64,000 nt of DNA from Zanthoxylum bungeanum. Lineage: Eukaryota > Streptophyta > Magnoliopsida > Sapindales > Rutaceae. The position numbers and the translations under genes are program-made. Position 1 is the stretch's first letter. Each line of letters starts with the position of its first letter. The stretch lies in the NCBI GenBank assembly GCA_019454045.1, contig SKCR01032781.1, forward strand, positions 1 to 64,000, written 5' to 3'. Shown here in pieces: positions 1 to 64,000 of this stretch. A model generated the notes under the pieces. The model had not been told where the DNA came from and ran no database searches. It worked only from the letters and a program-made list of their open reading frames with translations.

Positions 1-1262
1 TATTCTTTCATCACATACATATATATTCAATCAAGACATGCTATACAACCAATCTAATCCAATTAATTAGTCTTTGTTTAAGTGATCATCCAATGTTCAA
101 ACAACCGGTTTGATTTGCGCGAGTCCAACTCGTTTGAGAATAAGTACATAAGGTACGAATTCACGAATTATATCGAACTACTCGTTAAATCCAATTTAAG
201 TCGTATTCAATACTAATTCAATTTATTTAATTCCAAATTAATGTTTATACTTTTAATGTGCTTTTAAAGACTTAGATTCTAAATCTAATCTAATTGGGTC
301 TCCAAGCCCAACTAACATCCAATGTTTGTTTAATTAAAGTCTGATGGGCTTTCAATTGATTTATTAAGGCTTGGGCTTTGGTCAATGTGGGTCAAACCCA
401 ATTACCAAGCCCAAATAAGGAATCACCCTTAAATGCCATAAAATCAATTTCAAGCCCATAAGGCCCAATTAAACATTAAAGCCCATTTTACTATATTTGG
501 ACTTAATGGAGTGATTTAAGCCCACATTGGATCCAATCCTTTTGGCCCAAATCTACTTGGCCCAACCAAGCCCATTATGCCCAAATTATAATAATACAAG
601 CCCAATTTTACAATTAAGCCCATTAATTAAATTTTAATATTCCAAATTTTAAAATTCAATTAATTAAAGTGTAAATCCATGATTAATTCATTAAACCAAA
701 TATTTCCAAAACACCAATTTAATTTATTAATCGTCACTTGTTCAAAATACATGTCCAACATTTATTTGAGCAAAAATCAAGTCCTTTAACATGTCATATT
801 GCATTCGGCCAAGAGGGATTTTTTGGTTCGATTTGTTTTTCAATCCGATTGAATCACTAATCTACATCCCGTATATGTTTTAAGTCATCTAATGAACTTG
901 TACACAAAAAAATTCCAATCCAGTGCAAAGACTTCCACATTCGGCCAAAGCAACAATTTTGGGGAAAAATCATCCAATGCATTTTTCTCAAAATTGATCA
1001 TGTATAACATCATATTACATACATATAAGCATATTAATCATCAAATTTCACAAGAACATGCTTCAATCAATTTTACCAAACCTCTATATTCGGCCAAAGC
1101 AACAATTTTGGGGAAAAAATCATCCAATGCATTTTTCTCAAAATTGATCATGTATAACATCATATTACATACATATAAGCATACTTAATCATCAAATTTC
1201 ACAAGAACATGCTTCAATCAATTTTACCCAAATTAACCCTAATGTATTTCATGCTTAAACAT
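1..1262 (-). other. Copia-B2 untranslated leader, with repeats
   Basis: Non-coding leader, reverse complement of 20334-21740. Positions 929-1230 hold two tandem units of about 150 bp, each containing CATTCGGCCAA and a purine-rich GGGGAAAAA stretch; the 98-codon frame at 892-1188 only reflects this repeat. Positions 290-620 contain about a dozen AAGCCCA/TGGGCTT motifs. No gene is seen. Confidence 0.75.
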
Positions 1263-1277
1263 GGCTCCATGATACCA
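1263..1277 (-). promoter_or_regulatory. Primer binding site, Copia-B2
   Basis: Reading the minus strand, TGGTATCATGGAGCC follows the LTR end after one base. Copia elements normally carry TGGTATCAGAGC, complementary to the 3' end of initiator tRNA-Met. The first eight bases match that and the rest is altered. The same variant is present in B1 at 20319, so it is a family trait. Confidence 0.7.
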
Positions 1278-1278
1278 T

Positions 1279-3219
1279 TGTTGGTTTCTATTATTAGTCC
1301 TAAAGAAAGTATAAGCCAATGAAACACACGGTTTATACATGTAAAGCTTGAAGCATGGCGGAATCATACTTACAAAGCTTGTGACAAAAAATGATGAAGA
1401 AAATCCTTGAGTCTTCAAGGACGAAACTTTCGGCCAAGAACAAAAGGGAGAGAAGCTTCAAGCCTTTTAGTTCCAAGCTCCAAGGTTGTTTCCCTATCAC
1501 CTCCTTTGATCCTTCATTGTGCTAGCAAAAATGGAGAAGATGAAAAACAATTTTTCTTGCCCTGTTGAAGCTCACGGCGTGAGCAAGAAGAAGAGGGAGA
1601 GAAGGCTTTTGGTATGCTTTTCTTTTCTCTTTCTTTTGTTTTCCAAAAACCGTGAGAAGTGTGATAATAATTACCAAAATATTTGGTAAATACGCTTCCA
1701 AAAAGGTGAAAAGTTTTCCCTCCAAAAAGCCATTAAATGGCCTCACCCACTTACATCGTGAATAGTGACAATGTGTCACTCAATAAAGGTGACTTGTTAC
1801 ATCCATCAACTAGTCGTGTCAAGTGATGAGACTTCGCGATGTGATTTGCGGGTCCCACTCGTTTCAAAATACGAATGTGTCCGCAAACACTTTCGGGCTC
1901 GGTTTCGCTAATTCCGAATTAACGAATTTCCGTCGCGACGTAAATTAAATAATTATGCCTAGCGAAATTACTATTCACATCGCTAACGAATTAATTCTAA
2001 ATTAATTCGTTTGCCCGAATTAAAATCCGATTTTAATTCCGCGTCGAAATCTAATTTCGTTTAATATATCGAATATATTATTTTATCGATTAATTCCAAA
2101 TTAATCGTTATCTCTCCTAATTAGGCATTTTATCCAAGATAAAGTTTCTCCGTAATTAATCCAAGATTAATAAAGTTCAAATCAAACATCATAGGTGAAT
2201 CTTCAGGAAGCGACCCAAGAGATCTCCGGATATGTTGGCAGTAAATACGGTCGTCGGATAATCCGAACACGTATGTACCTCGTACTACGTTTTTACCGAT
2301 TTACAAGACAAGGTTGGCTTCTAGCAAAGCGCCATGCCTACCCAATTCTCCAGAAATATTCTTATTGGAATATTAGATCTTTATCAAGCGTAGTATACCG
2401 TAGTATCGCGTACATCGATCCAGTATCGGACGATCACATGTTAGGCCTGGGGCTGGAAATGTGTCTGCCCCGTACGAAACATATATCGGATATCAAACAA
2501 CTAGTCTCTTTAAATCGGACAATCCTGACCTGGTCATATTGTCCCGATGGTTGCAACCTTTTATAGAGTACGAGTTCTGTATCCTGCGTGATCATCATCT
2601 CCATATGTCTGAAGTGATACTTCCATCTTGACATCACATCCAGTACACTACGATTCTCGATAAACCCAGAAGAGGTGTACACAGAACCGATTAAAGCCCC
2701 GAACCACCAAAACCAAAGTTTACCGATTGTCGCAAATACTAGCGATGCAAGTCTCAGGTTAAGACCATATACACCTACCCTGATGCGGCCTCCCATAGAC
2801 ACGCAGACATACTACCAATGGGATTCCGCGGGGTCTATCCAGAGCGAAGCTATTTTCGTACCATCGGTAAAACACAACCTCCTATCGCACTTGCATAAGT
2901 ATCCAATACTTAAATATATGAGAACTATGCCGTTGTGCCATCAGAACGTGCACAAGTGCAATACTAGTCTATTCCGCATTATCGATGTCCGATCTCGATA
3001 ATACTCCGACTAGGGATGTTTAATGATTAAACCTTTTATATTGATACTGTCTCATATCATCTCAATACGGAACTAATCACATGGAGTTTTGCCATTAATA
3101 TATCAAAGTAAATAATTTACAAAACGGCAAAAGGCAATTTCATTATCACATAGTTAATTTTGTACAATAATACAATATCATTTACAAAACAGTGACGCTA
3201 TGGGTCATAATGTCTAACA
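1279..3219 (-). repeat. 5' LTR of Copia-B2
   Basis: The LTR has TG...CA ends (on the minus strand it starts TGTTAGACATTATG at 3219 and ends GAAACCAACA at 1279) and is 1941 bp, close to the 1975 bp of the B1 LTRs. The right end matches the B1 LTR start with one obvious change near the terminus. Overlapping 120-123-codon frames on both strands (2195-2566 plus, 2434-2802 minus) lie inside it. The element-sense one recurs in B1 and C2 LTRs (see findings), but no function can be assigned. Confidence 0.88.
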
Positions 3220-5144
3220 CTGTGGGCGCATGAGACATCTTTCACACTTAGATGGCAGTCATGTCACCGGTCTATTTAGATCATACCTCCGTCTGTTCGT
3301 TAGGTGTGGATAGATCCTCAGGGTGTCTTGTGTGTATCGAGATAGGATCCGTCAGTTCTGTGTATAGAGCATAGGTAGTCCATATGATTAGCAATCAGAT
3401 AAAACCATGGGCTCGTGGTACACTTTAAAAGTCAATTCTAAGTGTTCTTTTAGAGATTGCTAATAGAGACGTCGATATGATTGTCCCTATAGAGATTTGA
3501 CGTTTACATCTATATCTCTAGGATAAATCTGGATAACTGTGACGGAGGAATTATACATTTTCCATGACCTCGACCTGTATGATTCAGTGAGTTTATATGT
3601 GGTCGTCATAATTTACGGGTGGATAAATTATGGACACGAAATTGGATTTCGTGACGGATATGCCTGAATCTAGAAAGTCTCACTAATGAAATATACTCGT
3701 AGAGCACTAGAGCAACATTTATAAATAATATTGATTATTTATAAAGTCGTTTAAAGGTTAAACGTAAAGTACATATGTAGGGACCCGAAAGTCATTTCTT
3801 AATTTTTGTGTATTTGCATTTAATGATAGATTTTATCAAATACACATTAATTAATTGTCAAATTGAGATATTTGACTAATATCATAAATATATATATGTA
3901 TTTGATATTTAATGTAAATATAATACATATATTTAATATATTTGTATTAAATTAATTAATTAATTAATTAATTAATTATTAAATGATTAAATTAATTAAA
4001 ATATAAATATTTTAAAGTTATGATATTTATTTTAATGACTTGAGTTGCCTTTGTTGACTTACTTTATTTCATTAAATTGTTTGACGATTAAAGTTGCAAG
4101 TTGATAAAAGTCTTTAAATGAAACAATTGAAAAATATCATGATATTTCCAAATACCACATTTTCGGGCAAGGCTATAATTTTTGGTATATATTGTTTTTT
4201 TTTTTCATTTAGGGTTTGATAACTTAAAACACTTATCCAAAAACTCCATTAAAGGAAGACAAAGAAGCTTGAGAGAAAGAAAAAGAAAAACTTGGATTTT
4301 AGTAAGTTTCTTCAATTTGCTATTAGAGAGGAAAATGTTCCTTGAGTTTTAGGCTACATATTATGATGTTCTTATATTTTTCTATTCTTTATTCTTTGTG
4401 TTTTTGGAGGATGGAAGTTTTAGGATAAGGTTGAGCATGTATAAAGATCATATAATGTTATTAATGTGTTTATAAGCATTCTTTAGATGGTTTGAGAAAC
4501 TTGTTTCCATTCTAGAGTTATTGACCCACTCTTAAATGACCTAGATTTATTCTATAGTTATTTCATTGTGGTGAGGCTTGATTGGTGTGGAAGAAACATG
4601 ATTGAAGTGTTGGATTTTACTAATTTGGTCTAATTTGTCCATTTTGATGAAATTGAAAAATTAGGGTTTAATACCACTTCCAAATTGGTAATTTTCATTT
4701 ATGTTGTGTATTTGGATGTGTATAGGATGCATATAAAATCTTATGTTGATTGGATGTCATCTTGATGTGTTTTGAACATTAAAATAGCAAAATGCACAAT
4801 TTGGCCTAAAAGGGGGCTCACGACAATTTGGACAAAATTTGGGGTTCTTGTCGCAATTTGATTTTTGATGTGTATGACATGTTAAATTCATCTTAGAACT
4901 GATTTAGAATCATCCAAAATTGTTTCGAACAATTTAGGACTAAAATGAACAAAATGCAAAGTTTTGGGGTAATTTGGTAATTGCAAAAAAATTTGATTTC
5001 TTGTGTAATATTTCATAGTTTGATAATGGGATAATTAAATAAATAAGTTTATTTAATTGATCCGAGAAAAATTTTTGAAATCAGAAAATTTTGATTTTCC
5101 ACTGTTCCGCTGCGTTACCGGATTTCCGCCTTAAAACCCCTTCA
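3220..5144 (+). repeat. First LTR of the Copia-A array (5' truncated by Copia-B2)
   Basis: These 1925 bp match 8782-10702 of the complete shared LTR; the first 474 bp lie beyond Copia-B2, left of the window. The LTR ends CCCCTTCA, followed by AAA and the primer site. It contains a (TTAA)n stretch near 3951-3990. Differences from the second LTR are scattered substitutions and small indels, so the two have diverged since the array formed. Confidence 0.9.
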
Positions 5145-5147
5145 AAA

Positions 5148-5159
5148 TGGTATCAGAGC
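5148..5159 (+). promoter_or_regulatory. Primer binding site, Copia-A1
   Basis: TGGTATCAGAGC, the standard plant copia primer site complementary to initiator tRNA-Met, lies 3 bases after the LTR. The same site recurs at 10706-10717 behind the shared LTR, which shows that both internal regions are in plus orientation. Confidence 0.92.
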
Positions 5160-5907
5160 GAGTCTGATTCTAGGCCCCCTAATATGATTAGCCCTTTAAA
5201 TCCAATGTTTAATCATGTTTTCTTAACTTTATACATGCATGTTTTAATCTAATTTGATTAGATTTATGGTGTATGACACTTAGCGGAAAATTCATAATTA
5301 ATAAGGTTTAAATGTAATTATGTATTTGATGCATGTTATATGGTTCGTCTTGTCAATAAGGTTTATGAATATTTATCCGTGAATACATATGAGACTATGC
5401 CTCTGCTGTGAGGGTGTAGCCGATAGAGATTTATTTATGCCGGATGTATATTAGATACTAGATAAATTCAAGCGAAAGCGGAATCCTGAACGTGCCCTAG
5501 CTGTCAGGGTTACGCAAGTAGCTTGAGTTTATCATTGACAAGTTTAACCTTGGTACATCTCCTTGTGGGCCTGCCTTAGAAATCACAACGAGAAACGACC
5601 AGGACCGAAAACCCAGGAGTCACTAGTGAGTGATTGACAAATGAGTTGTCTACCTGATGAATATACGTAGGCGAGACCGTGTCTCTGATGTGAGCTGAAA
5701 TATATTCATAGGATCCACCTTTCACTATTTGTATTTAATTTGATTATTAAATCTTTGTATTCTGTTTGAGGATTACAGTATTGCAAGATTTAGTGGGAGG
5801 GGCATTTTTAGATTAAAAAATCCATGATCTAATTTATGCTTATGATATTATATGAAACTGCTTAATTTTTGTTAACCATTTTTCGTGATCTATATGATAG
5901 ATTTGCG
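5160..5907 (+). other. Copia-A1 untranslated leader
   Basis: About 750 bp of non-coding leader between the primer site and gag. No tandem repeat or gene was seen. A closely similar copy precedes the A2 gag at 10718-11465. A purine-rich TAGTGGGAGGGGC lies at 5790, as in other copia leaders here. Confidence 0.7.
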
Positions 5908-6765
5908 ATGGCGGCACCATCCACTAATCAATTTGCGCTTATGCTTGATGCGAACAAACTCAATGGCGCTGAGAACTTCACCGATTGTGATTTGGATTTG
6001 AGGATTGTCCTCGATTCCGAGAAGTTGGAATATGTTCTTGAGGGTCTGTTGCCCCTTATTGTGGCAGAGGACGCTACACCGGAAGAACTCGAAGTCTTCC
6101 AAGCTTGGAAGGATTGTGATTTAAAAGTTAAATCATACATCTTAAGTTCGCTTTCACCGGGACTCAAGAAACAATACTATGGCATGTCAGATGCGTATAG
6201 TATGATGACAAGATTGAGACAATCGTTTGAGAACCAAGAACAAGTTGTTGTTCATAAGGTCGCAATGGAACTGTTCCATGCGCGATTGGATGAGGGGTAA
6301 GCTGTTAGCCCGCATGTTCTTCAGATGATCGATTTGATCGATCAATTGAGGCAACATAATCTCATTCTGAATGACATTCTCGGTAGAAGTGTCATTCTTG
6401 GTTCACTCACAGCTTCTTATCGCCAGTTCGTGATGTACTTCAACATGAACTGGATTATCTGTACCTACCAAGAGCTGCATAGGATGTTGCACATGGTGGA
6501 AGAGGACCTCAAGAAGGGAGTACCGACTCGCCCTCCCAGACCTACTTCACTTTCTGCTTCTTCCCAGACTTGGTCAAAGGGAAAGAAGAAGAAAGGGATG
6601 AAGAAAAAGGGTCTCGGTCCTCAACCACGGGCAAAGATAGCTAAGCCCAAGAGGGCTTCTGATGACAAGTGCCATCACTGTAGTAAGGTCGGGCACTGGA
6701 AAAGGAACTGTCCTGATTACATTGCCCAGCTGAGGAGGGAGATAGCATCTACATCAGGTACATTT
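5908..6765 (+). pseudogene. Copia-A1 gag (broken)
   Basis: Gag packages retrotransposon RNA in cytoplasmic virus-like particles. The ATG at 5908 opens a frame with the UBN2/copia gag core, including a conserved FxxWKDCD-like segment near codon 72. The frame stops at TAA 6298-6300 after an acidic LDEG. Homology resumes in the same frame immediately after this stop and leads through a Lys-rich stretch (about 6580-6620) to a CCHC zinc knuckle, CHHCSKVGHWKRNC, at 6670-6711. The stop is an in-frame nonsense change, and the A2 copy has the same stop at the equivalent place. A TTG 13 codons upstream extends the open frame, but the ATG before AAPSTNQF is the credible start. Confidence 0.85.
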
Positions 6766-7931
6766 ATTTTTCCAATTATTGATATATCTTTGGCTTGTGA
6801 AGCCGTTACATCCACCTGGATTTTAGATTATGCTTGTCCCATTCACATTTGCAATTCGTTGCAGGTGCTGAAGGAAAGTTGGAAATTGAAGCCTGGAGAG
6901 ATGCAGTTGCGATTCGGGAGTGGAGACTCACTGGATGCAGTTGCAGTGGGATTATGCGAGATCCCTTTGTCGAAAGGGACACTTTTGTTAAATGACTGTT
7001 ATTTTGTACCTGGATGTGTAGCTAATATTATATCTCTTTTGTATTTGATACAGAAGGTTATCATATCAATATTAAGAACTGTTCTTTATATTTATATGAT
7101 AAAAGTAATATTCAGATCATTTATTGTCCAAATAAGTATGGTCATTATACATTGCAAACATCTAAAGATATTTTAAATACTGGAGTTAATAAACATAGTT
7201 TACCTGTTGTTAATAATACTGAACTTTGGCATATGCGGCTAGGTCATATAGGCGTTAAACGCCTTACCCAATTGGTTAGGAATGGTTTGATACCAAATCT
7301 TACTATTGAATCCTATCCAACTTGTTAATGTGTATTCAGGGTAAGATGACCCAAGCGCCATTTTCAAGTGTTGGACACCGTGCCACTAACTTACTGGAAC
7401 TCGTACATTCTGATGTATGTGGTCCATTAAGTCAGACTGCTCACAATGATTATTCGTACTTGTTCCCTTTACCAATGATTGTCATGGTACAGTTATGTCT
7501 ATTTGATGCGACATAAATCAGAAACCTTTGAAAAGTTCAAAGAGTTCTGAAATGTAGTAGAAAAACAAACTGGTCAATATATTAAATGCCTTCGATCTGA
7601 TCGAGGCGGAGAATAAATGAGTGGTGAGTTCATTGATTATATGAAGGAGAATGAAATTCTCGCTCAATATACTCATCCAGGTACTCCACAGCACAATGGA
7701 GTGTTTGAGAGGAGAAATCAGACTTTATTGGATATGGTCCGATCGATGTTGAGTTTCACAGATTTGCCTTATTTCTTATGGGGCTACTCTCTTTTAACAG
7801 CTACACATCTTTTTAATAAAATTCCTTCAAAAGTTGTTCCTACGACTCCGTATGAGATATGGTTCGGTAGGAGACCAAATCTTAGTTACATTAAGGTTTG
7901 GGGTTGTCCTGCCTATGTCAGGGTGACTTAG
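6766..7931 (+). pseudogene. Copia-A1 protease and integrase (broken)
   Basis: The protease region follows gag in the same frame. At 6817-6834 it reads WILDYA, so the catalytic Asp-Ser/Thr-Gly triplet has become Asp-Tyr-Ala and the protease should be dead; A2 shares this. A pre-integrase zinc finger is near 7225-7345 (WHMRLGH then C...C, with a TAA between the cysteines). The integrase core begins LVHSDVCGP near 7395 and is frameshifted and interrupted. Its end is readable at 7617-7931, including TPQHNGVFERRNQTLLD with the catalytic Glu and the conserved YEIWFGRRP tail. Several stops and frameshifts are present, so no functional Pol is possible. Confidence 0.85.
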
Positions 7932-8030
7932 TAAGATAAGCTTTCTCCTCGAGGGAAAAAGTTTAGGTTTGTCGGATATCCTTCGAATACGATGGGATAT
8001 TTGTTCTATGATACTGATCATCGAAATGTG

Positions 8031-8291
8031 TTCGAGAATGCGATTCCGTTATACGGTGATAATATTGGAGCCATTGGGCAAGCAAAGGAACCGAGGGCGC
8101 ATCAGAAGTCGAAGCATGTCGAACGAAAATACCACATTATTCGAGAGATTGTGTCGCGAGGGGACATTGTCGTTTGTAAGGTATCGAGTGAAGATAATGT
8201 GGCAGACCCACTGATGAAGGCCATACCTCAGAAGGTTTTTGATAAACACGTGGAGTCTATGGGTATTAGATACAATCGATATTGGCACTAG
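8031..8291 (+). pseudogene. Copia-A1 RNase H tail (RT deleted)
   Basis: After the integrase C-terminal region the sequence jumps at about 8032 directly into the last part of RNase H: AIPLYGDNIGAIGQAKEPR, then HQKSKHVERKYHIIREI and an ADPLMKAIP tail ending at a stop at 8289-8291. In A2 the same points are separated by 1540 bp (34144 to 35685) that encode the whole RT and most of RNase H. The junction lies at a shared TCG, as expected for a microhomology-mediated deletion. The 3' LTR starts 16 bp after the stop codon. Confidence 0.88.
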
Positions 8292-8307
8292 AGCAAATGA
8301 GAAATTT

Positions 8308-10702
8308 TGTTGGGGTTGGTGCTCAGAGTGCCAATTCCCGGCAGTATTTCTTTGAGAATACTACTATAAAAAGTTATTATTTTGAATAATATAAGCAGTT
8401 TCTGTAATATATTATATCTTTTAATATGGTAAAGACGTAATGACCTTAGAATGAGTAGTCATGATGCTGTTGCAAAAGCGTGGCAATAGACATTGAGTTG
8501 TATCATGACGTTGTCATTCTCAGACAGTTCCTGGTCAAGGTTTACACTACTTGGTCAGTAAAGTAAACCCGTTGAGACCGGTACATATCGTATACTGGAA
8601 TATATGATTCCAATGGTTTCTTAATGAACCATAAGTCTTGGAGACTCGTATAGATGTGTAGGTGTTTATAACTGATAAACATTGAATGACTCACCGAAGA
8701 TTCTTAATGGATGGTACACCAACGTCAATAAGAATCTTCTCGGGTTGAGTAGCACTTGTGATTCTTCGACTTGAGATACCACTGTGGGCGCATGAGATAT
8801 CTTCCACACTTAGATGACAGTCATGTCACCGATCTATTTAGATCAGACCTCCGCCTGTTCGTTAGGTGTGGATAGATCCTCAGGGTGTCATGTGTGTATC
8901 GAGATAGGATCCGTCAGTTCTGTGTACAGAGCATAGGTAGTCCATATGATTAGCAATCAGATAAAACCATGGGCCCATGGTACACTTTAGAAATCAGTTC
9001 TAAGTGTTCTTTTAGAGATTGCTAATAAAGACGTCGACAGGATTGTCCCTATAAAGATATGACGTTTACATCTATATCTTTGGGATAAATCTGGATACCT
9101 GTGACGGAGGAATTATACATTTTCCATGACCTCAACCTGTATGATTCAATGAGTTTATCTGTGGTCGTCATAATTTACGGGTGGATAAATTATGAACACG
9201 AAATTGGATTTCGTGACAGATATGCCTGAATCTAGAAAGTCTCACTAATGAAATATACTCGTAGAGCACTAGGGCAACATTTATAAATAATATTGATTAT
9301 TTATAAAGTCGTTTAAAGGTTAAACATAAAGTACATATGTAGGGACCCGATAGTCATTTCTTATTTTTGTGTATTTGCATTTAATGATAGATTTTATCAA
9401 ATACACGTTAATTAATTGTCAAATTGATATTTGACTAATATCATAAATATATATATGTATTTGATATTTAATGTAAATATAATACATATATTTAATATAT
9501 TTGTATTTAATTAATTATTATTATTTAATTATTACATGATTAAATTAATAAAAATATAAATATTTTAAAGTTATGATATTTATTTTAATGACTTGAGTTG
9601 CCTTTGTTGACTTACTTTATTCATTAAATGTTTGACGATTAAAGTTGCAAGTTGATAAAAGTCTTTAAATGAAACAATTGAAAAATATCATGATATTTCC
9701 AAATACAACATTTTCGGCCAAGGCTATAATTTTTGGTATATATTGCTTTTTTTTCATTTAGGGTTTGATAACTTAAACACTTATCCAAAAACTCCATTAA
9801 AAGAAGACAAAGAAGCTTGAGAGAAAGAAAAAGAAAAACAAAGAAAAGCTTGGATTTTAGTAAGTTTCTTCAACTTGCTATTAGAGAGGAAAATGTTCCT
9901 TGAGTTTTAGGCTACATACTATGATGTTCTTATATTTTTCTATTCTTTATTCTTTGTGTTTTTGGAGAATGGAAGTTTGAGGATAGGGTTGAGCATGTAT
10001 AAAGATCATAGAATGTTATTAATGTGTTTATGAGCATTCTTTTGATGGTTTGAGAAACTTGTTGCCATTCTAGAGTTATTGACCCACTCTTAAATGACCT
10101 AGATTTGTTCTATAGTTATTTCATTGTGGTGAGGCTTGATTGGTGTGGAAGAAACATGATTGAAGTGTTGGATTTTACTAATTTGGTCTAATCTGTCCAT
10201 TTTGATGAAATTGAAAAATTAGGGTTTAATACCACTTCCAAATTTGGTACTTTTCATTTATGTTGTGTATTTGGATGTGTATATGATGCATATAAAATCT
10301 TATGTTGATTGGATATCATCTTGATGTGTTTAGAACATTAAAGGAGCAAAATGCACAATTTGGCCTAAAGGAGGCTCACGGCAATTTGGACAAAATTTGG
10401 GGTTCTTGTTGTAATTTGATTTTTGATGTGTATGACATGTTAAATTCATCTTAGAAATGATTTAGAATCATCCAAAATTGTTTCGAACAATTTAGGACTA
10501 AAATGAACAAAATGCAAAGTTTTGGGGCAATTTGGTAATTGCAAAAAAATTTGATTTCTTGTGTAATATTTCATAATTTGATAACTGGATAATTAAATAA
10601 ATAAGTTTATTTAATTGATCCGTGAAAAAGTTTTGAAATCGAAAAATTTTGATTTTCCACTGTTCTGCTGCGTTACCGGATTTCCGCTGTAAAACCCATT
10701 CA
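8308..10702 (+). repeat. Shared (middle) LTR of the Copia-A array
   Basis: A complete 2395-bp LTR, TGTTGGGGTTGG...ACCCATTCA. It serves both as the 3' LTR of A1 and the 5' LTR of A2, because a primer site and gag follow it directly. It provides the full-length reference for the truncated first LTR (3220-5144) and the split third one (35957-37323 plus 38890-39928). No gene is seen in it. Confidence 0.92.
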
Positions 10703-10705
10703 AAA

Positions 10706-10717
10706 TGGTATCAGAGC
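10706..10717 (+). promoter_or_regulatory. Primer binding site, Copia-A2
   Basis: TGGTATCAGAGC, 3 bases after the shared LTR, identical to the A1 site. It is followed by a leader (10718-11465) very similar to that of A1. Confidence 0.92.
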
Positions 10718-11465
10718 GAGTCTGATTCTAGGCCCCATAATATGATTAGCCCTTTAAATTCAATGTTTAATCAGGTTTTCTTAACTTTATACATGCATGT
10801 TTTAATCTAATTTGATTAGATTTAGGGTGTATGACACTTAACGGAAAATTCATAATTAATAAGTTTTAAATGTAATTATGTATTTGATGCATGTTATATG
10901 GTCCTTCTTGTCAATAATGTTTATGAATATTTCTCCGTGAATACATATGAGACTATGCCTCTGCTGTGAGGGTGTAGCCGATAGAGATTTATTTATGCCA
11001 GATGTATATTAGATACTAGATAAATTCAAGCGAAAGCGGAATCCGTAACGTGCCCTAGCTGTCAGGGTGACGCAAGTAGCTTGAGTTTATCATTGACAAG
11101 TTTAACCTTGGTACATCTCCTTGTGGGCCTGCCTTAGAAATCACAACGAGAAACGACCAGGACCGGAAACCCAGGAGTCACTAGTGAGTGATTGACAAAT
11201 GAGTTGTCCACCTGATGAATATACGTAGGCGAGACCGTGTCTCTGCTGTGAGCTGAAATATATTCATGGGATCCACCTTTCACTATTTGTATTTAATTTG
11301 ATTATTAAATCTTTGTATTCTGTTTGGGGATTACAGTATTGCATGATTTAGTGAGAGAGGCATTTTTAGATTAAAAAATCCATGATCTAATTTATGTTTA
11401 TGATATTATATGAAACTGTTTAATTTCTGTTAACCGTTTTTCGTGATCTATATGATAGATTTGCG

Positions 11466-12477
11466 ATGGCGGCACCATCCACTAATCAGTTTGCGCTTAT
11501 GCTTGATGCGAACAAACTCAAGGGCGCTGAGAACTTCACCGATTGTGATTTGGATTTGAGGATTGTCCTCGATTATGAGAAGTTGGATATGTTCTTGAGG
11601 GTCTACTGCCCCTTACTGTGGTAGAGGATGCTACACCGGAAGAACTCGAAGTCTTCCAAGCTTGGAAGGATTGTGATTTAAAAGTTAAATCATACATCTT
11701 AAGTTCGCTTTCACCGGGACTCAAGAAACAATACTATGGCATGTGATGCGTATAGTATGATGACAAGATTGAGACAATCGTTTGAGAACCAAGAACAAGT
11801 TGTTGTTCATAAGGTCGCAATGGAACTGTTCCATGCGCGATTGGATGAGGGGTAAACTGTTAGCTCATATGTTCTTCAGATGATCGATTTGATCGATCAA
11901 TTGAGGCAACATAATCTCATTCTGAATGACATTCTCGGAAGAAGTGTCATTCTTGGTTCACTCCCAACTTCTTATCGCCAGTTCGTGATCTAATTCAACA
12001 TGAACTGGATTATTTATACCTACCAAGAGCTGCATAGGATGTTGCACATGGAGGAAGATGACCTCAAGAAGGGAGTACCAACTCGCCTTCCTAGACCTAC
12101 TTCACTTTCTACTTCTTCCCAGACTTGGTCAAAGGGAAAATAGAAAGGGAAGAAGAAAAAGGGTCTCGGTCTTCAACCACAGGCAAAGATAGCTAAGCCC
12201 AAGAGGGCTTCTGATGACAAGTGCCATCACTGCAGCAAGGTCGGGCACTGGAAAAGAAACTGTCCCGATTACATTGCTTAGCTGATGAGGGAGAGCATCT
12301 ACATCAGGTACATTTATTTTTCCAATTATTGATATATCTTTGGCTTGTGAAGCCGTTACATCCACCTGGATTTTAGATTATGCTTGTCCCATTCACATTT
12401 GCAATTCGTTGTAAGTGCTGAAAGAAAGTAGGAAACTGAAGCTTGGAGAGATACAGTTGTGATTCGGGAGTGGAGAC
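11466..12477 (+). pseudogene. Copia-A2 gag and start of protease (broken, split)
   Basis: Second copy of the Copia-A gag, colinear with 5908-6912. The ATG at 11466 begins MAAPSTNQF as in A1. One-base losses (for example near 11585 and 11740) shift the frame. The in-frame TAA after LDEG (near 11852) is shared with A1, and TAG replaces a lysine codon near 12141. The zinc knuckle CHHCSKVGHWKRNC is intact at about 12221-12262. The protease again reads WILDYA near 12368. The frame is cut at 12477 by the Athila-like insertion; the protease resumes at 32902. Confidence 0.85.
12473..12477 (+). repeat. Target site duplication GAGAC (left) of the Athila-like element
   Basis: GAGAC immediately precedes the LTR start TGACCGGCG at 12478 and is repeated at 32897-32901 after the LTR end ACTCATCA. 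Removing the insertion and one copy restores the Copia-A sequence GGAGTGGAGACTCACTGG, as seen uninterrupted in A1 near 6918. Confidence 0.95.
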
Positions 12478-13791
12478 TGACCGGCGTAAACACACACGTA
12501 TAACGCAAGCGCACGTTTCGTTCAAGTAGTATAAAAATATCGATCCCACGGAGGACTTAATATCTAAACTATTAATTTTATGAGGTCAAATGATTACTAG
12601 AATCTAACAGGGTTGATTGATTTGAAATGGTGACGATTCTAAATTTAAAAAAACAAGTAATAAAATTGTCGAAAATAGGTTTTAAGAAAATTCAAATTTA
12701 AAAACTATCTAGGGTTGTGATTTCTTCCAATATCATTTTATAGATGAAGTGGTTATCTTAAAGTTGGGTAACATATTGATTTATTAACCTGGAACACTAA
12801 ATTATGTGTAAGCCTCTGTAGATGGTCAGACAAAATACCCAGTTTAACCCAATTGAACCATATGTCTATGTCAACCAAATTATCTGGATTCATTAAGTTT
12901 AAGTTTCAATTATGGCTACCCCCGCCCGACAGGTATATTCCTATCCTGTAAGGAAATCTATTAAAGGGTTATTTATCCTCAAGGAAGATCGTGGGCTATT
13001 GAATCTAAGGCTAAAACCTAAAATCCCTATGTCTAGTTCATTTTAGATTTACCAGATCAATTTTATTAAAGGCCAGTTAATGAAAAAGTCATCACAACCC
13101 CAGATAACTAATTTAGTTACAACACATAACTAGGGCTAGTAAAAACTTGAAAATAAAATACATAAAGTAAAAATGTGGTAAAGTAAATACTGAAAAGTAA
13201 ATTACAATAAAATAAAATGCTAAGGTAAAAGGAATTACTTTTACTACTAATTTAGATATCTCCCATAATATAATATATAAACTTGTGATAACATTACCAA
13301 CCAGCCATATAGGCGGTATCCTGATTAAGTCAAATTAAGTCCAACCAGCCATTCAGGCGGTAATATTTGTCCATAAACCAGCCATAAAGGCGGAACCAAA
13401 ATTAAATTACCAACCGACCAATCTGGCGGTATCCTTGATTAGTCAGGTTTAAACCAGATTAAAATTAAATTACCAACCGACCAATATAGCGGTATCCTTT
13501 TTAAGTCAAATTTTAAATAGTGAATATATTATTTTTAAGGGAGATTAATCTAAATAGCAATAGTAAAAGAATTACCTTTCACCCTAGCTGAGGAAGTTAC
13601 CTCCTCATGGTAAATAGTAAAAACTGTAAAAAGTAAAAAACAAGTAAATTACTATTATTACAAAACGTAATTAAAATTAATTATAAAACTAAAAAAACTA
13701 AAAATTAAAAAGAAAGTAGAGAGAGAAACTCTCTCTTTACATCAAAGAGATGAGAGAGAGTGGTACAACAAAAACTGAAATCTCGAGCTCA

Positions 13792-13798
13792 ATTTATA
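13792..13798 (-). promoter_or_regulatory. Putative TATA box of the 3' LTR
   Basis: On the minus strand, CCTATAAATTGAGCTC lies about 820 bp into the LTR, just downstream of the ACGT-core motif array and upstream of a CT/GA-rich stretch. This fits a U3 promoter with transcription starting some 25-35 bp further on. The right LTR has the same arrangement at 32154-32160. Inferred from sequence and position only. Confidence 0.5.
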
Positions 13799-13864
13799 GG
13801 CCTCGGTAGGCTTCCAGCGTCGCGACGCCAGGGCCTTTGGCGTCGCTACGCCAGCTTCTGTCGA

Positions 13865-14360
13865 CGTGGCACGCTCTGGTTCGTCGATTTGCAGATTCTG
13901 GATAAGCTGATAAGATGACACGTGGCGAGGTGGTTGGGCTTCAATTATTGTGACATGTGGCGGCTTCTGATTGGTCGATGAGATTCATATCCGCCACATG
14001 TCAGATAAGGATTAGATACTCAATGATTGATGCTGACGTGGCGGTGACGTGGCGATGACGTGGCGACACGTGGGAAATAGACAGTCGGCACCGTAGGATT
14101 GCGACACGTGGCACTTCCTGATTGGTTTGATGATGACGTGGCAGTGAGGTGGCAGTTTGACTTGGTCAACCGTGTGATGTGGCTGATGACGTGGCAATGA
14201 CGTGGAGTGACACGTGGCACACGTGGCGATGATGACTGTCGGCACCGTAGGATGCTGACACGTGGCACGGCGCATGTTAGCAGATCGACTGTGATGGTGA
14301 CACGTGGCACGACGCACATTAGCAAAGTCAAACTTTTCTTAGATTCTGACACGTGGACCC
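13865..14360 (-). promoter_or_regulatory. ACGT-core (G-box-like) motif array in U3
   Basis: More than ten copies of ACGTGG, many in the form GACACGTGGC, occur within about 500 bp. They are interspersed with TCGGCACCGTAGGAT and GATGACGTGGC blocks. CACGTG is the plant G-box and ACGTGGC resembles the ABRE core, both bound by bZIP or bHLH factors. The array lies upstream of the TATA box in both LTRs, with different unit numbers, so it may act as a repeated enhancer. Confidence 0.6.
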
Positions 14361-14617
14361 GGTGCACGTTAGCACTGTTCGGCGCATTTTAGGCGTCGCG
14401 ACGCTGAAGGTCCTGGCGTCACGACGCGGGAATTTACCGAATTGCCGTTTTCGTCCAATTTTCACTGTTTTGGCCCAAATCACCTCCAAAATGTCCTGAA
14501 ACTTTATTTATCTATAAAATAACACAAAACACATCAAAATATTCACAAAACTCAAGAAACTATTACAAAATATTCGGTTAAATGAGTGGGAAATAGTGAT
14601 AGATTTACCACTCATCA

Positions 14618-14632
14618 CACCCCTAAACCTAA
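14618..14632 (-). promoter_or_regulatory. Polypurine tract of the Athila-like element
   Basis: On the minus strand, TTAGGTTTAGGGGTG abuts the 3' LTR start TGATGAGTGG. The preceding GCTCGAGGACTAGCAAAATG is also typical of the region just before gypsy 3' LTRs in plants. It primes plus-strand DNA synthesis. Confidence 0.75.
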
Positions 14633-15958
14633 CATTTTGCTAGTCCTCGAGCAAAACATAGAGTAAAATATCATAAATAAATTAACTAAGCCACTTTCGT
14701 AGGGATCACGGTTGCATTTAGCGTATGCAACAAGCCTTTAAACCCCTAGGTATCCATAGTGGACGAGTTGTAGTCTCGTGAGGGTTTACAGCAATGATAC
14801 CCACAAACATTTTACAAAAGTAAACAGGTAATAAAACTAATGCACACAAAAGCAAAAAGACAAGCGAAAAGAGAATAAAGAAGTTAGTGACTAATCAGGT
14901 GAAACTTCTACTCCAAGTTACTAGTTGTTTTGTTTCATTCTAAATTACTGAATAAGTAAATTCCCGATTATTTTTACCATTCTCCATATACACAGCCAAC
15001 ATAATATTAAACAACTCATTTTTGCCCACAACAGTCATAAGTGCATTGATAAGAGAGTAATATTTTTGTCCTAAAGTTTTATCAGAATTCACACCTTTTT
15101 GCAGCAATGGAATAATTTTTCAGATTTTTCAGATTTTTTTCTTTGATTTTGTTTTCTATTTTTTATTTATATACAATACTTTCCGTCTATGTCGCGAGTG
15201 TTGGGTCGGTGGCTCCCAAACCAGTTGGCTTTAGGGCACCAGGTGTTAAGACACCCCTACAGACTTAATTACTCAGACTTCAGATATATATATTTTTGCA
15301 GCATCTTTGATCCATGTAACGAGCTTTGGGCCAGTGACTCCCAAACCAGTTGGCTTTAGGGCACTAGGTGTTAAAACACCTTTACAGACTTAATAACTCG
15401 GATCTCAGATGTTTTTTTTTTTTTTTACTCCATTGCTTTTTGAGATGTTTCCTCCAATTAAACTAGAGCACTGAATATTACAAACTTTTCAATTTTAGCT
15501 CATGTCCGTATGTTACTATATATGTTGATAATATCTGTCAACTGAGCATATGAAGATCCATTTTAGTCTGTTTTAAGGAGAATTCACAATTTAAATAATT
15601 CAAAATGAAATAAACAAAAATTAACTTGTTTCGAAATAGGCTTGAGATACGTCTCAGGGGTGGAAACTCTTACTCAGCTATCTCTTACCAATTTCACCTT
15701 TTTAGTTAAAATAAAAACACAAAAACACAAAATATTTTTTGTAATTTTTGAAAAATTTCAATTTTTTTGTATTTTTCGAAAAATTTTGGACTAAAAATAA
15801 AAAAACACACAAACTAAAAACAAGGTATTGATCAACTAATTCCCTCCCCCAAACCTAAATGAGACATTGTCCCCAATGTCTTAAACAGTAAAAGGAGAGT
15901 TAAGAAGGTCGTACCTGGTTAGCTGAAATCTACAGGAAATTAAAGGTTAAGATCCAGA
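14633..15958 (-). other. 3' non-coding region of the Athila-like element
   Basis: About 1.3 kb between the LOG-like sequence and the polypurine tract, with no open frame of note. Positions 15200-15413 hold two imperfect direct repeats with a period of about 125 bp, both containing CTCCCAAACCAGTTGGCTTT and AGGTGTTAAxACACC. The stretch from about 15390 to 15958 reappears at 57793-58347 in front of the second LOG-like copy. T-rich runs occur at 15120-15170, 15408-15427 and 15735-15785. Confidence 0.7.
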
Positions 15959-16592
15959 TTACTGACGCCTCTTACCACGATCGTCCTCGGACCAATTTAT
16001 CTTTGAAAGGATAGGGTCAACTTGTGGTTCATAGGCTAAGAGTTGGTCAATTAGATCCGGAGCAGTTCTTGCAGTAAAGAGGAGTTCTTTCAAAGGTTTT
16101 GACACGAACCCATTTCTCCGAGCATCATCAAGAAACACACAAAGAAAATCATAAAATCCATCAACGTTGAGCAGTCCAAGCGGTTTCTGGTGTATGTTCA
16201 GGTTCGCCCAAGATAGAACTATAAAAATTTCCTCCAATGTACCCAAGCCACCTAGCAAAGCGATAAAAGCATCAGCACGGTTAATCATTTCTACCAAACG
16301 TTCAGACATACCTGGCACAATCAGTTCCTCTCCGTTTGATGGTTCAATAAGATTTGCCTCTGCCAAGGGTTTTGGGATGATTCCCAAAACGTGACTGCCT
16401 CATTCCTGTACAGCCTTTGAAACGATCCCCATAAGTCCAAGATTTCCTCCGCCATATATTAAGTGCATATCCTTACAGCTAAGACTCGACCCAATTCCTG
16501 TGCTACTTCTACGTATTGTGGTTTAGTTCCAACACTACTACCGTAAAACACACAGATGTTTTCAACTCGTCTTCTTGAAGTGGCTTCCATTT
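15959..16592 (-). pseudogene. LOG-like cytokinin riboside 5'-monophosphate phosphoribohydrolase, copy 1 (retroelement cargo, broken)
   Basis: LOG enzymes release active free-base cytokinin from cytokinin riboside 5'-monophosphate. The ATG at 16592 begins MEATSRRRVENICVFYGSS, the usual LOG N-terminus. Then come AQELGRVLA, a frameshift near 16465, the glycine-rich YGGGNLGLMG region in another frame, an in-frame TGA near 16407 (QE then GSHVLGIIPK), and an open C-terminal half from 16387. That half contains MSERLVEMI, LGGLGTLEE at the substrate-binding PGGxGTxxE site (Pro replaced by Leu), and QKPLGLLNVDGFYD. About 211 codons is near the family's usual length, and the coding run has no intron, unlike typical plant LOG genes. 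It lies in sense in the retroelement, 258 bp downstream of the 182-codon ORF. The assignment is firm; activity is unlikely given the frameshift and stop. Confidence 0.9.
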
Positions 16593-16850
16593 TTTTATGT
16601 ATTTCTTTCTCAACTCTGGATGCCTTCAAAAGTGCAATGACGGGCTGAATTTATAATACCTGAAAAGGGTGAGTAAAAATAGCACAAGTATCTTCCAGAG
16701 GACGATTAGTAGCGAATTAATATCGTGATAGTCAAAAAGGTCTGGATCATGTCGGAGAAAATTAAAAGAAAACAACAAAACAAATCACAATTATTAAGAA
16801 AAGACAAAGAGATATAATATTTACAAGAAAAGTAACGGCTTGATTGACGT

Positions 16851-17399
16851 TTATGCGTCAAGGACAAGCTTCCCATCCAATTTTCTTATAAATTGGCAAA
16901 CAGGGTCTTTTTGAGTCAGATTCCCGAGACTTAACAGTTGTCTTTCCTTTTGGAATTGTGCATATAACATGAGAATTTCATGATACACACATCCACTGGG
17001 ATGCGTCTCAAGAGTTTTAGATATGTCATCCAAAGACTCCTTACTCAAGCCATCCCTAATGAAGTTAATCTTATATTCGCGGTTATCGGATACCATTCCT
17101 AAAGAACGACAACGAGTATTACAAAATATGCGAGCACATTTATAACAAACACACATTCTTTTGGCTCTTCTCTTTTTAACATATGTGCTCTTTCCTAAGC
17201 CAGGCAGATGTGAAATAAAAGAGTCAGAAGACTCACCTGCCAATCGGACCCGTGCTTCAATTAACCAACAAATGTCAGTAGGAATACCTTTGATTGTCAG
17301 TAACCTCATCCGTTCCAAGCGAGCTTTGTAGACTTTAATTAGAGATTTTTGAGGGAGAGAAGGAAATTGCTTGTGAAGATTTGCGAGAGCTTCTTCCAT
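16851..17399 (-). CDS. Unknown 182-aa Cys/Lys-rich ORF in the Athila-like element
   Basis: I do not recognise this protein. It has an intact frame from ATG to stop in an otherwise badly broken element. It lies 138 bp downstream of the integrase C-terminal stop and 258 bp upstream of the LOG-like start, all in the same sense. The N-terminal 60 residues look helical (MEEALANLHKQFPSLP start, LIKVYKARLERMRLL). Around residues 96-102 is a basic KKRRAKR stretch that could be a nuclear signal. It is followed by a cysteine cluster C-x-C-x2-C-x4-C-x3-C (CVCYKCARIFCNTRC, about residues 104-118), possibly zinc-binding. The C-terminus is mixed, with no membrane span, so an env-type role is not supported. 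It could be an accessory ORF or a captured host fragment. Confidence 0.6.
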   Translation of the reverse strand: MEEALANLHKQFPSLPQKSLIKVYKARLERMRLLTIKGIPTDICWLIEARVRLAGESSDSFISHLPGLGKSTYVKKRRAKRMCVCYKCARIFCNTRCRSLGMVSDNREYKINFIRDGLSKESLDDISKTLETHPSGCVYHEILMLYAQFQKERQLLSLGNLTQKDPVCQFIRKLDGKLVLDA

Positions 17400-17537
17400 C
17401 TTGAAAAGACTAAACTCAAAAAATTAAACACACAAAAATATAAAACACACCAAATCACAATATATACAAAATTGCATGGGTTGCCTCCCTGCTAGCGCTA
17501 AGTTTAAATTCGTCAGCCAGACTTGACTTCTCGAACG

Positions 17538-17880
17538 TTAAGCTAGATCTGAAAGTGTAACACTTTCTTTTTGTCGCTCAAATGATTCTCCCCAGTAGTG
17601 CTTGACACGCTTGTTTTTAACCTTGAAAGTTTTGTTAGCGTCAGGATCATGTATCTCAACGGCTCTATTTGGTAAAAATTTGGTGATCACAAATGGACCT
17701 GACCACCGTGATTTTGGCTTCCATGGGAAGAATTTCACCCTTGATTTGTTTAACAGTACCTTCTGCCCTGGTTCCAGTTATATGCGCACTAACTTCTCAT
17801 CATGTATTTTCTTGCCCTTTTCTTTGTACAATTTGGCATCCTCAAAAGGCTGATTGTGAAATTCCTCCAATTCGTTGAGC
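17538..17880 (-). pseudogene. Gypsy integrase C-terminal region (isolated)
   Basis: The minus-strand frame 17738-17538 reads FFPWKPKSRWSGPFVITKF, then AVEIHDPDANKTFKVKNKRV and KHYWGE. This is the C-terminal DNA-binding part of plant Athila/gypsy integrases. Upstream in another frame are AKLYKEKARK-type residues, from the linker after the catalytic core. The HHCC and D,D-35-E core is missing, and protease-derived sequence lies only about 200 bp upstream. The last codons ESVTLSDLA end at a stop at 17538-17540. Confidence 0.82.
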
Positions 17881-18080
17881 TGGTGGAACTTTTTCCTTCT
17901 GTTGCTTGTAGTGCAAGAATTGGCTCCTTCAGTACAAATGACGCTTTATCTTTAGGCTCCACAAGGCAATTGACATGTTTTAAGTTGTCAGTAGAACTTT
18001 GCATTGCATTGGAGTTCTAAATGGTACTGTGTATCACATCGAGTTTGAAACATTCCTCTTTCTTTTCATCATCTGGGAAT
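17881..18080 (-). other. Deletion scar joining protease to integrase end
   Basis: About 200 bp with stops in all frames. It links a NVFKAM-type motif that follows gypsy proteases to the integrase C-terminal linker. In a complete element roughly 3 kb of RT, RNase H and integrase core would lie here. I could not place the exact breakpoint by eye. Confidence 0.55.
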
Positions 18081-18337
18081 TCATGGCCTTGAAAACATTG
18101 ATGTTACTTCTTGGTCCTGTACCCTCATGGTTAATTCTCCTTTTTGTACATCAATATGGTCGACCTGTAGCCAAGAATGGTCTCCCAATGATGATTGGCA
18201 AGTCTGCGTCTCCTCCATATCAAGGACAATAAAATCTGCTGGGAAAATGAAATTTGTCACCTTTGACCAGCACATCCTCAACTACGCCTCTTGGAAATAC
18301 GAGCGTTCTATTAGCAAGTGTAGTGAGACTGAAGTTG
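18081..18337 (-). pseudogene. Gypsy aspartic protease, C-terminal part
   Basis: Minus-strand frames read KVTNFIFPADFIVLDMEE (18281 frame), then IIIGRPFLATGR in a neighbouring frame, then DVQKGELTMRVQDQEVT. This is the flap and C-terminal half of the retropepsin-like protease of Athila-type gypsy elements. Two frameshifts break it. The N-terminal half is on the other side of Copia-B1, at 28766-29185. Confidence 0.82.
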
Positions 18338-18342
18338 GCATT
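18338..18342 (+). repeat. Target site duplication GCATT (left) of Copia-B1
   Basis: GCATT lies immediately before TGTTAGACATT at 18343 and is repeated at 28761-28765 immediately after GAAACCAACA. This is an exact 5-bp duplication, so Copia-B1 inserted into the Athila-like protease. Confidence 0.95.
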
Positions 18343-20317
18343 TGTTAGACATTATGTCCCATAGCGTCACTGTTTGTAAATGATATTGTATTATTGTACA
18401 AAATTAACTATGTGATAATGAAATTGCCTTTTGCCATTTTGTAAATATTATTTACTTTGATATATAAATGGCGAAAGTCCATATGATTAGTACTGGATTG
18501 AGATGATATGAGACAGTATCAATCCATAAAGGTTTAATCATTAAATATCCCTAGCCGTAGTATTATCGAGACTGGACATCGATAATGCGGAATAGACTAG
18601 TATTGCGCTTGTGCACGTTGTGAGGGCACAACGGCATAGTTCTCATATATTTAAGTATTGGATACTTATGCAAGTGCGATAGGAGGTTGTGTTTTACCGA
18701 TGGTACGGAAAACAGCTTCGCTCTGGATAGACCCCGCGGAATCCCATTGGTAGTATGTCTGCGTGTCTATGGGAGGCCGCATCAGGGTAGGTGTATATGG
18801 TCTTAACCTGAGACTTACATCGCTAGTACTTGCGACAATCGGTAAACTTTGGTTTTGGTGGTTGGGGACCTTAACCGGTTCTGTGTACACCTCTTCTGGG
18901 TTTATCGAGAATCGTAGTGTACTGGATGTGTGATGTCAAGATGGAAGTATCGCTTCAGACATATGGAGGTGATGATCACGCAGGACACAGAACTAGTACT
19001 CTATAAAAGGTTGCAACCGTCGGGACAATATGACCAGGTCAGGATTGTCCGATTTAAAGAGACTAGTTGCTTGATGTCCGATATATGTTTCGTACGGGGC
19101 AGACACATCTCCAGCCCCAGGCCTAGCATGTGATCATCCGATACTGGATCGATGTACGCAATACTACGGTATACTACGCTTGATATAGATCTTATATTCC
19201 TATAAGAATATTTCTGGAGAATTGGGTAGGCATGGCGCTTTGCTAGAAGCCAACCTTGTCTTGTGAATCGGTAAGAACGTAGTACGAGGTACGTGCGTGT
19301 TCGGATTATCCGACGACCGTATTTACTGCCAACATATCCGGAGATCTCTTGGGTCGCTTCCTGAAGATTCACCTATGATATTTGATTCGAACTTAATTAA
19401 TCTTGGATTAATTGCGGAGAAACTTTATCTCGGATAAAGTGCCTTATTTAGAGAGAGAGAACGATTAATTTGGAATTAATCGATAAAATTATTATATTCG
19501 ATATAATAATTGAAATTCGATTTCGACGCGAAATTAAAATTAGATTTTAATTCGGGCATACGAGTTAATTTAGAATTAATTCGTTAGCGACGTAAATAAT
19601 AATTTCGCTAGGAGCGATTATTTATTTAAATTCGATTTAATTAACGTCGCGACGCAAGTTCGGTATTTCGGAAATATCGAACCCGAACGCGTGAGTGGAC
19701 GTGGGCCCACTTTCATTTGGAAACGTGTGGGGCCCACATGACACATGTCATTATATGTATTATTTTATTGATAATGCATTGCATGGTGATAGTGTATAAT
19801 ACACTCAATGTTATGCATGGAATTTGAGTGTTTGACACTCTAAGCCTTTGCATGGCTTGTGTCATAGATTTATTATTATTTAATAAATATTATGGCATAA
19901 ATATAAATTGATTTTTGGTATCAAAAATCAATAGAACAAAAGAAATTTCTCTTCTCTCTCTCTTCATGACCGAAAACTGCATGCAGTTTTGGTCTTCATC
20001 TTCTTCAATTTGGTTGCCAAAAGCTTGAAGAAAGGGTGTTGTTTGGAACATCTTCTCACATGCAAGGCTAGCACCATCAAGGAATCAAAAGAGGTGATAG
20101 GGAAACCATCATAGAGCAAGGAATACACAAAGCTTGGAGCTTCCTACTTCTTGTCTTCCTTGGCCGAATCATCCAACCTTGGAGCTTCCATTTGGTTTGA
20201 TTTTTCTTCATCAACAAAGCATTGTAAGTATGATTCCGCCATACTTCATGTTTTATATATATTCTTTTGTATTTCATGTATGCTTAATCTTTCCTTGGGA
20301 CATATTAGAAACCAACA
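18343..20317 (+). repeat. 5' LTR of Copia-B1
   Basis: 1975 bp, TGTTAGACATTATG...GAAACCAACA. It is near-identical to 26785-28760; examples of differences are GTGTGATG versus GTGATG near 18930 and an extra AGAG near 19455. Frames on both strands of 67-123 codons in it are LTR sequence; the plus-strand one is broken here by the 2-bp indel. Confidence 0.94.
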
Positions 20318-20318
20318 A

Positions 20319-20333
20319 TGGTATCATGGAGCC
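20319..20333 (+). promoter_or_regulatory. Primer binding site, Copia-B1
   Basis: TGGTATCATGGAGCC, one base after the LTR. It matches the initiator tRNA-Met-type site over eight bases and then departs, exactly as in Copia-B2. Confidence 0.72.
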
Positions 20334-22816
20334 ATGGTTAAGCATGAAATACTTTAGGTTAAAATTTGATAAAATTGGTTGAAGCATGTTCTTGTGAAAT
20401 TTGATGAATAAGTATGCTTGCATGTATATAGAATGATGTTATATGGAATCAATTTTATGAAAAATGCATTGGATGATTTTTCCCCAAAATTTTAACCTTG
20501 GCCGAATGGGTGTGTAAAATTTGATTGAAGCATGTCTTGTGAAATTTGATGAATAAGTATGCTTGCATGTATATAACATGATGTTATATGGAATCAATTT
20601 TATGAAAAATGCATTGGATGATTTTTCCCCCAAATTTTGACCTTGGCCGAATGATATGGTGAAATTGATTGAAGCATGTTCTTGTGAAATTTGATTAATA
20701 AGAATGCTTACATGTATATAGAATGATGATACATGGAATCAATTTTATGAAAAATGCATTGGATGATTTTTCCCCAAATTCATGCCTTGGCCGAATGTGT
20801 TGCTACTTGGAGTGGATTGGAATTTTTTGTGTTTAAGATCATTGGATGACTTAGAACGTGTACGGGACGTAGATTAGTAATTCAATCGGATTGAAAAACA
20901 AATCGACACAAAAAACTCACCTTGGCCGAATACATAGGACATGTAAAGGAGTTGATTTTTGTTAAAATTAATGTTGGACATTTATTTTGAACAATACATG
21001 ATTAATAAATTAAATGGGTATTTTTGAAATATTTGGTTTAATGTATTAATCTTGGTATTACACTTTAATTAATTGGACTTTAATGTTTGGAATATTAAAA
21101 TTTAATTAATGGGCTTAATTGGTGAATTGGGCTTTTAATATTGTATTTGGGCATAATGGGCTTGGTTGGACCAAGTAGATTTGGGCCAAATGGATTGGAT
21201 CCAATTTGGGCCTAAATCACTCCATTAAGTCCAAATATAATATAATGGGCTTTAAAATTTAATTGGGCCTTATGGGCTTAAAATTGGTTTTATGGCATTT
21301 AAGGGTGATTCCTTATTTGGGCTTGGTAATTGGGTTTGACCCACATTGACCAAAGCCCAAGCCTTAATAAATCAATTCTAAGCCATTTGACTTGAATTAA
21401 ATTCAACATTGGATGTTAGTTGGGCTTTGAGACCCAATAAGATTAGATTTAGAATCTAAGTCTTTAAAGCACATTAAAAGTGTAAACATTTAATTTGGAA
21501 TTAAATAATTGAATTAGTATTGAATACGAATTGAATTAGATTTAATAGTAGTTCGATATAATTCGCGAATTCGTACCTTATGTACTTATTCTCAATCGAG
21601 TTGGACTCGCGCAAAATCAAACCGTTGTTTGAACATTGGATGATCACTTAAACAAAGACTAATTAATTGGATTAGATTGGTTGTATTGTAAAAGCATGTC
21701 TTGTTTGAATATATATGTATGTGATGAATGAATAGTGTATATCGGATGGATTAGAAGGGAAAGGGTAATTTTAGAAATTATTGTAAATTTGGAATTTATA
21801 AATTGGACCTGCGTGTCCAGCCTTATCTCTTTATCTCTTTGTATTCTCTTCTCACCTAATTCCCCTCAATGTAAATGAGGTTTCTCTTATTGTATTATGT
21901 AATTGGGTAGAAGTAGAATAGTGCTAGCGGGGAGAGGAAAGGGAGTGATTTGTTCTAGGAACAAGTTGTTTATATATCCATCCGCATATCACTATTAATT
22001 TACTTTACGCGCTTTATGATGTTTTAGAAGCATGCTTAAGGGTGTATGATGATGAGACCTAACAAAGATAAATAAATTGGTTGCCAATTACGCGAAAATC
22101 CCTCAATTTATATTAAGCGAATATCCTTCCATTGAATGGTTCTTGTTCAAGATCCGAAGTTGGCATTGGTTTGTTTTTGACCAAAGTCAAGACCTTTGTC
22201 AATCAAGGATGTACTTGAATCATGAGAGTTTTGTTGCATATCGGTGTCTTGTCCAAATCGTGATTTTTATTGGCCAAAGTCAAGATCACTTTTTGTCCAA
22301 CGACATTGATTACGAAACTTTCCTCGTCAATGGGTCCCGCTTAACTGGAATCATTAGGTTTTTTTGGCCAAAGCCAAGGCCTAGTTGATTCGGAGGATAG
22401 GTTAGGAAAATGTATTAGATACATTGACATTATACATATGTTTCGGACTTGGATGTCCACCTAACCGGATCTAGGAATTGGATGAGATCCAATTGATCAT
22501 GGAGATCTACCTAAGTTAAATAGCATACAATTTTTATTGGCCAAAGTCAAGGTTGTGTGTTATTTAACGGGATCCTAGCCCACTAGGAAATTCGATTTCC
22601 CGAGTTCTCTACAGAGGGTTAGAAACTTGAAGAAAATAGTGGGAGGCTATTATTGAATTTGCAATTTCATTCAGATATTTAGCCTTACGCATCTTTCAAA
22701 ATTATTTCGTCAATATTTTAATAATTAGTTGGACTAATATATTGTTATTTTTATTTGTAACAGTTTGACTGTACCCATAACATCGTTGACTTTATAGTTG
22801 GACTATAGTTGTCAAG
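20334..22816 (+). other. Copia-B1 long untranslated leader
   Basis: About 2.5 kb without a credible gene. 20379-20811 holds three tandem units of about 145 bp. 21090-21430 is dense in TGGGCTT/AAGCCCA motifs. 21820-21900 has a TC-rich stretch. 22165-22560 has four copies of a TTGGCCAAAGTCAAG-like motif 80-170 bp apart; the 103-codon frame at 22077-22388 runs through them. Just before gag is GAAAATAGTGGGAGG. The same layout occurs in Copia-C1 (39929-42040), so these are conserved parts of a long copia leader. Confidence 0.72.
20379..20811 (+). repeat. Tandem repeat, 3 units of about 145 bp
   Basis: Units start at 20379, 20525 and 20669 (periods 146 and 144). Each begins TTGAAGCATGTTCTTG, includes GCATTGGATGATTTTTCCCC and ends CCTTGGCCGAATG. 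Copia-B2 has two such units at about 929-1230. Confidence 0.88.
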
Positions 22817-23842
22817 ATGATTGGCAAAGGTAATATCCGCGACATAATCATGGGCGATAATGTCTTCAAAGGGACAAACTTTGCCGACTGGGAAATGAAC
22901 CTCAAGATAGTGCTTGGGGCTGAGAGGATACTGTATACTATTCAGAGACCTCTCCCGCCTAAACCCACTGAGCCACTGGAGCTAGAGTTATGGAAAACTC
23001 ATAGTGACGATTGTGACCAAGCTCAGTCAGTTATGCTAGCTGCAATGACCCAGCATTTCAGACGCCAGAATAGGGACTTGGATCCCTATAACATGATGGC
23101 AAGATTGCGTGATCTTCACCGCACCAATAAGCGGATGAAGAGGTACGAGCTAGTAAGGAAACTCTTCCGCTCCCGGATGACAGACGGCGCATCAGTTGAA
23201 GCCCACGGGACTCAAATGATCGCCGATATTGATGAGTTGGCCAATATGGGAATAGTCTTGGAGGCTGAGCTGACTATAGATATGATCTTGCAGTCACTTC
23301 CTGATACTTGGAAACAAATCATAATCAACTACAAGTTGATGGATACAGATGACACTCTTGGAGAGCTGTTATCTGTCTTGAAGGAGTCCGAAAGGGAACT
23401 CCTAAAGGGGAGCAAGCGCGAGGCGCATTTTGCATCGACCTCTCATGCGCCAAAGGGTGGCCCCAAGGCAATTGGAGGTGCGAGGAAGAAGAAGTTCAAG
23501 AAAAAGGGCAAAGGCAAGTTGACAGTGGCTTCTAGGAAGCCAAAGGACAAATCTCGCGACATCTGCCTCAACTGCGGCAAGAGGGGTCACTGGAAACGTG
23601 ACTGCCGAATGAGCATTGTGCAGAGGGAGGATATCAAGGCTGGCAAGGCTATCGCCTCTGGTATGTTTGTTATTGAGATAAATATGAATACTTCTAGTTT
23701 TAAAAATTGGATTTTTGATTCTGGTTGTGGTGCTCATATTTGTACTGATGTGCAGGATCTGCATGATAGCAGGGTGCTGGCATCAGGGGAGATGAGATGG
23801 ATCGGGTTGGAAACGGAACACCAGTTGCTGTTTTGGCCGTAG
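22817..23842 (+). CDS. Copia-B1 Gag-protease N-terminal polyprotein
   Basis: A 341-codon frame from ATG 22817. Residues 10-160 are the copia gag (UBN2-type) domain with FKGTNFADWEMNLKIVL near the start. It is followed by a Lys-rich stretch (about 220-255) and the zinc knuckle CLNCGKRGHWKRDC (about 254-267), which binds the element's RNA. The protease begins with NWIFDSGCGAHICTDVQ (about 296-312), and the catalytic Asp-Ser-Gly is intact. The frame is lost at about residue 325 by a frameshift; normally it would continue into Pol. Gag itself appears intact and could form particles. Confidence 0.88.
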   Translation: MIGKGNIRDIIMGDNVFKGTNFADWEMNLKIVLGAERILYTIQRPLPPKPTEPLELELWKTHSDDCDQAQSVMLAAMTQHFRRQNRDLDPYNMMARLRDLHRTNKRMKRYELVRKLFRSRMTDGASVEAHGTQMIADIDELANMGIVLEAELTIDMILQSLPDTWKQIIINYKLMDTDDTLGELLSVLKESERELLKGSKREAHFASTSHAPKGGPKAIGGARKKKFKKKGKGKLTVASRKPKDKSRDICLNCGKRGHWKRDCRMSIVQREDIKAGKAIASGMFVIEINMNTSSFKNWIFDSGCGAHICTDVQDLHDSRVLASGEMRWIGLETEHQLLFWP

Positions 23843-24286
23843 GGACTTTTGTTTAGTAACTGCCCTCAGGGCATGAACTTAAACTTTTGAACTGTTATTT
23901 TGTACCTAGTTTAACTAGGAATATTATATCTGTATCCTTGTTAACCCAGCAGGGTTACACTTTTGTATTCAGGAACACTGGGTGTTATTTATATAAAAAT
24001 GATGCAGAAATTTGCACAGCTGTTGCAAATAACGGTCTTTATATTTTGAATATAAATGAATCTCCTAAAATGACAAACAAAAGGCTCAAAAGAGTAATCT
24101 AAAAGATGAAGCTTATATGTGGCATTGTCGTCTAGGACACATCAACAAGACTCGCATATCCACACTTTCGAAGAGTGGGTACTTGGACGAATTTGATCCC
24201 AATTCATATGACGTCTGCGAATCTTGTCTTTTAGGCAAAATGCCTAAATCACCTTTTAGCGGTAAAGGTGAACGTGCCACAGAACT
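23843..24286 (+). pseudogene. Copia-B1 protease end and pre-integrase zinc finger
   Basis: After stops at 23840-23880 the protease C-terminus is readable from LNCYFVPSLTRNIISV (23887 frame). A frameshift at about 24100 then leads to the pre-integrase domain MWHCRLGHINKTRI with the second pair CESCLLGKM (frame 24117-24359). At least three frame changes occur in 450 bp. Confidence 0.82.
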
Positions 24287-24967
24287 ATGGCTCTCGTTCA
24301 TACTGACGTATGCGGGCCCATGTCTAGCCAGGCTAGAGGTGGATTTCACTACTTCGTAACCTTTACAGATGATGCATCTCGTTACGGTTATGTGTATCTT
24401 ATGAGACACAAGTCGGAAACTTTTGAGAAATTCAAAGAGTTTCGACACGAAGTGGAGAAACAAACAGGGAAGAGTATTAAGACATTACGGTCAGACCGTG
24501 GTGGCGAATACTTAAGTTATGAGTTTCAAGATTACTTGAAAGAATATGGTATTCTTTCACAGTGGACTCCTCCTGGAACACCGCAATTAAAGTGTGTGTC
24601 CGAACGGAGAAACCGCACCTTGTTGGACATGGTGAGGTCAATGATGAGTCGCACTGAGCTACCAATATCCTTCTGGGGATACGCATTAAACAGTGCTATA
24701 CTTATTTTGAATAAGGTACCGTCGAAGTCTGTTGAACAGACTCCATATGAAATATGGACAGGAAGGAAACCAGGTTTCTCTTTCCTGAAGATTTGGGGAT
24801 GCTGGGCATATGTTAAACGTTTGGAAGGTACCAAACTTGAACCCAAATCTGATAAATGCCTTTTCGTGGATATCCTAGGGAAACCAAAGGATATTACTTC
24901 TATCACCCACAAGAGAACAAAGTATTTGTTGCTCTACAAGCATTTTTCCTTGAGAAGGATTTTATAA
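24287..24967 (+). CDS. Copia-B1 integrase core (open fragment)
   Basis: A 226-codon open frame holds the D,D-35-E catalytic core of the integrase that inserts element DNA. Residues include VHTDVCGP (first Asp), LRSDRGGEY (second Asp) and SERRNRTLLD (Glu); normal spacing is kept. The usual NG of the PQxNGVSE motif reads KC here. The C-terminal YEIWTGRKP...LKIWGCWAYV segment is present. It overlaps the preceding domain in another frame, so it is a piece of a broken polyprotein, not a separate gene. Confidence 0.85.
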   Translation: MALVHTDVCGPMSSQARGGFHYFVTFTDDASRYGYVYLMRHKSETFEKFKEFRHEVEKQTGKSIKTLRSDRGGEYLSYEFQDYLKEYGILSQWTPPGTPQLKCVSERRNRTLLDMVRSMMSRTELPISFWGYALNSAILILNKVPSKSVEQTPYEIWTGRKPGFSFLKIWGCWAYVKRLEGTKLEPKSDKCLFVDILGKPKDITSITHKRTKYLLLYKHFSLRRIL

Positions 24968-26083
24968 ATGCAGTGGTAAGTGGAGGGAGAAAGTAGAACT
25001 CGATGAAGATCGTAGTGATACTGTTCCTGGCAATGAATCAACGACGGAACAAGAACAGACCGTCCGGATGAGTCTGTACCACAAACTTCACATACACAAG
25101 GACCGCGTAGGTCGGAGAGAGTCAGAACAGTACCTGAGAGGTATGGGTTCCTGATCTCACCTCATGTAGATATTAATCTTATTGAGGATAATGAGCCGGC
25201 TACGTATGAGGAAGCGATACAAAATATCGATTCCGCTTTATGGCAAGAAGCCATGAAGTCCGAGATGGATTCCATGTACGCCAACCAAGTTTGGACACTG
25301 GTTGATGCACCAGAAGGCGTAAAGCCTATTGGATGCAGATGGATCTTCAAGAAGAAGACCGACATGGATGGCAACGTACAAACGTACAAAGCTAGGCTTG
25401 TAGCGAAGGGGTATCGTCAACAATATGGTATTGATTATGACGAAACCTTCTCACCCGTTGCCATGATTAAATCCATTCGGATAATGCTTGCAATAGCTGC
25501 ATATTTCGATTACGAGATATGGCAGATGGACGTTAAAACCGCTTTCCTTAACGGAAACCTTTTGGAGGATGTTTATATGCAACAGCCTGACGGTTTTATC
25601 GTACCTAGACTTGCAAACAAGGTTTGTAAGTTAAATCGATCCATTTATGGATTGAAGAAGCAAGCATCACGGTCATGGAATCAGCGTTTTGATGAGATCA
25701 TAAAAGAATATGATTTCGTGCAAAACGCAGATGACCCTTGTGTATACAAGAAGGTTAGTGGGAGAGCACTTACTTTTATTGTCCTTTATGTCGACGACGT
25801 ATTGCTTATAGGCAATGACATTCCCATGCTAACGTCGGTGAAAGCTTGGCTTTCATTAAAATTCTCCATGAAAGATCTGGGAGAAGCAGCCTTTATTCTT
25901 GGAATAAAGATCTACAGGGATAGATCTAGAAAGCTGCTTGGACTCTCCCAGAGTACATACATTGATAAAGTGTTGAAGCGATTCAACATGGAACAATCCA
26001 AGAGGGGATTGGTTCCAATGGTACGTGGTACCTCTCTGTCTAAGGACATGTGTCCTAAGACTCAGGAAGAGAGAGACACATGA
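24968..26083 (+). pseudogene. Copia-B1 reverse transcriptase
   Basis: The integrase-RT linker (24968-25250) is frameshifted. From 25253 a 276-codon frame covers the [35 protein letters not shown] with the first catalytic Asp, and VLYVDDVLLIG with the YVDD active site at about 25786-25797. It reaches a TGA at 26081-26083 caused by a one-base loss. RNase H follows in the next frame from 26080. The RT itself retains all core motifs. One extra Lys (LKKQASR) interrupts the usual LKQASR motif. Confidence 0.88.
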
Positions 26084-26760
26084 GTCGGATACCGTTCGCC
26101 TCGGCAGTCGGATCGATCATGTATGCCATGATATGTACACGACCTGATGTCTCATATGCTTTGAGCATGTGCAGTCGCTATCAGGCCGATCCAGGTGAAG
26201 GTCACTGGATAGCAGTTAAGAATATCCTTAAGTATCTTAAACGAACTAAGGATGCTTTCTTAATTTATGGAGGTGGAGAACTTGCGGTATCTGGGTATAC
26301 CGATGCAAGTTTCCAAACCGACAAGGATGACTACAAGTCGCAATCCGGGTACATTTTTTGTTTGAATAACGGAGCAGTGAGCTGGAAATCTTCCAAGCAA
26401 GATACTGTTGCCGATTCAACAACAGAAGCGGAGTACATCGCTGCATCTGAAGCAGCAAAGGAGGCAGTTTGGATCCGAAAGTTCCTAATCGGATTAGGAG
26501 TAGTTCCGTTAGCAGCTGAGCCCGTTCCATTGTATTGTGACAATAACGGGGCTATAGCACAGGCTAAGGAACCAAGGTCTCATCAACGGTCCAAGCATGT
26601 TCTTCGACGTTACCATCTGATTCGGGAGATTATACATCGTGGCGATGTAAAATCGAGAAGGTCACATCAGATGACAACATTGCAGATCCGCTGACGAAGC
26701 TGTTCTTCAGCAAGTTTTTGAACGACACATACATAGTTCGGGTATTAGATGCTTGAGTGA
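26080..26760 (+). pseudogene. Copia-B1 RNase H
   Basis: A 204-codon frame includes GSIMYAMICTRPDVSYAL at the RT-RNase H connection, then GYTDASF, the ADSTTEAEYIAASEAAKEA block with the catalytic Asp/Glu residues, and YCDNNGAIAQAKEPRSHQR. RNase H degrades the RNA strand of the RNA:DNA hybrid. The frame shifts near 26650; the natural end (NIADPLTK-like residues) is readable to about 26756, 28 bp before the 3' LTR. Confidence 0.88.
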
Positions 26761-26771
26761 CTGGCTATAGG

Positions 26772-26784
26772 CCAAGTGGGAGAT
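26772..26784 (+). promoter_or_regulatory. Polypurine tract, Copia-B1
   Basis: GGCCAAGTGGGAGAT ends directly at the 3' LTR TGTTAGAC. AAGTGGGAG is the usual plant copia plus-strand primer and recurs before the C1 and C2 3' LTRs. Confidence 0.88.
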
Positions 26785-28760
26785 TGTTAGACATTATGTC
26801 CCATAGCGTCACTGTTTGTAAATGATATTGTATTATTGTACAAAATTAACTATGTGATAATGAAATTGCCTTTTGCCGTTTTGTAATATTATTTACTTTG
26901 ATATATAAATGGCGAAAGTCCATATGATTAGTACTGGATTGAGATGATATGAGACAGTATCAATCCATAAAGGTTTAATCATTAAATATCCCTAGTCGTA
27001 GTATTATCGAGACTGGACATCGATAATGCGGAATAGACTAGTATTGCGCTTGTGCACGTTGTGAGGGCACAACGGCATAGTTCTCATATATTTAAGTATT
27101 GGATACTTATGCAAGTGCGATAGGAGGTTGTGTTTTACCGATGGTACGGAAAACAGCTTCGCTCTGGATAGACCCCGCGGAATCCCATTGGTAGTATGTC
27201 TGCGTGTCTATGGGAGGCCGCATCAGGGTAGGTGTATATGGTCTTAACCTGAGACTTACATCGCTAGTACTTGCGACAATCGGTAAACTTTGGTTTTGGT
27301 GGTTGGGGACCTTAACCGGTTCTGTGTACACCTCTTCTGGGTTTATCGAGAATCGTAGTGTACTGGATGTGATGTCAAGATGGAAGTATCGCTTCAGACA
27401 TATGGAGGTGATGATCACGCAGGACACAGAACTAGTACTCTATAAAAGGTTGCAACCGTCGGGACAATATGACCAGGTCAGGATTGTCCGATTTAAAGAG
27501 ACTAGTTGCTTGATGTCCGATATATGTTTCGTACGGGGCAGACACATCTCCAGCCCCAGGCCTAGCATGTGATCATCCGATACTGGATCGATGTACGCAA
27601 TACTACGGTATACTACGCTTGATATAGATCTTATATTCCTATAAGAATATTTCTGGAGAATTGGGTAGGCATGGCGCTTTGCTAGAAGCCAACCTTGTCT
27701 TGTGAATCGGTAAGAACGTAGTACGAGGTACGTGTGTTCGGATTATCCGACGACCGTATTTACTGCCAACATATCCGGAGATCTCTTGGGTCGCTTCCTG
27801 AAGATTCACCTATGATATTTGATTCGAACTTAATTAATCTTGGATTAATTGCGGAGAAACTTTATCTCGGATAAAGTGCCTTATTTAGAGAGAGAACGAT
27901 TAATTGGAATTAATCGATAAAATTATTATATTCGATATAATAATGAAATTCGATTTCGACGCGAAATTAAAATTAGATTTTAATTCGGGCATACGAGTTA
28001 ATTTAGAATTAATTCGTTAGCGACGTAAATAATAATTTCGCTAGGAGCGATTATTTATTTAAATTCGATTTAATTAACGTCGCGACGCAAGTTCGGTATT
28101 TCGGAAATATCGAACCCGAACGCGTGAGTGGACGTGGGCCCACTTTCATTTGGAAACGTGTGGGGCCCACATGACACATGTCATTATATGTATTATTTTA
28201 TTGATAATGCATTGCATGGTGATAGTGTATAATACACTCAATGTTATGCATGGAATTTGAGTGTTTGACACTCTAAGCCTTTGCATGGCTTGTGTCATAG
28301 ATTTATTATTATTTAATAAATATTATGGCATAAATATAAATTGATTTTTGGTATCAAAAATCAATTAGAACAAAAGAAAATTCTCTCCTCTCTCTCTTTC
28401 ATGCCGAAAACTGCATGCAGTTTTGGTCTTCATCTTCTTCAATTTTGGTTGCCAAAAGCTTGAAGAAAGGGTTGTTGTTTGGAACATCTTCTCACATGCA
28501 AGGCTAGCTAGCACCTTCAAGGGATCAAAAGAGGTGATAGGGAAACCATCATAGAGCAAGGAATACACAAAGCTTGGAGCTTTCTTACTTCTTGTCTTCT
28601 TGGCCGAATCATCCCAACCTTGGAGCTTCCATTTGGTTTGATTTTTCTTCATCACAAAGCATTGTAAGTATGATTCCGCCATACTTCATGTTTATATATA
28701 TTCTTTGTTGTATTTCATGTATGCTTAATCTTTCCTTGGGACATATTATAGAAACCAACA
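26785..28760 (+). repeat. 3' LTR of Copia-B1
   Basis: 1976 bp, matching 18343-20317. The LTR has a sense open frame of 122 codons (27204-27572) that is also open in Copia-B2 (2434-2802 minus) and, diverged, in Copia-C2 (49238-49603 minus). Confidence 0.94.
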
Positions 28761-28765
28761 GCATT

Positions 28766-29878
28766 GTTTCTCCAATCTGTAATTCCTGTGTTGAAAATAG
28801 ATAAAAGGCATCAAAGTTAAACACTTCGCACCAAATCAACAAGCCTTACCAAAGTTATGTTCTCCTTAGACGCAAGGAACAATGAAACTGCCAGGATCTT
28901 TCAACTTCGGGGGAAGTAGTTTCCTCTGAATGATGAACTGCATTCTTCTGTTAATGCTACTGTCTCGTAACTCCAATCTCCGTTTTCGTGATGAAAGAAT
29001 ATCTTCATGAATTTGGCATAGGTGGCCATTTGTTCTAACGCTTCTGCAAATGGAATGTTGATATGCAGCTTTGAAGATCTCAGGAGCCGAGAAAACTTCT
29101 TGTCCAATTTGTTCTTCTGAAGACGTTGAGGAAAAGGTAGAGGTGGAATGATCTGTTCTTTTTCCTTTGCTTCTTTTTCCTCCATTGTTGCTTGTTTCTT
29201 TGGAACTTCTCGCAGCTGTTTGGCTCCAACATCTTGTTGATTTCAGTACCGCTTTTTAACATGATGGCATGACATTGCTCATTCCCCATGTTCTTGGATT
29301 TGGCCCTGTGTTGCTAGGAATGGACCTGGCTGTCTGTAACTCTGAGCATTTGCCAGTTGTCCCATTTGATTCTCAGTGCTTTAATAGAAGCAGATTGACT
29401 TTGAATTAATGCTGTTGGGATTGAAACATAGCATCATATCTTGCTGCTTGAGAGTCGTGTTTTGCTTCTAACTTTTTCAAGTGGGGTCAACACTTCTTTT
29501 ATTCCTGGTTCATTTGCCTACTCCTGGCTTTTGTTCTGTTGCTGGAATTCAAGTGGTGGATAGTTCTGCTGTTGGCCTGAATTGTTGCTCCATGAAAATT
29601 GGGATGATTCCTCCACCCTGGTGTAGGTGTTGGAATATGGATGTTCCATTGTCTGTTGAAATTGCTGACATAATTCACCGTTTCTTCAAGTGGTTCGACT
29701 CTGGTGTCCTCCATATGGTGAACTGTGGATCCAGTGGTAAAGAGTCTCCATAAATTTACATATCTGATCTAGCTTGGCGTGACTGCTGTATTGGCTCCAC
29801 TTTCATAAATTCCTGCAATTCTTTGGATCATGCTCCTTTCTGTTGGCCACAAAGGAATTGTTGTTGGCCATTCTTCGA
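28766..29878 (-). pseudogene. Athila-like gag C-terminus and protease N-terminus (broken)
   Basis: This continues Gag on the minus strand. The frame 29714-29499 has a WRNHPNF motif typical of the Athila gag tail. The frame 29185-28901 has PFPQRLQKNKLDKKFSRLL, KLHINIPFAEALEQM and YETVALTEECS, the region leading into the protease. The active-site neighbourhood, a D-L-G-A-like stretch near 28815, is frameshifted. The coding sequence is cut at 28766 by Copia-B1 and resumes at 18337. Confidence 0.82.
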
Positions 29879-30682
29879 TTAGTTCCACAGGCTTGATCTT
29901 CTCCTTGCCATTAAATCTCCTCCAGCAGCAGCATCGATTGTGGTTCTCATTATTCCAGAAAGCCCATTATAGAATGTTTGGACTTGAAGCCATTTTGGAA
30001 TGTCATTGTGAGGACATTTCCGGAGCAAATCTTTGTACCTTTCCCAAGCTTCGTAGAGGGATTTAATATGTCTGAATCTTATGTTCATAAAGGATGTGAT
30101 GTCATTCCTCAGTTTTCCGGTTCTGGCTGGTGGAAAGTACTTTGCAAGAAATTTGGTGGCTAAAGTGTTCCAAGTTGTGATAGAACTTGCTGGTAGTGAA
30201 TGTAGCCAAGCTTTAGCTCTGTCCTTCAGGGAATATGGAAAAACTCGCAGTCTCATTGCTTCTTCCGATGCTCTGTTGTAGTTAAAAGTGCCACAAAATT
30301 CCAGGAAGTTACTGATGTGGGCATTAGGATCTTCAGTTGCATTCCCCCCGAATTGAACTGACTGCTGAATCATCTGAATGCATGTTTTGATGTCACACGA
30401 ATTTGCTGGTAAGGGAGGAAGTACAATACAGGAAATGAGTCTGTCAACCACCGGAATGGTTCTATCTCGAATGGGAATTGGTGGTGCAACGTTCAAAGGT
30501 TCAGGTTCCATGTTGACTAAATCTTCTTGGCCTTCTCGCCTTTCCCTTCTCAACTGTCTGATGGTTCTTTCAATTTCTAGGTCAAGCGGTCGTAGTTCAA
30601 AACTTCTGTTCGTCTCATGAAGTTTCTGAAAACCTGAAACACAAGAAAACAAAAACAATAAGTAAAAAGAAATTAGATACAA
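29879..30682 (-). CDS. Athila-like Gag
   Basis: A 267-codon open frame with the gypsy retrotransposon gag domain at about residues 75-250: EDPNAHISNFLEFCGTF, LRVFPYSLKDRAKAWL, TWNTLATKFLAKYFP, YEAWERYKDLLRKCP, QTFYNGL. It is the capsid-forming structural protein. The frame opens 43 bp after the primer site. Its first 20 residues are hydrophobic and end at a TTTCTTGTGTTTCAG that resembles a splice acceptor, so the real start is more likely the MEPEP methionine near residue 57 or a spliced leader. Reading breaks after residue 258, with gag C-terminal homology continuing in other frames. Confidence 0.85.
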   Translation of the reverse strand: MYLISFYLLFLFSCVSGFQKLHETNRSFELRPLDLEIERTIRQLRRERREGQEDLVNMEPEPLNVAPPIPIRDRTIPVVDRLISCIVLPPLPANSCDIKTCIQMIQQSVQFGGNATEDPNAHISNFLEFCGTFNYNRASEEAMRLRVFPYSLKDRAKAWLHSLPASSITTWNTLATKFLAKYFPPARTGKLRNDITSFMNIRFRHIKSLYEAWERYKDLLRKCPHNDIPKWLQVQTFYNGLSGIMRTTIDAAAGGDLMARRRSSLWN

Positions 30683-30724
30683 GTAACGTATCTAACCCAA
30701 AAATTAATAGTGAAAGATAAATAA

Positions 30725-30743
30725 GTCCCCGGCAACGACGCCA
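30725..30743 (-). promoter_or_regulatory. Primer binding site (tRNA-Asp type)
   Basis: On the minus strand, TGGCGTCGTTGCCGGGGAC lies six bases after the 5' LTR. It is complementary, with one mismatch, to the 3' end of plant tRNA-Asp (CCCCGGCAACGGCGCCA). Such a site is characteristic of Athila and related gypsy elements. Confidence 0.88.
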
Positions 30744-32153
30744 AAAACTTGACCGGCGTAAACACACAAGTATAACGCAAGCGCACTATCGTTCAAGTAG
30801 TATAAAATATCGATCCCACGAGGACTTAATATCTAAACTATTAATTTTATGAGGTCAAATGATTACTTGTATCTAACAGGTTGTTTGATTGATTTGAAAT
30901 GGTGACGATTTTAAATTTAAAAAAACAAGTAAATAAAATTGTCGAAAATAGGTTTTAAGAAAATTCAATTTTAAAAACTATCTAGGGTTGTGATTTCTTC
31001 CAATATCATTTTAAAGATGAAGTGGTTATCTTAAAGTTGGGTAACATATTGATTTATTAACCTGGAACACTAAATTATGTGTAAGCCTCTGTCGATGGTC
31101 AGACACAAATACCCAGTTTAACCCAATTGAACCATATGTCTATGTCAACCAAATTATCTGGATTCATTAAGTTTAAGTTCCAATTATGGCTACCCCCGCC
31201 CGACCGGTATATTCCTATCCTGTAAGGAAATCTATTAAAGGGTTATTTATCCTCAAGAAAGATCGTGGGCTATTGAATCTAAGGCTAAAACCTAAAATCC
31301 CTATGTCTAGTTCATTTTAGATTTACCAGATCAATTTTATTAAAGGCCAGTTAATGAAAAAGCATTAAGATTAAGACTCAATAAATAAATCTTTATATTA
31401 CCCAAGCTATAATCTAACCCCTTATAAAACAGTGATATTAAAAGTCATCACAACCCCAGATAACTAATTTAGTTACAACACATAACTAGGGCTAGTAAAA
31501 AACTTGAAAATAAAAGACATAAAGTAAAAATGCGGTAAAGTAAATACTGAAAAGTAAATTACAATAAAATAAAATGCTAAGGTAAAAGGAATTACTTTTA
31601 CTACTATTAATTTAGATATCTCCCATAATATAATATATAAACTTGTGATAACATTACCAACCAGCCATATAGGCGGTATCCTGATTAAGTCAAATTAAGT
31701 CCAACCAGCTATTCAGGCGGTAATATTTGTCCATAAACCAGCCATAAAGGCAGAACCAAAATTAAATTACCAACCGACCAATCTGGCGGTATCCTTGATT
31801 AGTCAGGTTTAAACCAGATTAAAATTAAATTACCAACCGACCAATATAGCGGTATCCTTTTTAAGTCAAATTTTAAATAGTGAATATATTATTTTAAGGG
31901 AGATTAATCTAAATAGCAATAGTAAAAGAATTACCTTTCACCCTAGCTGGGGAAGTTACCTCCTCATGGTAAATAGTAAAAACTGTAAAAAGTAAAAAAA
32001 AACAAGTAAATTACTATTATTACAAAACGTAATTAAAATTAATTATAAAACTAAAAAAACTAAAAATTAAAAAGAAAGTAGAGAGAGAAACTCTCTCTTT
32101 ACATCAAAGAGATGAGAGAGAGTGGTACAACAAAAACTGAAATCTCGAGCTCA

Positions 32154-32160
32154 ATTTATA
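32154..32160 (-). promoter_or_regulatory. Putative TATA box of the 5' LTR
   Basis: TATAAAT on the minus strand in the context CCTATAAATTGAGCTC. It lies downstream of the ACGT-core array and upstream of the GA/CT-rich block at 32085-32125. This copy would drive the genomic RNA of the element. Confidence 0.5.
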
Positions 32161-32221
32161 GGCCTCGATAGGCTTCCAGCGTCGCGACGCCAGGGCCTTT
32201 GGCGTCGCTACGCCAGCTTCT

Positions 32222-32665
32222 TTCGACGTGGCACGCTCTGGTTCGTCGGTTTGCAGATTCTGGATAAGCTGATAAGATGACACGTGGCGAGGTGGTTGGG
32301 CTTCAATTATTGTGACACGTGGCAGCTTCTGATTGGTCGATGAGATTCATATCCGCCACGTGTCAGATAAGGATTAGATACTCAATGATTGATGCTGACG
32401 TGGCGGTGGACGTGGCGATGATGTGGCGACACGTGGGAAATAGACTGTCGGCACCGTAGGATTGCGACACATGGCACTTCCTGATTGGTTGATGATGACG
32501 TGGTAGTGAGGTGGCAGTTTGACTTGGTCAACCGTGTGATGTGGCTGATGACGTGGCAATGACGTGGAGTGACACGTGGCATACGTGACTGTCGGCACCG
32601 TAGGATGCTGACACATGGCACGGCGCAAGTTAGCAGATCGGCTGTGATGGTGACACGTGGCACGG
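32222..32665 (-). promoter_or_regulatory. ACGT-core (G-box-like) array in the 5' LTR U3
   Basis: About twelve ACGTG cores within 440 bp, including several GACACGTGGC. The array is bracketed by the 12-bp palindrome GCGTCGCGACGC at 32178-32189 and 32695-32706. One site differs from the 3' LTR copy (GACACATGGC at about 32464), consistent with CpG decay. Confidence 0.6.
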
Positions 32666-32896
32666 CGCACGTTAGCACTTTTCGGCGCATTTTAGGCGTC
32701 GCGACGCGGGAATTTACCGAATTGCTTTTTTCGTCCAATTTTCACTGTTTTGGCCCAAATCACCTCCAGAATGTCCTGAAACTTTATTTATCTATAAAAT
32801 AACACAAAACACATCAAAATATTCACAAAAATCAAGAAACTATACAAAATATTAGATTAAATGAGTGGGAAATAGTGATAGATTTACCACTCATCA

Positions 32897-32901
32897 GAGA
32901 C
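32897..32901 (+). repeat. Target site duplication GAGAC (right) of the Athila-like element
   Basis: The exact partner of 12473-12477. Copia-A2 protease sequence CTCACTGGATGCAG continues directly. Confidence 0.95.
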
Positions 32902-33439
32902 TCACTGGATGCAGTTGCAGTGGGAGTATCCGAGATCCCTTTGCCGAATGGGATACTTTTGTTAAATGACTGTTATTTTGTACCTGGATGTGTAGCTAAT
33001 ATTATCCTTTGCCGAATGTGATACTTTTGTTAAATGACTGTTATTTTGTACCTGGATGTGTAGCTAATATTATCCTTTGCCGAATGGGATACTTTTGTTA
33101 AATGACTGTTATTTTGTACCTGGATGTGTAGCTAATATTATATCTCTTTTTGTATTTGATACAGAAGGTTATCGTATCAATATTAAGAACTGTTCTTTAT
33201 ATTTATATGATAAAAGTAATATTCAGATCATTTATTGTCCAAATAAGTATGGTCATTATACATTGCAAACATCTAAAGATATTTTAAATATTGGAGTTAA
33301 TAAACATAGTTTACCTGTTGTTAATAATACTGAACTTTGGCATATGCGGCTAGGTCATATAGGCGTTAAACGCCTTACCCAATTGGTTAGGAATGGTTTG
33401 ATACCAAATCTTACTATTGAATCCTATCCAACTTGTTAA
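32902..33439 (+). pseudogene. Copia-A2 protease end and pre-integrase domain
   Basis: The frame continues Copia-A2 after the Athila-like insertion. 32938-33141 is an exact-length triplication of a 68-bp segment of the protease; because 68 is not a multiple of three, each unit shifts the frame. From 33077 a 120-codon frame reads NDCYFVPGCVANIISL, then WHMRLGHIGVKRL of the zinc finger. It ends in a TAA after SYPTC where a Glu codon is expected before the second cysteine. A1 shares this nonsense change near 7326. Confidence 0.87.
32938..33141 (+). repeat. 68-bp tandem triplication
   Basis: Units at 32938-33005, 33006-33073 and 33074-33141, each starting CCTTTGCCGAATG and ending AGCTAATATTAT. 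They are identical except for single-base changes such as GGGAT to GTGAT in the second. A1 has a single copy at the corresponding place (about 6961-7031). Confidence 0.95.
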
Positions 33440-34176
33440 TTGTGTATTCAGGGTAAGATGACCAAAGCGCCATTTTTAGGTGTTGGACACCGTGCCACTA
33501 ACTTACTGGAACTCGTACATTCTGATGTATGTGGTCCATTAAGTCAGACTGCTCACAATGATTATTCGTACTTTGTTCCTTTACCAATGATTTGTCATGG
33601 TACAGTTATGTCTATTTGATGCGACATAAATCAGAAACCTTTGAAAAGTTCAAAGAGTTCTGAAATGTAGTAGAAAAACAAACTGGTCAATATATTAAAT
33701 GCCTTCGATCTGATCGAGGCGGAGAATATATGAGTGGTGAGTTCATTGATTATATGAAGGAGAATGGGATTCTTGCTCAATATACTCCTCCAGGTACTCC
33801 ACAGCACAATGGAGTGTATGAGAGGAGAAATCGGACTTTATTGGATATGGTCTGATCGATGTTGAGTTTCACAGATTTGCCCTATTTCTTATGGGGCTAC
33901 TCTCTTTTAACAGCTACACATCTTTTTAATAAAATTCCTTCAAAGTTATTCCTACGACTCTATATGAGATATGGTTCGGTAGGAGACCAATCTTAGTTAC
34001 ATTAAGGTTTGGGGTTGTCCTGCCTATGTCAGGGTGACTCATCAAGATAAGCTTTCACCTCGAGGGTAAAAGTTTAGGTTTGTCGGATATCCTTCAAATA
34101 CGAGGGGTATTTGTTCTATGATACCGAGACATCGAATGTGTTCGTAGCTCGCTTCGCAATATTTCTAAGTAGAATT
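33440..34176 (+). pseudogene. Copia-A2 integrase (broken)
   Basis: Colinear with the A1 integrase. LVHSDVCGP lies near 33510 with the first catalytic Asp, LRSDRGGEYMSG near 33705-33740 with the second, and TPQHNGVYERRNRTLLD near 33795-33845 with the Glu. These motifs are better preserved than in A1 but are spread over several frames, with a TGA near 33853 and frameshifts near 33945-34010. The C-terminal tail continues to about 34140. Confidence 0.84.
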
Positions 34177-34177
34177 T

Positions 34178-35122
34178 TTGTCAGAAGGTGGTAATCATAG
34201 ACAAGTTGAACTTGATGAAGTCCAACCTGAAAACAACGAACCAACAGAGGAACCTGAAGTTCAAGTAGATGAAGGACCTTCAACACACACACTATATAGG
34301 TCAAAAAGTGTATCTAGACCTCATGAACGCTTGTATTTGATACAAGAAAATAGTCTAGATGTTCTCTTAGTTGAAGAGACAGACCCTTTTTCCTATAGAG
34401 AATCGATGTTGGACATCGACTCCGTGAAATGGAAAAGTGCCATGAAATCCGCGATAGACTCAATGCATGAGAATCAAGTTTGGGACTTGGTTCCGCTTCC
34501 CGAAGAATTGTTCCTATCAGTTGTAAATGGGTTTACAAGAGGAAACGAGGGCCTGACGGTAAGGTTGAAACTTACAAGGCTCGACTGGTAGCAAAAGGTT
34601 ACACGCAGCGACCTGGTGTCGACTACGATGAAATTTTTTCACCAATTGCAATGCTTAAGTCTATTCAGATTTTGCTTTCTATAACTGTGTATCATGACTA
34701 TGAGATTTGGCAAATGGATGTCAAAACGACTTTTCTAAATGGATTTCTTGATGAAGAAATCTATATGGAACAGCGGGAAGGTTTTGCGTCCAGCGAAAAC
34801 TCGGGTATGGTATGTAAGCTTAAGAAGTCCATTTATGGACTTAAACAAGCTTCACGAAGTTGGAATCTTCGATTCGACGAGATTATTAGATCGTTTGGTT
34901 TTCTCAAGAATTTAGAAGAATCATGTGTGTATCATGGTCGTAGTTTTAGTCCTATATGTTGATGACATCCTAATAATTGGGAATGATTTAGGTATGTTAC
35001 AAATTGTCAAAGTGTACCTATGTAAGATTTTCTCCATGAAGGACCTGGGAGAAGCTTCCTATGTTTTAGGGATAAAACTCTATAGAGATAGACAAAGGAG
35101 GCTGATTGGGTTATCCCAATAA
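34178..35122 (+). pseudogene. Copia-A2 reverse transcriptase (broken)
   Basis: The linker and RT start in frame 34178-34591 ([31 protein letters not shown]). They shift at about 34490 to frame 34480-34962 ([46 protein letters not shown]). The frame shifts again to 34925-35122, with [13 protein letters not shown] at about 34950-34988, the intact YVDD catalytic site. A TAA at 35120-35122 replaces a serine-type codon in the LSQSTYIDK motif. Two frameshifts and a stop prevent function. This whole region is missing from A1. Confidence 0.87.
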
Positions 35123-35140
35123 ACGTACATAGATAAGATC

Positions 35141-35938
35141 TTGGAACGGTATAATTTTGGTAACTGCAAGACAGCAAACATACCACTCAGACATGGGATT
35201 CATCTTTCAAAGAATATGAGTCCACAAACAAAAGATGAGAAGGTTAGAATATCTAACCAACCTTATGCTTCGTGTTTGGGTAGCATAATTTATGCCATGT
35301 TATGTACAATGCCTGATATCAGTTTCGCTGTTAGCGTAACTAGTCGATATCAGTCCAATCCAGGTAATGACCATTGGATGGCCATTAAACATATCCTAAA
35401 GTATCTTAAAGGTACTAAGGATAAGTTAATAATTTATGGAGGAAACAAACTGCAAGTTAATAGGTATACGGATTCCGATTTCCAATCGGATCCCGATGAT
35501 AGAAAGTCTACATCTGGATTCGTATTTACCCTTAACGGAGGTACAGTTTGTTGGAAGAGTTCCAAACAGGGATCAATAGCAGATTCCACCACTGAGGCGG
35601 AATATATTGCAGCTTCTGAAGCTGCAAATAAGGCTGTATGGATAAAGAACTTTATCACAGAATTGGGAGTTGTCCCAAGTATCGAGAATGCGATTCCGTT
35701 ATACTGATATACTGGAGCCATGGCGGCCAACGCAAATGACCGAGGGCGCATCAGAAGTCGAAGCATGTCGAAAGAAAGTACCACATCATTCGAGAGATTA
35801 TGTCACGTTGGGAAATTTTCGTGTGTAAGGTACCGAGTGAAGATAATGTGGCAGACCCACTGACGAAGGCCATACCTCCGAAGTTTTTTGGTAAACACAT
35901 GGAGTCTATGGGTATTAGATTCAATCGATATTGGCACT
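35141..35938 (+). pseudogene. Copia-A2 RNase H
   Basis: The frame 35141-35707 covers the connection and RNase H: GSIIYAMLCTMPDISFAV, TDSDFQSDPDDRKS, ADSTTEAEYIAASEAANKA. It ends at a TGA (35705-35707) where A1 has a glycine (YGDNIG). The tail HQKSKHVERKYHIIRE and ADPLTKAIP continues in other frames to about 35938, followed within 20 bp by the LTR. Confidence 0.86.
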
Positions 35939-35956
35939 AGAGCAAATGAGAAATTT

Positions 35957-37323
35957 TGTTGGGGTTGGTGCTCAGAGCGCCAATTCCCGACAGTATTTCT
36001 TTGAGAATACTACTATAAAACGTTATTATTTTGAATAATATAAGCAGTTTCTGTAATATATTATATCTTTTAATATGGTAAAGACGTAATGACCTTAGAA
36101 TGACTAGTCATGATGCTGTTACAAAAGCGTCGCAACTGACATTGAGTTGTATCATGACGTTGTCATTCTCAGACAGTTTCTGATCAAGGTTTACACTACT
36201 TGGTCATTAAAGTAAACCCGTAGAGACCAGTACATGTCGTATACTGGAATATATGATTCCAATGGTTTCTTAATTAACCATAAGTCTTGGATACTCGTAT
36301 AGACGTGTAGGTGTTTATTGCGGATAAACAATGAACGACTCACCGAAGATTCTTAATGGATGGTACATCAACGTCAATAAGAATATTCTCGGGTTGAGTA
36401 GCACTTGTGATTCTTCGACTTGAGATACCACTGTGGGTGCATGAGACATCTTCCACACTTAGATGGTAGTCACGTCACCGTTCTATTTAGATCAGACCTC
36501 CGCTTGTTCGTTGGGTGTGGATAGATCCTCAGGGTGTCCTGTGTGTATCGAGATAGGATCCGTCATTTCTGTGTACATAGCATAGGTAGTCCATATGATT
36601 GGCAATCAGATAAAACCATGGGATCCCGTAGTACACTTTAGAAGTAAGTTTTAAGTGTTCTTTTAGATATTGCTAATAGAGACGTCGACGGGATTGTCCC
36701 TATAGAGATTTGACGTTTACATCTATATCTCTGGGATAAATCTGGATACTTGTGACGGAGGAATTATACATTTGCCATGATTTCGACCTGTATGATTCAG
36801 CGAGTTTATCTGTGGTCGTCATAATTACGGGTGGATAAATTATGGACACGAAATTGGATTTCATGACGGATATGCATGAATCTAGAGAGTCTCACTAATG
36901 AAATATACTCGTAGAGCACTAGGGCAACATTTATAAATAATATTGATTATTTATAAAGTTGTTTAAAGGTTAAACGCAAAGACATATGTAGGGACCCGAA
37001 AGTCATTTCTTATTTTTGTGTATTTGCATTTAATGATAGATTTTATCAAATACACGTTAATTAATTGTCAAATTGAGATATTTGACTAATATCATAAATA
37101 TATATATATATATATATGTATTTGATATTTAATGTAAATATAATACATATATTTAATATATTTGTATTTAATTAATTAATTATTAATAATTGTTAAATGA
37201 TTAAATTAATTAACATATAAATATTTTAAAGTTATGATATTTATTTTAATGACTTGAGTTGTCTTTGTTGACTTACTTTATTTCATTAAATTGTTTGATG
37301 ATTAAGTTGCAAGTTGATAAAAG
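35957..37323 (+). repeat. Third LTR of the Copia-A array, first part
   Basis: TGTTGGGGTTGG start, matching 8308 onward for 1367 bp. It stops abruptly after GTTGATAAAAG. The continuation expected from the shared LTR (CTTTAAATGAAACAATTG) is found in inverted orientation ending at 39928. It contains a (TA)n tract at about 37099-37118. Confidence 0.9.
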
Positions 37324-38889
37324 GTTTTACATCAATATGACTCAGATGCCATATCAACATTGTGCTTCAGGTACTAAGTTATCTAAGTATTTACGGATCA
37401 AATCCAAAATACTATGTAGACAACCGCAAACACAACACTAATAACAAACTTCTAATCTACGAGGTCACTATGCAACATCATAAGTTACAACTAATTCCAC
37501 TCATACAGTAGAATCATCCGTGACACTCTCACTGCATCTTTTCTGACTCTTTATAACGTAGTCTGTCTAACGTCATAACTAGACTCAAAACTAATCTGAC
37601 CCTAATGGTTGCGAAATTTATTCTCCATTAATTAGAAACTCGTTCTTAATATCTCAAAGATGATAAAGAACATGTTTCAAGACCCATCTTATGGTCTAGA
37701 GGATATCAAAATAACTCGTAACAATTACGATTAAATTGATATCTCTAATCGTACTTAATATAGTATTCATTATGCCATCATCCTATGATGCATAAAATTG
37801 ACTAAACATTCTAATCAATTTCACTTTCGACAAAGGATGATTCATTTACGAAAGATGAATATTATATACATTAGACACACTAACTATCAAACAGATATAC
37901 TATTGGTCACACAGATAGTCTTACTGTGTCCTTTATTAGATCATATCTAATGCATGACTAATAGGATCATCTCTCCAGTCTCTTAGTTTTATATCATATA
38001 TAAAACCTTATATCGAAATATATAGAGACCACTCCCACTATTTTCATGGAGAAAATAAAATCAGGTAAAACATTTTCATTAACATCTCATTATTACCTTA
38101 ATAATGATAATGTCATTATGATGTAGAATACTAGAAAGAAATTTTTACGCTCCCAATAACCCTTCTATCCCATATGTATTTTCTATGCTTTGATAAAATC
38201 AGACAATCTGACTAATATCAAAATTAGAAAACACAAATTTCCAGAAAGCTCATCCGAGTCTACAATAGGCTCTACAAGCTAATATACTAAATTGTATTCT
38301 TAGCATAATACAAACTCCATGGCTATTCCAAAACGAACTCTTCAAACTAAGAAATCACAATGGATCTCTTATCTGAAGAAACCATTCAGAAATGCCACTT
38401 TGTATTCATTAGCTAAAATATACAATTTAATATCATCATTAACCAATAAATCTTAAATTATTCAATCAGTGCGACTAGAGACAAGTTTCCTCAGAATCTA
38501 CAATAGATTGCTGAGTATAATTTTTCTCACTGTCATACTATAAAGGTCAAACCTTTAATAAGCTCAATGTGCTTTTGCTGTGTAAACAATTTCCACATTT
38601 TATGAACGTTTCATAACTAAAGCTCAATCAAGTTCCAAACTTGATAGTAGTAAGCTATGAACAATCTAAGATCTATGGTCTAATGTTAATTTCCGGATTC
38701 GATATCAAATATCGATCCCACTATAAGTTATAGGACAATTTTCTTCAATAAGAAAACAACAGAACTATTAAGTATCAAATACTTTACGAATGATTTTGAC
38801 ATCTGATAACACTTATATGGAAGTAATGAAAGGGTATTTTCATCTTATTAATTATGTAGTTCCATTTATAGTTTATCACCATATTAGAC
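37324..38889 (-). pseudogene. Decayed copia RT/RNase H remnant inside an inverted segment
   Basis: The region has no open frame, but on the minus strand it aligns by eye with copia pol. GTGGCATTTCTGAATGGTTT (near 38395) corresponds to the VKTAFLNG motif. A CTAGTATTCTACATCATAATG-like stretch (near 38120) corresponds to the YVDD region. GATTTTATTTTCTCCATGAA (near 38050) matches the FSMKDLGE region. An ACCATAAGATGGG segment (near 37690) matches the HWMAIKHILKYL region. Spacing and order agree with Copia-A2. It is heavily mutated, thus older than its neighbours, and may be the sequence into which the Copia-A array inserted. Confidence 0.5.
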
Positions 38890-39928
38890 TGAATGGGTTT
38901 TAAGGAGGAAATCCGGTAACGCAGCGGAACAGTGGAAAATCAAAATTTTCCGATTTCAAAATTTTTTCTCGGATCAATTAAATAAACTTATTTATTTAAT
39001 TACCCAATTATAAATTATGAAATATTACACAAGAAATCAAATTTTTGTGTAATTACTAAATTGCCCCAAAACTTTACATTTTGTTCATTTTAGTCCTAAA
39101 TTGTTCGAAATATTTTTGGATCATTCTAAATCATTTCTAAAATGAATTTAAAATGTCATACACATCAAAAATCCAATTGCAACAAGAACCCCAAATTTTG
39201 TCCAAATTGCTGTGAGCCCCCTTTTAGGCCAAATTATGCATTTTGCACTTTTAATGTTCAAAACACATCAAGATGATATCCAATCAACATAAAATTTTAT
39301 ATGCATCATATACACATCCAAATACACAACATAAATGAAAAGCCCCAAATTTGGAAGTGGTCTTAAATCTTAATTTTTCAATTTCATCAAATTTGACAAA
39401 TTAGACCAAATTAGTAAAATCCAACACTTCAATCATGTTTCTTCCACACCAATCAAGCCTCACCATAATGAAATAACTATAGAACAAATCTAGGTCATTT
39501 AATAGTGGGTCAATAACTCTATAATGGCAACAAGTTTCTCAAACCATCAAAAGAATGCTTATAAACACATTAATAACATTCTATGATCTTTATACATGCT
39601 CAACCCTATCCTCAAACTTCCATCCTCCAAAAACAAAAAGAATAAAGAATAGAAAAACATAAGAACATCATAGTATGTAACCTAGAACTCAAGGAACATT
39701 TTCCTCTCTAATATCAAGTTGAAGAAATTTACTAAAATCCAAGCTTTTCTTGGTTTTCTTTTTCTTTCTCTCAAGCTTCTTTGTCTTCCTTTAATGGAGT
39801 TTTTGGATAAGTGTTTTAAGTTATCAAACCCTAAATGAAAACAAAAATTATATACCAAAAACTATAGCCTTGGCCGAAAATGTGGTATTTGGAAATATCA
39901 TGATATTTTTCAATTGTTTCATTTAAAG
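38890..39928 (-). repeat. Inverted second part of the third Copia-A LTR
   Basis: Reverse complement of the last 1039 bp of the Copia-A LTR (ends ACCCATTCA at 38890; begins CTTTAAATGAAAC at 39928). Together with 35957-37323 it totals 2406 bp, against 2395 bp for the complete LTR, and the break points meet within a base or two. This indicates inversion of 37324-39928 and not an independent truncated insertion. No gene is seen. Confidence 0.85.
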
Positions 39929-42040
39929 CCAAAGACATGGGATAAATTGATTTAGGATTTAATTGGATTAAAATCGAAATCGGATTTATAAAACCCTAAA
40001 ATTCCGTGAGCAATATAGCATGAAATGAGATGATTTTTTGATTCAATAATGTTGGACATGTGTTGATGATGATTAGCATGATTAATTATGTAAATTGATA
40101 TTTTGGAAATGTTAATTTGACTATTTAATATGGCTAATGCACTTTAGTTAATTGAATTATGCTATTTGGAATATTGGAATTAATTAGTAGGGCTAAATTG
40201 GAATTGGGCTTAAAATGTTGTATTTGGGCTTAATGGGCTTGGTTGGGGCCAAGTTGGTTTAGGTTAATTGGTTGGATCCAATTGGGCCTAAAACCATTTC
40301 CATAAAGTCCAAATATAATAAAATGGGCCTTTAAAATTTTAATTGGGCCTAATGGGCCTAAATTGATTTTTTGGCAAAGGGTGATTCCTTATTGGGCTTT
40401 GGTTGCCAAAGTCCATGCCTTATAAATTAATTGAAACCCCATTGGACTTTAATTAAATTGACATTGGATGTTAATTGGGCTTTGAGACCCGTAAAGATTG
40501 GATTTAGAATCTAAGTCGCAAAGGCTCATTAATAAAGTGTAATTATTTAATTTGGAATTAAATAAAGAATTAGTATTAAATGCAAATTAAATTGGATTTA
40601 ATATTGTAGTTTGATATAATTCAAGAATTCGTACTTTGAGTATTTATTCTTAAACGAGTTGGACTCGCGCAAATCAAATCGTTGTTTGAACATTGGATGG
40701 TCATTAATTTCAGATTAATTAATTGGATTAGATTGATTGATAACATGCTTTGTGTGAATACATGGATGTGATGTGTGAATAATATATATCGGATGGATAT
40801 TAGATGGGTGAGGGCAATTTTGGAAATTATTGTAATAAATTTAGAATTTATTAAATTGGACCTGTTGTCCAGCCTATTACCTCTTGACTCTTTGTATTTC
40901 TCTTATCACATATTCCCCTCAATGTAAATGAGGTTTCATTAGAAGTGTTATGTAATGTAATTGTAGAAGTAAGATTTGTGCTAGCGAGAGGAGAGAAGAA
41001 AGGGAGAGATTTGTTTTAGGAACAAAATGTTTAAATTTCCATCTGCATATCATTATTAATTTATTTATCGCGCCTTATTATGCTTTTAGAATGCATGCTT
41101 AAGGGTGTATGATGAGACCTAATCAAAGATAATTAATTGGTTGCCAATTACGCGAAAAACCCTCAACATATATTAAGCGTTTTCCTTCCATTGAATGATT
41201 CATTCTCAAGATCCAAGATTGGCACTGGTTTGTTGGCCAAAGTCAAGACCTTTGTCCATCGCGGATGTGTTTGAATCATGAAGGCTTTGTTCCCTATCGC
41301 ATGTCTTGTCCAAGTTGTGATTTGTTGGCCAAAGTCAAGATCACTTCTTGTCCATCGACATTGATTACGAAGCTTTCCAAGGTCAATGGGTCCCGCTTAA
41401 CTGGAATCATTAAGTTTGTTGTGCCAAAGACAAGGCTTAATTGATTCAGAGGAAAAAGGTTAGTCAATATATCAGATATATTGGCATATATTAGATATAT
41501 GTTTCGGACTTTGATGTCCACCTACTGGATCTAGGAATTGGATGAGATCCAATTGATTTTAGAGATCTACCTAGTTAAATATCATACAGCTTGTTGGCCA
41601 AAGTCAAGGTTGTGTGTTATTTAACGGGATCCTAGCCCACTAGGAAACTAGGTTTCCCGAGTACTCAACAGAGGGTTAGAGGCTCGCCGAAAAATAGTGG
41701 GAGGCAAGTATTAAATTTGCAATTTCGTTTAGATACTTGCCAATACGCGCTCATTTCAATTTTTCGTCATTATTTAATTATATATTAGTTGGACTAATAT
41801 TTAATTGTTGTTTTAAATTAAACAGTTGGACTGTAATCAAACTATTTCAAATAATAGTTGATTATATAATTAGATTATAGTAATCAATATATTTGAATTT
41901 AACCAATCAAATTAGTTGATTATATAGTTAGACTATAGTAATCATTATATTTAATTGTACCTGAAATTGTTGATTGGATAGTTGGACTATAGCAATCAAG
42001 ATAACTGAAAGATTAGTGTTTAAAACATAATCCTGAGAGA
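39929..42040 (+). other. Copia-C1 leader
   Basis: Non-coding. It shares with the B1 leader a TGGGCTT/AAGCCCA-rich block (about 40190-40500), a TGTCCAGCCTATTACCTC segment, three good copies and one weak copy of TTGGCCAAAGTCAAG (41232, 41326, about 41422, 41594), and GAAAAATAGTGGGAGGC at about 41688 before gag. The 145-bp tandem repeats of B1 are not seen here. Confidence 0.7.
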
Positions 42041-43080
42041 AAATGTCTTTAAGCGGCTTTAATTTTCAGATTGGGAATAAAACCTCAGGATAGTCCTGGA
42101 AACTGAGAAGTTATTGATAGAGTGACATCTAGGGCCTGAGCCCAGAGTTGAGAAAATAGTAGAACATGATCTTTGGAAGATTCATGTGATGATAACTTTA
42201 GTGCTCAATCCGTTATGCTTACCGCAATGACTCTTTAATTCCTTCGTCAGAATTAAGGATTAGATCATTGTACCATGATGATAAAATTAAAGATCTTCAT
42301 AGATCTATTCTTAGATCTTAGAAGTATAAATTGCAAAAGAAGCTCTTTCGCTCACGTATGTCAGAGGGTACATCTGTCGAGCACTAGGTGTCACAGATGA
42401 TTGCTGACATCGATCAGCTAGGTTAGCTGGGCATTACCTACGTGGCCGAGACTACCAAAGATTTGATCTTATAGTCTCTACCCGAAAGCTGTGGCAGGTT
42501 CATTATGAACCAAGAGAAAACTCTTGGAGAGTTGTTGGCTATGCTCAAGGAAGGAGAGCTAGAGCTTCTAAAAGGGGCAAAGTCAAAATCATCACAGTCT
42601 TCTGGGAAGACAAATGACATATCCCAATATGTCTGCCTAAACTGTGGCAAACGGGGTCACTGGATGCGTGACTGCCGTATGGACAAGGCAGACATGAAGG
42701 AAGTGAAGGCGGGGCAAGGCTCCGGCTTCAAGTATGTTTGTCATAAATATGTTCACTATTAGTTTCATAATTGGATTTTGATACTAGATGTAGTACATAG
42801 ATATGTACTGATGTGCAAAATCTGCTGATTAGCAGGAGACTGGCTTCAGTTTAGATCAACCCTTTCGGTATGTACCTAAATTAGGAAACTGTTATAATGT
42901 ACCTAGTTTGACTAGAAACATTATCTCTATATCAGAGTTTAATCTGTTGCGGATATACCTTTATATTCTAGAACACTAAAGTGTTTCATTTTATAAAGAT
43001 GATATTGAGATAAACACATTAGATGTGAATAACAATATTTATATTTTGAATATAAAAGAATCTCAAACGTATAACATGAT
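42041..43080 (+). pseudogene. Copia-C1 gag and protease remnant
   Basis: Decayed gag colinear with 22850-23700. An 85-codon frame at 42505-42762 preserves ETLGELLAMLKEGELELLKG-like residues and the zinc knuckle CLNCGKRGHWMRDC at about 42631-42672. The protease active site near 42775 reads Asp-Thr-Arg instead of Asp-Ser-Gly. Multiple stops precede the knuckle. Confidence 0.8.
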
Positions 43081-43990
43081 AGACAAAAAGCTCAAACTGA
43101 ATTAATCAGATGAGACTTATTTGTGGCATTGTTGTCTGGGACACATTAAACAAGACTCGTATATCCACACTTTCGAAGAGTGGATACTAGGACAGATTTG
43201 ATTCTATTCAAATAATGTCTACGAATCTAGTTTATTAGGCAAAGTGCCTAAAACACCTTTTACTTGGTAAAAGTGCAAATGCCACCGATCTGTTAGCCCT
43301 CGTTCATAGTGACGTAAGTAGGCCCATATCTAGCTAGGCTAGAGGTGGATATGAACGCTTCGTAACCTTTACGGATGTGGCATCGCGTTATGGTTATGTG
43401 TTTCTTGTGAAACACGAACCGGAAACTTTTGATAAAATCAAAGAGTTTCGACACGAAGCAGACAGACAGATCGGCTAAAGTATTAAACCATCACGGTTAG
43501 ACCATGGTGGAAAATACTTAAGCAATAAGTTTCTTAATTACTTGAAAGAGTATAGTATTCTGTCAATGTGGACTCTTCTAGGAACACCTAAATTTGACGG
43601 TGTGTCCGAATTGAGAAACCGAACCTTGTTGGACATAGTAAGGTTAATTGTGAGTCGCTCTGAGCTACCATTTTCCTTCAAGGGATATGCATTAAACAGT
43701 GCAATACTTATTTTGAATAAGGTTCCATGAAAATCTGTTGACAGACTTCATATTAGATATGAACAGGAAAGAAACCGGGTTTTCTAATTCCTGAAGATTT
43801 GGGAGTGCTGGACATATGTTTGGATGATACCAAACTAAAACCCAAATCGGATAAGTGCCTAATTTGTAGGTTATCCTAGGGTAACCAAAGTATATACTAC
43901 TCACAAGAGAATAATTTAATTGTTGATCTCCATGCGGTTTTCCTAAGAGGAATACCTATATGCAGTGGTAAGTGGGAGGAAAGTAAAACT
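43081..43990 (+). pseudogene. Copia-C1 integrase remnant
   Basis: Colinear with the B1 integrase. WHCCLGH-like zinc-finger residues lie near 43120, VHSDV near 43305 and an RTLLD-bearing frame at 43542-43730 (SELRNRTLLDIV). The second catalytic motif near 43500 reads RPWWKI-like in the wrong frame (the DRGGEY equivalent is lost). Many frameshifts. Confidence 0.78.
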
Positions 43991-45580
43991 CGATGAAAAT
44001 CGGAGTAATACTATTCTAGGCACCGAATCCTTAATGGAACACAAACAGTTCATCAAGGATGAAACTCTACCAATAATCTTTGAATACATAAGAACCGCGT
44101 AAGTCGGAGAGAGTCAGAAAACAACCTGAGAGGTATGAGTTTCTGATCTCACCTCATGAAGATGTCAATTTTATTGAGGAAGACAAACCGACTACGTATG
44201 AGGAAGTGATACAAGGTATCGACTCCCTATTATGGCAAATTTCCATGATGTCCGAAATGGATTCCATGTATACCAACTAAGTTTGGACACTAATTGATGT
44301 ACCGGAAGGTACTGTGCCTATTGGTACTGTATAAGTCTTCAAGGAAGACATACATGGATGGCAACATACCAACGTACAAAGCTAGGCTTGTGGCGAAAAG
44401 GTATCGTTATCAACATTGTGTCGATTACGACGAACCCTTTTATCCGTTGCCATGATTAAATCCATTTGGATAATGCTTGCTGATGCTGCATGTTTAATTT
44501 ATGAAATATGACAGCTGAACGTCAAAATCGCTTTCCTTAAATGGAAACCTTTTGGAGGATGTTTACAACATTCTGACAGTTTTGTCGTACCAAAACATGC
44601 AAACAAGGTTTGCAACTTAAATCGATCCATTTATGGATTGAAGCAAGCATTGCATTCTTAGAATTATCGTTTTGATGTAATCATAATGGTATATGATTTA
44701 ATTCAAAACGAAAATGATTCTTGTGTATATAAGGAGCTTAGTGGGAGCGCACTGACAATGATTGTCCTATAAAATGAAGATATATCATTTCTTGGAAATG
44801 ACATTCCCATAATGCAATCGGTGAAAGCTTGGCTTTCATGAAAATTCTCCATAGAATACTTGGAGAGACAACCTTTATTCTAGGAATAAGGATCTACTGG
44901 GATAGATCTAAAAGTTGTTGGCACTCTCCGAGAACTCGTACATTGAAAAATATGTACGCGACCTGGTGTCTCATATGCTTTGAGTATATGGAGTCACAAT
45001 CAGGGCAATCCAAGTGATAGTCACTGAATTGATGTTACGAACATCCTTAAGTATCTTAGATGAACTAATGATGTTTTTCTAAGCTATGGAGAATGAGAAC
45101 TTGAAGTGACTGGGTTCGCGCATGTTGCAAGTTTCATAACCGACAAAAACGACTATAAGTCGAATAAGGGTACTATATAGTTTGAATAACAAAACAGTGA
45201 GCAGGAAATCTTCCAAGCATGAAACTGTTGGCGAATAAACAACAAAAGCGGAATATTGCTGCAGCTGAGGCAGCAATAGAAGCGATTTGGATCTATAATA
45301 ATCCTAATAAAATTAGGTGTGGTTCTGTTAGCAGCTGAGCTAGGCTACAACACAGGCTAAAGAATTAATGGTCTCATCAACGATCCAAATATATACTTCA
45401 ACTATTCATCTGATTCGTTCGGATCATACATCGTGGCGATGTGATGATCGAATAAATCGCATCAGATGATAACTTTGCAAATCCACTGATGAAAGTAGTT
45501 TCTCAGCAGAAGTTTGAACGACCAATACATAGTTCAAGTGTAGGACACTTGAGTGACTGGCTATAGGCCAAGTGGGAGAT
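43991..45580 (+). pseudogene. Copia-C1 reverse transcriptase and RNase H remnant
   Basis: Linker to RNase H is aligned with 24980-26784 of B1 but peppered with stops and indels. Recognisable pieces include [10 protein letters not shown] near 44375, [13 protein letters not shown] residues near 44625 and a YVDD region changed to YxNEDI near 44770. A deletion near 44945 joins the LGLS motif to the CTRPDVSYAL region. The end TGGCTATAGGCCAAGTGGGA is the conserved pre-LTR purine tract. Confidence 0.8.
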
Positions 45581-47552
45581 TGTTGGACAATTATGACCCA
45601 TAACATCACTATTTTTACAGATTATGGTGTTGTTGTACAAATTAACTATGTGACAAAGGAAATTGTTCTTTTATCATTTGTAATTGGATTACCGGGATAT
45701 ATAAATGATAAAAGTCCATATGATTAGTTCCGGATTAATAAGATATGAGACAATATTAATCCTCTAAGGTTTAATCATTAAAATATCCCTAGTCGTAGTA
45801 TTATCGAGATTGGACATCGATAATGAGGAATATACTAGTATTGCACTTGTGCGCGTTGTGGGAGCATAACGGCATAGTTCTCATACATTTAAGTATTGGA
45901 TACTTATGCAAGTGTAATAGGAGGTTGTGTTTACCAATGGTACGGAAACAGTTTCGCTCTGGATAGACCCCTCGGAATTCCATTGGTAGTATGACTATGT
46001 GTCTATGGAAGTTCGAATCAGGTTAGGTGTATTTGGTCTTAACCTGAGACTTGCATCGCTAATACTTGCGACAATCAATATACTTTGGTTTTGGTCGTCC
46101 AGGGCTTTAACAGGTTCTGTGTACGCCTCTTCTGGGTATATTGAGAATCGTAGTGTATTGGGTGTGATGTCAATTTGAAAGTATCACTTCAGTCATATGG
46201 AGATGATGGTCGGTAGGATAAGGAATTGGTACTCTTGTATGCTACAGCTATCGGGATAATATGACTAGGCCATGTTTATCCGATTATAGAAACTAGTTAC
46301 TAGAGATCCAATATGTGCTTCGTACGGGGCAGACAAAATTCAAGCCACATGCCTAGCACGTGACATCCGATATTGGATCGCAATACGCAATACTACATAT
46401 ACTACGCCTGATACAGATTATATATTCCTTTAAGAATATTTCTGGAGAATTGGGTAGGCACAGTGCTTTTCTAGAAGCCAACCATGTCGTGTAAATCGGT
46501 AAAAACGTAGTACTAGGTACGTACGTGTTTGGATAGTCCGACGACCAGATTTACTGCGAACATATCCAGGGATCTCATGGATCGCTTCCCAAAGATTCAC
46601 CGATGACGTATGACTCGGATATAATTAATCTAGGATTATTTATAAGAGAGAGAAAATTAATCTGGGATTAATTACGAAGATATTTTATCTGGGATAAAAT
46701 ACTATATATAGAGAGAGAACGATTAATTCAGAATTAATCGATAAAATAATATATTTGATATATTAAACGAAATTAGATTTCGACGTGGAATTAAAATTAG
46801 ATTTTAATTCGGGAAAACAAGTTAATTTAGAATTAATTCGCTAGCGACGTGAATAGTAATTTTGCTGGGCATAATTATTTAATTAAATTTGATTTAATTA
46901 TGTCGCAACGGAAAGTTCGTTAATTTGGAATTAACGAACCCGAGCCCGGAATGTGTTTGCGAGGCCCACTCACATTTTGAATCAAGTGGGGCCCACACTT
47001 ATCACATCACCTAGTCAACTTTATCAACTTTATGTTGATAGAATTTGGTAGGATTTTTGGTTAACTTGTTTCTTTCACAAGTGTCAAAATTGATGGACAT
47101 TTACCAAATTTTTGTGTTTGGTATATCCTTTTGATTTTTGGAAAGTCAAAAAACTTAACACATTCACATTTCTTCTCTCCATTCACGCCATTTTTGGCAA
47201 CTCAAAAAACTCTCTCAATTTGTTCACTTTGCCATGAGCTTCAATGATGATAAGGAAGAGTTTTGTTGCAAAATTCATCATAAGCTAGCACTTAAAGAGT
47301 CATTCAAATGTGATAGGGAAACCCATCTATGAGCATGGAATCTACACCCAAGCTTGGAGCTTGAAGATCCACAGAAAGAGGAGCTTGGAGCACAAACAAG
47401 GGGCTTGGCCGAGAGTCTCAAAGAGCAGAAAAGTTTTTGTGTTCATCGCATCGCAAATCCGATCAAAGTGAGTATTTCCGCTACTTTACTTTGTTGTATT
47501 CGTACATTTCATTGCTTAATTTGATCTTGGTTTGACCTTGGAAAACCCATCA
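45581..47552 (+). repeat. 3' LTR of Copia-C1
   Basis: 1972 bp, TGTTGGACAATTATG...AAACCCATCA. It is preceded by the AAGTGGGAGAT purine tract. It is related to the Copia-B LTR over much of its length (for example TTATCGAGATTGGACATCGATAATG) but differs at both ends. It has a near-matching inverted partner at 47979-49871. Confidence 0.9.
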
Positions 47553-47978
47553 CTTTTTGTATGAGATACTGAAGGATATAATGTACATATTAAGAATCGT
47601 TCTTTGTATTTATATGATAGTACTAATATTCAGATCCTTTGTTGTCCAAACGAGCATGGTCATTACATATTGCGCACCTAACAAGATATATTTAATACTG
47701 GAATTAATAAATGTAAACAATTTGATATAAATAATACTGAACTTTGGCATATGCGGTTAGGTCATATATGCGTGAAACGACTAACCCAATTGGTTAAGAA
47801 TGGTTTGATACATGATCTCACCATTGAACCTTATCCAACTTGAGAATCTTATATTCGGGGTGAAATGACCAAAGCCCCATTTTCAGGTGTTAGACACCGA
47901 GCCTCTGACCAATTGGAAATCATACATTCTGATGTATGTGGTCCAATGAGTCAAACTGCTCACATTGGTTTTTCTTAC
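47553..47978 (+). pseudogene. Copia-A fragment (protease end to integrase start)
   Basis: 426 bp matching 7040-7470 of Copia-A1: CSLYLYD-type residues, ELWHMRLGHICVKRLTQLVK, a TGA in place of the third zinc-finger cysteine, then GEMTKAPFSG and IIHSDVCGPMSQTAH with the first catalytic Asp. It is bounded by the C1 3' LTR on the left and the C2 3' LTR on the right, so both Copia-C elements landed in the same Copia-A copy, about 0.4 kb apart and in opposite directions. Confidence 0.88.
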
Positions 47979-49871
47979 TGTTGGGTTTCTACGGTTTAAC
48001 CGGGATCAATTTAAGCAAGAAATAATATGTGAATACTCGTAAAAGTATGGCGGAATCATACTTACAATGATCGATTGAGGCGATGCGAGGAAAGACAAAA
48101 ATTGCTCCATTGAAGCTCACGGTTTTCACTGCTTTTGTCCTCCATGGTGTTCTCGGCAATCATCAAATTTTGAGCTCCAAATTCGGTCCTCCTAGTGTGC
48201 TCCAAGCTCCAAGCTTCATTTGGTGATTCCTTGCTCACAAGTGGGTTTCCCTATCACCTTTATATGTCCTCTTTGGTGTGCTAGCACTAGGAAATTTTGC
48301 CACATAATTTCCCATTTTCTTCTTCAATGTCTCGGCCAAGCCAAGAATTTGTGAAGGAAATTGGCCCTAGGCCGAATTGGGAGAGAAGGAGAAAAAGGCC
48401 TCTTGGCCGAAACTTGTGGGGGAGAGAGAGAGTGAATTGGTTTTTTGTATTTTTTATATCTAATACACAAAAAATCAAAAGTCAAATACCAAATAATTAA
48501 ATATAGTAAATGTCTTTCAATCTTTCACACAAAAGTGATATACACTCAACCAACAACTAACAACTTCCATCATTTTAAAGCAACCAAGTTGACTAGTTGA
48601 TGTGAGGCTTGATGTGACTTGTGGGCCGCACTTGAATTCGCAATGCGAGTGCGCCCGCAAACACTCCCGGGCTCGGGTTTGCTAATTCCAAATTAACGAA
48701 TTTTCCGTTCCGACGTAATTAAATAATTATGCCTAGCAAAATCACTATTCACGTCGCTAACGAATTAATTCTAAATTAACTCGTTCGCCCGAATTAAAAT
48801 CTAATTTTAATTCCGCGTCGAAATCCAATTTCGTATAATATATCGAATATATTATTTTATCGATTAATTCCAAATTAATCGTTTTCTCTCTTTAAATAAT
48901 ATTTTATCCCAGATAAAATATATCCGTAATTAATCCCAAATTAATTTTCTCTCTCATCCAATTAATCCCAGGTTAATAAAGTACGAGTCATACGTCATCG
49001 GTGAATCTTCGGGAAGCGACCCATGAGATCCCCGGATATGTTGGCAGTAAATTCGGTCGTCGGACTATCCGAACACGTAAGTACCTATAACTACATTTGT
49101 ACCGATTTACAAGACAAGGTTGGCTTCTAGCAAAGCGCCATGCCTACCCAATTCTCCAGAAATATCCTTACAAGAATAAATGATCTATATCAGGCGTAAT
49201 ATACGTAGTATTACATATTTTGATCCAGTATCAGATGTCACGTGCAAGGTCTAGGGCTGGAATTATGTCTGCCCCGTACGAAGCACATATCGGATCTCTG
49301 GTAACTAGTCTCTATATCGGATAAACATGACTTAGTCATTTTATCCCGATGACTGCCGTACATAAGAGCACCAGTTCCGTATCCTACGTGATCATCATCT
49401 CCACTATGACTGGAGTGATACTTCCATCTCGACATCACACCCAATACACTACGATTCTCAATATACCCAAAAGAGGCGTACACAGAACCTGTTAAAGCCC
49501 TGGACGACCAAAACCAAAGTACATTGATTGTCGCAAGTATTAGCGATGCAAGTCTCAGGTTAAGACCAAATACACCTACCCTGATTCGGACTTCCATGGA
49601 CACATAGTCATACTACCAATGGAATTCCGAGGGGTCTATCCAGAGCGAAGCTGTTTTCCATACCATCGGTAAAACACAACCTCCTACTACACTTGCATGA
49701 GTATCATATACCCAATCCAGGAACTAATCATAAGGACCTCCTATCATTTATAAATCTTGGTGATCTAATCACAAATGATAAAAGAGCAATTTCCTTTGTC
49801 ACATAGTTAATTTGTACAACATCACCATGATCTGTACAAATAATGAAGTTATGGGTCATAACTGTCCAACA
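47979..49871 (-). repeat. 3' LTR of Copia-C2
   Basis: 1893 bp with TG...CA ends (TGTTGGACAG at 49871, CCCAACA at 47979). The internal 121-codon sense frame at 49238-49603 matches, at both its ends, the 122-codon frame of the Copia-B LTRs. 48296-48500 contains another short frame on the plus strand, with no support. Confidence 0.9.
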
Positions 49872-51068
49872 ATCTCCCACTTGGCCTATAGCCAGTCACT
49901 TAAGTGTTCTACACCCGAACTATGTACGGTTCGCTCAAATTTCTGAGAAAAGATTTCCGTCAGCGGATTTGCATGATTATCATCTGATGCGATTTATTCG
50001 ATCATCACATCGCCACGATGTATGATCTGAACGAATCAGATGAATATCGAAGTATATATCTGGATCGTTGATGAGACCATTAATTCTTTAGCCTGCGCTG
50101 TAGCCTAGCTCAGCTGCTAACAGAATTATATCTAATCTAATTAGATTTATTATCGACCCAAATGGCTTCTATTGCTGCCTCAGCCGCAACAATAATCCAC
50201 TTTGTTGTTTATGCGGTAACAGTATCTTGCTTGGAAGATTTCCAGCTCACTGTTCCGTTATTCAAATTTTATAGTACCGTTGTTACGACTTATAGTCGTT
50301 TATATCGGTTAGGAAACTTGCAACGGTGATCCCAGTCACTTCAAGTTCTCCTTCTCCATAATATAAGACATCATCATTAGTTCCTCTAAGATATTAAATG
50401 ATGTTCTTAACATCAATCCAGTGACTATCACTTGGATTGGCCCGATTGTGATTCCATATGCTCAAAGCGTATGAGACACCAGGTCACGTACATTTTTTTC
50501 AATGTACGAGTTCTTGGAGAGTGCTAACAACTTTTAGATCTATCCCAGTAGATCTTTATTCCTAGAATAAAGGTTGTTTCTCCCAAGAATTCTACGGAAA
50601 ATTTTCATGAAAGCCAAGCTTTTACCAATTATATTTTGGGAAATATCATTTCCAAGAAATAACATATCATCATTACTTAGGACATTCATTGTCAGTGCGC
50701 TCCCACTAACCTCCTTATATACATAAGAATCATTTACGTTCTGAATTAAATCATATACCATTATGATTACATCAAAACGATAATTCCAAGAACGCTATGC
50801 TTGCTTCAATCCATCTATGGATCGAATAACCTGCAAACCTTGTTTGCTAGTTTTGGTACGACAAAACCGTCAGGATGTTATAAACATCCTCCAAAAGGTT
50901 TCCGTTAAGGAAAGCGGTTTTGGCATTCAGCTGTCATATTTCTTAAATGAAACATGCAGCATCAGCAAGCATTATCCAAATTGATTTACCATGGCAACAT
51001 GTAAAAGGTTTCGTCGTAATCTAGACAATATTGATAACGATACATTTTCGCTACAAGCCCAGCTTAGT
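49872..51068 (-). pseudogene. Copia-C2 RNase H and RT (3' part)
   Basis: On the minus strand the purine tract AAGTGGGAGAT is at 49872-49882, followed by reverse-order remnants of RNase H (about 49900-50480) and RT (about 50500-51060). A 73-codon frame at 50761-50540 contains YVDD-region homology altered to SNDDM. The RT is cut at 51068 by the solo LTR. Confidence 0.82.
51064..51068 (+). repeat. Target site duplication TTAGT (left) of the solo LTR
   Basis: TTAGT precedes TGTAACGATCC and is repeated at 55124-55128 after GATGTTACA. Rejoining restores the Copia-C RT sequence around AGCTTxGTACGTTGG. Confidence 0.93.
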
Positions 51069-54000
51069 TGTAACGATCCGGGTTATTTTAACGTGTTGCA
51101 TTAATTTTATTTTCGCGTGTGGGGTCGCGTCCGAACGCGAGTTCCATTTTTTTAATTATAAAATAAGGACTTTTCAAGAAATTGATTATAAGATAATAAT
51201 AATTTAATTTGAAGGACTAAATTGAAACTTACGAACTTGAATTAAAATTTCTTAGATATTTTGTTTTATATACACGTGTAATACACACACCACACATGTT
51301 TAATATATATACACACCCACACGTTTTACACACACTTCTAATAGGCACACACACGTGGGTCATACCCACAACACACACACACAGTAAACATAAACACAAA
51401 GGAAAATAATGGGAAGAATTGAGAAGAATAAAAAGAAAAAGAAGAGATGGGAGAAATCTAGAGAAACTGAGAGAGAAATTAGAAGAAGAAGAAGAAGGAA
51501 TCAAGAAGAGAGGAGGAAGACGAGAAGCAGACTAAAAGAAAGAATCAGAGAAGAAAAGAAAAAGAAAAAAAGGGACGAAGAAGGAAAGGGGGTGAGGCCG
51601 AAAACAAGAGAAAGAGAGAGATAGGAGAACCGAGAAAGGTAAGTATACTATGACAAGGATTCCCTTGAGTTTAATTGCTTTTGATGTGTTTGAGTAAAGA
51701 AATAAATTGGAAAGATTGGGTTAATTGAGATGACTAGAAACATTTCAAAGTATTTAATTTTGATTAGTAATTATGAAATTGAAAGAAATTCAAAAGATTA
51801 AGGGGGATGTAGAGTCGGCAATGACAACCCTGAAATTTGGGGAATTTTATTTCAATAAGTTATGAAAACTTATGTATGTACCAGAATTTTTAGCTAATAA
51901 AATTGGTGGGTTATTGTGCTTGAATGATATTATAAGTAATATGTGGAATTTCTTGTGATGATTGATTTATTAGTATGTTCTTGGGAATAGTAAGCAGTGT
52001 GTATTGTGCCTAATGAAGTGATGATAGCGTGGTAGTGTGAGGTGAAGTGGGAACCGTTTGGTTTGCTTGAAGGGTGTTTAATATGGGAGTGGAATTGATG
52101 TGCTAAGTGAAGGCTAGGGAAGCATGAATCCGAATATTTGGGTAAATTAATGAATTGGGAAAGATTGGGTTAAATTAGACGATTAAAGTACTTAAATCTG
52201 GTTTTTAAATTAAGAAACTGAAAAAAAAATTTAACTTGTTAGGAAAGCTGGGATAAGATCGGCATAGCCCTAGAATCTAGGGATTCGTATATTGATTTAA
52301 AAGATTAAGCGTAACTATGTTTTAGAAAGTTAAATTTATAATAAAGATGAAGTATGGAAAATTTGGGTGTGTATAAATATATAACATATAAATATTCATG
52401 TACGTTAATTGTGAACAGTAAAATTTCTTGGGTTGGAAGTTAAAGACATTACACCATCGGGATACAGGATTGGTAACTATAAGGGGTAAATTAGAATGAC
52501 AAGATATCATATCCAAGCCTGCAATGTGGTAGTTAGAATAATAAGCATACCTTATATATTGTGAAAAACTAGCTAAAAAGATTAGATTATTGAGTATGTA
52601 TGCAAGTTATGTTACAACATGATATGAGAAATTATGGGATGTCTATTTTATGATGCTTATAGTTATGAATATGAAGTGTGATGCGTAAGTTAAGTATGTG
52701 GATATGAGTTTGAATAATATGCATGTAGAGCTATAATATTAAGGATTAAGGATTTCATAATTGTTAAAATATATAGCCGTCTGAGATGATAAAGTATGAA
52801 CGTCTTATAAGAAAGTATGTGTATGATTAAATATGAATATAAATTTTACTGTTTGCAAGGTTGTGAATAAAGGAGTAAATGGTACCTAAGATATATGATA
52901 ATATGGTTATGTATGTGTTAGTATGGATTAGTGTAATTTTAGTAGTATGTATGTATTGAGCTTGAGCGTGCATGATGATATCATATAAGAAATAGAATAC
53001 ATGTATCTTTAATTTGTGGGAATGCATGAACATATGCATGAACATATATGATAATAAGGTAAGCATATAATAAGTATAGCGGTGATTAGTGAAAGCATGA
53101 AATACTTGGGCTGAAAGAATGATTTTGAGATTCAAAGAGTTTTAAAGAAATTTTTAAAGACTTTTGGGAAAAAGCATTTCAAAAAATGTTTTTACAGTTT
53201 TGAGATACAATTACGTGATTTTATGTTTTTCGGGGCATGAGGTAAAAACTCACCCCAATATGTAACTTGAGATTCAGTTGGAATTGACGGATATAATGGA
53301 ATTGACAGATTTATATACATGTGCACATGTGGAGGACTGGGGGGACGCTCCTAGATCCTCAGCGCTCAGATGGTACATTCCTGGGCGGAGATGCGCCTTC
53401 GGGCAGAGATGCCTTCGGGCGGAGATGCGCCTTCGGGCGGAGATTTGGTTTTCAGAAAAAGGATTTCAGATTTCAGATATCAGTTTTTCAGAAAAGGAGT
53501 TTTGAGATTTCGAATTTTCAGAAAACAGTTTTCTAAGATACAGATTTCAGTCTACAAATACAGTTTTCAAAGAGATTTTCTGGAAAGAAAAAGTAAAAAT
53601 CGAGTTTCATCAAAAAGTTTTCAGAAATGATTTTTCAGAAAATAATATTTCAGAAAAAGGATTTTTCAGAAAAGAATATTTCAGAAAAGGATTTTCAAGC
53701 ATTATAGAAGCATGGCATGCTAGAGTAGAGCTTAGTTTATAAATCATGCATATAAGTCATATATTCTGGTTATCATTTGAAATGCATATAATGGGCATTA
53801 ATGCATAATAGCATGATTATATCTATGTGCATAAAATTGATGTTTGTATGTATTGTAAGTTTACCTAGAATGGATATTTTGTAAGCACTAATGTATCATA
53901 ACATGATTTCTTATATATATATATATAGATATTATATATATATATATATATATATATAAATGACTACAATGGGATAAACATGGCAAGTTAAGGTAGAGCA

Positions 54001-55123
54001 TATTATACAGACTATGCATATTGATTATGATTTATGATTGTTATTAGAAGTGCTTAAATGGCATTGATGCATGATAACATGGTTACATTTAGTTGTATAT
54101 ATGATTGATGATTGTATGCGTTGTATGTTTACATCGAAGAAGCATTTTGTGAAACACGGGGGCAATAATAATGTGGTTACGCAGACATGTATGCAAGGTT
54201 GATAATAGTATGTTAAGCGTTTAATATATAAGAATATTTTATAATGACCGATTGATGATATTTCGAAATAAAGGAAGAAAGGAAGTTATAATAATTACCT
54301 AAACTGGATTACTAAAGAGTAAGTAGAAAGAGGAAAGATATCAGAGTAACGCAGCGGAAACGTAATAGGACTTAATATAATAAATGGAATGATAGAATGT
54401 GAGGACTATATTATAGATATGTAAGTGTAAGTAGGAAACAAGATGTAATCGTGAATATGATTCAGAAAAAGTTATTAGTAACAAAGTGGTAATGTTTGAA
54501 TATAGATAGAGTTTTACCAGTTCACTCGGAACTAGCAATTATGTGTGATTATAAAAACAGTTTAGATTATTAAAAAACTAAGAAACAGACTTACTTGTTT
54601 ATCGCTTAAGGAAAGAGCATAGTTACTGAGTCATTATGACTCACATCACAACAGTGGTTGAGTTTTGCAGGTTGGTGACCTGATCGGTCGACCACAAACA
54701 TTAGAGCTTGAGGAGCCGGATAGCAGCATTGCAGTCAGCCAGTCACCAAGTCTTGGGAAAGTCGAGTCTTGTGTACAGGTTGAGTTTAAAAGCATTGTAT
54801 TTGAGTATTGATGAGACGTGCTGAGCACAGAAGCTTTTGTTGTAAAAGTTTTTGTATTCGTATTTTCGGGCACGGAGCCCTGGTTGTATTATGTCTTTAT
54901 GTCTGCATCGCATTTTAGTTGGGCCCTTAGATTACATTGATGTTGAGATGCCAGCCTGAGGCTGATATTTTAATTTTCAGGTTGTAAATAGATGCTGACT
55001 ATAGGCCAGGTTGCATGATGTTACAAATACATCATGCCGAAATTTTTCTAGAATCAGAGGCTTATGGAGATGGGTTTAGCCTGTCTCCTGCCGGTAATAT
55101 TGCTGCTAAGGCGAGATGTTACA
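51069..55123 (+). mobile_element. Solo LTR of a Ty3/gypsy element (Tekay/Del-like)
   Basis: A 4055-bp insertion with terminal TGTAAC...GTTACA inverted repeats and an exact 5-bp duplication TTAGT. It has no primer site, gag or pol. The start (TGTAACGATCCGGG, then GAAGGACTAAATTGAAA) and great length fit LTRs of chromoviral Tekay/Del elements. It was probably left by recombination between the two LTRs. Contents are a microsatellite-like ACAC region (51270-51385), an almost pure purine block (51409-51625), a GCCTTCGGGCGGAGAT tandem repeat (about 53385-53440), TTTCAGAAAA repeats (53445-53695) and an AT microsatellite (53916-53957). Open frames inside it are compositional. Confidence 0.88.
53385..53440 (+). 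repeat. Short tandem repeat in the solo LTR
   Basis: About three units of GGGCGGAGATGCGCCTTC, 14-18 bp each with one partial unit. They are GC-rich in an AT-rich LTR and produce parallel open frames in all three plus frames (53278-53630). Confidence 0.75.
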
Positions 55124-55838
55124 TTAGTACGTTGGTTTGTTGCCTTCCATGTATGTCTTCCTTGAAGACTTATATAGTACTAATAGGCACAATGCCTTCC
55201 GGTACATCAATTAGTATCCAAACCTGTTGGTATACATGGAATCCATTTCGGACATCATGGTACTTTGCCATAATAGGGAGTCGATACCTTGTATCACTTC
55301 CTCAGATGTAGTCAGTTCGTATTCCTTAATAAGATTGACATCTTTATGGGGTGAGATCAGAAACACATAGCCCTGGTTGTTTTATGACTCTCTCCGACTT
55401 ACGCGGTTCTTGTGTATTCGAAGATTATTGGTATAATTTCATCCTTGATGAACTATTTATGTTCCATTAGGAATCGGTTCCTGGAATAGTATTACTTCGA
55501 TTTTCATCGAGTTTTACTTTTCTCCCACTTACCACTGCATATAGGTATTCATCTTAGGAAAACCGCATGGTGAGCAACAATTACATTGTTCTCAAGTGAG
55601 TTGTATAAGTACTATACTTTGGTTTCCTTAGGATAACCTACAATTTAGGCACTTATCCGATTTGGGTTCTAGTTTGGTATCATCCAAACATATCCCTAGC
55701 ATACCCAAATCTTCAAGAATGAGAAAACCCAGTTTCTTCCTGTTCATATTTAATATGAAGTCTGTCAAACAGATTTTTATGGAACCTTATTCTAAATAAG
55801 TTCTGCACTATTTATGTGTATCCGTTGAAGGAAATGCT
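55124..55838 (-). pseudogene. Copia-C2 RT start and integrase end
   Basis: It begins with the right TTAGT duplication, then continues Copia-C2 on the minus strand: the RT N-terminus (region of QTYKARLV, split by the solo LTR), then the linker and the integrase C-terminal region, equivalent to 43680-44390 of C1. At about 55838 the integrase jumps to the leader at a short GCTAG/GGTAG similarity; roughly 2.7 kb corresponding to 40985-43675 is absent. Confidence 0.8.
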
Positions 55839-57160
55839 AGCACATGTATTACCTCTACCCGATTACATAACACTTCTAAAGAAACCTCATTTACATTGAG
55901 GGGAATATGTGAGAAGAGAAATACAAAGAGTAAGGATGTAATAGGCTGGACACGCAGGTCCAATTAATAAATTCCAAATTTATTACAACAATTTCCAAAA
56001 TTGCCCCACTCATCTAATATCCATCCGATATACATTATTCACGCATCGCAACCATGTATTCACACAAGCATGTTATCAATCAATCTAATCCAATTAATTA
56101 ATCTGATAATTAATGACCATCCAATGTTCAAACAACAATTTGATTTTGTGCGAGTCCAACTCGTTTTGCGAATAAGTACTCAAAGTACGAATTCTTGAAT
56201 TAAATTAAACTACAACATTAAATCCAATTTAATTTGCATTTAATACTAATTCATTTATTTAATTCCAAATTAAATATTACACTTTATTAACGAACCTTTA
56301 CGACTTAGATTCCAAATCTAATCGTTACGGGTCTCAAAGCCCGATTAACATCCAATGTTAATTTAATTTAAAGTCCAATGAGCTTTCAATTAATTTATAA
56401 GGCATGAACTTTTGGTCAATATGGGTCAAATCCAAATACCAAAGCCCATTTAAGGAATAACCCTTATTTGCCAAGAAACCAATTTAGGCCTATTAGGCCC
56501 AATTAAATATTAAAGGTCCATTAGTCATAATTGGACTTTATGGATATGGTTTTGGGCGCAATTGGATCCAACCAATTTAGCCTAAACCCATCTTGGTACA
56601 ACAAAGCCCAATTAGCCCAATTACAACTTTTCAAGCCCAATTTCCAAAATAGGCGCAATTAATTAAATTACCAAATTCCAAATTTTATAACTTATTTAAC
56701 TAAAGTGTATGCCATAATTAATTACCCAAATTAACATTTCCAAAACACAAATTTGTACAATTAATTATGCTCATTAACATCAAAACATGTCCAACACATT
56801 TTAATCAAAAATCAAACCCATTTCCCATGCTTAAAGTCTCAGCAATTTAGGGTTTTTCAAATTGATTCCGAATTCAATCCAATTAAATCCTAAATCAACA
56901 TTCCCAACATGATTCCAACTCATCCAATGGTTAAAATAAAAAATCACCATGACCTTGAGGGTTCTATAAGTCTCGGCCAAGCCTAAAAAATTGGGGAAAA
57001 TTGATCCAATCAAATTTCATGAAATTGATCATGCATAACTTCAATTAAACATCATTCAAGCATACTCAATCAAACAATTTCATCAAATCATGCTCAAATT
57101 GATTTTACCCAATTTTAACCATAAGTTGAAGTTTCATGCTTTAACTCGCTCTGATACAAT
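55839..57160 (-). other. Copia-C2 leader and primer site
   Basis: Reverse complement of the Copia-C1 leader, upstream half. It contains the TGGGCTT/AAGCCCA-rich block (56340-56650) and no gene. At 57147-57160 the minus strand reads ATTGTATCAGAGCG, a primer site with G-to-T decay of TGGTATCAGAGC. Unlike Copia-B, it has the standard TATCAGAGC form. Confidence 0.78.
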
Positions 57161-57792
57161 TGTTGGGTTTCTACGGTCTAACCGGGATCGATTTAAGCAA
57201 GAAACAATATGTGAATACTCGTAAAAGTATGGCGGAATCATACTTATAACGATCGGTTGAGGCGATGCGAGGAAAGACAAAAATTGCTCCCTTGAAGCTC
57301 ACGGTTTTCACTGCTTTTCTCCTCCATGGTGTTCTCGGCAATCATCAAATTTTGAGCTCCAAATTCGGTCCTCCAAGTGTGCTCCAAGCTCCAAGCTTCA
57401 TTTGGTGATTCCTTGCTCACAAGTGGGTTTCCCTATCATCTTTGTATGTCCTCTTTGGTGTGCTAGCAAAATTTCCCCTATTATTCTTCAATGTCTCGGC
57501 CAAGCCAAGAATTTGTGAAGGAAATTGGCCCTTGGCCGAATTGGGAGAGAAGGTGAAGAAGGCCTCTTGGCTGAAACTTGTGGGGAGAGAGAGTGAATTG
57601 GTTTTTGTATTTTTTATATCTAATACACAAAAAATCAAAAGTCAAATACCAAATAATTAAATATAGTAAATGTCTTTCAATCTTTCACACAAGAGTGATA
57701 TACACTCAACCAACAACTAACAACTTCCATCACTTTAAATTAACCAAGTTGACTGGTTGATGTGACGCTTGATGTGACTTGTGGGCCGCACT
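57161..57792 (-). repeat. Truncated 5' LTR of Copia-C2
   Basis: The 3'-most 632 bp of the LTR (CCGTAGAAACCCAACA end at 57161), matching 47979-48630 closely. It stops at GTGGGCCGCACTT, where Athila-like sequence begins. The rest of the LTR is lost. Confidence 0.88.
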
Positions 57793-58990
57793 TAATTACT
57801 CGAATCTCATATGTTTAAGGGTTCTACCATTTTTTTTATTCCATCGCTTTTTTAGATGCTTCCTCCAATTAAACTAGAGCACTAAATATTACAAACTTTT
57901 CACTTACAACTCATGGCCGTATATTACCATGCATATTGATAATACCTATCAACTAAGCATATGCAGATCAAATTAGTAAGTATTATTGAGAATTCACAAA
58001 ATAAATAATTCAAAAGGAAATAAACAAAAATTAACTTTTACGAATAGGTTGAGATACGTCTCAGGAGTGGAAATTCCTTACACAGCTATCTCAAACACAA
58101 TTCCACCTGATTAGTCAAGTTAAAAACACAAAAACACAAAATAATTTTTTTTATATTTTTTTTAAAAAATTTGAAAATTTTTGACTAAAAATCAAATAAA
58201 AACAACACAACGAAAAATAAAAACAAGATACTAGTAAATTATTCTCCTCCCCCAAACCTAATTGAGACATTGTCATCAATGTCTAAAAAGTATAAGAGTT
58301 TAGAAAACAACACCTGGTTAGCCGAAATTCTACATCTAAAAAGAAAATTAAAGGTTAAGATCCAGATTTATCCGACGCTTCTTACCATGATCATTATCGG
58401 ACCAGTTTATCTTGGAAATGATAGGGTCAATTTGTGGTTCAAAGGCTAAAACTTGGTCAATTTAATCATTGGCTGTTCTGGTAGTGTAGAGGATATCTTT
58501 TACAGGTTTTGAAAGGAACCCATTTCTCCGGGCATCATCAAGAAACACACAAATAAAGTCATAAAATCCATCAACGTTAAATAGTCCAATTGGTTTCTGG
58601 TGTATGTTCAAGTTTGCCTAAGATAGCACTGTAAAGATTTCCTCCATCGTACTCAAGCCACCTGACAAAACAATAAATGCATCAACACGGTTAATCATTT
58701 CAACAAGCCGTTCAGACATACCTAGCACAATGCATTCATCTCCGTTTTATGGTCCTATAAGATTAACCTCCACCAAGGGTTTTGGGATGATTCCCAGAAC
58801 TTGACTACTTCCTTCCTGTACGGCCCTTGAAACGTACCCTATTAGTCCAAGATTGCCACCGCCATATACTAGATGCATATTCCTTTCAGCTATGACTCTA
58901 CCCAATTCCTGTGCTGCCGCAACGAATTCTGGTTTAGAACTAGCACTAGTACCGTAAAACACACATATGTTTATAACTCGTCTTCTTGAA
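57793..58990 (-). mobile_element. Fragment of a second Athila-like element
   Basis: Colinear with 15390-16584 of the first Athila-like element, on the same strand: part of the 3' non-coding region and the LOG-like sequence. Both ends are cut, on the left by the junction with the Copia-C2 LTR and on the right by the Copia-D LTR. Substitutions and different lesions show it is a separate, diverged member of the same family and not a recent duplication. Confidence 0.85.
58348..58990 (-). pseudogene. LOG-like cytokinin riboside 5'-monophosphate phosphoribohydrolase, copy 2 (broken)
   Basis: Second LOG-like cargo copy. A single frame without frameshift runs from SRRRVINICVFYG at the cut right edge to a TAA at 58350-58348, broken only by three in-frame stops: after NLIGP, after FTVLS and after TAND. 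The N-terminal half is open: FYGTSASSKPEF, AQELGRVIAERNMH, YGGGNLGLIGYVSRAVQ, VLGIIPKPL. The substrate-binding motif reads SGGLSTMEE, so Pro and a Gly of PGGxGTxxE are changed. The C-terminus extends about 7 residues beyond copy 1 (KKRRINLDLNL). No introns. The initiator Met region was removed by Copia-D. Confidence 0.9.
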
Positions 58991-60979
58991 TTCTTCTTTA
59001 ATCTGGGACAGGAATCACCTCAATCCGATATCGGAATAAAACGTTATGGCCAAAATGTTAGGAAGCGGCCGCGAGTGCGCAACGTAAAATTAAAATTATT
59101 ATGCCGCTTTCCCTTTGCCCACGACCCATTTGTTTTGATTATTCTACAAGCCTATGCATGTTACTATATATTCTAAGCATAAAACTCATAAAACATGCAA
59201 AGAACATAAACCTAAACATGCTAACTATCATAAGAACTCTAATTAAAATAAAGAAAGAAAAAGACTTACTTGAACCAAAGACTCCTCCAGTCCTCCCTCC
59301 AATCTATAAGTTTTTCTCAAACTCAGCAAGCTCTTCCACGTTCCAAAGAGCCACCCAAGTGTGTGGCCTCCAAAGATGCACACACCAAAGCCAAAACTCA
59401 ACGGCAAGACTACGCCTCGAGTGCACTGGTATTTTGCCATTGGTGATAGCCTAGGCAAATGCCTCAAAACTTTTAACTCGAGGTTCCTCTAGTCAATTAG
59501 ACTTAAGGATCCTCAAAATCAGTGGCTTACTCTTAAAATTTAGAGTTGCTCACTTAAATAAACCCAAGATATGAAAGGTTTTGGTGTAGCCAATTGTAAA
59601 TTCTTTGGGTTTATATAGTGCTCCAAAGACAACAAAATTAATTAAGAATCTGATGTGGGATAAAAGCTAATTTAATCTTAGCCATTGGATCTTAATTTAG
59701 TGGTTTAATGAGATTATAAAACCCTAATAAGAGTTTGAGCCGAATTGAAATTCAAAACAAATAAATTTTTTTTACTATTCATGTGAATAGTAATTTTTTT
59801 ATTCCAATTCCCAAAGTGCCCCTATCGTCATTCACCAATCCCTAAGCAACTATGGAACCTCATAAATGATCTGTTCAATAATTAAACACATTGCACCATT
59901 TATCGACAATTCCTACAGCAATCATATATGCTGTTATATTTTTATTGTGCACTGTTAACCATTGATTTCGACTTTGTTGTGTGTGACCTTTTGGGTTCCC
60001 CTCAAGTTGGACATGAAATGAATCATGATAATTTAATCGAACATAAATTATCCTCCGATCAGATGGTCGTTCGATTTCGATGACCAAGGTTGACATCTAG
60101 CAACATGCCAATGCCCCAAATGAGAAGGAAAGATATATATACCCATTCTGTATGCGGTTTACATATGATACGGTCCCTCGCCTCACTGTATCCCCACCTA
60201 TTGACCTAGGGTACGGAAAATGTGTACCCATATGGGTCAAATGTATGATGTTGATAGTGTCATGAATCGTGCTAACCCAAGAATCTCACATGATTCTTCC
60301 GCTGTGGCCACAGTCTCAAGCACTGACTGATCACATATCAACCCGCGAACTGGACTACTACTCTTATAAGAAAATATTATCCGAGAGGGTGACGATTCTC
60401 TGTTGATCTTTACAAACTTCATGTGTTTCAACAAATTACCCAATCATACCCTTATGACTGGATCTTTTGAACCGGGGAAGGAGAATGTGAAAGTTATTTG
60501 ATCCACACATACGATTGTAAAGACCTCAAGTCTAAGGACTAGTCATATAATCGATACATGAAAGTTCTCACAGACACATGGGATAAACACTCCATATGAA
60601 AACTTTCGGCGGTCAGTTCGATGGACACGAGCAACTCATGCATCCATGTGATACACCAAACAGACGAATATCCGCTAGTAGCCTATGAGATCGACTACCC
60701 CACTTAAGGGCGGATCATAACACCATGCTAGTCTCTCCGCTTTGTGAACGCCCAGATTATTCACCAAAACTATGACTAGGAACATTTAAGAGTAATAATT
60801 CTCATAAGCATGGAAGCCATCGTCTTATTACTCCAAGGGCTTTATTACAATGTTGTTGATCATATAAGTTATGTAAGACACGTATAATAATATTGCCATT
60901 TTATTAATTAATGAAAATTATTACAAATACATGTACATATAGCCCATCCACAAGTTGGGTATAAGGCATATCCCTAACA
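58987..60979 (-). repeat. 3' LTR of Copia-D
   Basis: On the minus strand the LTR starts TGTTAGGGATATGCC at 60979, right after the purine tract AAGTGGGGGA. The far end is set where Athila-like homology stops, at a TGAATTCTTC (58987); this edge is uncertain by about 20 bp because the partner LTR is outside the window. About 1.99 kb. No gene is seen; small frames on both strands (58967-59467, 59875-60443) are unsupported. Confidence 0.75.
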
Positions 60980-60990
60980 ATCCCCCACTT
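60980..60990 (-). promoter_or_regulatory. Polypurine tract, Copia-D
   Basis: AAGTGGGGGAT on the minus strand directly precedes the LTR start. It is preceded by GGCTATAGTGC, a usual copia context. Confidence 0.85.
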
Positions 60991-60999
60991 GCACTATAG

Positions 61000-62875
61000 C
61001 CAACTAGTATGAATCTGGACACCATACTCTCGGGGTGTGCCTATCATGCTTTTGTTGAGTCAGCCCTTTAGTCAGAGGAATCTGCAAGATTATATTCTGT
61101 GGTATTTTCTCTATAATAACTTCTTTTCTCTCAACAATCTCCATGATGAGATGAAATCGCCTGAGTACATGCTTGGATTTCTGGTGAGACCTTGGTTCCT
61201 TTGATTGAGTAATGGCGCCCCGTGTTGTCACAGTACATCGTGACGCCATTCTTTTTATCGCGCGGAAGCACTTCCAGCTCCATGATGAACTTCTTTATTC
61301 AGACTGTTTCTTTATTTGCCTCAAATGCTGTAATATACTCGGCTTCAGTGGTGGAGTCCGCTGTAGTTGACTGCTTTGAGCTTTTCCAACTCACAACACC
61401 ACCATTTAAAGTAAACAGATATCCTTTTTGCGATCTGCTGTCATCCCTATCGGTCTGAAAGTTCACATTACAGTAACCAATGAAATTCATCTCAGAATAA
61501 TCTCCGTATGTCAAAAACACATCCTTAGTTCTTCTCAGATACTTGAGGATTGTTTTGACAGCTGCCGAGTGTTGCTCACCAGGATTTTCCTGATACGTGC
61601 TCGTTATGCTAAGAGCATAAGAGACATCAGGTCTTGTACATAGCATGGCGTACATGATCGATCCGATTACTGAAGTATAAGGGATCCTACTTATACGCTC
61701 TCTATCTGAAGGAGTACGTGGACATTGCTCCTTAGATAATTTGATTCCATGACAAGTAGGTAACTTACATATTTAGGAATATTCCATTTTGAATCTTTTC
61801 AAAACTTTATCTGTGTACCTAGATTGAGAAAGTCCTAACAACCTCTTAGATCTATTACAGTAGATCTTAATGCCGAGGATGTAGGCTGCTTCTCCCAAAT
61901 CTTTCATGGAGAAATTCTAAGATAACCATTGCTTGGTGGCTTGCATCATGGGAATATCATTCCCGATGATTAATATGTCATCGACATATAATACAAGAAA
62001 TACAACAACACTCCCACTACTTTTCCTGTAAACACAAGGCTCGTCTACATTTTTGATGAAGTCAAATTCTTGATTGTCTTATCAAATCGTATATTCCAAC
62101 TTCTGGAGGCTTACTTGAGTCCATAAATGGATCATTTAAGCTTGCATACTTTATTATGATCATCCTTAGATGAAAACCCCTCAGGTTGTGTCATATAGAC
62201 TTCCTCTACGAGGTTACCATTAAGGAAATCTGTTTTGACATCCATCTGCCAAATCTCATAATCAAAGTGTGCAGCTAGTGCCAGTAAAATTCAATTGGAC
62301 TTTATCATTGCAACATGCGAGAAGGTTTTGTCATAGTTAAATCCTTGGATTTTTCTATAACCTTTCGCCACCAACCTAGCCTTATAGGTTTGGATGTTGC
62401 CTTCTACATCAGTTTTAAGCTTGTAAATCCACTTGCAGCCTATGGGTTTTATCCCTTCAGGTGCATCTACCAAGTCCCAAACTTGATTCTGATACATAGA
62501 GTCTATTTCGGATTTCATGGCCTCAAGCCACTTGACTGAATCAATGTCACGCATTGCTTCGTCATAACTGGTGGGATCTTCATTATCAATGACCTGATCA
62601 TGTTCCTCATCAATATGGAAACCATATCTTTCAGGCTCATATCTTTCCCTACCAGACCTTCTGAGTTCATAACCTTGTGGTTGTTCTGTCGCTGCCCTTT
62701 TGAGGGGCCTGAGGTTTAGTTCTATGTTAGTTTGTTTTTCTCGTACCTCAACGAGGTCAAGTCTACTCCCACTATATTTCTTGAGAAGGAATTCATTCTC
62801 TAGAAATTTAGTATTTCGTGAGACAAATGTTGTTTGTTCATTTGGGACGTAGAACACGTATTCTCTTGAGTTCAA
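61000..62875 (-). pseudogene. Copia-D reverse transcriptase and RNase H
   Basis: On the minus strand from 62875: integrase-RT linker (VPNEQTTFVSRNTKFLENEF), RT N-terminus ([42 protein letters not shown]) to 62291. A frameshift follows, then [10 protein letters not shown] near 61985. RNase H is in frame 61655-61299 (MYAMLCTRPDVSYALS, GGVVSWKSSKQ, ADSTTEAEYI), with another shift to 61249 (AITQSKEPRSHQKSKHVLRR). It is less decayed than Copia-C, but several frameshifts and stops make it non-functional. Confidence 0.87.
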
Positions 62876-63560
62876 GGCATATCCTACAAACTTACATTTA
62901 CCCTATCATCCAATTTGTTAGTTTGTGTGAGCTTGGCATATGCGTCACATCTCCAAACTCTTAGATAACTAAGACTAGGACGTTTCCCAGTCCATAACTC
63001 ATATGGTGTTTGACTAACAGTCTTGGAAGGAACTTGGTTTAGTAGTAGTGTTGCAGTTTCTAAAGCAAGACCCCAAAATGAAAGAGGTAGATCCGTGTCT
63101 GGCATCATTGATCGGACCATATCTATTAATGTCTGATTTTCCTTTCAGAGACCCCATTATGCTGTGGAGTTCCCGGAGGAGTCCACTGGGAAACAATACC
63201 ATTTTCTCTCAAGTAATCTTGAAATTCGTTTCTTAAGTATTCACCACCTCGGTCAGACCTTAGTGACTTAATACTTTTATTAAGCTGGTATTCTACTTCA
63301 GCTTGAAGTCTTTGAATTTCTCAAAGGCTTCAGATTGTACCGCATAAGGTACACATACCCATATCGCGAATGATCATCGATAAGGTAATGAAGTAGGAGA
63401 ATCCACCTCTAGCGGTGACTGACATTGGTCCGTATACATCAGAGTGTATGAGTTCTAATGTCTCCGTTGTACGATGTCCCTTACCTTTGAAGGGTAATTT
63501 GGTCATTTTACCAAGTAAGCAAGACTCACAAGTTCCATAAGGTTTTATATTTGAAGGGTT
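62876..63560 (-). pseudogene. Copia-D integrase
   Basis: On the minus strand. The C-terminal region is in frame 63120-62884 (MVRSMMPDTDLPLSFWG, YELWTGKRPSLSYLRVWRC). Upstream in other frames are TPGTPQHNG-type residues (near 63165) with the catalytic Glu region, LRSDRGGEY (near 63250) with the second Asp and a VYGPMS-like first block near 63430. CESC-type zinc-finger residues are near 63520. Frameshifts at about 63120 and 63300. Confidence 0.83.
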
Positions 63561-64000
63561 TGAAATACCTATCCTTATGTAGCTTAGTTAATCTTGTTTC
63601 ATTGATATGACCTAAGCGTCTGTGCCATAAAAGTGATTCATTGAGATTATTTGAGTTAACGTGTTATATATTAGAGGTTGAACATTCTTTGTTAGTTTGT
63701 AAGACATAGATACCATTATTCAAAATATCATCCCCATATTTTATTTCATTGAAATAAATAGAACATTCATTACAACTTATTAGGCATGAAAAGCCTTTAT
63801 TACATAAAGAAGAAATTGAAATGATGTTCTTTACTAGAAAAGGTACATAAACACAGTCTTCTAAGTCTAAAACTAAACCATTCGGCAAAACTAATGAATA
63901 AGTCCCCACGTACAATGCAGCCAGTTTTGCTCCATTACCCATGCGTAATTCAACCTCCCATGACGGAGTCTCCTACTGTTTCTCAGGCCCTTCACATTGT
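63561..64000 (-). pseudogene. Copia-D protease/pre-integrase region (runs off the window)
   Basis: The frame 63942-63664 reads MGNGAKLAALYVGTYSL, LDLEDCVYVPFLVKNIIS, DDILNNGIYVLQ, the segment between the copia protease active site and the zinc finger. Upstream to 64000 the same reading continues (RLRHGRLN-like). The catalytic Asp, gag and 5' LTR are outside the window. Confidence 0.82.

Follow-up and report, generated by a model that had tools for sequence, protein, structure and literature searches.

The analysed stretch of Zanthoxylum bungeanum DNA (64,000 nucleotides, hereafter the window) holds a defective member of a large gypsy family in which pol is followed, in the same sense, by two accessory genes. 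One of these, a LOG gene, goes back to a spliced mRNA of a host LOG that was captured long ago; the other encodes a zinc-finger protein. Judging by the pattern of their variants, purifying selection preserved both accessory genes in the element lineage, and we regard capture and selection together as close to certain. LOG capture in gypsy elements is of an already reported kind. Added here are the retooled tail and pocket of the protein, its zinc-finger partner, the selection on both genes and compact derivatives of the element that keep LOG.

Results and Discussion

Anatomy of the element

The LOG-like stretch at 15959-16592 is coded on the minus strand, in the same sense as the enclosing gypsy LTR element (Table 1). 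Its place had been predicted correctly from the sequence, and the strand is here corrected to minus. For its longest piece, 15959-16399 (-), the PF03641 match has an E-value of 5.5e-31, and the anatomy bears out the predicted position of LOG, in sense, after the C-terminal region of integrase and before the 3' LTR. A chance match is contradicted by this E-value, by the repetition of the match, by codon-level selection and by the intronless match to spliced host exons.

Table 1. Features of the LOG-carrying element and of related sequences in the window.
Feature	Position	Strand	Basis or remark
5' LTR (TG..CA)	30750..32896	-	
Primer binding site region TTTTTGGCGTCGTTGCCGGGGA, just inside 5' LTR	30726..30747	-	sequence reading
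gag ORF, 270 codons	29882..30691	-	PF03732 Retrotrans_gag, E 5e-18
gag C-terminal / pre-RT region	28761..29878	-	BLAST of pieces, tblastn
Nested younger copia element, outside the LOG family	18342..28760	+	
Pre-RT (presumed protease) and integrase C-terminal remnants	17424..18330	-	BLAST of pieces; tblastn to L017 pol ORFs
Zinc-finger ORF, intact, 182 codons, basic cluster	16854..17399	-	PF05515 E 1.3e-5, PF01623 E 1.8e-4
LOG-like gene, broken copy	15940..16590	-	PF03641 match, tblastn pieces, sequence reading
3' tail between LOG and 3' LTR, holds a repeat twice, 125 bases apart	14618..15939	-	
3' LTR (TG..CA)	12478..14617	-	
Second, older LOG copy	58351..59001	-	3 stops; its 3' tail 57790-58366

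The two LTRs differ by a K2P distance of 0.0193 (2050 aligned bases), which at substitution rates for LTR dating of 1.3e-8 and 7e-9 corresponds to 0.7-1.4 million years, and the 5-bp duplication GAGAC stands on both flanks of the element (12473-12477 and 32897-32901). The primer binding site (PBS) is one we take to resemble the tRNA-Asp PBS of Athila/Tat elements. RT, RNase H and the integrase core are absent from this copy, and the protease named in Table 1 is presumed from position, the piece having no Pfam match. The copia element nested within has terminal repeats that are 98.3% alike over 1990 bases, and three tandem units with a spacing of 145 bases (20390-20811) lie behind the copia LTR. 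The LOG element itself is apparently nested in an older copia, with 6964-8034 and 33074-34144 forming a 96% repeat; 68-base tandem units occur three times at 32938-33141, beside the flanking copia frame, and a 3.7-kb direct repeat (3215-6934 and 8777-12484, 95% alike) lies to the left of the LOG element.

The window's LOG copy is broken. The predicted 211-codon intronless frame is indeed intronless; as a single open frame it fails, being interrupted by frameshifts and an in-frame stop. Two of the motifs first reported, CVFYGSS and YGGGNLGLMG, are in different frames, the stop falls between YGGGNLGLMG and GGLGTLEE, and by sequence reading the homology extends to about 15940, beyond the end of the frame first described. 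Other copies mostly read CVFCGSS and PGGLGTLEE at these places (of 41 aligned copies, 35 begin the PGG triplet with P, 5 with L and 1 with S). A basic and LxLxL tail is present in the window copy by homology, out of frame, and was thereby hidden from the original prediction, which also overlooked the carlavirus-type zinc-finger ORF next to LOG. The older LOG copy shares 74% protein identity over 217 codons with an intact copy, has a DNA identity of 83%, and retains the tail letters KKRRINLDLNL.

The family in the genome

Searches covered 3.96 Gb of genome. The LOG stretch has 40 scored matches, namely the window itself and 39 others at 95-97% identity; the best 150 scored places for the PF03641 profile all lie above the cut-off, 3 of them with a stop inside the match, and the best 150 scored zinc-finger matches have 89-100% identity. 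These sets are best-scoring lists, and the numbers of unscored first-look candidates (4757 for LOG, 47331 for PF03641 and 46373 for the zinc finger) are not used as copy counts. The LOG element family is highly repeated in the genome. Further copies and intact ones, both proposed as checks in the original prediction, exist: many element copies are found in the same genome, and the 217-codon LOG frame is open in 3 of the 20 loci that were fetched around LOG matches.

In 11 of these 20 loci the gag C-terminal region abuts the pre-RT/integrase C-terminal piece without RT, and the zinc finger and then LOG follow that piece. RT, RNase H and integrase domains occur in two loci (L017 and L020), two (L010 and L011) have no class assignment, and the remaining five (L013, L016, L018, L027 and L028) are compact. 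One copy, L010:4792-6976, has two zinc-finger stretches about 1.1 kb apart, and the diverged element L038 of this genome carries both zinc finger and LOG. Plant relatives of these LOGs bear gene annotations (LOGL10 in Populus, for example), as would be expected of an ordinary host LOG retrogene or gene family merely adjoining elements. But all 20 fetched loci have at least one family LTR near LOG, and the elements that hold LOG at a constant place have LTRs, a PBS and 5-bp duplications. We rejected the host-gene explanation on these LTR structures and find it hardly credible.

The compact form consists of LTRs, PBS, a gag-like ORF1, LOG and the 3' tail, with no RT, integrase or zinc finger. 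Exact 5-bp duplications stand around L013, L018 and L028, and L016 has one with a one-base mismatch; the stretch fetched for L027 yielded neither the 3' LTR nor most of the 3' tail. The PBS TTTTTGGCG(C/T)CGTTGCCGGGGA, presumably of tRNA-Asp type, is shared by the window and four of the five compact copies, L018 having two differing letters. In L028 (5263-6384, minus strand) ORF1 runs over 373 codons, with a Cys/His knuckle-like stretch (CVICDGNHPNDQC) and a faint likeness to the pre-RT ORF of L017; this ORF contains no RT or integrase. Likeness of compact to gag-type copies is 0.95-0.96 in LOG, 0.86-0.90 in the 3' tail and 0.73 in the upstream spacer (the tail likeness among compact copies, 0.77, is a figure disturbed by L027). 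High likeness of LOG and tail beside low likeness of the upstream spacer points to exchange of a LOG-plus-tail module, and LOG may have come into the compact copies by recombination.

Capture of a spliced host LOG

Four places came up when host LOGs were sought by a sequence pattern; tblastn identified them as three element copies and one diverged element. Since this search had found only element LOGs, host LOGs were located with an exon-sized host LOG peptide of 45 residues, ending in IALPG. Thirty exon-like host places rank first for this peptide (63-94% identity), followed by element copies (49-58%). The exon-like matches begin at residue 7-11 in 29 of the 30 and at residue 4 in one; element copies span the peptide. 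At least five exon junctions, one of them straight after IALPG, are present in the host LOG loci L049-L051, and L052, L053, L055 and L056 show the junctions that fall within their stretches. Element LOGs run unbroken across the mapped host junctions, e.g. from 1 to 217 in L031-L033 and L041-L048.

In the phylogenetic tree one branch with 100/100 support splits 43 element-type rows (38 left after thinning 100 database matches of suitable length, and 5 from this genome) from 27 host rows (22 host LOGs, AtLOG8 and four paralogues of this genome); a quick tree without this genome's paralogues has a separate element branch as well. Host LOGs in the set are mainly LOG1/LOG3 and LOG8, so that the element clade could be sister to another host paralogue. 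The safe reading is that a single capture would suffice to explain the element LOGs. Among the element-type relatives are sequences from Xanthoceras, Populus, Reevesia, Paulownia and Diplodiscus. We infer that the relatives in other species are element-borne too, as for Populus and Citrus is also indicated by PMC9289625. The capture is old, not recent, to judge from the long branch and from the one clade with relatives of several plant families. With host introns absent and a separate single clade, the original proposal that a gypsy element captured a spliced host LOG is upheld.

Classification and earlier reports

Domains in L017 and L020 follow the gypsy order (RVT_1, RT_RNaseH, Integrase_H2C2, rve), and the family belongs to gypsy, Athila/Tat (OTA) superclade. 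With respect to the label Athila-like given at first, the Athila/Tat (OTA) features are present; Athila ORF-1 (PF03078), a feature that is not required, is absent from the scanned ORFs. According to PMC6317226, PF03078 occurs in 16% of Athila elements and an additional RNase H (aRH) marks Tat; a Pfam scan of one copy, L017:2650-3924, found no second RNase H family.

Steinbauerova 2011 (Genetica) reportedly described a LOGL4-like ORF in two Athila-like elements. A YgdH/LOG domain in LTR-element consensuses of Citrus and Populus has been reported as 'in line with' that work (PMC9289625), and the earlier remark that no described case was known does not hold. Our literature searches brought up PMC9289625 as the one paper known to name this domain in LTR elements. 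All these elements share with ours the combination of gypsy and a LOG-family ORF. The available part of PMC9289625 has no zinc-finger partner, NLS/EAR-like tail, selection test on LOG, compact derivatives or active-site comparison. The same source describes orchid Ty3/gypsy elements that carry an AlkB m6A demethylase, likewise a host-type enzyme kept as an extra gypsy ORF; there the enzyme is another one and its activity was found in vitro, whereas that of the element LOG is putative. A survey of extra ORFs took those of at least 250 codons (PMC6317226), a limit by which both the LOG and the zinc-finger gene would be left out.

Selection on the accessory genes

From the 41 aligned LOG copies, L038, L039 and the second copy of the window were dropped as diverged or gapped. 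In the remaining 38, variants found in single copies have an N/S ratio to opportunity of 0.67 (S57 N121 stop3), those common to two copies of 0.52, and those common to at least three copies of 0.20 (S45 N28 stop1). Sense frames +1 and +2, used as controls for the last class, give 0.82 and 1.79, and the antisense controls 1.21, 0.31 and 2.14; the low value of frame anti1 (0.31) is expected if wobble positions are shared. For the zinc finger, 23 copies of 24 remain once L038 is left out, and the ratios are 0.88, 0.72 and 0.28 in one, two and at least three copies, with 2.01 and 1.73 for the out-of-frame controls of the last class. Ten gag copies give 0.95, 0.22 and 0.16 in the same three classes, and LOG in those ten 0.51, 0.23 and 0.27, the last on 13 variants only. 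Averaged over pairs of copies, dN/dS comes to 0.27 in LOG and to 0.30 in the zinc finger. All copies were found via LOG, the zinc finger or PF03641 and are to that extent a biased sample. These ratios indicate that LOG and zinc finger were maintained as proteins during the spread of the family and decay after insertion; the coding constraint seen in the LOG variants answers the question of selection along the element lineage that had been raised at the outset.

Within the five compact copies, singletons have a ratio of 0.24 in LOG (S31 N22 stop2) and of 0.54 in ORF1 (S49 N103 stop6). The LOG ratio may reflect the donor lineages, via recombination.

One could suppose that LOG is a hitch-hiking passenger without benefit, held between needed parts, or that it matters as DNA with cis signals. 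Many copies are broken, the window's among them, and the adjoining 3' tail is also fairly conserved between subfamilies, in keeping with such a passenger. Codon-specific constraint with its frame controls, and a protein tail conserved across divergent lineages, nevertheless speak against it; this explanation is already disfavoured, and we hold it very improbable.

Fold and active site of the element LOG

The element LOG matches TIGR00730 (E 3.5e-49) and 2a33 (E 2.1e-61). Its predicted model has a mean pLDDT of 84.5, with 2a33 as top Foldseek match (rmsd 1.3). Against the NCBI equivalog NF058542 it scores 117.4 bits, below the cut-off of 300, in a run of the element LOG alone. With the host LOG3/LOG1 cytokinin riboside 5'-monophosphate phosphoribohydrolases (2a33, 1ydh) it has in common the fold, PGGxGTxEE, R99 and E122, at 46-47% identity to three host LOGs; host LOGs differ in having introns, prenyl-pocket residues of their own and no LxLxL tail.

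R99 and E122 are the catalytic residues of LOG, and M96, H97, K100, E125 and W129 form the proposed prenyl pocket, K100 also lining the adenine site; alanine at crucial residues nearly abolishes activity (PMC4979012). Element LOGs possess PGGxGTxxE with the catalytic Arg and Glu. Of the 41 aligned copies of this genome, 39 retain R99, 41 E122 and 40 W129, and H97 is replaced by S (41), K100 by L (40) and E125 by I (38), i.e. the window's family keeps M and W and has three of the five pocket residues replaced. Among 120 relatives, G118 is present in 120, E122 in 115 and R99 in 108 (otherwise Q in 10, C in 1 and H in 1); position 100 is K in 11, and position 125 is E in 11. The pocket changed in another manner in the Populus, Reevesia and Paulownia relatives than in the window's family: positions 97, 100 and 125 read S, L and H in Populus and mainly H, M or I, and Q in Reevesia. 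Xanthoceras relatives have H, K and E there, as in host LOGs. Several relatives (P0009, P0011, P0012, P0017 and others) combine Gln for the catalytic Arg with a DIDLNR end.

These positions bear on three views of the protein's chemistry. As a plain cytokinin activator, LOG would convert nucleotides to free bases and bring more cell division where the element is active. The LOG fold, PGGxGTxEE and the R99/E122 pair of the window's family fit this, as do the host-type pocket residues of Xanthoceras; but H97, K100 and E125 are altered in the window's family and otherwise in the three other genera, K and E survive at 100 and 125 in few relatives, and the new conserved tail would be superfluous for cytokinin chemistry. 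We consider this explanation unlikely. On the second view, the LOG fold is a nucleotidase whose substrate has shifted to another N6-modified AMP or to a signalling nucleotide, and it would act on nucleotide signals or pools instead of cytokinin. This view agrees with phosphate-binding and catalytic positions that are largely kept and with N6-pocket positions that vary among lineages, but not with the loss of K100, part of the adenine site, nor with the 12 of 120 relatives that lack R99, and we find it rather improbable. The missing Arg of these 12 suggests that catalysis is not required in all lineages; it argues against an enzyme role there and leaves room for a scaffold, in which the LOG fold would serve only to carry the basic/EAR-like tail or to dimerise, with catalysis optional. 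In relatives with Gln at the catalytic Arg the frame stays open and the end is EAR-like or nearly so (DIDLNR, LDLNLSL), as in a scaffold, but E122 and the PGGxGT loop are largely retained, and so is R99 in nearly all copies of this genome; a scaffold pure and simple seems to us improbable to much the same degree, if not slightly more so. On balance we lean slightly towards the element LOG being active on some nucleotide. A cytokinin output is plausible; as the main product cytokinin is doubtful, and the 'growth-hormone activating enzyme' of the original prediction is an uncertain description, with catalytic residues kept in this genome and H97, K100 and E125 replaced.

A basic, EAR-like tail

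EAR motifs have the form LxLxL or DLNxxP and are used by pathogen effectors (PMC8126959). With the same pattern applied to both groups, an LxLxL end is found in 88 of 120 element-type matches and in none of 120 host LOGs, and a basic cluster in 103 of 120 against 1 of 120. The LxLxL is a short motif, and some of the 32 element-type matches without it are incomplete. In the thinned set LxLxL ends 27 of 38 sequences. Near-variants account for three others (DIDLNR twice, DIDMNL), one ends in DLNLTP, which fits the EAR form DLNxxP, the basic cluster is the last feature of three Xanthoceras-type rows, and the remaining four have another end or are incomplete. The tail is conserved among lineages with a protein identity of 51-66%, and it is disordered in the predicted structure (residues 203-217, pLDDT under 50).

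In its letters the tail resembles a nuclear signal followed by an EAR motif, and that it works as EAR/NLS is in our view slightly favoured. The pathogen EAR effectors XopD, PopP2 and Jsi1 likewise bear a short LxLxL or DLNxxP on a foreign protein (PMC8126959); the tail described here differs in sitting on an enzyme fold from a retroelement, with a putative docking on TOPLESS. No retroelement-encoded EAR protein appeared among the titles listed in a literature search.

The zinc-finger protein

The zinc-finger protein (182 aa) is 59-81% identical to 14 aligned relatives, which include sequences of Xanthoceras, Populus, Rhamnella, Acer and Orobanche. Four Cys (85, 88, 93 and 97) are conserved in the family, and among 15 scanned members PF01623 is matched by all and PF05515 by 13, above the Pfam cut-offs. 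The fold model has a mean pLDDT of 53.7; a profile search of solved structures with the family gave a single match (E 0.68), which was not used. Scans of viral contigs with the zinc-finger and LOG proteins as single queries, reaching close relatives, found none.

Carlavirus CRPs are silencing suppressors, and in one virus the nuclear localisation of the CRP is tied to a transcription factor linked to cell proliferation (PMC8839810). Carlavirus NABP/CRP proteins and the element protein share the Pfam matches (PF01623, PF05515) and a basic cluster just before the Cys cluster. They differ in the finger, C-X2-C-X12-C-X4-C in carlaviruses (PMC8839810) and C-X2-C-X4-C-X3-C here, and the element protein has 182 aa and lies inside a retroelement. 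By analogy it may be silencing-suppressor-like. We found no literature that joins Carla_C4 or Viral_NABP with a retrotransposon or YgdH.

A possible effector

The most likely reading, to which we give about an even chance, is that the element has retooled the LOG fold as a nuclear effector. The LOG protein would be made from element RNA, its basic tail would allow nuclear entry and its terminal, EAR-like LxLxL would dock on the TOPLESS corepressor; the LOG fold may still hydrolyse an N6-modified AMP, whether its substrate is a cytokinin nucleotide or has changed. In concert with the silencing-suppressor-like zinc finger, LOG would ease transcription and transmission in the cell, a meristem or germ-line precursor. 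The compact derivatives, which keep LOG without RT, integrase or zinc finger, suggest that LOG may aid the element's success cell-wide or act in cis.

Conclusions

The roles of extra ORFs in plant retrotransposons are mostly unknown (PMC7264820). The extra ORF described here has an identifiable enzyme fold of known chemistry, measurable selection, a short motif and a virus-like neighbour gene. Only tentatively do we extend the effector reading to a whole, long-lived eudicot retrotransposon lineage that runs a LOG-derived nuclear EAR effector together with a virus-type zinc finger and reprogrammes hormone and corepressor signalling, the nucleotide site being shifted and in some lineages perhaps dispensed with. 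If this were true, both kinds of signalling would be bent in favour of the element's expression and transmission, and LOG would be useful enough to be retained in derivatives that have lost RT, integrase and zinc finger. Should the tail prove to bind TOPLESS, or the enzyme to produce cytokinin, this would be a retrotransposon that acts on host development like a pathogen effector, and the benefit to the element would become directly testable.
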